Shown here in pieces: positions 1 through 64,000 of a DNA stretch of 64,000 nucleotides (position 1 is its first letter; every line of letters starts with the position of its first letter). The stretch comes from Deroplatys truncata. Lineage: Eukaryota > Arthropoda > Insecta > Mantodea > Mantidae. The stretch lies in the NCBI GenBank assembly GCA_030765065.1, contig CM060975.1:165326993-165390992 (forward strand), read 5' to 3'. A program made the translations under genes and the position numbers. The notes beneath the pieces are model-generated. The model was not told the DNA's origin and did not search any database. It saw nothing but the letters and a program-made list of their open reading frames with translations.

Positions 1-1045
1 AGGGGGTACTGTCAATCCTTGATCATAAACGACAATCGTCCTAACTTCGTTTGTCAAATTATTTGTCCAGCTAAAACTGTGAAGAGAGGTACATCAATAA
101 AATAATAGCAATTTTATGTTTTTCTTAGAAATGAAATCTAATTAAAATAACACTTAAATACAAAATTTTCAGAACTTAAGGGGGACTTTTTACAATTCAT
201 TTTACACAAAAAAGTTTGCAGTACATTAGAGATATGTTACAAAGTCTTAAGGGATATATGCATGGCATCTGATAATTTGTAGAGTATTTGCAAATAACAA
301 GAGATAAGTGTTAAAGTAGATATGACATATTTGAAACTGCATCTCTGATAACGCTGTTCCTCTGTTCAAACATGATACCAGCATACGTATGTGTTAAACA
401 TATACATAGACACCTTATGTAATGCCAGAAAATCATTTTATAGATATTTATTAAGATATTTTAGGCCAATGTTAGAAGAAAGCTATCTAAAACTAATACA
501 TAGTGGAGTCGTCTATTCACACATGTTATATGGTATATAATTATTGGATGGTGCAGCAAAAATACATCTAAAAGTATTATATACCAATTTTACCAATCCT
601 GCTTCTTCCAGTGTTCTTAGATCTCAAAGTTGATTTTGTCGACCAATTTGACGATATCCTTTATGTACTAATTGCATTCAGTAGAAAATGTAATCGACAC
701 ATCCTGCTACATGGTGACCTACAAAAGAACTTTCCTATAAAAGCTTTGTGCAGATAGGTCAAACGGTGTTGATCTGTTCCAATTATAAAATTCGTAACAA
801 CCCTAAAGCTTAAGTGTTCAAGTCTTCGTTCATTGGGTCAAACGGTTGAGATATTTATATAAGGGAAAGGATAATTAACTTATTCCGGACGTGAAATTCC
901 TGTTCACGTACTGAGTTGAAAGTATGGTAAAATAAAGCTGTTGTTACCTACTTCCTCACAGAGCTACACAGTATGCCGTGGTAAAGCGATGTCCATAATG
1001 TCTATCTATGCATTGTATGTATGTACGTAATATACATGCACACAC

Positions 1046-1048
<3 letters not shown>
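1..1048. other. AT-rich non-coding stretch, nothing recognised
   Basis: No convincing open reading frame, repeat arm or RNA gene was found. Stops are frequent in all frames, and the composition is that of ordinary intergenic DNA. Confidence 0.6.
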
Positions 1049-1095
<47 letters not shown>

Positions 1096-1102
1096 ATGTG
1101 TG
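1049..1102. repeat. (TA)n/(TG)n microsatellite
   Basis: An uninterrupted TA run of about 37 bases is followed by a short TG-rich run. The short peptide that can be read through it on the minus strand (repeated Ile-Tyr) is an artefact of the repeat. Confidence 0.95.
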
Positions 1103-1540
1103 GGTAACCTCCGAAACAAGTCAACTGGTATAGATAACACCCTCGCCATTGAAAAAAGACACAATTTCTTCTCGATGGTTTTAGGCTACATGCCATGTCC
1201 TGAGTATACGTAGAAGGAAGTGTAAATTAAAAGTCTATACAAGTATTGCTCAAATAACATAAAGAGACCTAAATTGGTTTAATATTCAGTAGAATAATAA
1301 CAATCAGAGATATATACCCTTATGGAATAGTACAGGCATCGTCAGTGATGGGAGCTCAAAGCAGTGTCGGCCTGTGTGTTATTAAGAATGGTATATTCGG
1401 TTTCTCGTTAAGTTGTGAACACTGGATTCATTTCAGTCCCTGAATGAAATGCTGGGTAGAAATGTAGTTGTACTCAAACGTATTGGTGTCCTTTGATTAC
1501 CCTGAAAATATTACACAGTTTTTCTCAAAGTAATGTATAC

Positions 1541-2000
1541 TGTGACACGAGCGAGAACCTACCTATGGACCGGCGGTGCGAGTGCATCCTGACTCCCTAC
1601 CTGGCCGGCTGGGTACGGTTAATGATCGATCCCTTCAGAAGAATATTCGCTTAACTAGCTCATTATGTGTCACTTCCCGCAGTTAGGTAATTACTGTTCC
1701 ATAGATTCCTTTGGGCTGCTTCTAATAAAATCCCTTTCTAGAACGTTTTGCTTTGTATGCAGGTATATAAGGGACTGCTCCTACCCGGACAGTTCAGTTC
1801 AGTTAGTTAAGTAGTTACGAAATTAAGTGAAATCAAGAATCGAAAAGTTTATACGGTGCTGAGTGCACTTCAATTGAGAGTCGTGACTCCGCAGCTTAGT
1901 TGTTAGTTGTGATTTGATGGATCAGCTGTGTTCTGTTCTGAGTATGTATCAAAGGTGTTTAGTAACAACTGGTATTCAAATTTGTTACAATTTATATTAT
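1541..2000 (+). mobile_element. Possible solo LTR with core promoter
   Basis: This GC-richer block begins TGTGACACGAGC and holds a core promoter: TATATAA at 1764-1770, then an initiator-like GTTCAGTTCAGTTAG about 28-32 bases downstream. That layout is usual for insect LTR retrotransposon LTRs. I found no second LTR, no primer-binding site and no clear target duplication. The right edge is approximate. It could also be the 5' end of another transposon or a genuine promoter. Confidence 0.35.
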
Positions 2001-3189
2001 AAACAGATACAGTATATATTTATGTATATTTAGGATAATCCCAAAAGCCACTAAAATTACTTTAATAACCATTTTTGAAAACGCATATTCTTTCTGACGA
2101 ACGTGGGCTATAAAATACCTCCTAATTTCAATTCATAAATTGCTAAATTCCTAAAACCATTTACAGAACCTTCATTGAAAATGCCATGGAGTAGAAAATA
2201 GTTGCTGTACTCCACAGAGAATGCGCGTGGGAAAAAAAACCGGTTAGTCGCTGTGTTACTCAGAGAATGCGTTATCATTGGTTCATTAGCAAGGCATACT
2301 TTTTGTTTAAATATTTATAACTTTATATTTCAGTGAATCCATAGCTTATATTAACAGCTAAGAAGATTATGTTTCTCGATGGTCACAGATTGTGTCTCTC
2401 TTTCAAAGAGGTTAACTTGGTGGTCTAGGAGTGTGAAATCTTCATATTCACCAGCTTTACTTTTACTTCGTTGTATATGTTAAGGCTTTCTACATTATAT
2501 AAAATCTATGTATTTTTTATATTATTAAATAACTATGGCGCCAAAGAAAAAGCACAAAGCTTCACAATTTCACCTAGTGCAATTATCTAAAAAATTACTC
2601 TAACATTCCGACCAATCATTGCTCCACCGCCAAAGGGTGGAACAATGCAGAATTTGGAAGACTGTTGGGAGGAGGTTAAGAAAGTCACATGTTACTTTGA
2701 ATTTCACTTCCTTTTGCATGCATGCCGAAGCTGTTCGAAATTTGAATTATAAGGGGTATAGATGGGGATTCACCATAAACGTCTAGATCATTGTAGTATA
2801 ATTACATGAAGAACGAGGGGAGGAATATGAAACTAATTAATTTGTCATTCTAATTAATTAAAGCTAACCGTGCAACTTCGAGTAAGCCGGCTAGTATTAT
2901 ATAATTACACGAATAATGCATATTTTAGCTTTTTTACGATGGTTTAAATAAAATTACTTGCTACTTAATAATTATGTAATTTTAAAGACCTATACACACT
3001 CAAAGCGAGGTTTCAAAACGTATTGAAAGACATGTTTTGCAGTTTATTCTGCATTGTTTGAAACGAATATCATTGTTGGAGCTTTAGTTAATGACAACAT
3101 CCAGAACTACACTTTTAGTTTATATATCCAAGCCAGAAGTAACAGCATAGGATACCTTGTCACATCTGTTGCCCTTCGATTCCTGGCAC
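2001..3189. other. AT-rich non-coding stretch, nothing recognised
   Basis: No supported gene or repeat was found. It includes short A/T-rich runs and a local TTAATTAATT-like sequence near 2,850. Confidence 0.5.
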
Positions 3190-4030
3190 TGTGAAAGTTA
3201 ACCCGATTTTTACTTTCTCTACCATGTACATAATAGGTAAAGAAGGTATTGCATTTCACCAAAAATTTTATACCGAGATTTCACCAGAAATACATGTTTT
3301 GAGATCCTTGAATCCTTAAAAATCATTTGTGTGTGTGTCTGTGAACAGCATAACTCAAAAACGAAAATTCGGATAAATACTAAACTTGGTATTTAGGTTC
3401 AGTACCTTCCAAAGATGCGACACGACACACATTGTCGCATCCTTGGAAGGTACCCTCACCCCAAACTATCCTTTGCATGGAGAATTATTCAAAATTTTTG
3501 TTTTTCTAAAAATGGCTGTAACGATTTTGATCTAAATATCACATATTAAATATATTTACGTTACAAATAAAATGAACATGTTGAATTTTCTGGGAATAGC
3601 CAATGAAGTCCTTTTCATTCGGAAGAAATGTTGTATTCTCTTGTATAACTCGAAAACGTTAGCGATAGAAAGAAACGTACTAGACAAAAAATGAACACCT
3701 CTTTAAAACACACGATTTATTTCAAATAGATTTTTTGTGACATCAACTATTTCCGAGATATACGTTATTAATGGTTCGAATTATTCTATACTTTTGTCAT
3801 TCTTTTAAGTCCTTTCGAGATTTCGTTGTTTCTTGAATTTCACGCAAAGAGCATGGAATTTTATGGCCAGTACATAGCGTTGAGTTCTTAAACACTACTA
3901 TGGCTATTCCCTTTGTATCTATAACGATAGGTGTAATGCAGCTAGTTCCGGAAAGTTTTATCTCGATTAAAATGAAAAAGATAGGAAGATAAGCCTTCGT
4001 AAGAATAAGTTGTATACTCACTAATAAGCG
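3190..4030 (+). repeat. Dispersed ~0.8-kb repeat, copy A
   Basis: This is one of about eight copies of an anonymous repeat in the window. Shared landmarks, in order, are CTTTCTCTACCATGTAC, GTGAACAGCATAACTCAAAA, GATGCGACACGA, TAACGATTTTGAT, TTTTCTGGGAATAGCC, TTCCGAGATAT, GCAAAGA and a final TTATCTCGATTAA. There is no open reading frame longer than about 75 codons, and copies diverge strongly, so it is an old non-coding family. The copy contains a near-perfect hairpin at 3402-3453 not seen in the others. Confidence 0.75.
3402..3453. repeat. 21-bp inverted repeat (hairpin)
   Basis: Arms 3402-3422 and 3433-3453 pair at 20 of 21 positions around a 10-base loop. The arms contain CCTTCC and GATGCGACA. 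Other copies of the surrounding repeat carry this block only once, so the hairpin probably arose locally, for example by template switching. Confidence 0.85.
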
Positions 4031-4221
4031 CTAGAGGCTGTAGAATGTCATGTGAATTTGTTACATCAGAAGTTATCTTTAGTGTTTACATGGAGCCACC
4101 ATTGCTTTTGAGGATTATACGCACAATCAAAATGAATATAGTACTTTTCATATGGCAGGTTTAGACGCAAAGCTTTATTCTATCTTCTAATATATTAATT
4201 ATCTTTAGTATGTCACACCCT

Positions 4222-4480
4222 CATGCACTTGGCAGTGATGTGCAATCTTCCAAATGTTACGGAGAAGTAATCAGCATTACGTATCTCCCAGCCGGAACAT
4301 CGGTTTCTCTGAACCACAGATCGCTTCCATTCGTAGCTCATATACTGCGGAGTGAGCGTTTGAGCCGATAAGGCCGTACCCCCGTAGATGGACTCGAGCC
4401 CAGGTATACTCCGTGGCCGGAAACTGGAGCACTGCGCTTCAAACCACTGCGCCACGCCAAAGCGAGATCTTTTGAAGTAA
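4222..4480 (-). mobile_element. tRNA-derived SINE, family shared with 41150-41397
   Basis: Read on the minus strand it begins with a tRNA-like head: an A-box-like GTGGCGCAGTGGTTTGAAG near 4,455 and a B-box-like GGGCTCGAGTCCA near 4,395. An unrelated body follows. The body matches the 41.2-41.4 kb segment in order (TACGTATC..CCAGCC, a GATCGCT block and an end near CCGTG.CCGG). No target duplication was identified. Confidence 0.6.
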
Positions 4481-4795
4481 GCTTCAAAATAATTTTTATT
4501 GAGTCTGAAAGGGGAGATGCATATTTCATATCTCAATTTCCCTCCTTAATCCGAAGAAAATTGGTGCTTTTATGATAGTAAGTAACTACTAAGCCAAAAC
4601 AAATATTTGCCTTAAATTTCGTCCTTTGATCTTGTCTAAAACCTATTGGGTACGCTATAACTTTAATGTGGATAGTAGGGAGTAATGAAAAAGGAGATAG
4701 GGTGCATAGGAAACAAAAGGACAACCACCAATTTATCCTCCTACCCCTGTCCCACATGAAGATGGTATACTGTATATTAAGAAAAAGCGATACAG

Positions 4796-4808
4796 CAGTG
4801 GAAATACA
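4796..4808. repeat. 13-bp SINE target-site duplication, left copy
   Basis: CAGTGGAAATACA is repeated exactly at 5177-5189 and brackets the minus-strand SINE between them. Confidence 0.85.
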
Positions 4809-5176
4809 TTCATTCATTCATTATCTGTTTACCCTCCTCTTATGTAGGACTTACACCCCCCAGGGGTGCCTGGGGTCAGAGGCCCGTCGAGGAGCAGACA
4901 CTCATGGATCAGACAGAGCATCCAGGATGGGTGATCAGCCCGATGCCTGGTATGGGATGAAGGAAGTAGATGAAACGAAATGATGCTGAAATGGATGAAA
5001 GGAAAGGTGATGATGGAGTTGGTGGAATGAATGGCGGGGGAAACCGGAGAACTCGGAGAAAACCCGCCCAGACGCCGCTTCGTCCACCACAAATCCCACA
5101 TGCAGGTCCCTGGGATTGAACCCGGTCCGCCTCGGTGGGAGGCGAGCGGTCTAACCACTCGGCCACGGCGCCGCCT
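4809..5176 (-). mobile_element. Complete tRNA-derived SINE with perfect target-site duplication
   Basis: On the minus strand the element starts GGCGGCGCCGTGGCCGAGTG, a class-II (Ser/Leu-like) tRNA head with A box TGGCCGAGTGG and B box GGGTTCAATCCC. A ~280-bp body ends in an AATG tail (seen as CATT repeats at 4809-4822 on the plus strand). It is flanked by 13-bp perfect direct repeats (4796-4808, 5177-5189), which mark a LINE-assisted insertion. Peptides readable through it are not genes. Confidence 0.85.
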
Positions 5177-5189
5177 CAGTGGAAATACA
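5177..5189. repeat. 13-bp SINE target-site duplication, right copy
   Basis: Identical to 4796-4808. Confidence 0.85.
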
Positions 5190-6054
5190 ACTGGTCTGAA
5201 AATAATCAAACAGCAAACAATTTATATGAAGAAAAATTCAACACATCATTTCCAAGTATCTATAAAGTTCTCAGCCGGCATCAACAGATGTAACTCGCCA
5301 GATTGAGAACTGGTCACACTAACCTAACTCTTGACTATCTATTTACCAGATAGGTTCCTCCATTTTGTGAACGTTGCAACAAAAGACTGACGTTATAGCC
5401 GAATGTGACATTATTAGATAAACCGACAAAGTTACTTTCATTGTTTAAACTATTAAATTATTGTAAATTAGCCAGTTTATTGGAAACCTGTGTCAAACTT
5501 GTTAATATGTTTGAAATACTGTAACAATGTAAATACATTGTCACTACAAGACCTATGCTATCAGGCGACATTAAATAAAGGTTATATAAATACCTACTGG
5601 ACATATTTGTATTAGGCTTTCACCGATTGTAAATGCTTACCTACTTGAAGAGCACACATACTTTCAAAACTTCGAGAATTTTGGTAGGGGATGATGGTAT
5701 CAAAAATACAGACAGTATTCATCATATTTTATTCCATTTATTTGATTTTTAATAGCAGGAGCTTTTGTGTCCTGCGCGGAAAATTTATGGTATTACATGT
5801 ATATGGGTTGAAATGGAAGTACTCAACATAAAATAATTTCTAGATGATTATAAACAGACTCCATTTGAAAAGAGAACAAACGGGACAAAGAGTATAATAA
5901 AAGCATGTTTTTGGTTTTAAAAATTCTTCATTGCAAAGCAGGGTAATATCGTAAAACTATTTTACTATACGTCGACACTTCACAGCGGTTTATCCTAGAA
6001 AGGAATCACTGTGTTTAAAACAAATTGCCATATTAAACTCTTTTGAATTTTTAT
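5190..6054. other. Non-coding, nothing recognised
   Basis: AT-rich sequence without a supported gene. A stretch ending ATTAAATAAAGGTTATATAAATACC near 5,570 might be the 3' end of an old retroposon, but nothing upstream supports that. Confidence 0.45.
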
Positions 6055-6425
6055 TTACCTATAGTAAGCAGCCGAAGTGTTGCATTTCACCCAAACAATT
6101 CTATAAAAGATTTCACCGAAAATGCACGTTTTGAAGCTTCCTTAATCTAAATAGAAAATAGGTCTGCCTGTGTTGTCTGTGAACACCATAACTCGAAAAC
6201 GAAAAGTCGGTCAAATATCAAAACTTGGTATTTAAGTTAAGTATCTTCTAAGGATGAGGAACGAAGTTTGTCAAAAAAATTCCCAACCCATACTACTCTT
6301 TACATAGAAAATTTAAATGATTTTCACAAAAACAGCTCTAACGATTTTGATTAAACACCATGTGTTTAAGATATTTTTAGGACAAATAAAATAAATATTT
6401 TGAACTTTCTGGGAATAGACTGTGG
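6055..6425 (+). repeat. Dispersed ~0.8-kb repeat, copy B, 5' part
   Basis: It carries the early landmarks of the family (GCATTTCACC, GTGAACACCATAACTCGAAAAC, TCTGGGAATAG) in plus orientation. It breaks off where an opposite-orientation copy begins and resumes at about 7,217. Confidence 0.7.
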
Positions 6426-6429
6426 ACTC

Positions 6430-7216
6430 TACACAAAAAATCTGATGTGTTACATTAACAGATTTTCTCTTCCATCTATCCTTTATTAGTGGATATACGA
6501 ATTATCTCACGAAAGTTTATTTCCCTATCCACTTCATTTTAATCCTGATAAACCTTTCCGGATATAGGTGTATTGCACATTTTGTTATAGATGCAAAGAG
6601 AATAGCGATAGCCAAATGTTTTAGAACTGGATGCAATATGTTGGCTTTAAAATGCCATACTCTTTCCAAGAAACCCCAAGAAACAGCTGAAAATCTGCAG
6701 TACTTGAAAAGAATGACTGGGTATTGAATAATACTAACCATTAACAGCGAATATCTCGGAAATGGCTGATGCCATAAGATGCTATTGGAAATAAATTATG
6801 TGTGTTAAAGAGACTTAGATTTTTTTGTGTAGTACGTTTTCGTCTATCGCTTAGCGTTTACCAGTTTGCCATGTAAATTCTTTAATATATGGTATTTTAA
6901 TCAAAATCGTCAGAGGCATTTTTCGGAAAATAAAAACTTTCGAAAAATGTTACATATAAGGGAAGTGGAAAATCTTCGTGTCGCATCTTTGGAAACTATT
7001 TAACTTAAATACCAAGTTTTGTATTTTTCGACTTTTCGTTATGCTGTTCACAGACATAAAAAGACACACACACGCGCGCGGAGATTTTCCTTAAAATACT
7101 ATTTTTGGATTCAGGGGGCGTCAAAACATGCATTTCCGGTGTTTTCTTGTATATAATTTTTGGGTGGAATACCATACCTTCTCTTCTTACTATGTACGTG
7201 GTAAAGAAAGTAAAAA
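6430..7216 (-). repeat. Dispersed ~0.8-kb repeat, copy C, nested in copy B
   Basis: The family landmarks appear in reverse order and complement, from CACTTCATTTTAATC near 6,535 to TATGTACGTGGTAAAGAAAG at the right end. Copy B is interrupted on both sides, so this copy inserted into, or recombined with, an older member of its own family. Confidence 0.7.
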
Positions 7217-7540
7217 TGTAGATCTCGTTAAACCACACAATTTATTTCAAATTACATTTTTTGTGAAGATTACCACTTCCGAGATATAGTTTATCATTGA
7301 CTTGGATTTTCCAACACTTTTGCTTTTCTTAACTGGTTAGTCGTTATTCTTTTTTCTTTTTCTCGTGGTCATGCAAAGAATATGAAATTTCAAAGCCATT
7401 ACAAAGCAGCATGATCTTTGTAAACATGATATCGTCTTATCTACTGTATCCTACAATGAAATGTGTAGATGTGAATTCAAAGTTTATCTCGATTAACAAG
7501 AAACAGACAGAATAATAAGAATAATTTCGAACAATAGTAG
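7217..7540 (+). repeat. Dispersed ~0.8-kb repeat, copy B, 3' part
   Basis: It continues the plus-strand order of copy B: TTCCGAGATATAG, TCTCGTGGTCATGCAAAGAAT, CGAAATG-like and TTATCTCGATTAACA. Together with 6055-6425 it forms one interrupted copy. Confidence 0.65.
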
Positions 7541-8419
7541 AGAAAGTAAATGTAACACAAAGAGTTTTTATCTGTTTTATTTGTGTATGTGCTGCTCCCA
7601 CTCAGTTGTACTTCACTTGAAGTAGCACTGCATGCTATTACAACCCGGATATGTTGTGACCTCACGTCCATGAACAAACGATGACATTTGAAGGAGCTTC
7701 AATTTCTGGAAGGTGGTCAGCCGGACACGTTCAGTGACGCTTCGTTGTGATTAATGGAAGCAGAAAACCGCACGCAAATGGGAAGACCAACTCTAACAAG
7801 CACGTAAACCTTCGGAGGTCGGGATGTCCTGGCATACTTCAAACTACGAGATGAACAACAAAACGATATAACCTCACTGGGGAAATGATGTAACCAAGAA
7901 CAGAAATACTTTCAGGAACTGAAAAGACAAAACTTCTACTGTTCTGAATGCACAATTGTGAGGAAACACTAAGCAAGAGCGCATATGGCAGCAGTAGAGT
8001 AACTAAAGGTCTTCGCTTCCCGCCACATTGACGGGAAAGCCAACTGAAAGAAGCTTTGTACAAAGTGCTGACTGAATGTTTTTGTTCTAACTTATTGCTA
8101 ATGAGGTTTATTGTTGTTCAGTCAATTTATAATATATATGCGACAAACAAATTCATATATTTAATCATTTATGAATTACTCATACTGAAGTTTGACTGCT
8201 TAATCTAGTAGCATTGTGTACAAGAGACAAGGAGATGATTGGCAATTGACAAATGACAATTATGTTAAAAATATAATATAAAAAATCATTATAATTTTTG
8301 TTAATTCTTAATACACAGAGTATTACCAACATGCCTCAAGTATGCCATTTCCAGTATTCCAATCTTGTATATACTTATATTTGCAATTTTTTCTCCCATT
8401 TATTATTCTGTCCCTTTCT
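7541..8419. other. Non-coding, nothing recognised
   Basis: The part at about 7,680-8,060 is somewhat richer in G+C but has no frame resembling a known protein. The remainder is AT-rich. Confidence 0.45.
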
Positions 8420-9200
8420 TTCTTCTCAACTACTTACCTATTTTATGTAGAGAGAGAAATGATTTCATCCAAAAATTCTATATATAAATTTCACGAAGAT
8501 TCATGGTTTGAGATCCCAAGAATAAGAAGTATTTTTTTTTTTAGAAAAATCCCTTTTGTATGTATGTGCGTGTTTGGCTATCTATCTGTGAACAGCATAG
8601 CTCAAAAACGAAATGTCAAATGATTAGTAAACTTGATATTTAAATTGAGGACTCCCAAGGACGCGACACGAAGCTGTCCAATAAAATACTGCCAACTCAA
8701 ATTAGCTTTACATGGAAATATTTTCGTTATTTTTGATTTCGGCAAAAACGACTCCAACGATTCTCATTAAATTGCCGCACGCATAAGATGTTTGCATGAA
8801 TAATAACATGTGTATCATGCATAAATGTTCTGCGACCAACCTCTGAAGTCACCTTCATTTGTAACGAATTTGATAAAACCTTGCATAACTGGCAAACCGA
8901 CAGAGAAAGACAAAAGCTCCTTATACAAAAATATATACATATCTCTTAAAGCACACATTTATATCAAACACTTTTCTGTGACTTTGTTATTGGTTTGAAT
9001 TTTCATATATTTATACTAAGGCGCTATTCGTTTTTTGCTCAGTCATGCAAAGAGTTAGGAATTTCGTTTTAGCCTCATATGTCCCTCTTGTACACACAGC
9101 GAAATGTGTAATGAATCCACTTTTAAAAATTCCGATCTCGATTAACCTGAAGTATGAGAATAAGCTTTTGAAAAAAAAAGGTATGTGGAAGAGTGGGTAG
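8420..9200 (+). repeat. Dispersed ~0.8-kb repeat, copy D
   Basis: Family landmarks are in plus orientation: GTAGAGAGAGAAATG, CTGTGAACAGCATAGCTCAAAA, GGACGCGACACGA, ACTCCAACGATTCTCATTAAA, AACTGGCAAACCGAC, CATGCAAAGAG and GATCTCGATTAACC. It is diverged and has no coding frame. Confidence 0.7.
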
Positions 9201-10013
9201 AGAAGCTATGGTGAATTTAAAACAGATATTTTACCCCTACTTCATAAAAATTGTCTTAAAGCAGAATCTTTCATAAACAAGCAATTGAACAGCTCTCTCA
9301 TAACTTTTTCAAGATATTTCAGTTTTCTCCAAGGAATCCTCTTTTCATTTCACAATCTTGGAATCCCAGTGTGAAAGCGTTTACAATCAAGTGTCATGAA
9401 ATTATAAACAATTTATGCAATTGGTTCCGTACTGTTCTTTTATCTTCTATAATGTATACTAAGGAAAGATTTCATGCGTTTTAGTGAGAAAAGTGGCATA
9501 ATGATTATGCAACATTTCATGAAAGCTTCTGTATTGTTATATCGCTGTGCAAGTCAAGCGTCCTCTAAGCATAAAACTAGATAAATGCCTAACGATAACG
9601 TCCGACAGGAAAGTGGTTTCTCAGTTATAAACCAACCAAAATAATTTATACGTAATAACTTATGGAGTTTATTTATTCACTCTAATCAATGAACTAGTCT
9701 AGCCTCTATTACTTGATAATTGTGACTTCAAAAACAAATTCCTGGTAATTTTTATGATCTTTGGTTTTACGAGGACCACAAATTAAACGAAAAATGTGCT
9801 TCAGCAGACAAGTTTGTTTACTCATTCGCATGTCATAGATGCTCCATCTACTATCCGTATAAGCAAACACCTTATTTTTTCTACCTGCTTTAGATTCACT
9901 ATTGCACTTTCATCCTCTTATTAAATAAAGTAATTCGGTTTTATCTTCTTACTATCACATACATGAGTGAGTATTTCTGTTATTCATCATTTGAACCGAA
10001 TCGTGTTTTACAC

Positions 10014-10014
<1 letters not shown>
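9201..10014. other. AT-rich non-coding stretch, nothing recognised
   Basis: No supported gene or repeat was found before the CA microsatellite. Confidence 0.5.

Positions 10015-10062
<48 letters not shown>
10015..10062. repeat. (CA)n microsatellite
   Basis: About 24 consecutive CA units. Confidence 0.97.
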
Positions 10063-10063
<1 letters not shown>

Positions 10064-10269
10064 AGGGCTCATTGTATGTAACACATTAATTTACCTACAA
10101 ACAATGGTCCCAATTCTAATACAATATTAACCGAAGACTTGCCATTCTAGAAGATAGAGATAATTGTTACAGGTCCTCCTCTAGTTACGCTTTATATTTT
10201 AGTCTACTTGTCTATTTCTCCATTATTGCATTTTCTTTTTTTTTAATTTCCATTTATTTAACTGCATGA

Positions 10270-10512
10270 CTTATCGACGGTCTTTCCTTTGGAACTTATT
10301 GCCTATTGACAATGGTGTTAACTCGTATTCCCTTGTCGTTGGGATTTTTGCACGTTTTGGGTTTTAATCATTAGATCATACACAAACTAATACTCTAATT
10401 CATACTTCCAGACTCTGGGGAGGATAAAGAATAATCTTGGCTAGAGAAAAAACTCCACACCCACACCCTTGCACAGCAGCAGGTGCTCTACCGACTGAGC
10501 TATGGGGCCACC
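10270..10512 (-). mobile_element. tRNA-derived SINE, family shared with 53377-53648
   Basis: On the minus strand the head reads CCCCATAGCTCAGTCGGTAG, a clear tRNA A-box region. The B-box half is missing. The body (TTTCTCTAGCCAAGATTATT, CAGAGTCTGGAAG, TACGAGTTAACACCATTG, ATAAGTTCCAAA) matches, in the same order, the plus-strand SINE at 53.4-53.6 kb. No target duplication was found here. Confidence 0.7.
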
Positions 10513-10519
10513 CTACATT

Positions 10520-11139
10520 TTCTTGCTCTATGTGATTTTGATATTAGCGATTTTTTTTACCGATCCTTGCCCATATTACAGTTACTAACAGAGTGTAAGG
10601 CACATGGTCAAAATGAAATATCAGGAATAACATACGATATATTTTACATATGTGTAAAAAGGAACTTATAAGGGTTTAACGTCACTTGTATAACTGAGGT
10701 CTGTAACTAATTTTGACCCATAAAACTACTTTACTTCTATAAAATGAATGTTTAAATTGTGTTTCAGGTTTTCTACAATTAAAATAAGAGCACATAAATA
10801 TTATTGTATGTTCATGAAATAATAATAGCAATATTAAAGCAGAAAAGGTTTATGGGGTTGGTAAAGTTGAAGCTTACACAGTACATGAATGCCAGAAAAA
10901 ACGAAACGAACATCTTATCGAAACGTACAAACAATATACGTCTTGTATTTTGCATGTCAGGTATCAGAAATAAGGTCATATGCATATTTTCGAATTTAGA
11001 ATACCGTAAGATGCAATGTGCCTTAGTATTTTCGTAAGTAAGAAGTACAAATTAACGCTGATGGTGTTTCCAGGCTTAAATGCACCAGTGACGTCATGAG
11101 ATTCAGGATATATTGGTTTCTATTATTTCTGTTGCCTAC
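10520..11139. other. Non-coding, nothing recognised
   Basis: Two short readable frames (under 80 codons) lack any recognisable motif and are most likely chance. Confidence 0.5.
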
Positions 11140-11930
11140 ATGTGAGCAGAGGAAGTATCGTATTCCACCCAAAACTTCGATACACGTTTTGATACTCCCT
11201 GAATAAAAAAGAATAGCTTTTTAGAAAAAGATCCGTTTGTGTGTTTCTGTGAACAATATAATTCAAAAAACGAAGGGTAGGTTAAATACCAAACTTGATA
11301 TTTATGTTTAGCATCCTTCAAGGATGTGACACGAAGATTTTCAAGAGAATCTTCTTCACCAAACTACTCGTTAGGTACATGGAAATTATTTCAAAATATT
11401 GTATTTTCTCAAAAATAGCTCTAACATTTTGAATAAAATACTATATATTTATGAGAAATGAAATGTGTATTTTGAATTTTCTGGTAATAGCTTCTGAAGT
11501 CCTGCTCATTCTAAATGAATTTTGTGTAACTGATAAACCGTAAGAGATAGTCAAAATCTTACACAAAAATGTTAAAGCATACACTTTATGTGAAATATTT
11601 TTTTATAGAGTTAAGCATTTCCGAGATATGCTTTGTTATTGGCTTGACTTTTCAAATATTGTTTTCTCAAATGGGAAGTGATTCGTTTTTTCTCGTGGTT
11701 ATGCCATCACATATTAACCAGCTATTAAAGGATTTGACTATCGCTTAAGCCTACTGTATTACCATATTCCCATGTATCACAAGGAAGTATGTAATAAATC
11801 CATTTCTAAACATGTTTAACTTGATTAACGTGAAGTGGATAGAAGAATAAGCTTTTGTATTAATAGTGTGTCGAAGAATGGTAAAGAAAAGCCTGCGAAT
11901 GTAACACATCCGATAATCTTTCTTGTATTG
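11140..11930 (+). repeat. Dispersed ~0.8-kb repeat, copy E
   Basis: Plus-orientation landmarks are GTGAACAATATAATTCAAAAA, AAGGATGTGACACGAAG, TTTTCTGGTAATAGC, ACTGATAAACCGTAAG, TTCCGAGATATG, TTCTCGTGGTTATGCC and TTGATTAACGTGAAG. It is diverged and non-coding. Confidence 0.7.
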
Positions 11931-12299
11931 TTTCATTGTTATGTGGGTTCCGATTTAGGACACTTTTACTATTCATAGATAATCGAGTGTTAGAAAAAGC
12001 ATCAAAGGATTTCATTTTGCAACATAATATTTATTATATGCTTCTGTAACGTTGACATTTGTCAAACAATATACACAAATTTTCTTGGTTGTATACACCT
12101 AAAGTTTAGTAAAATAAATTTCATTTCAGTTGGAAGTTGTCTGCATGTCTTAGTAACCACAATGTGACAGTAAAATAAAATGATTTTTTTTCTATATGTG
12201 TAAGTTGGTATTCACTAATTAAATTATGATTACTCTATTTATCTTACGTCGCTTTAACTACACGATCCTATCGCCACGGATCTGTTAGTGGATAACTCT
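11931..12299. other. AT-rich non-coding stretch, nothing recognised
   Basis: No supported gene or repeat was found. Confidence 0.5.
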
Positions 12300-12304
12300 T
12301 AGAT

Positions 12305-12612
12305 CGAGGTGTGGCGGACAGTTAGCCTTCTAGGTCTCATCCCTGGAACCACCGGCTTCGTCGTGTTCACAGAGATCCTAGTGCACAACAACTGGATCTT
12401 CTGCTTCGTGTCATGCAGATGGCATTAGGGTGCCGCCCAGTCTAACTGCTGCTTTTATATAGAAAGGCGGAGTTAGCCTTCCAGGTCTCATCCCGTAACC
12501 ATGCCATCTTGCTTCGTCACGTGTCCACAGAGACCCTAACGCATAGCAGCCGGTCTTCTGCTTCGTGCCATGCAGATGACATTAGGGTGTCGTCCAGTTG
12601 CTTTGATAGATG
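12305..12612. repeat. Two-copy tandem repeat, ~152-bp period
   Basis: Two imperfect units begin GTTAGCCTTCTAGGTCTCAT (near 12,319) and GTTAGCCTTCCAGGTCTCAT (near 12,471). Both continue through TTCTGCTTCGTG, CATGCAGATG and CATTAGGGTG. The units are much richer in G+C than the flanks. It could be a short satellite or part of a transposon leader. Confidence 0.8.
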
Positions 12613-12699
12613 GCACAGCATTTGCCAATACCACCTATTTCTTAATTTTTACTGTTGTTTTAGAGGTGGAGCTTTGGGTCGTGGTATTACATAACCAAT

Positions 12700-12840
12700 C
12701 CAGTATTTACCTTAGCGGCTGAGGGAGACCACGAAAAAACCTCAGATTAGTCGGCCTATGGGATTTGAACGGGACCTAATTTAATGTAACTCTAAAAAAT
12801 AAACAACTTTGCTAACCAACGTCCGACTGTGAAAGCTACA
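12700..12840 (-). mobile_element. Relic of a tRNA-derived SINE head
   Basis: The minus strand reads GTTGGTTAGCAAAGTTG (A-box-like), then CCGTTCAAATCCCATAGG (B-box-like), spaced as in a tRNA gene with an insertion. It is strongly diverged and no tail is visible. Confidence 0.4.
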
Positions 12841-13790
12841 ATTGGGCTCCAGGGCAACCGGTTAACTATATGAACGGATAAAAGAATGAAGTTAACGATA
12901 ATGAAATAATCGATAATGTTTTAAACTATTCCATGCACCACATTTGACATACATGGGAACAATTGAACGACATCACAATTAATGTGCAATGCATATTTGT
13001 TTTCTTTGGAAAGTATGAGTTATTTCCACTCTTTTAGACAAGCCAAAAAAATTTCCAGTACTTATGTTAAAGCTAATAATTCTTTTCCATGTCAGTCTTG
13101 ATTACTTCTCTTCAAGTTTTTCATCAACTTTGGTTATTTGTATTCAAGTTCTTTATTTTATTTTTTATCTTTATTAAAGCGTAACTGCGAACTCCATACA
13201 ATACCTTGCGAATATATTTTAACCGGAAAATTTTTTAGTTAAGTTCACGAATAAAATCAAATTTCTTTTGAATGAGTCTCACAATAGGTTATTATCCATG
13301 TTAATTATTATTCTTGTGAGACTGATTATCTTTGAATTATTAGTTTTGAAAAGCGCATTTACATCCATTTGGAAAAACTGTATTAGGTTATATAGATATC
13401 GTAATGTTGAGCATATATTTTCTGTGTAAGCATTTTTAAGAAGGATTTGAAAATAAGATTCAGTGATAATAGAAATACAATAGCACGACTCGTCCTCGAA
13501 CCTTGGAATTTCGGCTTACCATGCTTACGCTCCATCTTCAAGACTATCTCCATTACTCAAAAGTGCCTATTTGGTAATTATTCCTTTAGACAGAGGATGC
13601 TCGAGAGACTTCCTTTTCAAGATAAAAGTCATATTCTTAATACAATCTTTCTTAATAGCACATCATTGGAATGAGCAATTCTTTCAGTTAACTTTAATAG
13701 CTACTGTCTGTTTTTTTCTTATAATAGCCACATATAACGAAGTCATACATATGTTAAGTATTGTGAATCAATCCAACATAGGATAGGACG
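12841..13790. other. AT-rich non-coding stretch, nothing recognised
   Basis: No supported gene or repeat was found. Confidence 0.5.
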
Positions 13791-14300
13791 ACCCGTTTTC
13801 CCAAGTCGTCAGACGAATGGTGGAATGGTTTGTTTCAGCCCCAGGATTTCGTTCCTCCGTTTCGTTCCATTCATCATTTCATTCGCCCTTCGTCCCGTTG
13901 GTCTCTTTCAGGGTCGGAACTGTCAACGATGGTGTTTCGGTGCAGCGTAGCATGAGAAATTATTGCTCTTTGTAACTCTCTCCGTCCCTCGGCTTTCGAC
14001 TGGTTCCTGAGGAACTCTTTTGAGGGGCGTTGGGCTCCCCTCTGTGTTGGGCGGGGTCACCGATCTCTGTATCGTCTACCGGGGTGTCTACATCTGGAAG
14101 CTTAAGGATCCTATTATTGCTGTACCGTCACTCCGAGATCCGACCTTGGTGTCTCCTCTCACCTCATCCTTCCTCGCGGGGACGCCCCCTCTTGTGGCAT
14201 AGCACAATATCCACTCTGGATCGGTGCCGAGTCCCCTCTGTCACAGAAGACTGCTTGTCGACTCCATCACTGCTTGCATTTAGAACTCTACAGATAAATG
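13791..14300. other. GC-rich island of unknown origin
   Basis: This pyrimidine-rich, GC-rich block stands out sharply from AT-rich flanks. Open frames of 60-150 codons on both strands reflect the low stop density of such DNA, and none shows a recognisable motif. It may be the 5' leader of a degenerate LINE or an exapted fragment. Confidence 0.4.
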
Positions 14301-14443
14301 CCAAAATCACCCCACCATATAATTGGAAAGGATGTGATAAACTTTTCCCCCGCATTCTTAAAACTGTCGTTAATTTTGTTGAAGTAAGGTGTAAAGTTGT
14401 AAAGAAGTCGAATTTAGCACTTTTTGGCGGCTTTTGCCTGTAG

Positions 14444-15755
14444 AAGCGAAACCTTCTTAGCATAAAGTTTGCTGAAAGATTAACAAAACATCCGTCGTAA
14501 ATGAAGAATGTAAATTTTATTTCCCTTCGTCTCTCTATTGTTCTCTCTCTCGTACCGCTTAACATTAATTTCAGGATCACTTTTTGAAAGAAACTACTTA
14601 TGTTTCTTGTGAACATTCGTTTTTGAAAGTATTAGTGATGATCTAGCAGTGGTGTAGCAGGAAACTTTCTGACTCCATTAGAATGACTGCCCTTTAGAAG
14701 CACAACGGTTATAACTGCCACACTTTCACGATCTCAGTTGCGCTTTCGGAGGTCACATCAGAACTAGATTAATGTCGATGTTGTCGTGATATGCTAACTC
14801 GAAAGAATTTACTTTAACACTTTGTGAGAGCGGTAAATCTGATGTTCCACCGGATATATAACTGGATGTCTGAGACTGCAAAGCTGCCCTTCACTCCTCA
14901 AGAAAATTGCCCGTTATTACGTTTAAAAAGAATATTAAGACATTTCACAGAGCAGTGAACGATGCACGGATTCCATTTTGGGATACCTCGTCTAGAAATG
15001 TGAAGGCTGTCGAAAGAGAGAGTGAGTTTCTGTTTGTATTGACCCGTATCGAGCAGAGGCCACCGTGTATTTAGAGGCTTTCAGTTCTATTGTGCAAACA
15101 AAGTATAAAATGATTGCCCTCGCTTTGATTTCAGAGGCAAGAGACAAACAACTGAGCTTTGATCGAGCCAAGAAAAGAAAGCAAGATCATAAATCCACCA
15201 TATTAGTAGGGTTCGTATTTTGTGGAAATAGCCTAATGGTGAAAGAAGTTACAAGATGATATTTTTGGAATGTTTCTTGTCTTTGAATGGGAAAGCAATA
15301 TATTCAATTTTGTATTTCAGTTCATAGCATTTGTTTCGCTTACTTATTTCTAGTGAGGAATCGAATTCCATGCACAAGATTTTAAGATAATCGCAACATG
15401 AACTTGTCGTAATGGAGGAAAAGTCATTATGTTGTTGCATTTTTTGTTTTAGAAGCTTTTAACGCCCGTCCTTGCTACATACGGTACATAGGCGATGAAA
15501 CTGGTCACACATACAATGAAATTATATTTGGAAAAGGATTTTTTGGAGGGGGGAGAAAACGTTCTAGGTGTGTGTATTGTTGCGTGTAATACCCTCATTT
15601 AGAGTGTAATTTCTATTTTCGCTTAAGACAACGAAGTTTAATGATCCATGCTTTACTGAAATATTACGTCATGCTATCTATAATCTTGGCTGATAACATG
15701 GCAATGGTAGTCTTAATATAGCCAATGGTGAATCGTTTCCTAAATTTAACGCAGT
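14444..15755. other. Non-coding, nothing recognised
   Basis: No supported gene was found, only scattered short frames. Confidence 0.5.
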
Positions 15756-15797
15756 AATTATTATTATTATTATTATTATTATTTATTTATTTATTTT
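15756..15797. repeat. (ATT)n/(ATTT)n microsatellite
   Basis: About eight ATT units are followed by four ATTT units. Confidence 0.95.
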
Positions 15798-16795
15798 AGT
15801 ATTTTACTATATTAGCCAGTTGCCTAGGCAGTAGATTTCTGTAAAAGCCCACAGTAATATTGGAAGCGCTTACCAATGTCTTTGTGGCAGTGAACAGACA
15901 GTGCAACATTTATTATTTGACTGTTCGATATTTGAAATTAAAATATATTTCTTTATTAATCACTTATTTTATTATAATAATCCATTTTGTACACATCTGT
16001 ATAATTTATTTAAAACAATGTTGTTGTAACATATACATTAAGTTATACATATATTAAGTTTCCTTTTATGGAAGAGAAAATACTGAAAATATACAGCACT
16101 TCATAGAGAAAGTTAGTATTGGCGTCAAACCACGCATACGTTGTGTAAGCATTTAAAAGTACAAAATACGCGCGTAGGAAGTAATTATTGAAAATAAATT
16201 TCCTTTTGTATCAATCCGAGTTATTAAAATATAATGCATAGTCGCTGTATTTTACTTCCGTTCGCACAGGGAAGCACGGGCAGAATGCAGTTATTATTGC
16301 GGTCAACATGCCGACCGCTTAGGCGTTTTTTGAGAGTCTGGGGGTTTACTTTAGTGGTATCGAAATATTTCATGGAGTTAGTGGATCCCATAGTGAAACG
16401 GTAGTGACGATTCAGCGAGTAATGCCTGTTTATGCTTGCGATCATCACATTTTCTGCAACCATCGAAAAAAATAATCTTCTCAGTTATTAATTATAAAAT
16501 ATTTGTTGATTTCTAGTGTTAATTGGACACGATGTTCTCTCGTTATATAATTATTTAGCATGTCCTGCTAACGAACTTATTACAAAATGGAAAGAAAATG
16601 AAGTAAAGCTTTCTTACACGATGGTTATTAAAGTATTTTGGTATTGGTATCCCAGAAGTATCGTAGTGATATAAGCAACATCTATTCTCTTTTGTTCTGC
16701 TGTGTCTTAGTTGTTAAATCGTAACAAAATTCAAAGGCTTCTTCGCAAGTGTGTTATTTTATAACTCCAATGTTTTTGTATTCTAGTACACAATA
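15798..16795. other. AT-rich non-coding stretch, nothing recognised
   Basis: No supported gene or repeat was found. Confidence 0.5.
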
Positions 16796-17030
16796 AGAAT
16801 AATAATACTCCCGTGGCGCTACAGCCCATGAAGGGCCTACAACTGCCAAATCTACTGCCGGCCTCACGCCGACGTATAATCCCTCATAAAAGAATCTTGG
16901 GCCAGGATTCGAAAGAATGAATCACGTACACGTGTTTGTTCATTCCTAGCCAGTGGAGGGCAGAGCCAGAGCTTTTGTGGGGTCAGGGTGCTTATCTAAT
17001 AAAGCATGAAGCGACCGACCAGTTTTTGAC
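16796..17030 (+). mobile_element. SINE-like repeat
   Basis: It contains CCCGTGGCGCTACAGCCCAT followed by GAAGGGCC and a GC-rich body. I recognise a GTGGCGCTACAGCCC-type core as common in insect SINE-like repeats. Edges are approximate and no target duplication was verified. Confidence 0.5.
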
Positions 17031-17727
17031 TTCTATGTTCTACATTGCTATTTTAACGCAGTTACTCTTTAGGATAGTAGTCTGCACTGATAGAAACTTA
17101 ATTTAAGACACGATGTTTCTGTAATTAATCACGTACTTGTTTTTATAATTAAAGGGGACCAAGGAAGAAAGAACTGTGCTTTTTAGCACAGGGAATTTAT
17201 GCAACTTAAATATGTCAGGCGACCGTTTGTTAGCCTAATTAAGGACAATATTGTTGCTAGGATGCTTGGTTTAGCAATCGTTACAACTCAATTGTGTTTA
17301 AATACGTAAAAAATTAAATTGCATCATATCATATTCACTTTTCGCTTTTGACAAACAAATGTTATCAACAAACCTTAAGATAGTGATGGCCGTAGTAATG
17401 GAAGTAGTTTAAGAGCATACTACTCCAGCGTTTAATAGCACCTTAGCAGGTTAATGACAGCATTTCTTACTTCCTAAGCTTGCATTCCTGGAAATAATAA
17501 GAAAGTGTATGACAGACGTAAAAACAATGTTTTGCTTACATTCGGTTATAATAAGCTATTGAATTACAAAATTAATGTTTGGTTTATCCCATAAAATGAG
17601 AGATGTTTAGTTAACTAAACAATTCCATCGTATACTTTTCGAATATTGTAAAATCTGAAGATTTAAAACAAGCTTCTTCATTTTTGTAGAATTCGGAAAG
17701 AAAAAAGATTTGAACATTTGTCTGTAT
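17031..17727. other. AT-rich non-coding stretch, nothing recognised
   Basis: No supported gene or repeat was found. Confidence 0.5.
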
Positions 17728-17800
17728 TTGAACCTCCGTACTTAAGTCTCAGAAACCGACGTTGTCTACTAAAGAGCTATTGTGTTGTCCAGCTTGGAGC
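17728..17800 (-). mobile_element. Relic of a tRNA-derived SINE head
   Basis: The minus strand reads AATAGCTCTTTAGTAGACAA (A-box-like), then TACGGAGGTTCAAATAC (B-box-like), about 45 bases apart. It is degenerate and no 3' body is defined. Confidence 0.35.
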
Positions 17801-18198
17801 TTTCACACTACTACATCTGACGCTTGGGAGACTTGTTTTTAGGCTATCTCAGGTATTGGAAATTCATAAACAGCACTAATTCGCGTGTCATGCTTAAAAT
17901 ATAGTACAGGTTAAATGGGACGCACTGTTGCTACATACTCCACGTAGGTTCGTAATTTTGGCGCCCAACTGTAATGGACCAGATTATTTCATATCTTCGG
18001 AATGATACATCACCAAATAGTGAAATATCTGCGCTGTTATTTAAGGCAATTGTAAGACATTTAATTTTCACCTGCATTTTATGTCTCCTCCTTGTATTTT
18101 TAGTATTTCTAAATATGACTTACAATATGGGAATATATGTTATCAAATAAATACGGAGATATAAAATCATAAAGACTATAATTTGGTAGGTTATCATC

Positions 18199-18204
18199 AA
18201 TATT
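18199..18204. repeat. 6-bp target-site duplication AATATT, left
   Basis: AATATT lies directly outside the first AG of the palindromic element and recurs directly outside the terminal CT at 35861-35866. Polintons make 6-bp duplications. AATATT is its own reverse complement, so these six bases could equally be an extension of the inverted repeat. The next base outward differs on the two sides. Confidence 0.7.
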
Positions 18205-18242
18205 AGTAGGGTATAAAGGACAGATCTGGCGCAGCTTTTTGC

Positions 18243-19170
18243 GTTTATATGGGGAAAGATAGGGAAAACGAGGGTATATGCGGAGGTTCACGGAGGAAAA
18301 TGCGTTTATATGGGGAAGATAGGGACTACGAGGATCGATGCTAGGCCAAGTCATGGGTTGAAGGACTGGGGATGTGTTTTATATGAGAGATACGGGGAAT
18401 ACGAGGAGAAGTGTTGGACTAGATAGGGGTTGAGATATGGAATATGCATTTATATGGGAAAGATAAGGAAAACGTGAACAGAGGCTAGGATAGACAGGTG
18501 CTGAAGCAGGGGGAATATGAACATATTTACAGGAGAGATAGGGGATACGTGGAGAGGTACTAGACTATTCAGGGTTTGAAGGGTAGAGTATGACTTTTTA
18601 TATGAAGAGACGAGGAAAACGAGGGTATATGCTAGGTTGAGAGAACCTTCAAGGAGGGAAAAATGCGCTTATATGGGAAAGGATAGGGAAAACGAGGGTA
18701 GATGCGACAGTTCAAGGAGGAAAATGCGTTTATAGGGGAGAGATAGGGAATACGAGGGCTGATGCTAGGCTAGTCAGATGCTAAAGGAGGGAGGGATACG
18801 CTTTATACGAGAGAGATAGGGAATACAAGGAAAGATGTTATACTAAACAGGACTTGAAGGGTAGAATATGGTGTTTTATATGAGCGAGATAGTGAACCGA
18901 GGAGAGGTATTAGGCTAGGAGTTTTGAATGATAGAGTAGGCGTTTATATGCGAGAGATAGGGAATACGAGGGTCGATGCTAGGCTAGACAGGGTTGAAGT
19001 AGGGAATGCGTCTTATATGAGAGAGGTAGGGGAATATGAGGAGAGGTCCTAGTCTAGACGTGTCGAGGAGCAGAGTATACGTTTATATGGGAGAAATATG
19101 GAAAACGGTAGAGATACAAGGATAAGCAGGGGTTGAAGGAGGAGGAATGTAGGTTTATACGGTAATATAG
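18243..19170. repeat. Subterminal ~70-bp tandem repeats, left end
   Basis: About 14 imperfect units of 61-75 bp. Each starts near TTTATATGGGAGAGATAGGG, continues with an AAACGAGG/ATACGAGG block and a variable tail (often GCTAGGCTAGACAGG and GTTGAAGGAGGG), and ends AATGCG. Such subterminal repeats are known in Polinton inverted repeats. They could bind replication or integration proteins. The spacers are not unique sequence of constant length, so this is not a CRISPR array. Confidence 0.9.
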
Positions 19171-19380
19171 GAGTAATTCGATTATAAAACTTTTATCGTC
19201 CAACGTTACAACACTTTTATATACTTTTTCTAAACCTTACAAACTTTTTATATGTTAAACATTAGCGCGCGAGGCGGCGAGGGACAAACTGTATATCGGT
19301 TTACAGTGAAGTATACGTCCTAACCTATGCCCACCTTGTATGTTCTGCATCTTCTCATTGTCTATTCATTCCTAACATAA

Positions 19381-19590
19381 TCACGTAACAGACGTAACCA
19401 ACAAACGTAACCACGTAACAAGACGTAACATAACGGTACGACAAGACGTCATACTAAGCAACATAAGCACGTAACCACGCAACATCACGTGACATCTCGT
19501 AACCAGAAACGTTACACGACGTAACAACACGTAGCAACTATGTAACCAAGTAACAAAACGTAAGAACAACACGTAACCAATCCATTGCTA
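19381..19590. promoter_or_regulatory. Cluster of ACGTAAC motifs, left arm
   Basis: Within ~210 bp the core ACGTAA (TTACGT on the other strand) occurs at least nine times, with further one-mismatch copies at irregular 10-25-bp spacing. It lies between the polymerase poly(A) region and the terminal repeats and is mirrored at 34475-34684. Dense short-motif clusters often serve as enhancers or replication origins. The role here is inference. Confidence 0.7.
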
Positions 19591-19823
19591 AGGCGATCTA
19601 AACTAATTCATCCTTCATAACTTAAGACAATAAGTACGAGAACCTAGCCTAGATTAACCCGGCCAATCCTAAACGTTCCTCTCATCATCCTTTCTAGTCA
19701 GGCATCGACTAACCTAATCTGGCTAACCAAAGATAACCTCAACTTTCTTTTAGTGAAATTGCGATGTTTTATTCAGGTTTTATTATTCGAGAGTTTTAAT
19801 TGAAAAGTTTACGCCAACATACC

Positions 19824-19829
19824 TTTATT
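19824..19829 (-). terminator. Polyadenylation signal for left polymerase gene
   Basis: AATAAA on the minus strand, about 205 bases past the stop codon. Two further AATAAA copies lie just beyond (near 19768-19784). The mirror site is at 34236-34241. Confidence 0.6.
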
Positions 19830-20033
19830 TTAGTTCCTTGTAGATGTCTCTCCCCTTTTATCTAGGCTTGAGACTAGCACTAGGATTACTCCTAATGGCA
19901 GGGTTACCACCTTCCCTTCCATCTTCTTCTTTCTTCATCAGGCGTCAGCTATCTGCATATACAGCACACAGATAACCTTCTTTTTTAAGATTGTAGACTC
20001 ACGAGAAACTCTTTATCTTTAACTTACATTCTT

Positions 20034-23000
20034 TTAAGCACTGTTTGTAATGGCGTAATGTCCATATGCATATGTCGTTATCCCATCCTCAGCAATAATT
20101 CTTTTATCATCAAACGGAGTCAATGCAATTTTATTCACTTGCACTGTAGCAAGAGCATGCTTTCGTGATAGGATCAGATTCATAGGTGTTCTGATGATTT
20201 CACAGGTTTTAAGACAGTCTGTATAGCTGTCAAACGAAATATGGTGCTTAATAGCGCTACGTTTTATACCTTTAATCTTTTTTATCATTGACCCTTGAAT
20301 ATCTAAGGCATACATCTTAGGACGTAGTCCAACAAAGCGTAGGATGATTTTGCTATTAGCCTCATCTTTAAATTTTCCCAATACCTTCTTGTTCTGAGTA
20401 GAGTAACATATATGGTTGACAGGGTAATCAGCTGTATCGAGATGCTCAAGAAAACGTAACTTGTCCTGGTACACATCTTCAGTTGTAACACGATGAATGA
20501 ACGAATCAGTGTCCATATACATAAGCTTCAGGTTTTCAGCTCCATAATAAGGTAACAAAACGTCGTAATGATAGTTATACATTAATGTCTTGGAGATGTC
20601 CAACACACTCATACCAATGTATATAGGCTTGTTGAATACAATCTGTCGGGAGGCCATATGTACTGCAGCTAGATTATCAGCATATATCGTCCTGTCGATA
20701 AACGTTGGCTTAGCAATTAACTTTTCCAGAGTCTCCTCATTTGTCACCAGTCGTATATCCATACGGTTACGCAGGTTCTCCATAGTTTTTCCGAACATAG
20801 CATTGTTGAACAATTTGTAGAGATCCTTCTCAAAATCATTTCCAGCTTGTTGTCGTAGTCTGTTGTTAAATTCTACATACGGTTTTAACCATCGAGACTG
20901 TTGGAATTGTAGCACACGATGGATTTTTGTTAACCGTAGTCCATGATCAAGAGCTTGCTTCAAAGCCTTGTAATGCACTACATACTTCTTTCGAGGTCCT
21001 AGATGAGGTATCAGTTTCTTTGTAGATGCTTCCAATGGTTTCATACACTCTGGCAGGAAAGGTAGATCGTTGTGTAGATCGTGAAGTTCTGCAGGATACT
21101 CGATGTCGACTTCTAATATGTAGCCGTAAGGATCATCTTCTTGTAGTCTTTCTAAGTCAATTTTTTCAGGCGATACCCACTCAAATCCACCATAAGGGAG
21201 AGCGTGACACATTGCCCACCCATATTGGTTATTAGCGTCGTCATATGTGATAAATTGGGTTGGTCTCGACGGATCAAACTTCTCCATATATGTGTTATTA
21301 GCCTCTGCATAGCGGTGGGAAACTTGACATAAACCTCCTCTTATACCAGATTCCACCATGAGTAATTGATCATAATCCTGTAACAGTTCCAGCTTAATTC
21401 CAGTGTACAGTAACATAGCGTCCCATGTAAGACCTGGAGAGGTAAAATAATGTGCAGGATCAACTTTGTGTGTTTTGAGGGTTTGCTCTCTGAACGTCTC
21501 AAAGACATCAGCTAGGAGAAGTACATCCGAAGTTAAGTAGAGATCGCTGTACTCTCCCAGGTTTCTCACATTAAACAGCTCCCATACATTTTTAGCATGA
21601 TCGTAGTCAGCACCACTAATTTCTTCTTCATTTAATCTATTGTAGAAGGAGTCCTTAGGAGGTAAGCAGGTTTCGTTCAGGGCATCCCATGATGTAACAA
21701 AATCATATGGAAATACACCCTTACGGGTCATCAACTTCAATTTGTCTTCTCCAAAGTACTTTAGCGTTTCAGGATACGAGGTTAGATTTTTCACCAACTT
21801 ATCCAAGCTTGTACTGAGGAATCGGAAGCTATCCACAAATCGAAGCTTTATATCTCCTACATACTTGGTGAATGAGATATAGCTTTCTTCGGAGTTAGGA
21901 ATTACCTCCACACGTTCACTTGTGCAACCCAGCTCCTTAACAATGAAATGAGAGTCATATCCGCTAAGGTTATGCATGAAGACTGGTACATATTTAGGTG
22001 TTTTACAGGCTAAATTACATTCATTATGAAGACTTCCACGATATTCACCGCTGATGTGATCATGGTCGCGTACTTTATAGTTCTCTTCTGTAAAGGGTTT
22101 TCCACACAAGTAGCATGCTGAAGAAGACTCAAAATCCAACTGCTCTTGATCCGTAAGTTTCAGAGGCTTAGCAGATTTGTATATGTCCTCAATCATTTTT
22201 GCAAGAGATGTCAGGTACAGCATAAACTTCTGAGCAGCATCAGCACCACGATACACATAGGGTTGCTTAGGAAGACCAGTTTCGAGATGTTCAACACCAG
22301 ATGTAGGCTTCACGTAAACACAGAAGCTCATTGGTGTGTGCTCTTGATAAGGGATTGTATAGGAAGTTTCAGGATTGGGTATACACGTATGGCATGGAGT
22401 GAGAATACTCTCAAAATCAGCATAGATGACATAAGGTACTTTCAGCATCCTCTCAACATTTTTAAACTGTACAATTGCTTTCTCCTTTGTAGGCATAACT
22501 ACCCTTGCAACACCATGCTGATTACAGATGGTTGCATGTTCTTGTAGTTTTTCCAGTCCACTTCGTCCATTTCGATTATCAAAATGTGTAAAGCAACGCT
22601 TGCAGGTATATATCACTCCATCATGCTTAGTTTTCTGGCGTCGAACGAGCTTCTCAAAATTCTTTATATACACGTAGTGATGTTTTCCACTACTGTCATT
22701 CAATAGTAGCAGGTCGCGATGTTCAGGTAGTTCAATATCAACAACCTTTATCGGGTACAATTCATGCTTCTCATCCAACCCGAAAACGTTAATAGATATC
22801 TTGTTAAGCTTCTCAAATTTAGGTATTTGAGAAAGTGGAGTAGGGTAAGAAACGCAGCTGAAGTCGTACTTATCTTGAAGCTGCTTGTATTTGCTCACAC
22901 GTTGCGCATCCTTCTCAACGAATTTGGCCAATACAGAATACATGTAGCATTTCTCATCACTAAAGTTCTGAATGTTTATACACACTTTCCTTGCTTCAAC

Positions 23001-23687
23001 AGATGACGGTAGTGGTATGTAGCTACTTCCTCGCAACGGGTTGTACTTGTTGATACGAAGTCGAACTCCTTCCACAGTAAGCAAGGCCCAGCTGCTACCC
23101 TTAAGCTGAGAGTCCCCCATTTCAGTCACCAATTTCTTGAATTTCACTTCCAGCATAGAGTCCAGATCTGTTTCTAGGAAAACAGCTTGATTTCTGGTTT
23201 TAAATGTTTTGTCACAGGTTTCACCAATACTGTTAACAAATCGACACTCAGCCAGCAGATTAATTTTAACACTCTTATGAACGCTAAGCTCTTTATGCAC
23301 AGCCTGGATTATACGTTGTTTTGCCTCTTGCAGATACATATTTAGGTCCTTAGCTGATTCGCATCGTATAAAATACGATTTCAATCGTCCTTCGAATGAA
23401 GTTTCGTATTCTTTCATATCACAGTCCTCCATTGTTGACAGTAACTGATGTTTAGTTGGCTCCAATCTTCTTTTCTTCTGAGGGCTGCTTATTTCACATA
23501 TATCTTCGTGTCGCTGTCCCTTATAACCATCTTTGAAGGTTACATTACAATGTTTACATTTGAAGAGCTTCTTGCAGCTCATCTCGTGTCTTCTCTTGTC
23601 ATAACCTCGGAGGAACTTCTTCCCACATTTTCCGCATGCATATCCAGTAGCGCTTGGAATAATATCCTTATACGCTGAGTTATTCAT
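20034..23687 (-). CDS. Protein-primed family B DNA polymerase, left copy (intact)
   Basis: 1,217 residues. Family role: replicates the element's linear DNA from a terminal protein primer. Domains seen in order: two C2HC zinc fingers (C18/C21/H34/C38; C44/C47/H60/C64); a basic patch near 71-74; a region with C247 and H336/H337 that might be a Cys-His catalytic pair (speculative); a third zinc knuckle (C362/C365/H384/C388); Exo I D424/E426; an endonuclease VII/HNH-like insert (C525/C528, DHDH 541-544, H554, C557); Exo II Y577-D578; Exo III Y717-D721; motif A D817; motif B K958..NNAMFG 961-966; motif C D1059-T-D1061; KxY K1124-Y1126. All core catalytic residues are present. The start is the first ATG after a TATA box 150 bp upstream. 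It is read outward, towards the left terminus, without introns. The first ~400 residues could include a terminal-protein-like part, by analogy only. Confidence 0.93.
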   Translation of the reverse strand: MNNSAYKDIIPSATGYACGKCGKKFLRGYDKRRHEMSCKKLFKCKHCNVTFKDGYKGQRHEDICEISSPQKKRRLEPTKHQLLSTMEDCDMKEYETSFEGRLKSYFIRCESAKDLNMYLQEAKQRIIQAVHKELSVHKSVKINLLAECRFVNSIGETCDKTFKTRNQAVFLETDLDSMLEVKFKKLVTEMGDSQLKGSSWALLTVEGVRLRINKYNPLRGSSYIPLPSSVEARKVCINIQNFSDEKCYMYSVLAKFVEKDAQRVSKYKQLQDKYDFSCVSYPTPLSQIPKFEKLNKISINVFGLDEKHELYPIKVVDIELPEHRDLLLLNDSSGKHHYVYIKNFEKLVRRQKTKHDGVIYTCKRCFTHFDNRNGRSGLEKLQEHATICNQHGVARVVMPTKEKAIVQFKNVERMLKVPYVIYADFESILTPCHTCIPNPETSYTIPYQEHTPMSFCVYVKPTSGVEHLETGLPKQPYVYRGADAAQKFMLYLTSLAKMIEDIYKSAKPLKLTDQEQLDFESSSACYLCGKPFTEENYKVRDHDHISGEYRGSLHNECNLACKTPKYVPVFMHNLSGYDSHFIVKELGCTSERVEVIPNSEESYISFTKYVGDIKLRFVDSFRFLSTSLDKLVKNLTSYPETLKYFGEDKLKLMTRKGVFPYDFVTSWDALNETCLPPKDSFYNRLNEEEISGADYDHAKNVWELFNVRNLGEYSDLYLTSDVLLLADVFETFREQTLKTHKVDPAHYFTSPGLTWDAMLLYTGIKLELLQDYDQLLMVESGIRGGLCQVSHRYAEANNTYMEKFDPSRPTQFITYDDANNQYGWAMCHALPYGGFEWVSPEKIDLERLQEDDPYGYILEVDIEYPAELHDLHNDLPFLPECMKPLEASTKKLIPHLGPRKKYVVHYKALKQALDHGLRLTKIHRVLQFQQSRWLKPYVEFNNRLRQQAGNDFEKDLYKLFNNAMFGKTMENLRNRMDIRLVTNEETLEKLIAKPTFIDRTIYADNLAAVHMASRQIVFNKPIYIGMSVLDISKTLMYNYHYDVLLPYYGAENLKLMYMDTDSFIHRVTTEDVYQDKLRFLEHLDTADYPVNHICYSTQNKKVLGKFKDEANSKIILRFVGLRPKMYALDIQGSMIKKIKGIKRSAIKHHISFDSYTDCLKTCEIIRTPMNLILSRKHALATVQVNKIALTPFDDKRIIAEDGITTYAYGHYAITNSA

Positions 23688-23837
23688 CTTTATTCTTGAT
23701 GTAATAACGTATTAATCACTGATCAATGAAATGTACGCCTTGACACCACTTTAGAAAGCTGATTATTCTTGGAGAGAACACGATGTTAACACCTCAGAGA
23801 TGATCAACAGAATGAATTTCAATACTCAAGTTCGCTC

Positions 23838-23845
23838 TATTTATA
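23838..23845 (-). promoter_or_regulatory. TATA box of left polymerase gene
   Basis: TATAAATA on the minus strand, 151-158 bases upstream of the start codon. A pyrimidine/AATTCATTC initiator-like stretch lies about 30 bases downstream. It is mirrored at 30190-30197. Confidence 0.65.
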
Positions 23846-24128
23846 GAGAAAGCACGAACCTTTTTTAATCAATTATATCCTGATTATTAATACTAAAAAC
23901 GGTGATGAAGCGTGTAAGCTCTTATATATTTCAATTCGTGTTACACTGATGTTCGAGCGTCTCCGTATAGCTTCGTATGTTTAGAGAGAAAGTGTAAAGT
24001 ATTGCGAAGATGTTATGTATTGTTCGGCTATAATCGTACAGATTCGGAGAGCTTGACTGGTGAAGGTGATGAACGATCCGTCAACCGAGCAGGAGGCAAG
24101 CAGCCCCAGTCTAGAGACAGGATGTTTA

Positions 24129-24136
24129 TGACGTCA
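24129..24136. promoter_or_regulatory. CRE-like palindrome TGACGTCA, left arm (proximal)
   Basis: A perfect 8-bp CREB/ATF-type site between two direct repeats of the AGAGACAGGATGT type, about 290 bp upstream of the polymerase TATA box. Mirror at 29899-29906. Function is inferred. Confidence 0.5.
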
Positions 24137-24489
24137 CACCCAGAGACAGGATGTCTGCCAGTATCAAACACGTTTAAACTCGTCTCGTAACTACCTGTAT
24201 ATGCTGTCACATCAACAAGAGAAGTATTCCCACACGCTCATTCAGTCAGATGTTACATTCAAAGCCTACCACCACCCATTACACCGAAGCTAGCACAATC
24301 TCAAAAGCTTAAAAGGTCACGTAGAAGATTTTCCCCCTTACTTACTTAAATGTGTGTATATACTACATTATTTCATGTTTTCATTCCCTTTTCAATTCTT
24401 CCTTTCCATCTTGTTCTAGAAAGACCATTACATTTCACTACAATCATGAGAAAAGCAATTTTTCCAGAGTTACAGAGATTCTAAGCTTC

Positions 24490-24935
24490 TAGAATCGAAC
24501 TCGGTAATACTTTTAATAAATGGGTTTTAGTAATTTAGCTTCCCCGCATCAGCATCTACCATTTAATCTTTACTCGAACCTGATAGGATTCATAGGCTTG
24601 AAGATATATGAAATCACCCCTTCGGGATTCGATCTGAGTACTTTAAAGTAGTTATCGTCATAATAACGATATTTAGGAACTAGGTACTCTGTTTACGTTT
24701 ACCTTGACATGTCTATCTAAATTAAATTACGAGTTATTAAATGTTTACAAGTAAATTTCATTAAATCGGTATTCGAACCCAGAACACCAGGAACAAAATA
24801 ATTTATAATATTAGCTTGACATGTTAAACAAAGCTGTATGCAGTTACATCATCGATCTAAGCGATATATTCTAGTGTACAGAGGAAAATTAAGGAAGTCA
24901 TTAAAAAATCGGGATTCGAACTAGAGACAACTGAT
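24490..24935. repeat. Array of four TTCGA (B-box-like) motifs, left arm
   Basis: Four occurrences of a GGGATTCGAAC-like motif near 24,492, 24,623, 24,773 and 24,908, spaced about 120-150 bp apart. Two share a preceding AAATCGG. They resemble pol III B boxes in the opposite orientation, but the arms around the loop do not pair as T-stems, so tRNA genes are not supported. Mirrored at about 29100-29545. Confidence 0.55.
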
Positions 24936-24994
24936 ACAGTAAAAACAGACCTCATTAGTACTCATCATGCTTAAGCATGTTAACTTTCACCATA

Positions 24995-25002
24995 TGACGT
25001 CA
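24995..25002. promoter_or_regulatory. CRE-like palindrome TGACGTCA, left arm (distal)
   Basis: A second perfect TGACGTCA, mirrored at 29033-29040. Confidence 0.45.
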
Positions 25003-25079
25003 CAGTCGGGGACAGTTTGACTATCGCAGCCATGTCAGGAAATGCATATTTTAGTCATCTCATATTTTAGAGTCATATA

Positions 25080-25450
25080 CAGAAACCAGGCAAAACCATG
25101 AAAAATATGTCAGAGTGAACAACCATCGACAATCGAACGAGGGAAACCATCAGATTACTCTAGGAGCATAAAGTGCAACTGAAAGAAAATCGTGATAGCT
25201 GAGAAACCACTCCAGCATTCGCGTGCAGACCAGGGGAAACTATGAAAAAATCAAAGGGCCGGGCGAGTGGCTGATAGAGTGTGCGACCAACAGGAAATCA
25301 AGCAAAAGGTCTCTAGAGACAAAAAAGATGCAATTGAAATGGAATCATGATAGCAAATGCCGCTACAGCATTAGGTAGCAGACCGGCGAAAATCATGAGA
25401 AACGTAAGGTCAGAGTAAACAATTGATTGAAATCTAACCCCTGAACCCTA
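25080..25450. repeat. Degenerate ~150-bp tandem repeats, left arm
   Basis: Three partial units begin near 25,080, 25,226 and 25,380. They share GCAGACCAGG.GAAA..ATGA, GTCAGAGTGAACAA, AAAGTGCAACTGAA and ATCGTGATAGC blocks. Mirrored at about 28585-28955. No coding capacity. Confidence 0.6.
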
Positions 25451-25479
25451 GAAATTCACGACAACTGAAAAACGAAACC

Positions 25480-26430
25480 CAGATGTAGAGGAAATTTTGT
25501 ACACCCTTGACGAAAAAACCCCGTCCGCTGGGGAAGTAACCTTTAAGTATAAAATTGACGTCGGTCATACCGATAAGGGACGGTTTGAAAGGCTTCCTAA
25601 TTGCTCTACGCAAGTCACCTGAGCAAACACAGGAAATTCCTAAACCAGACAATTACAAGCCTGCTAAAACATTTTTTCCTACAATAAGTAATTTAAATTC
25701 TACATGAAGATTATTCCAAAAAGTTTCATATCTCTTATTTCCTTCAATAAAATATCGAATATGACTCTAGCACCAGGGAAAAAAATTAAACGGAGGGAAG
25801 CGATATTTTCTTTTTACGCTGAAATTATAATTAAATGCATAGCGTTCTTGCATGAAAACACTGCCCATATAGATTATAGGAATGGACTCTGTTTAAAACA
25901 TGTATTTTTTCACGCGTAGTGTATAGATTGTCTCAGTAAGCATTCGTGACTATTACAATTATCGCCAAGTATTATTTTACAAAAAGATCGGCTTATTCTC
26001 TTAGTAAACATAGGTTGAAATCGTTTTTAAACAACTCTCCATTCGAGAGATATTTTTTGATTATTCCAGCAGAGAGAGAGAGAGAGAGAGAGAGAGATCG
26101 AGCCATATTTGTTTAAAAAAGCTTTTTTTTCATTCGCAGGAAATCTTCGAGAAAATTCGAGGAATTATTCAGTTGTACACCCTTGCTAAAATAGTTTGTA
26201 TACCCTTTGAAGAATGTTTACCTGGTTGGCAGAGTCTACCTCTGTCGACAGGCTGTCGCCCGCATGGCATCTTGGGCATTTATACATTAGGGAGACTATT
26301 GTGCTTTAAAATGGGATAGCTATGTTTTAAGCTTTCCACAACAAATTTTTTCCCGATAATTAATATAATTCTACATGAAGAATATTAATGATTTAAGTTT
26401 TCAATTAAACGTATACTGTATAGATTCTGT
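25480..26430. repeat. Degenerate ~675-bp duplication inside left arm
   Basis: TTGTACACCCTT occurs at 25497 and 26173, and ATTCTACATGAAGA at 25697 and 26368, with weaker matches between. The two diverged units have an offset of 671-676 bp. The second lacks internal sequence. The same pair exists mirrored in the right arm. Confidence 0.55.
26071..26097. repeat. (AG)n microsatellite, left arm
   Basis: 27 bases of AG. The mirror CT run at 27934-27964 is 31 bases, one of the few length differences between the arms. Confidence 0.95.
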
Positions 26431-26503
26431 ACTTAAACATTCGATTGTATCTTTGTCATTATTTAAATACTCGCGTACAAGAATTGCTAGCATATCAAAA
26501 ATT

Positions 26504-27527
26504 CTACTGCGTGGTGGGGGAAGAGGGGAAGTGAGGGGAAATACATACGTTTAAAGGTCTTTTTATTTGATGGTCTTTATCCAAAAAAAATTTATTATTA
26601 CCGATTATATCCTTGGATTGTAGCTCGTTATTGATTGTTGTTCCAAGTCGGGCTGGAGGACTAGGATTGAATCCAGTGACATGAATACAAATTTCATCCC
26701 CCGAATAAAATAAAAAAGTAATTAAAATAAAATGGTGAACATACGATATTACATTTATGTCAGTAACTAATTTCTTTGTTATGTATATTTGGACATCTGT
26801 CATCCTTGCGAATATTATATCTCTTAAATGAATGTATGACTAAGAAAGGTAAAAACAAAAAAACAAAAAAAATTACGTAACGAACATGCGATACGACGAC
26901 GCGTATTAACATGGCTGCGAGAACTATACGACCTCCCTGAACGAGGCTCTCAGGCCGACTGGTACGCTATCTTCAATGCAGGCGTAAATAAATCTGTTTT
27001 GTCCCCCTCCATCCTCGTAGCAGGCATCATGCGCTCCACCTAGCGGAGAGAGTCGGAAGCATGTTCAATGAAAAAGATGCCTGACGCGCCCATATTGAAT
27101 GTTTAACGTGCATGGCAGCCATATTGGGTATATGAAGACATCTATTATATGCATTAAACGCATTTATGATTTGATTTTAAAAATGGATTGCGATACATTA
27201 TATTTAAGAAGAGGGATTTAAAAATGATATATGAATATCTTTACGCTGAATACAAATAACGATGGTTTAACCTAAAAAATACAATACATTTATTAAAACA
27301 TTTTCTAATTCGATTCTACAAGCTACACATCTGAGTAAATCTGAAATCTAATTGTTCGTAATTAGAGGCAAATGCAGCGGTTTTAAAAACAAACGAACAT
27401 TAAAACGTATAAAAATGCGTATTGTACGCTGATTTTTTGACGAATGATGTACATGATTATTGAAAAAATCGCTAAATAATAGAGTATATACATGAATTTA
27501 ATTAAATAAGGGTGGAAAAACTTCTAC
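26504..27527. other. Unique 1,024-bp centre of the palindrome
   Basis: The only non-duplicated part of the element. Most is AT-rich. A purine-rich run lies near 26,511-26,540, and a markedly GC-richer core at about 26,930-27,135 contains two CCATATTG repeats 37 bp apart. No frame resembles an integrase, ATPase, protease or capsid protein. It may be the fold-back join left when one end of a larger element was copied onto itself, or a separate insertion. Confidence 0.7.
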
Positions 27528-27931
27528 AATTTTTGATATGCTAGCAATTCTTGTACGCGAGTATTTAAATAATGACAAAGATACAATCGAATGTTTAAGT
27601 ACAGAATCTATACAGTATACGTTTAATTGAAAACTTAAATCATTAATATTCTTCATGTAGAATTATATTAATTATCGGGAAAAAATTTGTTGTGGAAAGC
27701 TTAAAACATAGCTATCCCATTTTAAAGCACAATAGTCTCCCTAATGTATAAATGCCCAAGATGCCATGCGGGCGACAGCCTGTCGACAGAGGTAGACTCT
27801 GCCAACCAGGTAAACATTCTTCAAAGGGTATACAAACTATTTTAGCAAGGGTGTACAACTGAATAATTCCTCGAATTTTCTCGAAGATTTCCTGCGAATG
27901 AAAAAAAAGCTTTTTTAAACAAATATGGCTC

Positions 27932-27966
<35 letters not shown>

Positions 27967-28584
27967 TGGAATAATCAAAAAATATCTCTCGAATGGAGAG
28001 TTGTTTAAAAACGATTTCAACCTATGTTTACTAAGAGAATAAGCCGATCTTTTTGTAAAATAATACTTGGCGATAATTGTAATAGTCACGAATGCTTACT
28101 GAGACAATCTATACACCACGCGTGAAAAAATACATGTTTTAAACAGAGTCCATTCCTATAATCTATATGGGCAGTGTTTTCATGCAAGAACGCTATGCAT
28201 TTAATTATAATTTCAGCGTAAAAAGAAAATATCGCTTCCCTCCGTTTAATTTTTTTCCCTGGTGCTAGAGTCATATTCGATATTTTATTGAAGGAAATAA
28301 GAGATATGAAACTTTTTGGAATAATCTTCATGTAGAATTTAAATTACTTATTGTAGGAAAAAATGTTTTAGCAGGCTTGTAATTGTCTGGTTTAGGAATT
28401 TCCTGTGTTTGCTCAGGTGACTTGCGTAGAGCAATTAGGAAGCCTTTCAAACCGTCCCTTATCGGTATGACCGACGTCAATTGTATACTTAAAGGTTACT
28501 TCCCCAGCGGACGGGGTTTTTTCGTCAAGGGTGTACAAAATTTCCTCTACATCTGGGTTTCGTTTTTCAGTTGTCGTGAATTTC

Positions 28585-28955
28585 TAGGGTTCAGGGGTTA
28601 GATTTCAATCAATTGTTTACTCTGACCTTACGTTTCTCATGATTTTCGCCGGTCTGCTACCTAATGCTGTAGCGGCATTTGCTATCATGATTCCATTTCA
28701 ATTGCATCTTTTTTGTCTCTAGAGACCTTTTGCTTGATTTCCTGTTGGTCGCACACTCTATCAGCCACTCGCCCGGCCCTTTGATTTTTTCATAGTTTCC
28801 CCTGGTCTGCACGCGAATGCTGGAGTGGTTTCTCAGCTATCACGATTTTCTTTCAGTTGCACTTTATGCTCCTAGAGTAATCTGATGGTTTCCCTCGTTC
28901 GATTGTCGATGGTTGTTCACTCTGACATATTTTTCATGGTTTTGCCTGGTTTCTG
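28585..28955. repeat. Degenerate ~150-bp tandem repeats, right arm
   Basis: Mirror image of the repeats at 25080-25450. Confidence 0.6.
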
Positions 28956-29032
28956 TATATGACTCTAAAATATGAGATGACTAAAATATGCATTTCCTGA
29001 CATGGCTGCGATAGTCAAACTGTCCCCGACTG

Positions 29033-29040
29033 TGACGTCA
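29033..29040. promoter_or_regulatory. CRE-like palindrome TGACGTCA, right arm (distal)
   Basis: Mirror of 24995-25002. Confidence 0.45.
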
Positions 29041-29099
29041 TATGGTGAAAGTTAACATGCTTAAGCATGATGAGTACTAATGAGGTCTGTTTTTACTGT

Positions 29100-29545
29100 A
29101 TCAGTTGTCTCTAGTTCGAATCCCGATTTTTTAATGACTTCCTTAATTTTCCTCTGTACACTAGAATATATCGCTTAGATCGATGATGTAACTGCATACA
29201 GCTTTGTTTAACATGTCAAGCTAATATTATAAATTATTTTGTTCCTGGTGTTCTGGGTTCGAATACCGATTTAATGAAATTTACTTGTAAACATTTAATA
29301 ACTCGTAATTTAATTTAGATAGACATGTCAAGGTAAACGTAAACAGAGTACCTAGTTCCTAAATATCGTTATTATGACGATAACTACTTTAAAGTACTCA
29401 GATCGAATCCCGAAGGGGTGATTTCATATATCTTCAAGCCTATGAATCCTATCAGGTTCGAGTAAAGATTAAATGGTAGATGCTGATGCGGGGAAGCTAA
29501 ATTACTAAAACCCATTTATTAAAAGTATTACCGAGTTCGATTCTA
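29100..29545. repeat. Array of four TTCGA (B-box-like) motifs, right arm
   Basis: Motifs AGTTCGAATCCCGA (near 29,136), GGGTTCGAATACCGA (near 29,257), AGATCGAATCCCGA (near 29,400) and GAGTTCGATTCTAG (near 29,531). Mirror of 24490-24935. Confidence 0.55.
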
Positions 29546-29898
29546 GAAGCTTAGAATCTCTGTAACTCTGGAAAAATTGCTTTTCTCATGATTGTAGTGA
29601 AATGTAATGGTCTTTCTAGAACAAGATGGAAAGGAAGAATTGAAAAGGGAATGAAAACATGAAATAATGTAGTATATACACACATTTAAGTAAGTAAGGG
29701 GGAAAATCTTCTACGTGACCTTTTAAGCTTTTGAGATTGTGCTAGCTTCGGTGTAATGGGTGGTGGTAGGCTTTGAATGTAACATCTGACTGAATGAGCG
29801 TGTGGGAATACTTCTCTTGTTGATGTGACAGCATATACAGGTAGTTACGAGACGAGTTTAAACGTGTTTGATACTGGCAGACATCCTGTCTCTGGGTG

Positions 29899-29906
29899 TG
29901 ACGTCA
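29899..29906. promoter_or_regulatory. CRE-like palindrome TGACGTCA, right arm (proximal)
   Basis: It lies between two copies of ACATCCTGTCTCT, about 290 bp upstream of the right TATA box. Mirror of 24129-24136. Confidence 0.5.
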
Positions 29907-30189
29907 TAAACATCCTGTCTCTAGACTGGGGCTGCTTGCCTCCTGCTCGGTTGACGGATCGTTCATCACCTTCACCAGTCAAGCTCTCCGAATCTGTACG
30001 ATTATAGCCGAACAATACATAACATCTTCGCAATACTTTACACTTTCTCTCTAAACATACGAAGCTATACGGAGACGCTCGAACATCAGTGTAACACGAA
30101 TTGAAATATATAAGAGCTTACACGCTTCATCACCGTTTTTAGTATTAATAATCAGGATATAATTGATTAAAAAAGGTTCGTGCTTTCTC

Positions 30190-30197
30190 TATAAATA
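30190..30197 (+). promoter_or_regulatory. TATA box of right polymerase gene
   Basis: TATAAATA, 151-158 bases upstream of the start codon, identical to the mirrored left promoter. Transcription should therefore run outward from both arms. Confidence 0.65.
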
Positions 30198-30347
30198 GAG
30201 CGAACTTGAGTATTGAAATTCATTCTGTTGATCATCTCTGAGGTGTTAACATCGTGTTCTCTCCAAGAATAATCAGCTTTCTAAAGTGGTGTCAAGGCGT
30301 ACATTTCATTGATCAGTGATTAATACGTTATTACATCAAGAATAAAG

Positions 30348-33300
30348 ATGAATAACTCAGCGTATAAGGATATTATTCCAAGCGCTACTGGATATGCATG
30401 CGGAAAATGTGGGAAGAAGTTCCTCCGAGGTTATGACAAGAGAAGACACGAGATGAGCTGCAAGAAGCTCTTCAAATGTAAACATTGTAATGTAACCTTC
30501 AAAGATGGTTATAAGGGACAGCGACACGAAGATATATGTGAAATAAGCAGCCCTCAGAAGAAAAGAAGATTGGAGCCAACTAAACATCAGTTACTGTCAA
30601 CAATGGAGGACTGTGATATGAAAGAATACGAAACTTCATTCGAAGGACGATTGAAATCGTATTTTATACGATGCGAATCAGCTAAGGACCTAAATATGTA
30701 TCTGCAAGAGGCAAAACAACGTATAATCCAGGCTGTGCATAAAGAGCTTAGCGTTCATAAGAGTGTTAAAATTAATCTGCTGGCTGAGTGTCGATTTGTT
30801 AACAGTATTGGTGAAACCTGTGACAAAACATTTAAAACCAGAAATCAAGCTGTTTTCCTAGAAACAGATCTGGACTCTATGCTGGAAGTGAAATTCAAGA
30901 AATTGGTGACTGAAATGGGGGACTCTCAGCTTAAGGGTAGCAGCTGGGCCTTGCTTACTGTGGAAGGAGTTCGACTTCGTATCAACAAGTACAACCCGTT
31001 GCGAGGAAGTAGCTACATACCACTACCGTCATCTGTTGAAGCAAGGAAAGTGTGTATAAACATTCAGAACTTTAGTGATGAGAAATGCTACATGTATTCT
31101 GTATTGGCCAAATTCGTTGAGAAGGATGCGCAACGTGTGAGCAAATACAAGCAGCTTCAAGATAAGTACGACTTCAGCTGCGTTTCTTACCCTACTCCAC
31201 TTTCTCAAATACCTAAATTTGAGAAGCTTAACAAGATATCTATTAACGTTTTCGGGTTGGATGAGAAGCATGAATTGTACCCGATAAAGGTTGTTGATAT
31301 TGAACTACCTGAACATCGCGACCTGCTACTATTGAATGACAGTAGTGGAAAACATCACTACGTGTATATAAAGAATTTTGAGAAGCTCGTTCGACGCCAG
31401 AAAACTAAGCATGATGGAGTGATATATACCTGCAAGCGTTGCTTTACACATTTTGATAATCGAAATGGACGAAGTGGACTGGAAAAACTACAAGAACATG
31501 CAACCATCTGTAATCAGCATGGTGTTGCAAGGGTAGTTATGCCTACAAAGGAGAAAGCAATTGTACAGTTTAAAAATGTTGAGAGGATGCTGAAAGTACC
31601 TTATGTCATCTATGCTGATTTTGAGAGTATTCTCACTCCATGCCATACGTGTATACCCAATCCTGAAACTTCCTATACAATCCCTTATCAAGAGCACACA
31701 CCAATGAGCTTCTGTGTTTACGTGAAGCCTACATCTGGTGTTGAACATCTCGAAACTGGTCTTCCTAAGCAACCCTATGTGTATCGTGGTGCTGATGCTG
31801 CTCAGAAGTTTATGCTGTACCTGACATCTCTTGCAAAAATGATTGAGGACATATACAAATCTGCTAAGCCTCTGAAACTTACGGATCAAGAGCAGTTGGA
31901 TTTTGAGTCTTCTTCAGCATGCTACTTGTGTGGAAAACCCTTTACAGAAGAGAACTATAAAGTACGCGACCATGATCACATCAGCGGTGAATATCGTGGA
32001 AGTCTTCATAATGAATGTAATTTAGCCTGTAAAACACCTAAATATGTACCAGTCTTCATGCATAACCTTAGCGGATATGACTCTCATTTCATTGTTAAGG
32101 AGCTGGGTTGCACAAGTGAACGTGTGGAGGTAATTCCTAACTCCGAAGAAAGCTATATCTCATTCACCAAGTATGTAGGAGATATAAAGCTTCGATTTGT
32201 GGATAGCTTCCGATTCCTCAGTACAAGCTTGGATAAGTTGGTGAAAAATCTAACCTCGTATCCTGAAACGCTAAAGTACTTTGGAGAAGACAAATTGAAG
32301 TTGATGACCCGTAAGGGTGTATTTCCATATGATTTTGTTACATCATGGGATGCCCTGAACGAAACCTGCTTACCTCCTAAGGACTCCTTCTACAATAGAT
32401 TAAATGAAGAAGAAATTAGTGATGCTGACTACGATCATGCTAAAAATGTATGGGAGCTGTTTAATGTGAGAAACCTGGGAGAGTACAGCGATCTCTACTT
32501 AACTTCGGATGTACTTCTCCTAGCTGATGTCTTTGAGACGTTCAGAGAGCAAACCCTCAAAACACACAAAGTTGATCCTGCACATTATTTTACCTCTCCA
32601 GGTCTTACATGGGACGCTATGTTACTGTACACTGGAATTAAGCTGGAACTGTTACAGGATTATGATCAATTACTCATGGTGGAATCTGGTATAAGAGGAG
32701 GTTTATGTCAAGTTTCCCACCGCTATGCAGAGGCTAATAACACATATATGGAGAAGTTTGATCCGTCGAGACCAACCCAATTTATCACATATGACGACGC
32801 TAATAACCAATATGGGTGGGCAATGTGTCACGCTCTCCCTTATGGTGGATTTGAGTGGGTATCGCCTGAAAAAATTGACTTAGAAAGACTACAAGAAGAT
32901 GATCCTTACGGCTACATATTAGAAGTCGACATCGAGTATCCTGCAGAACTTCACGATCTACACAACGATCTACCTTTCCTGCCAGAGTGTATGAAACCAT
33001 TGGAAGCATCTACAAAGAAACTGATACCTCATCTAGGACCTCGAAAGAAGTATGTAGTGCATTACAAGGCTTTGAAGCAAGCTCTTGATCATGGACTACG
33101 GTTAACAAAAATCCATCGTGTGCTACAATTCCAACAGTCTCGATGGTTAAAACCGTATGTAGAATTTAACAACAGACTACGACAACAAGCTGGAAATGAT
33201 TTTGAGAAGGATCTCTACAAATTGTTCAACAATGCTATGTTCAGAAAAACTATGGAGAACCTGCGTAACCGTATGGATATACGACTGGTGACAAATGAGG

Positions 33301-34031
33301 AGACTCTGGAAAAGTTAATTGCTAAGCCAACGTTTATCGACAGGACGATATATGCTGATAATCTAGCTGCAGTACATATGGCCTCCCGACAGATTGTATT
33401 CAACAAGCCTATATACATTGGTATGAGTGTGTTGGACATCTCCAAGACATTAATGTATAACTATCATTACGACGTTTTGTTACCTTATTATGGAGCTGAA
33501 AACCTGAAGCTTATGTATATGGAAGCTGAAAACCTGAAGCTTATGTATATGGACACTGATTCGTTCATTCATCGTGTTACAACTGAAGATGTGTACCAGG
33601 ACAAGTTACGTTTTCTTGAGCATCTCGATACAGCTGATTACCCTGTCAACCATATATGTTACTCTACTCAGAACAAGAAGGTATTGGGAAAATTTAAAGA
33701 TGAGGCTAATAGCAAAATCATCCTACGCTTTGTTGGACTACGTCCTAAGATGTATGCCTTAGATATTCAAGGGTCAATGATAAAAAAGATTAAAGGTATA
33801 AAACGTAGCGCTATTAAGCACCATATTTCGTTTGACAGCTATACAGACTGTCTTAAAACCTGTGAAATCATCAGAACACCTATGAATCTGATCCTATCAC
33901 GAAAGCATGCTCTTGCTACAGTGCAAGTGAATAAAATTGCATTGACTCCGTTTGATGATAAAAGAATTATTGCTGAGGATGGGATAACGACATATGCATA
34001 TGGACATTACGCCATTACAAACAGTGCTTAA
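30348..34031 (+). CDS. Protein-primed family B DNA polymerase, right copy (damaged motifs)
   Basis: 1,227 residues, same domain order as the minus-strand copy: zinc fingers, possible Cys-His module, Exo I, endonuclease VII-like DHDH insert, Exo II/III, polymerase motifs A-C and KxY. It differs by Gly692Asp, by Gly966Arg at the conserved glycine of motif B (NNAMFG becomes NNAMFR), and by a tandem 10-residue duplication (AENLKLMYME) immediately before the DTDS of motif C. The frame stays open because the DNA duplication is 30 bp. From what is known of family B polymerases, changing the motif B glycine and shifting the strand that leads into motif C would be expected to cripple nucleotide addition. 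That is inference, and the exonuclease and nuclease-like parts look unchanged. Zinc fingers and promoter are intact, so it may still be expressed. Confidence 0.9.
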   Translation: MNNSAYKDIIPSATGYACGKCGKKFLRGYDKRRHEMSCKKLFKCKHCNVTFKDGYKGQRHEDICEISSPQKKRRLEPTKHQLLSTMEDCDMKEYETSFEGRLKSYFIRCESAKDLNMYLQEAKQRIIQAVHKELSVHKSVKINLLAECRFVNSIGETCDKTFKTRNQAVFLETDLDSMLEVKFKKLVTEMGDSQLKGSSWALLTVEGVRLRINKYNPLRGSSYIPLPSSVEARKVCINIQNFSDEKCYMYSVLAKFVEKDAQRVSKYKQLQDKYDFSCVSYPTPLSQIPKFEKLNKISINVFGLDEKHELYPIKVVDIELPEHRDLLLLNDSSGKHHYVYIKNFEKLVRRQKTKHDGVIYTCKRCFTHFDNRNGRSGLEKLQEHATICNQHGVARVVMPTKEKAIVQFKNVERMLKVPYVIYADFESILTPCHTCIPNPETSYTIPYQEHTPMSFCVYVKPTSGVEHLETGLPKQPYVYRGADAAQKFMLYLTSLAKMIEDIYKSAKPLKLTDQEQLDFESSSACYLCGKPFTEENYKVRDHDHISGEYRGSLHNECNLACKTPKYVPVFMHNLSGYDSHFIVKELGCTSERVEVIPNSEESYISFTKYVGDIKLRFVDSFRFLSTSLDKLVKNLTSYPETLKYFGEDKLKLMTRKGVFPYDFVTSWDALNETCLPPKDSFYNRLNEEEISDADYDHAKNVWELFNVRNLGEYSDLYLTSDVLLLADVFETFREQTLKTHKVDPAHYFTSPGLTWDAMLLYTGIKLELLQDYDQLLMVESGIRGGLCQVSHRYAEANNTYMEKFDPSRPTQFITYDDANNQYGWAMCHALPYGGFEWVSPEKIDLERLQEDDPYGYILEVDIEYPAELHDLHNDLPFLPECMKPLEASTKKLIPHLGPRKKYVVHYKALKQALDHGLRLTKIHRVLQFQQSRWLKPYVEFNNRLRQQAGNDFEKDLYKLFNNAMFRKTMENLRNRMDIRLVTNEETLEKLIAKPTFIDRTIYADNLAAVHMASRQIVFNKPIYIGMSVLDISKTLMYNYHYDVLLPYYGAENLKLMYMEAENLKLMYMDTDSFIHRVTTEDVYQDKLRFLEHLDTADYPVNHICYSTQNKKVLGKFKDEANSKIILRFVGLRPKMYALDIQGSMIKKIKGIKRSAIKHHISFDSYTDCLKTCEIIRTPMNLILSRKHALATVQVNKIALTPFDDKRIIAEDGITTYAYGHYAITNSA
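33494..33553. repeat. 30-bp tandem duplication in right polymerase gene
   Basis: Two adjacent copies of a 30-bp unit starting AGCTGAAAACCTGAAGC. The left arm has one copy. It adds ten residues just before motif C and changes nothing in frame. Confidence 0.95.
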
Positions 34032-34235
34032 AAGAATGTAAGTTAAAGATAAAGAGTTTCTCGTGAGTCTACAATCTTAAAAAAGAAGGTTATCTGTGTG
34101 CTGTATATGCAGATAGCTGACGCCTGATGAAGAAAGAAGAAGATGGAAGGGAAGGTGGTAACCCTGCCATTAGGAGTAATCCTAGTGCTAGTCTCAAGCC
34201 TAGATAAAAGGGGAGAGACATCTACAAGGAACTAA

Positions 34236-34241
34236 AATAAA
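34236..34241 (+). terminator. Polyadenylation signal for right polymerase gene
   Basis: AATAAA about 205 bases past the stop codon, with further AATAAA at 34281-34286 and 34292-34297. Mirror of the left site. Upstream, near 34,168-34,185, the short hairpin TAGGA-GTAA-TCCTA is present in both arms. Confidence 0.6.
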
Positions 34242-34474
34242 GGTATGTTGGCGTAAACTTTTCAATTAAAACTCTCGAATAATAAAACCTGAATAAAACA
34301 TCGCAATTTCACTAAAAGAAAGTTGAGGTTATCTTTGGTTAGCCAGATTAGGTTAGTCGATGCCTGACTAGAAAGGATGATGAGAGGAACGTTTAGGATT
34401 GGCCGGGTTAATCTAGGCTAGGTTCTCGTACTTATTGTCTTAAGTTATGAAGGATGAATTAGTTTAGATCGCCT

Positions 34475-34684
34475 TAGCAATGGATTGGTTACGTGTTGTT
34501 CTTACGTTTTGTTACTTGGTTACATAGTTGCTACGTGTTGTTACGTCGTGTAACGTTTCTGGTTACGAGATGTCACGTGATGTTGCGTGGTTACGTGCTT
34601 ATGTTGCTTAGTATGACGTCTTGTCGTACCGTTATGTTACGTCTTGTTACGTGGTTACGTTTGTTGGTTACGTCTGTTACGTGA
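34475..34684. promoter_or_regulatory. Cluster of GTTACGT motifs, right arm
   Basis: At least nine exact TTACGT cores in ~210 bp. Mirror of 19381-19590. Confidence 0.7.
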
Positions 34685-34894
34685 TTATGTTAGGAATGAA
34701 TAGACAATGAGAAGATGCAGAACATACAAGGTGGGCATAGGTTAGGACGTATACTTCACTGTAAACCGATATACAGTTTGTCCCTCGCCGCCTCGCGCGC
34801 TAATGTTTAACATATAAAAAGTTTGTAAGGTTTAGAAAAAGTATATAAAAGTGTTGTAACGTTGGACGATAAAAGTTTTATAATCGAATTACTC

Positions 34895-35822
34895 CTATAT
34901 TACCGTATAAACCTACATTCCTCCTCCTTCAACCCCTGCTTATCCTTGTATCTCTACCGTTTTCCATATTTCTCCCATATAAACGTATACTCTGCTCCTC
35001 GACACGTCTAGACTAGGACCTCTCCTCATATTCCCCTACCTCTCTCATATAAGACGCATTCCCTACTTCAACCCTGTCTAGCCTAGCATCGACCCTCGTA
35101 TTCCCTATCTCTCGCATATAAACGCCTACTCTATCATTCAAAACTCCTAGCCTAATACCTCTCCTCGGTTCACTATCTCGCTCATATAAAACACCATATT
35201 CTACCCTTCAAGTCCTGTTTAGTATAACATCTTTCCTTGTATTCCCTATCTCTCTCGTATAAAGCGTATCCCTCCCTCCTTTAGCATCTGACTAGCCTAG
35301 CATCAGCCCTCGTATTCCCTATCTCTCCCCTATAAACGCGTTTTCCTCCTTGAACTGTCGCATCTACCCTCGTTTTCCCTATCCTTTCCCATATAAGCGC
35401 ATTTTTCCCTCCTTGAAGGTTCTCTCAACCTAGCATATACCCTCGTTTTCCTCGTCTCTTCATATAAAAAGTCATACTCTACCCTTCAAACCCTGAATAG
35501 TCTAGTACCTCTCCACGTATCCCCTATCTCTCCTGTAAATATGTTCATATTCCCCCTGCTTCAGCACCTGTCTATCCTAGCCTCTGTTCACGTTTTCCTT
35601 ATCTTTCCCATATAAATGCATATTCCATATCTCAACCCCTATCTAGTCCAACACTTCTCCTCGTATTCCCCGTATCTCTCATATAAAACACATCCCCAGT
35701 CCTTCAACCCATGACTTGGCCTAGCATCGATCCTCGTAGTCCCTATCTTCCCCATATAAACGCATTTTCCTCCGTGAACCTCCGCATATACCCTCGTTTT
35801 CCCTATCTTTCCCCATATAAAC
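34895..35822. repeat. Subterminal ~70-bp tandem repeats, right end
   Basis: Inverted counterpart of 18243-19170: about 14 units read as CCCTATCTCTCCCATATAAA on the plus strand. Unit order and sequence match the left end, so the whole array was copied rather than grown independently. Confidence 0.9.
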
Positions 35823-35860
35823 GCAAAAAGCTGCGCCAGATCTGTCCTTTATACCCTACT

Positions 35861-35866
35861 AATATT
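35861..35866. repeat. 6-bp target-site duplication AATATT, right
   Basis: Same six bases as 18199-18204, directly outside the terminal CT. Confidence 0.7.
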
Positions 35867-36074
35867 TACCTTTAAAATTACATTTAACGTGGGTGGAATG
35901 TTTTCACACAGCAAAGAATGAACAATGAACTCATTTTATTTGAATAATACTCTAACACATTACTAACTACTCTTCTTAATTTACCAGCATTTGTCTCTAC
36001 CTGGCTACTCCCTGCATAAGCACATTTACATAAAATGTTAAATAATTAATCTACATGACACTTCACACCATAAG

Positions 36075-36089
36075 CGTACCCACTTCCTT
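36075..36089. repeat. 15-bp SINE target-site duplication, left
   Basis: CGTACCCACTTCCTT is repeated exactly at 36395-36409. Confidence 0.9.
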
Positions 36090-36394
36090 GTCGTTCTCCG
36101 TGAGCTAGGGTACTATGCTAGGTTCTAGCTCCAGAGGTCGAGGGTTCAAACCCGGCGTAGGGTTGAGGGATCTTTTTCGGGCGCAAAAATCCTCAGTATG
36201 GCTTCCTTCGGAAGGGAAGTAAAGCCGGCGGTCCCGTGTCGTAGTTTACATCACGTAAAAGAACCTCAAACTTGAGAAAGAGGCCTCTGAGCAAAATTTC
36301 CGGTCCTTCACGCCCAGTATAGAATGGGTATAGAATGGGATGCTAAAAACCATAGCAGGTAAAGAGCTTTCCATAATGACCCTCAATTTAATTC
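36090..36394 (+). mobile_element. tRNA-derived SINE with perfect 15-bp target duplication
   Basis: The head has an A-box-like GTGAGCTAGGGTACTATG and a consensus B box GGGTTCAAACCC. The body carries CTTCCTTCGGAAGG, AGTAAAGCCGG, CCCGTGTCGTAG, CGTAAAAGAACCTCAA and TTCACGCCCAGTATA, also present in order in the SINE at 52858-53110. Perfect flanking duplications indicate a fairly young insertion. Confidence 0.9.
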
Positions 36395-36409
36395 CGTACC
36401 CACTTCCTT
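36395..36409. repeat. 15-bp SINE target-site duplication, right
   Basis: Identical to 36075-36089. Confidence 0.9.
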
Positions 36410-37300
36410 CAACTGATATTAACCTTTACTGACTTCTACGTTCGCGCCTGGCCTGTTGCTGAATAGATGGGTGACTTTTGTTTGTCATACACCATGAATG
36501 CAAGAAGTTACAGGATTCTGGCTTCTTTTAAAAACTGTCTCCAGCCCTCCTCAACATCTTCTCTCACTTGGTCTCCATTGTAAACTCAATAACAAAAGGT
36601 TTCTCGCTGGCTGAGTTTTCTATTGCATAAGTGTAGAATGTTCCGAAATTATTTAGTTTAAAAAAATTACAACGCTCATCTTATTACAAATAGAGAGTTT
36701 AAACTGAGCAGCTATCAGTACACTAGTTTAGTCTAGCCCTAGTATGCATACCCTAGATCCAAATAACTCCGGAGAGAGTTTTAAATCTTAATTTTCTGTA
36801 TGAAAGATTTAAAATCGAGCCTCCACACAGTAGTTATGCTTTCCTGCAATATTCAATAATACATTAAAAATATTATTAGAGGTCTATGCCATTAGTTTTG
36901 AGTATCACTTATATTTTCTTCTTTATACCACACATTTATATAACATGAGTCCGATGGACCCTGTGGTTTATGTATAAGTGTCATTAATTTAGATTGAGTT
37001 GTAATCAATCAATCACATTCTGTTTAAATTCACAAAATACATTGCGGACACAATACACATTGTTATCGTTGCAGAAAACACATTGTTACAACATGTAACT
37101 CTTTGTTCAACTGTCAGACTATGTTGTGTAACAAGAGTGAAAGATTGCAGTAGATGTTTACGAGTCTGTGTAGCAGTAAAGAAAGTTGCAATAGTTTTCT
37201 AGGAGTGTTGTCTTCGACATTCAGTACTGATTTAGAAGAAAGATAAATGTCATTTGTAACACTAAACAATAACAAGAACAGCAGTTACATTACTCAGTCC
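36410..37300. other. AT-rich non-coding stretch, nothing recognised
   Basis: It may include the 5' part of the degraded piggyBac element that follows, but no terminal CCC/TTAA end could be fixed. Confidence 0.4.
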
Positions 37301-37304
37301 AGAG

Positions 37305-38395
37305 AAAAAGATTTGATGACAAGAGGACAAGAGAGGCTAGATTACAAACTGATAAGTTTGGCCATATTTCCTATGCATGGAAAATATTTATAGAACTCTG
37401 CAGGAAAGTAAAATTAATGTTACGGTGGATGAAAAACTAGTTCCATTTAGGGGCAGTGTGGATTTGTGCAATATATTGCAAATAAACCTGCAAAGTATGG
37501 AATCAAAATGTTCTGGATGTGTGAAGCCGAAAGTGGTTATGCCTTGATGGGATTATGTATGCAGGAAGAGAACTAAGTGAGCCATGCCAGAAACATTTAG
37601 GTCTTACTACAGTAAAAACCCTTGCAGTTAAATATGCTGGTACTTCTAGAAATACTACTGTAGATAATTATTTTACAAGCGTACCATTGGCAGAACAACT
37701 CTTGAGTAGAATCCTAACTGTTGTGGAAACAATGAGAACAAATAAAAGAGAAATTCCAAAAGGTATGAAGTCAAATAGAGGTATACAGGTAAATTCAAAA
37801 GTGTTCGCATTTACAAAAGAAATCAGAATGGTTAGTTTTTCGCCAAAGAAAAATAAGTGTGAAACCCTCCTAAGTACCATCTATCTATAGATGAACAACA
37901 TCCAAACTGAAGCCAGAGATTGTGACATTTTATTAGCAAACTAAGGGTGGTGAGGATGTTAAGGATAAGCTAGTGCACAGTTATACATGAAAAAGATAAA
38001 CTAAACGCTGGCGTATGGCTATCTCATGCAACATAATGGACGTATGCACTTTAAATGCCTTTATTATTGGCACAACGCATCCCACACATCACGAAGGACT
38101 TGTGCACAAGTGGAGACTTTTCATCAAAGAACTTCCAATATAATTGAACCAACCGTTTATAATAAGAAGAGCTTCTAATCCCTTTCTACAGAAATCCATA
38201 TATCTGGACATGGAGAAGTTCATTGCCATCGCTCAAACACAAAGCAGTAACAACAGTAGCGTGGATAGTCAGAAGAGAAGGTGTTCATTGTGTCCTGATT
38301 CAAAAGATAGAAAAACAAAGACAGTGTGCTGTAAGTGCACAAAACATGTGTGCAAGAACCATAGAAGTGTGTTGTGCAACAACTGTAAAAATTAA
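37305..38395 (+). pseudogene. Degenerate piggyBac-like transposase
   Basis: The family makes cut-and-paste transposases inserting at TTAA. Translated pieces line up with it in order across frames: RFDDKRTRE-like and DKFGHISYAWK near 37,310-37,385; VDEKLVPFRG near 37,422; QYIANKPAKYGIKMFW near 37,467; YAGREL..TSRNTTVDNYFTSVPLA and LTVVETMRTNKREIP at 37,555-37,890; and the C-terminal cysteine-rich domain (CSLC, CCKC, HVCKNH, LCNNC) ending at 38,395. At least three frameshifts or stops separate these blocks, so no full protein can be made. Terminal inverted repeats were not located. The family assignment is firm and the ends are not. Confidence 0.85.
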
Positions 38396-38989
38396 TGTAA
38401 TGGTTTTTTGTTGAATGATTTGTTCTTTGACAATAGCGTAACACTTTGTCACAAATAATACTGTGTCTTATAAACTTTCCAGAACTAAATCCATCTGCAA
38501 GGAAGGCCAGGGCTCCATGAACTGAATAATTGGCATGTTCCTTAATCCCCCCTAATTTACTTCTTGTGCAGCAAGAGTTCAGAAATAATATCGCCAAATT
38601 ACGCTCTATAGTGCTTGTTCTCAGTCTAATTCATGATAAAACATACTTTACTGTTTCATCAACCAGAATCAACTTATGGTTGCTTTTGGTTCTATCTTAC
38701 TCTTCGGAGAATATTAAATAAATATAATTAAAGGCTACAAAAACCCTCCAGCCGAGAACGAACCCGACATTCTAATTTCATAAACCAACACTCTGTTACT
38801 CCAAGGAAGTAACCAAATTAACTATTCTAAACGCCTTATGGTTTGCCTTAAACTGATAAGATGAAATCAAAGGACCTTGATACCATGTGGCATTGTCATC
38901 ACTTTATTTGGCATACGAGCTAGAAATCGTCAAATGAATAATAGGGCATGTTAAACGATATACACGAACACTCTGCCACAACTCCTTAC
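38396..38989. other. Non-coding; possible SINE-head relic
   Basis: Mostly featureless. At about 38,745-38,810 the minus strand has a B-box-like TCGGGTTCGTTCTCGG preceded by an A-box-like stretch, suggesting an old tRNA-derived fragment. Confidence 0.3.
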
Positions 38990-39004
38990 ACCATATCATA
39001 CACA

Positions 39005-39850
39005 AGTGAGGTAACCAGGGGCCGCGTTGTAGGAATGTGGCCGCACAATGGCCCAAATATGCCAAGCAGTTGGGCATGGAGAAAAGACTGTGCGATTATG
39101 AGCGAAAAGGTTACAGGAGGAGGGTGAAGAGGGCCTTAAGTCAAAGCAAAAGGAAGTAAGGCTAAAGAAGACCATAGACAGAGCTATTTTAAAGTTCCAC
39201 ATTGAGAATACCTTCCTTCCAGCGACACAATAAATCTAAATCTCCCAATGGATGCTGAGACGGTCCGTCGATGCTGCTGGCATCCTACATCGAAGGCCTG
39301 CAAGAAAATGGTACCCTTAAGCAAAATTGTTTTTGTCAAACGAGGATGAGAATGTCATTGTGACATCCCAACAACATTTGCTTCCACCCTAAACACATTT
39401 TTGCCACTGCACCTAATGGGAGGATTAGCTTAGCTTAGGGAGTAAGAGAATGTGTTGAAGTCTCCTCTAACATGGACTTCCAGGAACATGTTGCAGTCCT
39501 GGAAGAATGCATGCTCCCAGCGGTGCGATCTAAGTACCCGAAAGAGGATGCATTTCATGCACAACAACAGTGTGCACACATTGCGAATCACAGAGGCTTG
39601 GCTTCAGCAGCAACCAGACATTTCGGTTTTCCAATGACCTGCGAAGTCTCTGGACCTTAATCCAATTGAGAACGTTTGGGCAGTAATGGTTCGGGACTGG
39701 GAACAATGTCAGGAACGCACCAAAGAGGCAGTAAGAGAACATTTCTGGGAAGCGTGGGAGAGAATTAAGAGACGACCTCAAATCTGCAGGTCTTTAGTTT
39801 TCTCAGTGCCTCGGAGACTGAATGAGGTCATTGAAAATCAAGGCTGGTGG
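39005..39850 (+). pseudogene. Degenerate Tc1-like (Tc1/mariner) transposase
   Basis: The C-terminal half is clearest. SVHTLRITEAWLQQQPDISVFQ (39,570-39,637) continues after a frameshift as WPAKSLDLNPIENVWAVM and then EHFWEAWERIKRRP..RLNEVI. In Tc1 transposases the second catalytic Asp lies in a QDN-P-HT block, which here reads HNNSVHT, so that residue seems lost. The DLNPIEN block with the catalytic Glu remains. The N-terminal helix-turn-helix part is only faintly visible at 39,020-39,240 among stops. Terminal repeats were not found. Confidence 0.8.
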
Positions 39851-40788
39851 TCTTCCTATTAGAGAAATAAAAATCGAAAAGTTTTGCATTATTGTTATTA
39901 TTATTGCATTTATTGTAAATACATTACATTTAAACTTCATATTTAGTGGATTTATGTTTAATAAAATATGTTTAATCCCTATAAATATATACAATACCAT
40001 TTCTGTGCTATTAAGGTGATATCTATGATGATAGTCTTTGTATTTGACACATATACGGTCTTTTTAAGCTACTTTAGTGAAAAGGAACGTTAAACGCTAT
40101 AAATAATTATAAAGAGTTTACTTTTTATTTAATTCACAATTATGATAATAGTGGTAATAATAATAACTTTATTACATTATTGTGGAAAACATTAAAAATC
40201 AATGCCGTTATTTGAACTACAGATCTTTGGCTTTCCATGCCGACGCTTTGCCATTTAGCTCTCATGGTCGCCTGCTGTCAGCACAACGAATGTAATGTAT
40301 TTTATTCTACCTCTAACCCTTGTCTACACATGAATAAATTCTTTCGAATTTTTCGAGGAGGAACTGCAAATGTAACAAAGTTCAATAAGCAAACTGTGTT
40401 AAAGTCTAACACACAATACAAACGAGAAAATATAATCAGTTGTGATAAAACGATAAAGTGAAAGTCAAACGAAATGATAAGCCTGTAAAAACAGAAGTAA
40501 AATAAGTGCAACCATTTCTAGTGTTTATTATATAGGTGTACACGAATAATTGAAAATGGCAATTGAATTTCTGATATCAGCAACTGCTATGCTATAAATG
40601 GAATCAGTATTCCGCTTGAAATATTTGCAGGATTTTATAAAGAAGCTTGGTATTATGTCTCTCACGCCCACCTTCAGCCAAATAATACTTTTCATATAAA
40701 AAGGCTATTATCATTATATTATTTTTCTAACATATATTATCATCATTAACAGAAATATACGCTAAATAGAATATTCATTTGGCTTTTG

Positions 40789-40792
<4 letters not shown>
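39851..40792. other. AT-rich non-coding; SINE-head relic near 40,205-40,275
   Basis: On the minus strand TGGCAAAGCGTCGGCATGG and GTAGTTCAAATAAC sit at A-box/B-box spacing, suggesting a decayed tRNA-derived fragment. Nothing else was recognised. Confidence 0.35.

Positions 40793-40833
<41 letters not shown>
40793..40833. repeat. (AAT)n microsatellite
   Basis: About 13 consecutive ATA/AAT units. Confidence 0.95.
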
Positions 40834-41149
40834 GGCCAATGATATGTCAAATTACTTATATAACGTAAGCGTGTAAAACGAGCAAAGGCACGGAGGTAGC
40901 TTATTTAGCAAAGAAAAAAAAATACCCTATCCCCAGACTTGAAAACGCGACCTCTGCAACACCAAAGCCATAACGTTACCCTTTACACCAAAGTGGACAC
41001 TACTAGAGCTGTGCTTATTTTTGCATTTGATATCTGTCACCCCTTTCCCCCTCTTTTACACTTCCGTCGAAAGGGTGAACAAATACATGGAACAGCTTTG
41101 CGTGTTGTTACGGCCCCCAGATACCTTCAGAGACAGTGTACGTACGGCA

Positions 41150-41397
41150 GAGGTGAGCGATCATCCAACTGATACGGGTAGGTGATGTGGCCAGTATCAC
41201 GTATCCCCCCAGCCAGAATGTTAGCCATCGTGGACGGGATCGCTGCCTATCGCAGCTCCTCACTTTTCCAAGATGCTCAGTGTGCATCGGTTCTATATCC
41301 GGAACTTAAAATCCGCAAATCCAATTGTTTTGGATCGAACCCCGGCAAATTCCGTGTCCGGGAACCAGAGTACCACGTTTTAGTCCACTGTTTTTAG
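41150..41397 (-). mobile_element. tRNA-derived SINE, family shared with 4222-4480
   Basis: Same orientation and block order as the 4.2-4.5 kb copy (CACGTATC..CCAGCCAGAATG; GATCGCT; CGAACCCCGGCAAATTCCGT; GTACCACG.TTTAGTCCACT). The tRNA-like head is at the right end when read on the minus strand. No target duplication was identified. Confidence 0.55.
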
Positions 41398-41521
41398 TTT
41401 TTTAGTACATAATTCTATTTATCACCTGCAATAAGGGGTTTTATACCCTATGTCCTCCTGAAAGAATACGATTTTTCAATGGTGTAAGAATTATCAAATT
41501 CATTGGAGTGGTTTTGGAGAT

Positions 41522-41625
41522 CACTCACTATACACACACATATATATATATATATATACACACATACATACATACATACATACGTACATACATACGCACA
41601 CAAACACACAAACATCGATTTTTTC
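41522..41625. repeat. (TA)n/(CATA)n/(CACA)n compound microsatellite
   Basis: TA units are followed by ACAT/ACATAC units and CA-rich runs. Confidence 0.9.
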
Positions 41626-42920
41626 TCTTTATATCAGTATAAATTTTTGAAACAGTAAAATCCCCCAAAGTTATTGGGTGTCATAATAGTTCTAAATGAA
41701 GGAAACGTATTCCTGAGAGAGAGAAAGAGACAGAGATTTTTGGCAGAATCGAATTTTGTTCCGAATATTTTAAGCTTCTGTGAAATTTGGAAAATCGACA
41801 GAATGTAAGAAATGTTGTTGGAATTTATTCCAGTTACACAAAATAACAGTAATGCTTTTGCCATGCTAAAATATTCTAACTCTTATAGTTATATTAATTT
41901 TTAATTATTTAAATTCATTTTTCTAATAAAAATACTCCACAGGATGCGTTTTCAAAAATATTCACCAAAAACTTCAGATTTTGCTGCAAATGAGATTAAA
42001 AGGGACCTGTCATATCAGATTTTTTAAATTAACGCCTAATTAGTGTATAGAAATATTTGGTATTTTACGCTGCGAAAGTCTTTATTTTTTTAAAATGTTA
42101 ATTTATTTCTCAAAATTGGAAGATTATTCTGAAAAGTATATGCTAAACTTTCTTTACTGTACCTTTTAGAGGAAGAACAAAAATGTTGAAATAAATTAGT
42201 AAAAAATTGCATCGTGTGGAACATTTTAAGCAAGGAAAATGCTATAAAAACGTTTGTGACAAAAGAAGGTTTAGAGTTGGATGTTCTATTAATAAGTATG
42301 CGCCTGCCCATTTATAGCTTCAGATAATTGATAGTTTAAATATGTCAACTGTAAACTACAATATATTTATTAAACTTTAACATTCATATTATTTTGTTGA
42401 GAGAAAAACATTTTTTTAATTTTTTAGGAAATGGGCAAATCTCACAGGTGCATTACCTTAAAGAAAAGAATCAATTAGGTACTAGTTACGCTTCACGCGA
42501 ATTCTCAGATTATGAATGACTTAAATGGGACACATCTTTCACAAAATTAATGAACCGTAGAACGGTTGCTTGTTACAACTACAACTTGTTTCTCTTTCAG
42601 GAGAGACTTCATTAAAATACAAACTCCGAGAAAAAACAAAGGAGTTGTAACTGACGCGTGTCTGGTGTCACGCTAAATTAAACAAGCAATGGCAAAACAT
42701 TACCAATAGTATAGGAATGAAAACATCAGGTAAGAATATTAATTAGAGGCAAAACGACGTTTGTATGTCGTAATCAGGTTGCACAGTTCATGCTCAATTC
42801 TGCTCTACCAGGGCAAAGATCCTCAACGAATCGAAAAAAAGGAATAAATTAAATGTCTTCTCAAAAGTATTTCAAAATGCTGAACACATTTCCACCGCGA
42901 ATTATTTTCGAGAACTTTAT
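41626..42920. other. AT-rich non-coding stretch, nothing recognised
   Basis: Short frames of about 75 codons on the minus strand show no recognisable motif. Confidence 0.5.
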
Positions 42921-42961
42921 CACCACCACCACCACCACCACCACCACCACCACCACCACCT
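42921..42961. repeat. (CAC)n microsatellite
   Basis: About 13 uninterrupted CAC units, immediately before a SINE. Confidence 0.95.
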
Positions 42962-42964
42962 GTA

Positions 42965-43180
42965 GGTATGGGTGGTTTAGTTGGCTAGGTGCCGGCCTTC
43001 TGATTCCAAGGTGTCGGTTCAAACCCATTCCTGACCGATGGTTTTTAAGTGCGCTTAAATGCGACGGCCCAATTTAAGTAGATTTACTAGAATAAAGGAA
43101 CTGCGGGATGAAATTCCGGCACACCGGCAGGGCTGATATGATCCGAAAATTGAAAGTGTCGTTAACAAACAAAAAAGTAC
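42965..43180 (+). mobile_element. tRNA-derived SINE between CAC-rich repeats
   Basis: The head has an A-box-like GGTTTAGTTGGCTAGGTGCC and a B box TCGGTTCAAACCC. The body includes GCGACGGCCCAATTTAAGT and CTGCGGGATGAAATTCCGGC. CAC-type simple repeats lie on both sides, so it may have inserted into the microsatellite or carry it as a tail. Confidence 0.65.
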
Positions 43181-43189
43181 CGTCACTAT

Positions 43190-44885
43190 CACGCTCACCA
43201 CCATCACTATCACCCCTACTACCACCACTTTCACCACCACCATCACCACTACTATCATCACCAATTCCACCACCATCGTCACCATCACTGTCACGACCAC
43301 CTTCATCGTCAGCATCACTATCACACCATCATTATTACCATCGCCATCACTACCATCACCAGCAATATCACTATCTGCACCACCATCACCACTACTATCA
43401 TCTCCAACCCACATCACCACCATCACTATCACCACCACCTCCATCGTCAGCATCACTAACACCACCATAATTATCACCATTACTATCACTATCATCACCA
43501 TCACTATCACCCCAGCACCATCACTATCTGCACCACTACTATCATCTCCAACCCACAATCACCACCATCACTATCACCACCACCGCCATCGTCAGCATCA
43601 CTATCACATCATCATTATTACCATCACCATCACTACCATCACCAGCAATATCACTATCTGCACCACCATCACCACTACCATATCACCACCATCATTATCA
43701 CCACCACCTCCATCGTCAGCATCACTAACACCACCATAATTATCACCATTATTATCACTATCATCACCATCACTATCACCCCCAGCACCATCAGTATCTG
43801 CAACACCATTACAATAATCACCAACCCACAATCACCACCATCACTATCACCACCATTTCCATCGTCAGCATCACTATCACACCATCATTATTACCATCAC
43901 CAGCAATATCACTATCTGCACCACCATCACCAGTACTATCATCTCCAACCCACATCACCACCATCACTATCACCACCACCTCCATCGTCAGCATCACTAA
44001 CACCACCATAATTATCACCATTATTATCACTATCATCACCATCACTATCACCCCCAGCACCATCACTATCTGCAACACCATCACCATTACTATAATCGCC
44101 AACCCAACACCGCCACCATCAATATCACCACTACTTCCATCGTCACCATCACTATCACCAACACCATTACTATCACCCCTACTACCATCACTATTACCAT
44201 CATCACCACTACTATCATCACCAACATCACCCTTGCCACTATCACTATATCACTAACACCACCACCTCCATCGTCACCATCACTATCACCACCATCATTA
44301 TCACCAGAACCATCACTATCATCAGCTCATTATCACCCCTACTACCATCACTATCACCCGGCACCATCACTATTACCAACACCATTACTACTACTATCAT
44401 CACCAACACCACCACCACCGAAACTATCACTATCACCACAAGTATCACACCGTCATTATCACCAGCACCTCACTATCACAACCACCATCGCCACTACAAC
44501 ATTAGCAACACCGCTACCAATATAATCGCCACCACCATCACTACCACCACCACTACCACCATTATTATCACCATCATCATCGCCACCACCACGATCACTA
44601 TCACCACCATCATTACCATCTCCATCATCACCAGCACTGTCATTACCACCACCATCACCACCATCATTACCGCTAAAATCACCACCACCACTACCACCAA
44701 CACCACCATCATTACCACTATTACCATCACCACCATCATCACAGCCACAAACATCACTACCACCATCATCATTACCACTACAACTACCACCATCAACACC
44801 AACATTACCACTATTACCACCATCACCATCACCACCACCATCGACAAAACCACCACCACCACTACCACCATTTCCAGCACCACTA
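43190..44885. repeat. CAC/ATC satellite with higher-order ~270-bp period
   Basis: Some 1.7 kb made almost only of CAC, ATC, CAT and ACT triplets. In its first half the marker CCATCGTCAG recurs at 43303 (variant), 43441, 43586, 43710, 43859 and 43982. The spacing alternates about 145-149 and 123, so every second copy is 269-273 bp apart: a higher-order unit of two unequal subunits. From about 44,130 the pattern decays into simpler triplets. Open frames on both strands are low-complexity readings of the repeat. Confidence 0.9.
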
Positions 44886-44924
44886 CTAAACGGTTTCTGT
44901 ATTATTTTCTGTAGGTAATCCCTA

Positions 44925-45510
44925 TCTACAGAGGTAGAGGAAGTACTATACTCACATACAATTCTAGGTGTATCTAGATTTCGCCGGAAATACATGCTTT
45001 GAGGTCTCTTGAAACAAAAAACGGGCTTTCTTGACATTTTCATGGTATTTGCTTGAAATCCTTAGTGAACATACCCGCAGAATCTTCGGCGAACACCTAT
45101 GCTGTCTTCTTCATTCTAAATTAATCTTGGATAGTTTTCTATAACCGGTAAACCATAAGTGACACACAGAGGCTTGCTATATGCAAAGTTTAAAACTTCT
45201 AAAGCATACATTTATGTCATATGTACTTGTGTTACTTTAAGCATTTCTAAGATATTCATTATTGTTTGCTTCAGTTTTCCAATACAGGAATATTACAGGA
45301 ATAAAGTCGCTATACGCTTTGTTTCTCGTGAGATTTTATTCTTAAAATCCTGAATAATTGACTATCATTTCAGACTGCTGTATCCCTCTAGTAAAAACTA
45401 CAAAATGTGTAATTACCATTTTTGCTAACATTTACCTCGATCATGAATAACATGAATAACATGAAGGATAGCAAAATAAGCTTTCGTAAGAAGAATTTGT
45501 AGAAGAGATA
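44925..45510 (+). repeat. Dispersed ~0.8-kb repeat, copy F (internally shortened)
   Basis: Early and late landmarks are present in plus orientation (AGAGGTAGAGGAAGTA, CCGGAAATACATGCTTTGAG, ACCGGTAAACCATAAGTG, TTTCTAAGATATTC, TTTCTCGTGAG, TACCTCGATCATGAA, AATAAGCTTTCGTAAG). The central GTGAACAGCATAAC/TAACGATTTTGA portion is missing. Confidence 0.6.
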
Positions 45511-45985
45511 TAAAAATAAAATATAGCAGTTGAAGATCATTTTTTGTTTGTTGGTTTGTTTGTTTTTAATTGATTTTTTAGTTAGATCTCACATTATTTT
45601 GCTTTTGCAGTGGACAGGTGGTTGTAAAGTGTGTCTCATTAGGTAAGTGTTTCTTATCTAGCTACTTCAGTGTATCTTACGAAAACTATTGTTCTTAATA
45701 CCTATGCATTTCATTGACTTACTCATTTATAAATACCACTATTTTCATTATGAAGTATTTGAATAAAATAAAGAAACTATACTTTAAATGACAACATAAT
45801 ATAGCAAATACTCTGGTTCTATAAAAATAAAGAAGGTATATGTGGCTATTTGAAAAAAAATATTACATTATCTGTTTTCTAGGTAGCATGTTTTGTAACT
45901 TTATTATTCAGATGGCAGGCTTTCAATTGTATCGACCATATGTATTTTACTTCATTGTTATGTTTGTGGTTAGAGGAATAAGAGA
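45511..45985. other. AT-rich non-coding stretch, nothing recognised
   Basis: No supported gene or repeat was found. Confidence 0.5.
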
Positions 45986-46062
45986 CAGTAAAGTCCCGAT
46001 TATCCGACTTAAACGGGCCGTGGCTTGGTCAAATTATCCGAAAGCGGGCGACGCGTAAAACA
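45986..46062. mobile_element. pogo/Tigger-like transposon end
   Basis: CAGTAAAGTCCCGATTATCC followed by further TTATCCG repeats resembles the terminal repeat of pogo/Tigger DNA transposons (CAGT..A.TC.CGATTATCCG). Only one end is seen. The remainder is absent or cut off by the LTR element that starts at about 46,199. Confidence 0.6.
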
Positions 46063-46198
46063 ACAAACATGACATTTAAATCTGACAAAATAAATATCAT
46101 ATTTCAAAAACAACATATGTACTACCATTGAGTCAGTGTTTCTAACACTTAAATACTATCAATCTAATTACATAATATAAATTCAATAACAGCCCGCC

Positions 46199-46806
46199 TT
46201 AAAGCAATATATGTATAATATAACATACAAAATGTATGTAACAGTCGTTGCATTATGTTTACATTATTATGTATATGTTTAATAATGTTATGTGAATGTA
46301 TTAAGTAATTTAATAATGTAGGAGCTGTGAGAATATAGGCCAAAAGCTGCTAACAATGAGGTTACCTTGAGGCAATAATGAATTGGAGAGTAGTAATACT
46401 ACTAGTAAATCTTGGAGCAAAAATAATGTAATTTTTGTGACAGTTTATAAATAGCCAATCAACGACCAGAAAAAAGCTTAAGTTCAATGAGGGTATTCTA
46501 TTAGAGTAGGATTAGCCAATCAGAGACTTGAAATACAGAAATTTACAAATTCAAGCGGTAGAAATCAGTTCAGTTGCTTGTGGACAGCGTTCCTAACTGG
46601 ACGCGAGATGCGTCCTCAAGAAGTTTAATACGTATTCAGTGCGAGACGAAAATTAATAACGGCAATATTTTAAAGTTTACCTGCTAAAATGTGCAAGTAA
46701 TTAATAAATAATCTCACAGCTCTCTATATCAGTGAAGTGTTATTTAATCGTGTCAAGGATTAATAAAAGGAGTGAAGTAAAAGATTATAATTTGTGTAAG
46801 CTTACA
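46199..46806 (+). repeat. 5' LTR
   Basis: TATAAATA at 46446-46453, then GTTCAGTTGCTTG initiator-like sequence near 46,568 and AATAAA signals near 46,702 and 46,760. It ends GTGTAAGCTTACA. It resembles 48922-49528 closely (visible mismatches every 10-30 bases), so the insertion is not recent. Confidence 0.85.
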
Positions 46807-47295
46807 ATACAATCCAACTACTTCAAATTGACGCCCAAAGCCTGGTGCAAATAACGTAACAATGAACCTTCTCAAATTGGCACCTAAACGTGGGGCCAGA
46901 ATAGGCGAGAATAGCTGAAAAGAAGACATCAACAAACTTTAGAGAACTTCAGAAAACTCCATAGAACTTCAGATAAATTTAAAAAAAATCATCAACAACA
47001 TCACCCAAGGACAGCAACAATTCTTTCAGGAGTACGGGGAACGCAGTCAACAATTCAACAACAATCTACGAGGGAACATCAGAATAAAAAGGTTTACTAA
47101 ATACAGCCAGAACAAAATGTCAGAAAATTCCAATACTTTATACGTATATAATTGCCAAAATAGTTAATAAAATACATTGTTATTAAGCTAATTTCATGCT
47201 GTTAAGAAATGGTAAATTAAAATTGAGCAATTCCAAATAAAATATAACAAAAGAAAATATACAAAATAAAATGGAAGCAGAAAAAAAATGAAAAT

Positions 47296-48388
47296 ATGGA
47301 AGTAGGAAAGGATAGGCTAGCCAATATTGATTACAATGTAACTTTACAATCAGAGCTAGAGGAGACAAATAGGTTAGATGCAGAAGAACAGGTATCTGTA
47401 AATTCACAGGTAGGCATAGAAAAACATAGCAGTAGTATGCAAAGTCAATCACCTATACATATGTTAGTGCAGGGAACAACAAAAGAAAGAAACCCTCGGA
47501 CATCTAGTCAACAAGAGCAAGAAAATTATCAAAACAAAATATTATGTGGCTTCTAAAAGCAATAGATGAAATTTATGCAGAAACGAGAAAAGAATTGTGT
47601 AATAAGATAGATGAAATGAGAGTAGAATTAAATAATATATTCACTGAAACTAATAATAAGATAGATGAAACAAGAGTAGGGTTAAGTAATAATAAGTTAA
47701 CTGAAACCAGTAAATAGTTAAATAATAAGCTGAATGAAACTAACACAGAGCTAAATAAACTACATGAAACTAGTCAGGAAACTAAAGAAATGGAAAGTAC
47801 AAATGCAGATATTGTGCAAATATAAATAGATCTAACAATATCAAAAGTAAATACAAATGTAACTAGTTCTTTAAATGCCAATCAAATGCATGACAATAAT
47901 ACAAGTGCAGAAAAAAGTGTATCACCTTTGTTAACTAACAACACAAGAGACGCTACTGGTTTTTCCATAGCATCTGCCTCTCAAACACTAAACAATAATG
48001 ATGACACACATGTGCATGTAACAAATCAGATGTAAACTATCATTCTGTGCTCAATGAATTACCATTACCTTACTTTAATGCTTCCTTAATTCCAGTACAA
48101 TTTATACATGATCTAGTAGAATATTTTAAATTGAAAAATGTGCCTGAAGCATTAAAAATGGCACTTGTTAGAAAATGCTTGGATAACAAAACCTTAGAAT
48201 GGTTACATACGCTAGCAGACAGTAAAATGAATTTTGAAGCATTTAGAGTTTTATTTATAAATACATTTTGGAATATAACTGTGCAACATAAGATTAGGAC
48301 AGGTCTAAAATGTCTATGGCATGAGAAGAAAAAGAAAAGAAAGTATGCAGGTTATGTGTGGCACAAGAGAAAAAGAAAAAGAAAATAA
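47296..48388 (+). pseudogene. Degenerate retrotransposon gag
   Basis: Pieces in three frames. An acidic/Gln-rich start is at 47296-47556. A coiled-coil-like segment at 47541-47880 has repeats of NNKIDETRVGL/NNKLNETNTEL type broken by an in-frame stop. A gag-like capsid core at about 48047-48388 has LPLPYFNASLIPVQFIHDL, YFKLKNVPEALKMAL and LFINTFWNITVQHKIRTGL, ending in a Lys/Arg-rich tail. Arrangement and core motifs resemble insect Ty3/gypsy-like gag, where the core assembles capsids and the basic tail binds RNA. No zinc knuckle is visible. At least two frameshifts and two stops. Confidence 0.7.
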
Positions 48389-48921
48389 AGTAACTGGAAC
48401 ATAAAACGGGAAATCAATGTAATTTAAAATGTATAGTAATATATTTACTAAATGTAACCAATTCTAACGAAAGAGAGTTTAGATAAAATGATGTAATAGA
48501 AACAAAATCCATTGTTAGTAAGAAAAACATAATAAATCTGAATAGTAACTGCATTTATATTGTATAAGGTATAAATTGTTAGAAATTGTAAGAAATATAA
48601 AAATGCTTAAGAAATAAGTTGTAAAGAAAGGGTAACAGGTGTTAAATGTTTAGCACATAGGATAGTTAATAGCGGTTGTGATGGTGAATAAACAAACTTC
48701 ACTCAGGTCATTGAACACCAGGTCGTTGACCTTAAAAGTGTCGAACATGTGGTAGTACAAACTAAATATGAAGTATTCTGCTATACAAGAGTGTAGTGGA
48801 AAACCAGCGGGTATCAAATAAAAGTGACAGTGAGAAATAGCAAGTGCTATAATAAAAAGGTTAGAAGAACAAAACAAAAAGAACAATTTTAAAGTATTTC
48901 TAAAAGGGAGCAATTTGAGCT

Positions 48922-49528
48922 TTAAAGCAATATGCGTATAATATAACATATAAAACGTATGTAACAGTAATTGTATTGTATTTACATTATTATATACATG
49001 TTTAATAATATTATGTGAATGTATTAAATAATTTAATAATGTAGAAGCTATGAGAATATAGGTCAAATGTTGCTAACAATGAGGTAACCTTGAGGCAATA
49101 ATGAATTGAAAAGTAATAATGCTGCTAGTAATTCTTGGAGCAACAATAATGTAATTTTTGAGACAGTTTATAAATAGCCAATCAAAAACCAGAAAAAAAG
49201 CTTAAGTTAAATTAAGGTATTCTATTGGAGTAGGATTAGCCAATCAGAGACTTGAAAAACAGAAATTTACAAATTCAGGCGGTAGAAATCAGTTCAGTTG
49301 CTTGTAGACAGCGTTCTTAACTGGACGCGAGACGCGTCCTCACGAAGTTTAATACGTATTCAGTGTGGGATGAAAATTCATTACGACGAATATTATAAAG
49401 TTTACGTGTTAAAAGGTGCAAGTAATTAATAAATAATCTCACAGCTCTCTATATCAATGAACTGTTATTTAATCGTGTCAAGAATTAATAAAAGGAGTGA
49501 AGTAAAACATAATTTGTGTAAACCTACA
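48922..49528 (+). repeat. 3' LTR
   Basis: Direct copy of 46199-46806. A purine-rich AAAAGGGAG lies about 18 bases upstream and may be the remnant of the polypurine tract. Confidence 0.85.
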
Positions 49529-50399
49529 CTCTTCAGCCGTATCACCCCTGTTAAGAGAAACGTGTTTCTACAAATTAATACTGACGCAGCCGAGGAAAAC
49601 ATAAGTATATACAATATTTAAAGAAAACATAAAAATACAAAGTTGATTCTTGAACATTGGGGCGAAGGCCACCGAAAAGTAAAGTTTGGGCGAAGGCCAC
49701 CGAAAAGTAAAGTTGTAGCGAAGGCCACCGGGATTTGGTACCATACGTGGGCAGTTACTTCATCAAGTGTTCGGCTCCCCAACTGTAGTACTACAACAAT
49801 ACAACTCCTAAAATAATACAACTTCTTCAAATTGGCTTTCCATACGTGAAGCATCAACCTGTTTCTCACTATGTAACTCGAACAAACTATAAATGTATAG
49901 TGTATGTACCACAAAGAACATTACATAAAAACTATGTACGAAATATAATCACACCTGATGAAAAAATTTGGTAATTGGCTTTTGTTTGCAACTCTTTGAA
50001 GTTTTCTGCCAGCTAGATCTCGCAATTTTTTCATCTCTCTGATGAAGTTTTCTTCAGCTACTCTCTGTACATTGTTGAGCACAAAAAGCGGTCCATTCCC
50101 CTAGATTGCCATAATGTATTTCCCTCCGTGAGGATTCCACCTTCAGGTAACCAGCTTTTGACTCCACCCATCCGGTATCAGTTCTCTATGTGATTGATCT
50201 GAAAAACAATACAGGGACATACAAACTAACCAATGAACGGTGTTTATAATATATGTGAAATGAAGGGAAGTTTCGGATATCCCTCTATGAAAGCGCTTCG
50301 CTACGATTGATACAAAAGGATTACAAAGAATTTGCTCTTCTATAGGAAGGAATGAGTAATTATTTGCATAAGGGGTTAAACTGAAAGACAACTACGTCA
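49529..50399. repeat. Non-coding, with a short 28-bp tandem repeat
   Basis: At 49,661-49,735 a GGGCGAAGGCCACCGAAAAG unit of 28 bp occurs two and a half times. The rest is unremarkable. The sequence near 49,820-49,850 (ACTTCTTCAAATTGGC) resembles the leader of the neighbouring LTR element. Confidence 0.6.
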
Positions 50400-51080
50400 T
50401 TTACATATATGGGAACTTTCATCAGCGACATGAAGACGAAGGAGTTGTCGTTGCTACTACACGGCAATAACACAACCGCAGCAATCCAGCAATCGAGAAC
50501 AGGTCGCCCAATTTTACCTGGGCAGGATGTCAATCGCCACAGTACCTAGCCACAATGCGGTTTTACCTGTGCGATATAAGTAGTGCATACAATGTTCACA
50601 AGCTTTTGTGTTATTGGTCGATGGGCGGAGTTTAGCTTGGATCTCAGCGAATCACTTGGGCGGACATGCGTCCAAGTGGTGATCAAGCCCAATCCTGCTT
50701 ACCCTGGACGGAGCGGTCACTTGTCCAGCTAGCGACCAGCCCGATGCTGCTTAACTTGGAGAGCTTGTGATGGATAGCAGCGGTAGCCTTTAAGCCTGGG
50801 ACCCCAAGGTGTCCTTAGATAATGGATAACCCCTCCGTTGTCTTGGTGCTCTGTGGCCCAGGGTGTGCACCACATGGATGGTATGATAAAAGAGTTTCGT
50901 GGACATGGTACAGGTTCTCTCCCACACCATGTCCACGATGTATGGGAGACCGGAGTGGGTATGTAGAATAAAACCGCAGTTTTTGGCAGTTCGGCCATAT
51001 CTACTTTTGGAGAGTTAAGGTACTCTGCCAATCCAGTGGCTAGAATTATGCTCGGAAAACAGAGGTCATCACTCTGAAGG
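50400..51080. other. GC-richer segment with 12-bp hairpin
   Basis: This region is richer in G+C than its flanks, and no frame has a recognisable motif. At 50898-50909 and 50936-50947 CGTGGACATGGT pairs perfectly with its complement across a 26-base loop. It may be the remnant of a retroposon leader, because a LINE fragment follows directly. Confidence 0.5.
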
Positions 51081-51094
51081 ATTGGTGCTAGATT

Positions 51095-51625
51095 TTGTCA
51101 TATCAACATAAACAGCTCCTTTCTATTGTGGGCCACATTTTATGCACGCCAGTATACGTATTTCTTAAACCGAACAATGCTGCGCTGTTTCATTCTTGTA
51201 ACAGCTATGGCGTCCCCTTTTGGGGTTCCCTTCCAAAAGCAACACATATTCTCACAATCCAAAAAAGAATTTTAAAGGCAATTCTGAAGGTATCCATAAG
51301 AGCACCAAGTAGATACATATTCAATGAACTTAAAGTTTTGCCTATCCCATGCCTATATATTCTTGAAACCTTAAACTTCATTCATAATAATATAACTACA
51401 TTTCAAAATAACTCAGAATATCATAACTACAAGAAATCTCAATAACTTACATTTGGATAGCCACAGGTTTACAAAAAGCCTAGCAAGCATTTCCTACTGG
51501 GTATCTTAATGTATAGCAAATTAGATACTTCAATAAAAAACTTAAATAAAGAATCTTTTAAAGTTAAACTAAGAAAGCTACTTATAAAAAGGCAATATTT
51601 ACATATAAATGACTATATATAATAT
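51095..51625 (+). pseudogene. 3' fragment of a jockey/CR1-like LINE reverse transcriptase
   Basis: The 116-codon frame at 51095-51445 has the post-catalytic region typical of jockey/CR1-type reverse transcriptases: SYGVPFWG, IQKRILKAIL, FNELKVLPIPCLYILETLNFI and N..YHNY. After a frameshift it continues NLHLDSHRFTKSLASISYW and LNKESFKVKLRKLLIKRQYL to about 51,615. The catalytic palm and endonuclease are absent, so this is a 5'-truncated, decayed copy. Confidence 0.75.
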
Positions 51626-52689
51626 ATAACAAGCTTTGGAAAAGTAAACAAATCTCGGAAGTTAGCATGTTTTGCATCCTTAACCCTACACATGAAGCAT
51701 CTGTAAATATAAGAACTGTTTTATTTACATTTTTATTATGACTTTCTTTGGAACCTGAAATTCATTAAAAAAGACTACCAAGAGTGTTAAAGGGAGCAAA
51801 TGTGTGATTTTCGAAATGTTAGGCACATATCAGATTTGCATAATATTTACTCATTTCATAAACTTTTGCTTCTCTATGCCCTGTTGTAAATAATGCAGAA
51901 CATAACATGATTTGAAAAAAACATAAACCTAAAACCACCAAACATATCCATTAACAATACTGAATTAATTGAATCAATTCGAAACGAATGTACCTTGTAC
52001 TCAGCTGTATATGAAAAACCAAAACACAATAGTTCAATCCAAAAGTAAGTTTATAAAATGTTAGAGAAAAAAATTCGAAAAGTGTAGCGAGGTGGATGTG
52101 GTTTTAATGCAATTATATTCCAGAAATAAAAACCACATATAACTAATTACGAACTACAAGAAAGAAAAATGAACTCATTAAGGATATAAATGCAATATCC
52201 TTATGCATGCCTTGCAGTCATAAAGATTTACAGAATATGTTTGTTTATATTGCAAAACTGTAAGCGAATGTCACACAAAAACAAGCAAAGGCAATACTCC
52301 TGTTAGGGCAATCATTATACGGGTTTATTCGATAGATGAGATTAGCAATAAGTGATTTATTTGGCCAATACAGGTGTGCATGTGAACCTTTATTAAACGA
52401 AGGTTGTGAGGAGTCTTCATTTATTGCCACAAGGTCTCATGTATAACCCTACGTGTTTTATAATGGCAACAATATAGGCTTAATTTATGAGCATAATTTT
52501 GTATGTTCACTGTAATGGAAGAAGTTCATACGTTTTCAAGCATGTAGACTCTTAAGAGAAGGCTGTAAAGAAAATGGATGCTATAATAGTGGTCGTAAGC
52601 TGGTCGTGTATGCCATAAAGAGGTAAAAAAATCTATGGAGTGGTGAATGATAAAATATAAAAACAAAAACTGCAACAAGAGAACAAGAA
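51626..52689. other. AT-rich non-coding stretch, nothing recognised
   Basis: No supported gene or repeat was found. Confidence 0.5.
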
Positions 52690-52844
52690 AGAAAAACCTG
52701 ATGTGTTGCATTCACATAACCTTCTCTATTCTCTATCGTTTATTAGTGCTACATAAATTATTCTTACGAAATTTTATTTATCTATCTACTTCATTTTAAT
52801 CGGATAAACCTACATTATACATTTCGTTAGGATACAAAGACAAC

Positions 52845-52857
52845 AGCGATGGACAAT
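52845..52857. repeat. 13-bp imperfect SINE target duplication, left
   Basis: AGCGATGGACAAT here against AGCGATAGTCAAT at 53111-53123 (11 of 13 match). Confidence 0.65.
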
Positions 52858-53110
52858 ATCGTGGTCTAGGGGTACCAGCTAGTCTTTATTTCCCGGGGTC
52901 GCGTGTTCAAATCCGGCAGAGAGCGATGACTTCCTTCGGAAGGAAAGTAAAGCCGGTGACCCGTGTCGTAGATTTACGGTACGTAAAAGAACCTCAAGCT
53001 TGATAAAGAGACCCCTGAGCAAAATTTCCAGTCTTTCACGCCCAGTATAATGGGACGCTTAGAACAATAGTAGTTAAAGAGCGTCATAAATAAAACTAAA
53101 TTTAATGTTT
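52858..53110 (+). mobile_element. tRNA-derived SINE nested in repeat copy G
   Basis: Same family as 36090-36394. The head has an A-box-like ATCGTGGTCTAGGGG and a B-box GTGTTCAAATCC. The body has CTTCCTTCGGAAGG, AGTAAAGCCGG, CCCGTGTCGTAGA and TTCACGCCCAGTATA. The imperfect 13-bp duplication suggests an older insertion than the 36-kb copy. Confidence 0.85.
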
Positions 53111-53123
53111 AGCGATAGTCAAT
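53111..53123. repeat. 13-bp imperfect SINE target duplication, right
   Basis: See 52845-52857. Confidence 0.65.
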
Positions 53124-53364
53124 GTTTAAGATCTGGACCCTATATGTTGGCCTTAAAATTCCATACTGTTTCCATCCAATCGCGAGAAACAACTGAAAAT
53201 CGATAGGACTTAAAATAATGACAAAATATTGAACAAATCCAACCATTAGTAATGGATATTTCGGAAATGGCTGATGCTACAAAAAGGTTATTTGAAATAA
53301 ATTGTGTTTTGAAGAGATGCAAATTGTTTGAGTGGAACGTTTTCGTCTGCCGTTTTACGTTACA

Positions 53365-53376
53365 AGATTATACAAA
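53365..53376. repeat. 12-bp SINE target duplication, left
   Basis: AGATTATACAAA is repeated exactly at 53649-53660. Confidence 0.85.
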
Positions 53377-53648
53377 CCTGCCTGCTGTGCGAGAGGTCCC
53401 GGGTTCGATTACCGCTGGTGGGTGGGAATTTTTCTCTAGCCAAGATTATTTCCTATCCTCTCCAGAGTCTGGAAGCATGAATGAGAGTGCAAATGTGTGT
53501 GTGTGTGTTCTAATGATAAGAACCCAAAAAGTGCAAGAAACGTAATGACAAGAGAATACGAGTTAACACCATTGCCAATGGGAAATAAGTTCCAAAAGAA
53601 AGGCCACCGATAAGATGAATGTAGTTAAGGGCGGGGTAAAATAAAAAC
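53377..53648 (+). mobile_element. 5'-truncated tRNA-derived SINE nested in repeat copy G
   Basis: It starts within the tRNA head (B box CCGGGTTCGATTACC present, A box missing). The body matches the minus-strand SINE at 10270-10512 (TTTCTCTAGCCAAGATTATT, AGAGTCTGGAAGCATGAA, TACGAGTTAACACCATTG). It ends in an A-rich tail and is flanked by 12-bp perfect duplications. The two copies together show the family's complete head. Confidence 0.85.
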
Positions 53649-53660
53649 AGATTATACAAA
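53649..53660. repeat. 12-bp SINE target duplication, right
   Basis: Identical to 53365-53376. Confidence 0.85.
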
Positions 53661-54095
53661 ATTTCTTCCGAATAATGAAGGTTTCACAGGCTCTTCCCAG
53701 AAAATTCAAAATGATATAGACATAATGTGTATTATACATTTTATTTGTAATGCAAATGTCTTTAATATATGATTTTTTAATCAAAATCATTGGAGCAATT
53801 TATAGAAAGTAAAAAAAAATTTCAAGAATGTTGCATGTAAAAGGTAGTTTCAGGTGAGGATATTTTCTTGAAAATCTTCGTGTCGCAACTTTGGAAGGTA
53901 CTGAACCATTCAAGTTTGGATTTATCCGACTTTCGTTTCTGAGTTATGCTGTTCACAAACACACAGACACACACATACACGAACATTTTTCTAAAAATGC
54001 TTTATTTGGATTCAGGGGGTGAAATCTCGGTATCGAAGTTTTTGGTGAAATGCAGTTCCTTCTCTACCCACTATGTATGTGGTAGAGAAAGTAAA

Positions 54096-55689
54096 CTAAA
54101 GGACCAACTGCATTAAACATTTATATTTTGTAACATACTGAAGTAGGCATCTTGTTGTCTGCGTTTTACTAACAGGTGGAGATGACCAGTAAGGTCGTTT
54201 TCTACTGACTTTGTCAAAGTAAGATTGGGGTAGCAATAACAATTTGAGATGCGAGATAGCCGAAGTATAATTGTACATTTAGTAGTAGCATCTGCACTAT
54301 GCTAAGTTAAATTTCATTTAAAAAGAGTTTTTTTAATGCTCAAAGTAGTCCGGATTCGTAGAGTTCCGGGATTTATCCTTTCAAAAATGGTAAAACATTG
54401 AATTGAATGTTTAGAAATGCTACTCCTATACTGGAGGTGAGAAAGTAATAATAGTTTATACAACAAGAGAATAATCTGGATGAGTATGGCAGGAGTGAAT
54501 GTTAGTCGCACGAATGAGTGTCATTTTATGATTATCAACAAGTTGAATATAAAATGTTATGCACTATCAGCATATAAATTGTAGGAAGTAAATGATGAAA
54601 TAATTCGGCATCCATAGCTGACATAAGAGAACCTCTTCATATGTTATGAATGTTAGCTTCTGTTCCTGTATTTCATTTGTTATTACCTGGCGTGTTGAAC
54701 CGATAAGTAAGAGTCCTTTAAGCATTCCCTCCCTAGATTAGAACTGAGCTGCTGTTATGGACTATAATGTAGCCTATTATCTGCAAGGATGGAAAGTGAT
54801 TTTAAATTCAGATCTTAATTATTTTATATTTCATAACGCAGAGGCTTATGCATCTTCGTTGCTTTAGAAACAGAATATCACGAAATGGTTTAATCTTCTG
54901 TCTATCAGCCACGGTAACTTGGATATGGGTATTGGTAATTGTTATAGGAAATATGCCATTGCTATTATTGGCACGCGTGCCGTAATGCGACATTTATGTA
55001 TGATGTTGAATAATGATAATGGTACTGAATAATGGTTCATAATGGTATGAATGTTATCATGTTGTAATATTGCACGTTTGGCTTCGCTTGAACTATTATT
55101 GTTACACGAATTCCGATCCCTGTGAAATTAAAAAATAATTTCCTGTCAGACGTTCGGAATTCTGAGCCTAAAATCGTTGTCATTGTGCAACGTCTCATGC
55201 CAGAAATCATGAATTTATAGGGAGGTCTTGTTAAAAATGGTGTAGAGAAGTGGCTAACTCATCGCTCAGTGTCTGCGGACACTGCAATCAGCCAGCCGAG
55301 AGACTGTAGGGATAAACACTCCACCTTGCTCTATACAAAGATCTTCTATTGCCTTAGAAACTAAAAACCTCCAATAGTTAGACCCTTGCCCAGGGTTATG
55401 GACGAATGCTTCAGCAACAAACCTGGTGGAAGAATATTTTGACGCGGCATGTTTGCGTGAAGAAGCAACCATACTTTTGGGGTTATTACAATAGAGGGAA
55501 AGAAGGAATTCCATGCCTTAGTCGACAATCTTAGAGAGGGTACTCCGGGTCTTCCTGTTAGGGGTTTTGCGATAGAGCTGGTAAACCACCCAAGTAAAAA
55601 TGTTCTTACTCAAGCAGCTCAGAAGAGAAATAACCGGATGGATTCCAATAAGACGACGGATACAAGAAAACGGATTATGAATAAAGGTG
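54096..55689. other. Non-coding, nothing firmly recognised
   Basis: AT-rich. The last ~300 bases lead directly into LINE endonuclease remains and may be the 5' part of that LINE, but no start or promoter could be fixed. Confidence 0.4.
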
Positions 55690-55997
55690 CTGAGGAAAAA
55701 CTAAATATTATGGTCGGAACGTGAGAGGATTAACTAACAAAGAATTAGTACTAGAAAATGAACTCTTAGAGCCAATATAGCCATAGCTTTGTTCTCAGAA
55801 GCGACGTAACAATTACAAGGATCTAAGGAACTGAATCAGCATCTACTATTTTAGTCCGGGGTCTTAAAGACTCAAGGAAAGGGCAGGAACAGCTATATTA
55901 TTACATAAAAACCATAAAAAGAAAAAGTCACAGTTATACATGTATTAATAATAAATTAACAAATATTAGAATATAAACATCAAGAGGATATATGACC
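55690..55997 (+). pseudogene. RTE-like LINE, endonuclease N-terminus (segment 1 of 4)
   Basis: YGRNVRGLTNKELVLENEL, then broken ANIAI, QLQGSKELNQH and SGV blocks, match the start of apurinic-type LINE endonucleases (TWNVRGL...DI.V.TETK). Stops and frameshifts are frequent. The sequence ends at the hAT target site CTTATAAG and resumes, in the right order, at 59,175. Confidence 0.7.
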
Positions 55998-56005
55998 CTT
56001 ATAAG
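55998..56005. repeat. 8-bp hAT target-site duplication CTTATAAG, left
   Basis: Identical to 59167-59174 and fits the nTnnnnAn pattern common for hAT targets. Confidence 0.9.
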
Positions 56006-56541
56006 TAGGTCTGGGAAGTTTACGACAAATACTTTTTTTATTTTGTGTCCAAAGATGAGGCTCAGCAGAAAATATGTTTATTATGGATCATTGTAAGCCA
56101 GAAAATGGTGAGTTTTATTTGTGCTTTTTTGCCTGTTTTGGCTTACAGGTCCTTTTTTTAGCAGTTTTTTGCCTTTAACGTCTTTTTTTTGTAACTTAAG
56201 CTCTTTCAACTGCACTTTTTCTGCACAGTAGAATCTAGTCTAGTCTCAGTTCCAATTTCATTTTAACAGATATACACTAGAGCTTTGCGCAGAACTGTTA
56301 AGACGGGCGACAGCAGGTATTTTTCTCTAACAGTATATTAAGAGGACCGTTTCTATTGTATTCGTGTCATTAGCACCAGCAGAGGGATGACTTCCTGCGA
56401 GAAACTCACGTTAAATATCCCGCTATTTTTTACCAGCATCGTGATAATGATCTCAAGCAGGGGATGGGGTGGGTTGGTTGTATTCTCATCTTATGTTTCA
56501 CTGCAGTTTCACAGTTTCTGGAGGAAATTCAGACGGTAAAC

Positions 56542-58006
56542 ATGCCTAAAGCTAAGGTTAGTAAAACTTTTTTTTGCGACAGCTTATATCTGAGTTTGGA
56601 GCGGAGGTATTTTCCAATGATGGAAGTATTCTTTTCTCAAATATTGCGAAGCAAAGGTTAGTACGGAAAAGCGGTTCCATGTCCAACAGTATATTGATCG
56701 TGAGAAACACACGAGAGCAACTTCCCGGGCCGCTGACAAACGGAAATCGCACCTTCTCTTAGGACAAAGTGGTAATGAATGTTCTAAGTCGTCTTCGTTT
56801 CATAAAGATCTTTGCAGTGCCTTAATTAGTGTGAATTTTTCGTTAGAAAAGATACACAATGAATCCTTCAAAACATTTTTAGAACGGTATACTAATCGGA
56901 ACATTCCTGACGAGTCTACCTTTTGGAAGGAGTACGTGCACCGCTGCTGTAAAGACGCGATTGAAAAAATCCGTGTCTACGTTGCGGATAAGTCAATATT
57001 TATGTCTATTGACGAAACCAGTGATGAAATGTGTCGCTCTGTTGTAAATGTGATTGTTGGTACGTTAGAGGAGGAAAAACCCGGGAAAATACGAGCATTT
57101 CTCCTTGCAATGGAAATTTGAACACAGTGAATTACCAAACTGTTTGCCAGCTGTTTGACAAAAGCCTCTTTCTCTTGTGGCTAAAGAGAGTAATACGACA
57201 ATGTTCTGCTTTCCTCACCGATGCAGCACCATATATGATAAAAACAGGAATGGCAATTAAAGCGTTTTATCCAAAGTTGATTCTTGTAACCTGCCTCGCG
57301 CATTCTTTGCATCGAGTGAGTGAAGAAGTGCGAAAAAGTTTTCCACACTTGCGTCCAGCGTTAAGAAAGTGTTCTTAAAATCCCCATCTAGAGTGCGACA
57401 TTTTCGCGGGAATGCCCTGGGCATATCTCTACTTCCGGAACCAGTGCTGCTAACACTGTGGGTACTTGGTTAAGCGCTTGCACGTATTACTGCACTCATT
57501 TTGATGCGATTAAATCTGTGATAGAGAATATGCTACTTCCATTGCCATGTCGCAAGATCTAATGGCTAAACCTAAGCTGAAGGACACCCTGACGGACATT
57601 AACAGCAATTTTGCCCATTTAGTTACAGTCATGAACCACCTTGAAAAATGTAATGAAACCATTCATCCAGTGCTGTCAAAGGTGAGTGATGTACAGCAAC
57701 AACTGGAATAATGTGAAGGTGACGCTGGAAAAGCCGTCAGCCAGAGGTGAAACTAGTGCTTGAAAAAACCGGGGATATGAAACCATGCACAAGATAAGTG
57801 GAATATTGAAGGGAGAAAATTGTGATGTGAAGTTTTTGGAAGAGAAATTTTCACGAAATCTCACTTGCTTCAAATATGTACCACTGACTTCTGTTGATGT
57901 GGAGAGACGCTCCCCAATGTTCCGCAACCTGTTGCCAGAAAACCGAAGATCCTTTACACCTAAGAACCTGGAGATTACTATTGTGATATATTGCAATGTT
58001 AACTGA
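56542..58006 (+). pseudogene. Degenerate hAT transposase (CGGBP1-like N-terminus)
   Basis: The family is a DDE cut-and-paste transposase with an N-terminal BED zinc finger and a C-terminal dimerisation domain. Here MPKAKVSKT is followed after a frameshift by QLISEFGAEVFSNDGSILF, an N-terminus resembling vertebrate CGGBP1 (itself hAT-derived). The zinc-binding Cys positions look mutated. Then come FKTFLERYTNRNIPDEST, FMSIDETSDE (first catalytic Asp region), LTDAAPYMIKTG (second), CLAHSLHRVSEEV (CxxH), a long decayed helical part, and LTSVDVERR..FRNLLPENRRSFTP (C-terminal dimerisation). Numerous frameshifts and stops make it non-functional. Confidence 0.88.
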
Positions 58007-58150
58007 GATAAGGTTTCAGAAATTCCAATTTCTGTAACCCTGTGGTTAAGCCAAATATGATTCTGGTTATACTTATTTCATTTTCATTCTCCAGGAATGC
58101 GGGTTCGCTGAATTCAGAAGAAACATTTCTTTTAGGTATTTTTTTTCACT

Positions 58151-58993
58151 CAGTTTGTGGCAGTATTTTATATCACAACACTGTAAATGCCAGAGTGATT
58201 GTAGTCTAACTTAACATTATTGTATGACAATGATTTGAGATGTTTGTTAATTATAAGCATTGTTAGGAAATAAGTTTACACGGCCTCACTGAAACTGACA
58301 ATACGAGCGGGTAACAATGAGCGAGGGGGTGAGTTGTTTATTAATTAGAAGAGACAAGCAAATGACGTCAGATCAGCGCGCTTTTCTTTAGAAATGGAGG
58401 GAATATTTTCCCTAGAGCATATGTGTTCATAATTTTGATTGCATATAAAAATAGACGCTAATGTTGGCGCGCTTTAATAACCAATAGCAGCTCTGTTATA
58501 ATGTTTAGGCATATCGGGGTGAGGGAGTATAAATTCCGTGCCAAAGACGGGTAACGCACAGTTTAAGAGAAAATCGTTCGCGGGTTACACGTCACGCAGT
58601 TCAACAGAATCATTCACGGGTTATTCGTCGCGCAGTTCTACAGAATCTCTCGCGTCTAAAGTTAGTTAAAAGATGTGAAATACGCGAATTAATAATGTGC
58701 GGCAAATAAGTGATTATAGTTACATTCGAAAATATAACAGTTTCATCGGGCGTATATCAAGAGTAATTATGTGAAATGAATAAAGTGTGACGGCAATAAA
58801 AGTGTAAAAACAAATTCTTTTATCAGTGTTATCTTTAGTAAAAATTCCTTTCCGTTTACACACCCTGTTCAAGAGATATGCTCGACTGAGTAATAATAGA
58901 TAGCCGGAGGACAAAGAACTCAAAAATACAAAAATAGTAAAACAATAACAGGCGCTCAGCAAATAAGATAACACGAAAGTTACCGCGACAAGT
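58151..58993 (+). mobile_element. Solo LTR copy 1, inside the hAT element
   Basis: About 840 bp, homologous throughout to 62287-63154 in the same orientation: GCAGTATTTTATATCAC, GGAAATAAGTTTACACGGCC, TATCGGGGTGAGGGAGTATA (with TATAAAT near 58,529), GGCAATAAAAGTGT and TTTCCGTTTACAC blocks. Edges are approximate and no duplication was found. hAT sequence flanks both sides. Confidence 0.75.
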
Positions 58994-59166
58994 GTTGTAT
59001 TTTTGAGCGTTATATTCATTTAATATATAATTGAAACTGAAATAACGAAAGAATTTGGATAATCATTTTACGTCATTTTTCCTGTCTTTAGATCCTTTCT
59101 AAGTTATTTTAGGTCTATTTAAAGGCCTTCTTAAGCAATTTATAGGTCTTCAACTTCCGAGCCCTA

Positions 59167-59174
59167 CTTATAAG
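59167..59174. repeat. 8-bp hAT target-site duplication CTTATAAG, right
   Basis: See 55998-56005. Confidence 0.9.
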
Positions 59175-60583
59175 TCTTTACGTCCCTGTGGAAGGCAGAA
59201 TATAAGAAAGTGAAACATTTTATAAAGAGTTGCAGAAACATATAGACTCGATAAATAAAAATGACGAGATAATGCTCGGTTCAGATTACAATTAAGGATA
59301 TGATAATTTAGTAGTGAAGGATGTAACAGGCAGCAACGGAGAACCCACGATGAATGAAAATGGCAAAAGCCTGAGAAATTAAAAATCCCTTCTTTAATGA
59401 CAGAGATATGCTCAAGTACAAGTATACATGAGCAAGTAGAGCAAACGTAGTATAATGGACCATGCATTGGTAAATAGTAAAATATCATACAAGTATTAGA
59501 TACAAGAGTTTATGGAAGCTACGATAATTCTTCTGAACATTTCATGTTAATGAACAAAATAAAATGATGGTATAATAAATGAAAGTACAAGGAAAACTGA
59601 GAATGAAAGGAAGAAACAAATATTTAAGATACACTTACTGAAACATGATAGCACAACAACTGGATGTAAAGATAAATTAACGAGCGATGAGTTTAAATGT
59701 TAATACAGAATGGGAAGACAAACAAATACTGATAAAGGCTGCAACTGAAACATTAAAAGAGGTAGGAAAATATTTAGTAGCAAAAGATAACGAATATGGA
59801 ATGGTCATATTGAGTTTTTAATAAAGGGAAAAAGAAGTATATTTGAAATATTTATGTACAAATAACAAATAAAGTATAATAGCATATAGAAGAAAATGTG
59901 CAATAGCGTTAAGTAAAAAGCTCTAAGAGCCACGAAAAACACGAGATAGTCGGGATAAGTTTATATCAGATATAGAACATGATATCCTGGCAATCGGACA
60001 TCATATACATTTACGAAATACTTAAATAAATCGGAAAAATATACGGCATGACTAGATAATATTTCAGAAGAAGATTGCTACACGTACTTCAAAAACTAAT
60101 AAACTATCCTAGAAAAATGGAAGGGTACAATTAAATACTACATATGAGGAAGCAGATCCCATAAAAGTTGAGAAATTAGAAACTATATTAAAGTCATTTA
60201 AATTTCATAAGACATCAGCGCAAGATGAAATTAACACAGAATTGACAACACGTGCATCTAAAAGCTTTAGAATGCGCGTATTAAACTTCTTAAATGTTTG
60301 TTGGTCCAGCCTTCAGATACCAGTAGTATGGAAGAATGGCTGTAATAATATCAATATTGAAAAAAGGATAAACAAATGAGTGTAAACATTATAGGGAGAT
60401 TTATAGGGGGATCAGTACATTAGCAAAAATTGTAACAAGAAGACTGAATGGAATAACCGAATCTCTACTTAACGTGTATTCATGCAAGGCAGATCCTGTG
60501 CTATTGTGTGTTAATAAATAGATAAATAATACTAAAAAAAGAAGAGAATTTAATTTAGAGACCCGTATTCTGTTTTCTGACTG
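59175..60583 (+). pseudogene. RTE-like LINE, endonuclease C-terminus and start of reverse transcriptase (segment 2 of 4)
   Basis: VPVEGRI..ESETFYKELQKHI, DEIMLGSDYN and GSNGEPTMNENGKSL match the later part of the endonuclease (GxYAPxEGR, GDFNARVG, NxNG). Reverse transcriptase entry motifs follow: KFHKTSAQDEINTELT, IPVVWKNG and RRLNGI-type remains near 60,440. Stops are frequent. The LINE is interrupted by a mariner-type element at 60,586. Confidence 0.7.
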
Positions 60584-61687
60584 TACAGGGTTATTCATAA
60601 GTCAGTGTCACATTTGGAAAACATCTTGTGCGTGATGTATGAGACTTACGAGTCCAAATCATGCACGTATGGAATCAAAAACTCTCCAAGTTGGTGTCAC
60701 GTGAAGCCCGCATGTTGTGGTGACGCGGTTGGCCGCTAGGCGGCAAAAGTATACAATATGGCGTTCGCAGGTAACGAAAGAGCGTTTTGCGTGATACAAT
60801 TTGCGAAAACAGATGTTACTGTGATTGTTCAGCGGCGATTTCGCACTCGTTTTCACAAGGATGCGCCAGATCGCAGGATCATCAAGAGGTGGTATGTTCG
60901 TTCGAGCGCACTGGTTGTCTGTAATCACTCAAACGACCCGGAAGGCCGGGACCGTCAAACGCCACTGTTGCAGGTGTTCGTGAGTTGTTTGCACGCATCC
61001 CTCAGAAATCGACAAATCGTGTAAGTCTGCAGCTGGGAATGTATCAGTCGACTGTGTGGCGGATTCTCCGCAAGCAACTGAAGGTGAAACGGTACCTGTC
61101 AAAGGACAAGGTTTACGGGCCCTTTTTCTTCGCCGAATCCACTGTGACTGGCATCGCTTACCTGGACATGTTAGAACAATGGCTTATGCCGCAACTGACA
61201 GACAGAGGTACTTCGTTTTCCAACAGGACGGGACCCCACCCCACTTCCATCGACTCGTGCGCGCGTACCTGAACCAGAACTTATCGCGACGTTGGATTGG
61301 ACGAAATGCTGACAATGACGTCGCATTGTTTTCGGTGGCTGCCCAGATCCCGGACTTAACACCATGTGATTTTATTCTCTGGGGATATGTGAAGGATAGG
61401 GTGTTCATTCCACCACTTCAAGCTGACTTGGAGGACCTCCGAGATCGCATTACAACAGCGATAGCAACGATCGACCGTGACATGCTGGTGCGGGTGTGGG
61501 CGGAATTGGACTATCGCCTGTATGTCTCCCGTGTAACTAGAAGCGCACACACTGAACACTTGTAAGGTATACCATACAAACTTTCAGAGATTACCTTTAA
61601 TTTGGTATATCATTCACACTGATATATTAAGTACTTATTTTCCAAGAAACTTCCAAAATGTGACATTGACTTATGAATAACCCTGTA
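60584..61687. mobile_element. Tc1/mariner-superfamily transposon, 1,100 bp between TA duplications
   Basis: The element proper is 60586-61685 with ~32-bp terminal inverted repeats starting CAGGGTTATTCATAAGTCA. Only a few mismatches are visible between ends (AGTGTCACATTTGG against AATGTCACATTTTGG). TA flanks at 60584-60585 and 61686-61687 are the target duplication. It lies within a LINE reverse transcriptase that resumes at 61,688. Confidence 0.95.
60758..61565 (+). pseudogene. Defective DDE transposase of the Tc1/mariner superfamily
   Basis: The N-terminal DNA-binding part (FAGNERAFCVIQFAKTDVT; RRFRTRFHKDAPDRRIIKRW) is followed after a frameshift by STVWRILRKQLKVKRY. The next residues, LSKDKVYGPFFFAESTVTG, belong far downstream in related proteins, so about 120 residues including the first catalytic Asp are missing. 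After another frame change FQQDGTPPHF (second Asp), RRWIGR, PDLTPCDFILWGYVKD (third acidic residue is Asp, not Glu) and the C-terminus up to HTEHL are present, with a local frameshift before PDL. It cannot be active but keeps both ends, so it could be mobilised in trans. Confidence 0.88.
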
Positions 61688-62281
61688 TAAAATCTCTCAT
61701 AAAGTTATACGGCGAAAGCTGTGGGATATAATGACTGAAAAGGGATTTCCTCAACATCTTGTTTTAATTACGAAAAAACCTATGAAAGGAGTGATTAGTA
61801 TCGATAGGTTTTAAGACAGTATCAGCCTTCAGGGCTGCCCAATATCGCAACACATTTTATAACTTATAGACGGCAGCAGTAGTCCAGTTGAAAAAAAAAT
61901 TAAATTAGGCCGAACCTTCTTAAATAGAGTCCTATTATCAGATGATCAGACCGTTCTGGTAGATACCGAAGACAGAATACAGATAGCTTTGTATAAACTC
62001 GATAAAACAATGTTAAAGTATAATTTAGTTATTTCAGCAAATAAAATAAAAGTGATGACTTTTATTAGTTAATAATTAGTTAACCCGATCAAAAATACTT
62101 CTAAATACTCCGAAGTTTGAGGCAATGGTCCATTTGAAATATTTTAACAACCTCGGATGTGATATTCATATTCATGTGAATATGAAGAAGATTAAAACAA
62201 AAACTATATAAATTTCAATTTCATATCTGACAGTATAAAACAAACATTATAAAAACAAGAAGAGATATGATATTAAAATGT
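61688..62281 (+). pseudogene. RTE-like LINE, reverse transcriptase core (segment 3 of 4)
   Basis: VIRRKLWDIMTEKGFPQHL, GVISIDRF and LQGCPIS motifs lead to LLSDDQTVLVDTEDRIQIAL, where the catalytic YADD-type box has become LSDD, and YNLVISANKIKVMTF. The segment ends at the TATGG duplicated by LTR copy 2. Confidence 0.8.
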
Positions 62282-62286
62282 TATGG
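62282..62286. repeat. 5-bp LTR target duplication TATGG, left
   Basis: Repeated at 63155-63159. Joining the two flanks restores a plausible LINE reading (MAVRVIFYEPETW). Confidence 0.65.
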
Positions 62287-63154
62287 AACTTGAGGTGCAG
62301 TATTTTATATCACAAAAATGTGAATGCCAGAGTGATTGTAGTGTAAATTAACATTATTGTATGACAATGATTTTAGATGTTTGTTAGCCATAAGCATTGT
62401 TAGGAAATAAGTTTACACGGCCTGAATGAAACTGACAATAGGAGTGGGTAACAATGAAGCGAGGGGGTGAGTTGTTTATCACTTAGAAGATACAAACAAA
62501 TGACGTCAGGGTAGCGTGCCTTTCTGTAGAAATGGAGGGAATATCTTCCCTAGAGCATATGTTTTAATAATTGTGATTGGCTGACGAAACAGACGCTAAT
62601 GTTGGCTCGATTTATTAACCAATAGCAGCTCTATTGCAATGTTTAGGCATATCGGGGTGAGGGAGTATAAATTCTTGAGCCAAAAGCAAGTATCGCGCAG
62701 TTCTACAGAATCATTCAAGAGGTAAACGTCGCGCAGTTCTAAGAAATCTCTCTCACGAGTTACATGTCAGGCAGTTCTAAGGAAGCATTCATGAGGTACA
62801 CATTACGCAATTCTACAGAATCTCTCGCGTCGTAAAGTTAGTTACAAAATGTGAAGTAAGCGTACGACAGTAATTATATTCGGAAATATAACAGTTTCAG
62901 TCAGGCGTGTGTAAAGACTACAGATGTGAACTATTAATTAAGTGTGACGGCAATAAAAGTGTGAAAACAAATTCTTTTATCGGTGTTAACTTTTAGTAAC
63001 AACTCCTTTCCGTTTACACGCCCTGCTCAAGAGATATTTGCTCGACTGAGTAATAATAGCTAGCCGGAGGACAAAGAACCCAAAATTCAAAGTAGTAAAA
63101 CAATAACAGGGGCTCAGCAAAAAAAGATAACACGAACAGATCACTGCGACAAAC
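62287..63154 (+). mobile_element. Solo LTR copy 2, inside the LINE
   Basis: 868 bp, homologous and parallel to copy 1 at 58151-58993. TATAAAT near 62,667, AATAAAAG near 62,955. Near its end it has CAAGAGATATTTGCTCGACTG, which may belong to a leader. The ends (AACTTGAG..GACAAAC) form a weak inverted repeat. Confidence 0.75.
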
Positions 63155-63500
63155 TATGGCAGTGCGCGTTATATTTTATGAACCCGAGACCTGGGCATTG
63201 AACAGGAATGATCAAAGAATAATTGAAACGGCCAAAAGTTTTAGGTACTTAGCTGGCTGTAGTATTAAGTTCACATCAGAAGTGAAACAATAAAATAAAA
63301 ACTAAAAGTATTTAATTTAAATGACGAAATCAAGGAATATAAAATGAAACGGAAGGAGCGTATGTCTCGAACGTAAGAGAAAATACTGACAAAAGAGGCC
63401 TTGCATTACAAACCAATTAGTACTAGAGATGTTGGAAGACATAGACGTTGGGGAGATACTTTCTGAGGCGATACAGGCTTTGGCCTATCTTGAAGGTTGT
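63155..63500 (+). pseudogene. RTE-like LINE, C-terminal part (segment 4 of 4)
   Basis: MAVRVIFYEPETWALNRND, then RIIETAKSFRYLAGCS and after frameshifts LEMLEDIDVG and DVGRHRRWGDTF correspond to the conserved tail of such reverse transcriptases (YGSETW..., RRDVGRPRKRW). It contains stops. Confidence 0.75.
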
Positions 63501-63504
63501 TGAT

Positions 63505-64000
63505 GATCTTATTAAATACATTATAATGTGTTACATATATGACTTTTTCCACCCATTCATCAATAAAATGTTCTTACAAAAGCTTATTTTTCTCTCTACT
63601 TCATGTTAATCGAGATAAACATTTGCATAAATTGTTTTATTGCATATTTCCTTGTAGGTACATTAAGAATAGGGGAATATACTAGGCTTAAGCATTAGTT
63701 AAATTCTTTAAGAGTTGCTCGCTGTGATGAGGAGGGCGAAAAACGAAAAACGGCTTCTTCTTTGAGAAAATTATTTGAAGATTCAAACCAATAAAAAGGA
63801 ATATCTCGGAAATGGTTAGCCCCAATAAAATTCACATACATCTTTGCTTTAAAAAAATCGAAATTTCTGGTTTAGTAATAGTTTATCTGTCTCTTACGGT
63901 TATGTAAATGTCATTCAGAATAAACAGGAATTCAGAGGCTAATCCCAGAAAATTCAAGAATACATTTAATTTCTCATGAAAAATATCTTAAGCCTATGGT
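63505..64000 (-). repeat. Dispersed ~0.8-kb repeat, copy H, cut by window end
   Basis: Minus-orientation landmarks: TACTTCATGTTAATCGAGAT (63,597), GAATATCTCGGAAATGG, AGTTTATCTGTCTCTTACGGTTA and CAGAGGCTAATCCCAGAAAATTC. The last two are the complement of the GGGAATAGCCTCTGAAGTCC block. Confidence 0.7.

Follow-up and report, generated by a model that had tools for sequence, protein, structure and literature searches.

Polintons, also called Mavericks, have AG...CT ends and are flanked by 6-bp target duplications. To our knowledge, models of their transposition build on protein-primed replication and have little direct evidence behind them. In adenovirus-type panhandle replication and in snap-back defective genomes, protein-primed linear DNA rebuilds its origin by annealing the ends of the displaced strand. 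Palindromic derivatives of pGKL1 exist; they did not turn up among the open PMC papers listed, nor did an adenovirus-type panhandle or snap-back genome with a stem covering nearly the whole genome. Likewise, no palindromic, fold-back or hairpin Polintons were announced in the listed titles and abstract openings of open PMC papers or in parts of PMC6431247. The PolB of Polintons is composed of TP, vOTU, exo and pol domains in this order, and cytoplasmic linear plasmids of the pGKL1 type carry a PolB with fused TP and vOTU and have lost the morphogenetic module (both from parts of PMC11071308). Adintoviruses encode a hexon and an rve integrase with chromodomain; bidnaviruses carry a PolB of the clade considered here, some of them having up to twelve segments (both from parts of PMC11071296). 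Galileo combines a P-superfamily transposase with long terminal inverted repeats; among the cases named in part of PMC4168063, the second-longest repeats measure 1,575 bp.

The DNA analyzed here, referred to as the window, is a 64,000-nucleotide stretch from the mantid Deroplatys truncata (contig CM060975.1, positions 165,326,993 to 165,390,992; genome of 4.29 Gb in 818 contigs). With a probability of roughly 0.6, the element found in it is a copy of a high-copy, palindromic, polymerase-only family from the Polinton/adintovirus lineage, which would spread as a linear, protein-primed hairpin replicon with an integrase supplied in trans. Its features are as follows.

18199..18204: left 6-bp target-site duplication AATATT
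18205-35860: window element, 17,656 bp, flanked on both sides by AATATT
18205..26506: left palindrome arm, begins AGTAGGGTATAAAGG
20034..23687, minus strand: left-arm PolB, 1,217 aa, own substitution at codon 692
23688..26506: inner left arm upstream of PolB, no long frame, tested ORFs without Pfam match
26506..26507: deletion junction, asymmetric internal loss of about 1.64 kb compared with sibling E05, 2-3 nt microhomology
26507..27524: centre segment, in siblings found inverted in both arms
27525..35860: right palindrome arm, terminates in ...CCTTTATACCCTACT
30348..34031, plus strand: right-arm PolB, 1,227 aa, G966R, 10-aa (30-bp) duplication just before motif C
35861..35866: right 6-bp target-site duplication AATATT

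A preliminary description had reported near-identical inverted arms, AG...CT ends and AATATT on both sides, and our data confirmed each of these. Including AATATT, the inverted copies extend from 18199 to 26506 (8,308 nt) and from 27525 to 35866 (8,342 nt). Aligned end to end over 8.3 kb, the arms differ by 6 substitutions, a 30-bp duplication in the right arm and the length of a GA run (4 bp). The terminal AG and CT each adjoin AATATT directly. Since AATATT is itself palindromic, the window copy alone cannot separate a target duplication from an inverted repeat; this was settled by the siblings, because they show exact 6-bp direct repeats which mostly are non-palindromic. The outer ~1 kb of the arms consists of degenerate subterminal repeats, and each arm contains one long PolB frame directed outwards from the centre. 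The rest is made up of inner sequence (about 2.8 kb) and the 1,018-nt centre. Elsewhere in the window, positions 42001-46000 show a strong GC skew (about -0.4) and low-complexity frames, and frames at 37525-37890, 56621-57121, and 60984-61565 are transposase-like by eye.

The exact terminal pattern occurred 559 times in forward and 561 times in reverse orientation genome-wide, and its reversed control was not found at all. The copy number of the family in this genome is at least about 560, the count being a lower bound because the window's own ends deviate from the pattern by one base. The 100 terminal places that were listed lie on C1 and a part of C2, and 92 of them pair up in +/- orientation. 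These correspond to 46 elements of 4.4-23.3 kb with a median of 17.6 kb, 18 of which lie within 17-18 kb. All 19 copies examined at both ends had AG...CT ends and an exact 6-bp target duplication. The duplication is AATATT in the window, CATATT, CATGTC, GTTATT, AACAGC, TGTGTC, GTTGCT, and CACGTA in seven siblings, and CTCGCG in a member of a 17.65-kb length class; it was also exact in ten out of ten further copies. The 17.65-kb class was considered as a source of autonomous Polintons and rejected, the one member read in part (three pieces) being palindromic, with 99.9% identity in the outer 3.5 kb and a core that is palindromic down to a loop of ~72 nt determined by eye.

Ten siblings, read as adjacent 10-kb halves with the outermost bases of three of them read separately, were all palindromic and differed in their flanks, which is the outcome of a check that the preliminary description had proposed. 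All ten share the same layout of an arm, an inverted copy of the window centre, a spacer, and the mirror image. Their arms measure 9.3-9.8 kb and are 99.36-99.93% identical within an element over 9,329-9,804 columns. The spacer has a length of 0.57-0.62 kb in nine siblings and is mostly gone in E08, where the centre copies are incomplete as well. With the centre as query, the best 40 of 1,687 candidates were mostly inverted pairs about 1.56 kb apart. Because the siblings carry the centre in both arms, the window copy is an asymmetric internal-deletion derivative of a sibling-type palindrome; in comparison to E05, it lacks about 1.64 kb comprising the left copy of the 1,018-nt inner segment and ~0.6 kb of spacer. 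Hence, the central segment described initially as a unique centre of 1,024 bp does exist, but it is 1,018 nt long and present in both arms of the siblings. In one sibling centre (C13:174.2237-174.2277 Mb) a non-LTR retrotransposon-like frame of 916 aa was noticed by eye.

The survey of palindromy covered copies ranking high among the matches listed. Among the best 38 of 30,489 candidates obtained with PolB as query, 30 formed 15 inverted pairs. Five of the eight unpaired matches had an inverted partner at a 1-kb probe, in two the left PolB was cut by an internal deletion ending in the spacer, and one had no left arm. Both arms were present at least in part in 22 out of 23 elements among these best PolB matches. 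The centre query added five singles: three had arm sequence on either side, one was broken by a non-LTR retrotransposon-like frame with its right arm beyond the stretch read, and in one the right terminus was so near that part of the right arm must be missing. The one-armed copy at C16:326.32 Mb was considered as a non-palindromic parent; this was rejected, and it is taken as a truncated copy. Its spacer runs straight into the PolB gene (by eye) of a canonical Polinton that is old and degenerate and has an rve and a chromodomain, and the ~13 kb read to the left contained no left terminus or matching duplication. In the stretches L070, L071, and L069:1-2168 (C16:326.3075-326.3207 Mb), which are joined to this copy, protease-, capsid-, ATPase-, and PolB-like frames were seen by eye.

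PolB is the sole gene recognized in the element. Its N-terminus includes a zinc-finger-like stretch (by eye; Pfam below cut-off), and predicted folds place a TP-like domain at residues ~99-217 and a vOTU-like domain at residues ~226-345. An endonuclease VII-like insert at residues 516-560 scored above cut-off. Exonuclease and polymerase motifs are present, among them motifs B and C, and 14 catalytic positions are kept in 26 of 26 sequences. Sequence and predicted folds thus point to a family B polymerase of the protein-primed type. The idea of a whole polymerase in each arm did not hold for the window copy: the right-arm PolB is damaged by the 10-aa duplication and by G966R, which hits an invariant motif-B glycine, and is probably inactive. 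The nearest virus-named relative among 120 relatives listed was the PolB of a Ladona dragonfly adintovirus (46% over 93%). A PDB sequence search gave no lead; viral contigs were not retrieved with the single PolB protein as query, and two were retrieved with an alignment as query. In a distant relative of the PolB (38% identity), a single PolB is accompanied by an rve and an A32-type ATPase, and no long inverted repeat was found within 15.6 of its 17.4 kb.

Pfam gave no match for the 10 non-PolB ORFs tested from a list of 21 that covers the left arm and centre, a search which a spliced gene could escape. Within the same scope, neither an rve-type integrase gene, which again could escape if spliced, nor a P-superfamily transposase, which non-autonomous copies can lack, was found. 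The largest non-PolB frame in the window element comprises 141 aa and is antisense to PolB. No capsid, packaging ATPase or protease gene was found among the non-PolB frames, none of which is longer than this, with the reservation that Pfam alone misses capsids and that spliced genes could escape. Inspection of frames and Pfam searches of the 10 ORFs likewise revealed no hexon or chromodomain rve integrase of the adintovirus type.

The two arms of an element were compared with each other and with those of other elements, dropping pieces that covered less than 93% of the reference (E08 in three pieces and the window's missing left centre). Between elements, the median difference was 3.6% in the outer piece (maximum 10.0%), 4.6% in PolB (maximum 6.9%), and 0.3-0.6% in the inner pieces. 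Within elements, all pieces together showed 72 arm-to-arm mismatches, 71 of them private and one with both alleles in other elements, and there were 166 private substitutions that each occur in both arms of one element only. Among indels, 8 private gap runs were common to both arms and 23 gap runs occurred in one arm, and in E01 the PolB gene is frameshifted at the same place in both arms. The partner arm was strictly the nearest relative for 18 of 22 halves in the outer piece and 21 of 22 in PolB; in the remaining pieces this applied to 15 of 20, 20 of 20, and, in the nearly invariant centre, 5 of 18. Over all 22 halves, the arm-to-arm differences in PolB (24 N:5 S) fit random mutation (p=0.52), whereas the private changes common to both arms (42 N:72 S) are strongly selected (p=1e-18; Fisher p=1.5e-5 for the contrast). 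These ratios indicate that the both-arm changes arose while PolB was in use and the arm-to-arm differences afterwards, and that purifying selection acts on PolB between copies. Because the changes in both arms are selected and those between arms look neutral, the arms appear to be equalized within the mobile cycle and not mainly by later gene conversion. In comparison to the window, L009-L014 show a step in identity at arm position ~5500-5900 in both arms, with a rise from ~94-95% in the outer and PolB parts to ~99% in the inner part; a similar step in L023/L024 is less sharp, and the inner identity there is mixed. This step looks like a recombination breakpoint copied symmetrically.

From the palindromic unit, its ends and duplications, the selected PolB and the equality of the arms before insertion, we infer a hairpin intermediate and an outside source of the integrase. 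The element would replicate as linear DNA, the TP domain of its PolB priming at the AGTAGG ends, and strand displacement would release a full-length single strand. Because this strand is a palindrome, it is proposed to fold back on itself as a single hairpin, whose stem would measure ~9 kb and whose loop ~70 to ~600 nt; folding would rebuild a double-stranded origin end. During copying or repair of the hairpin, one arm could serve as template for the other, so that each cycle would erase differences and restore a damaged arm. A Polinton-type rve integrase made by other elements might then insert the linear product and thereby create the 6-bp duplications. After insertion, the arms would drift apart, and the unstable hairpin tip would lose DNA asymmetrically, as in the window copy. 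Internal deletions at the tip are present in the window, E08, and two of the PolB singles, and fit cleavage of a hairpin tip.

A rather unlikely alternative to this hairpin cycle is a passive founder, palindromized once and since then moved as a whole by the integrase and polymerase of canonical Polintons, with its own PolB as cargo. No integrase was found in the element, yet 6-bp duplications need one, and candidate suppliers exist. The degenerate canonical Polinton mentioned above contains an rve (E=5e-8) and a chromodomain according to Pfam. The genome furthermore has rve homologues with open frames among the best 150 of 5,406 candidates, some of which may belong to other element types; none of the 10 located on C1 lay inside the listed palindromic elements. 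A search with PF00770 gave no match in this genome, nor in any of 14 controls. However, cargo would not explain purifying selection on PolB between copies. Moreover, new symmetric changes continue to appear, among them divergence of the subterminal repeats and a frameshift common to both arms, which calls for a continuing equalizing step.

Post-insertion gene conversion between the arms, as in long chromosomal palindromes, is improbable. Conversion proceeds readily between long inverted repeats that lie close together, and the single mismatch with both alleles in other elements would suit such a process. Conversion in situ, however, would carry neutral post-insertion changes into both arms, in conflict with the selected both-arm changes in PolB. 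Furthermore, identity stops at the termini of the element.

The edges of the sibling spacer are AGTAGAAATATAA-like and resemble the outer terminus, with a score that was reached by 3 of 2,000 shuffles. The spacer contains the motif CTGATAA..TTCTTT..ATCTATGCCG, found with a slightly looser pattern in 9 of 10 siblings and absent from the window and E08. It occurred 1,038 + 1,007 times genome-wide (control 0 + 0). On C1, 14 of 28 elements contain it once each, always at 0.47-0.52 of their length, and the other 14 do not; the constant position near mid-length is an independent sign of the symmetry of the elements. Outside these elements, 86 motif places were listed on C1, of which 44 form 22 +/- pairs 12.7-21.3 kb apart (e.g. 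4207295-4227251), none form -/+ pairs, and 42 stand alone. The pairs apparently represent a second element family that carries the motif close to its inverted ends and from which the spacer of the palindromes may derive. These pairs, together with the motif and AGTAG-type boundaries in the palindrome centre, would also suit one segment of a multipartite or satellite system, in which the palindrome provides the replicase only and a partner with the same terminal sequences provides capsid and integrase. The occurrence of this PolB clade in bidnaviruses, some of which are multi-segmented, points in the same direction. Nevertheless, 1.2 kb of one candidate partner stretch contained no recognizable gene, and we regard such a system as quite improbable.

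A fold-back assembly artefact, which a single palindrome of this kind would suggest, deserves almost no credence in view of precise ends, target duplications and element-specific arm sequences at ten independent loci, and chance is likewise very unlikely as a source because these ten palindromes have different flanks.

The genome offers a natural record of arms equalized before insertion, which is the expected product of a fold-back replication intermediate. The record suggests that an element of the Polinton lineage can lose all genes but its polymerase and still reach hundreds of copies, and it makes the propagation, rather than destruction, of a large palindrome accessible to testing. More tentatively, the hairpin-cycling replicon could represent a distinct kind of eukaryotic mobile DNA with a self-priming polymerase as its sole gene, a conserved tip motif at its centre, and an integrase borrowed from related elements. 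The palindrome would then be a working part, used for rebuilding the origin and for correction by the other arm, and, with one arm being rewritten from the other in each cycle, the two PolB copies would amount to a single genetic copy.

In comparison with known systems, PolB, ends, and duplications mark the element as a derivative of the Polinton/adintovirus lineage, but not as a strict member because integrase and morphogenetic genes are absent from it. Thus, the initial proposal of a new, minimal, polymerase-only fold-back derivative of Polintons stands with respect to termini, 6-bp duplications, a PolB of the protein-primed type, the lack of any other core gene found, the fold-back shape, and a family of siblings, but the window copy is not the archetype and Polinton membership in the strict sense was not supported. 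That proposal offered no mechanism; the comparison of siblings supplies one, namely equalization of the arms in each cycle. With Polintons the element shares the AG...CT ends, the 6-bp target duplication, and a TP-vOTU-exo-pol PolB. In contrast to them, it is palindromic with the polymerase present twice, and no rve integrase, ATPase, protease or capsid gene was found; their inverted repeats are confined to the ends, whereas arms of 8.3-9.8 kb here make up nearly the whole element. Adintoviruses are similar in PolB kinship and the OTU-like domain and differ in their hexon and chromodomain rve integrase, neither of which was found in the palindromic element. Foldback-type elements such as Galileo also have long terminal inverted repeats, but Galileo relies on a P-superfamily transposase, whereas a DNA polymerase is located inside the repeats here. 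Plasmids of the pGKL1 type likewise have a fused TP-vOTU PolB and no morphogenetic module; they are free linear DNA with protein on the 5' ends, while the element is palindromic, integrated in ~560 copies and known here from genome sequence. The proposed rebuilding of the origin by annealing the ends of a displaced strand corresponds to the adenovirus type, in which the annealed stem is a short terminal repeat, whereas here it would span nearly the whole genome of the element.
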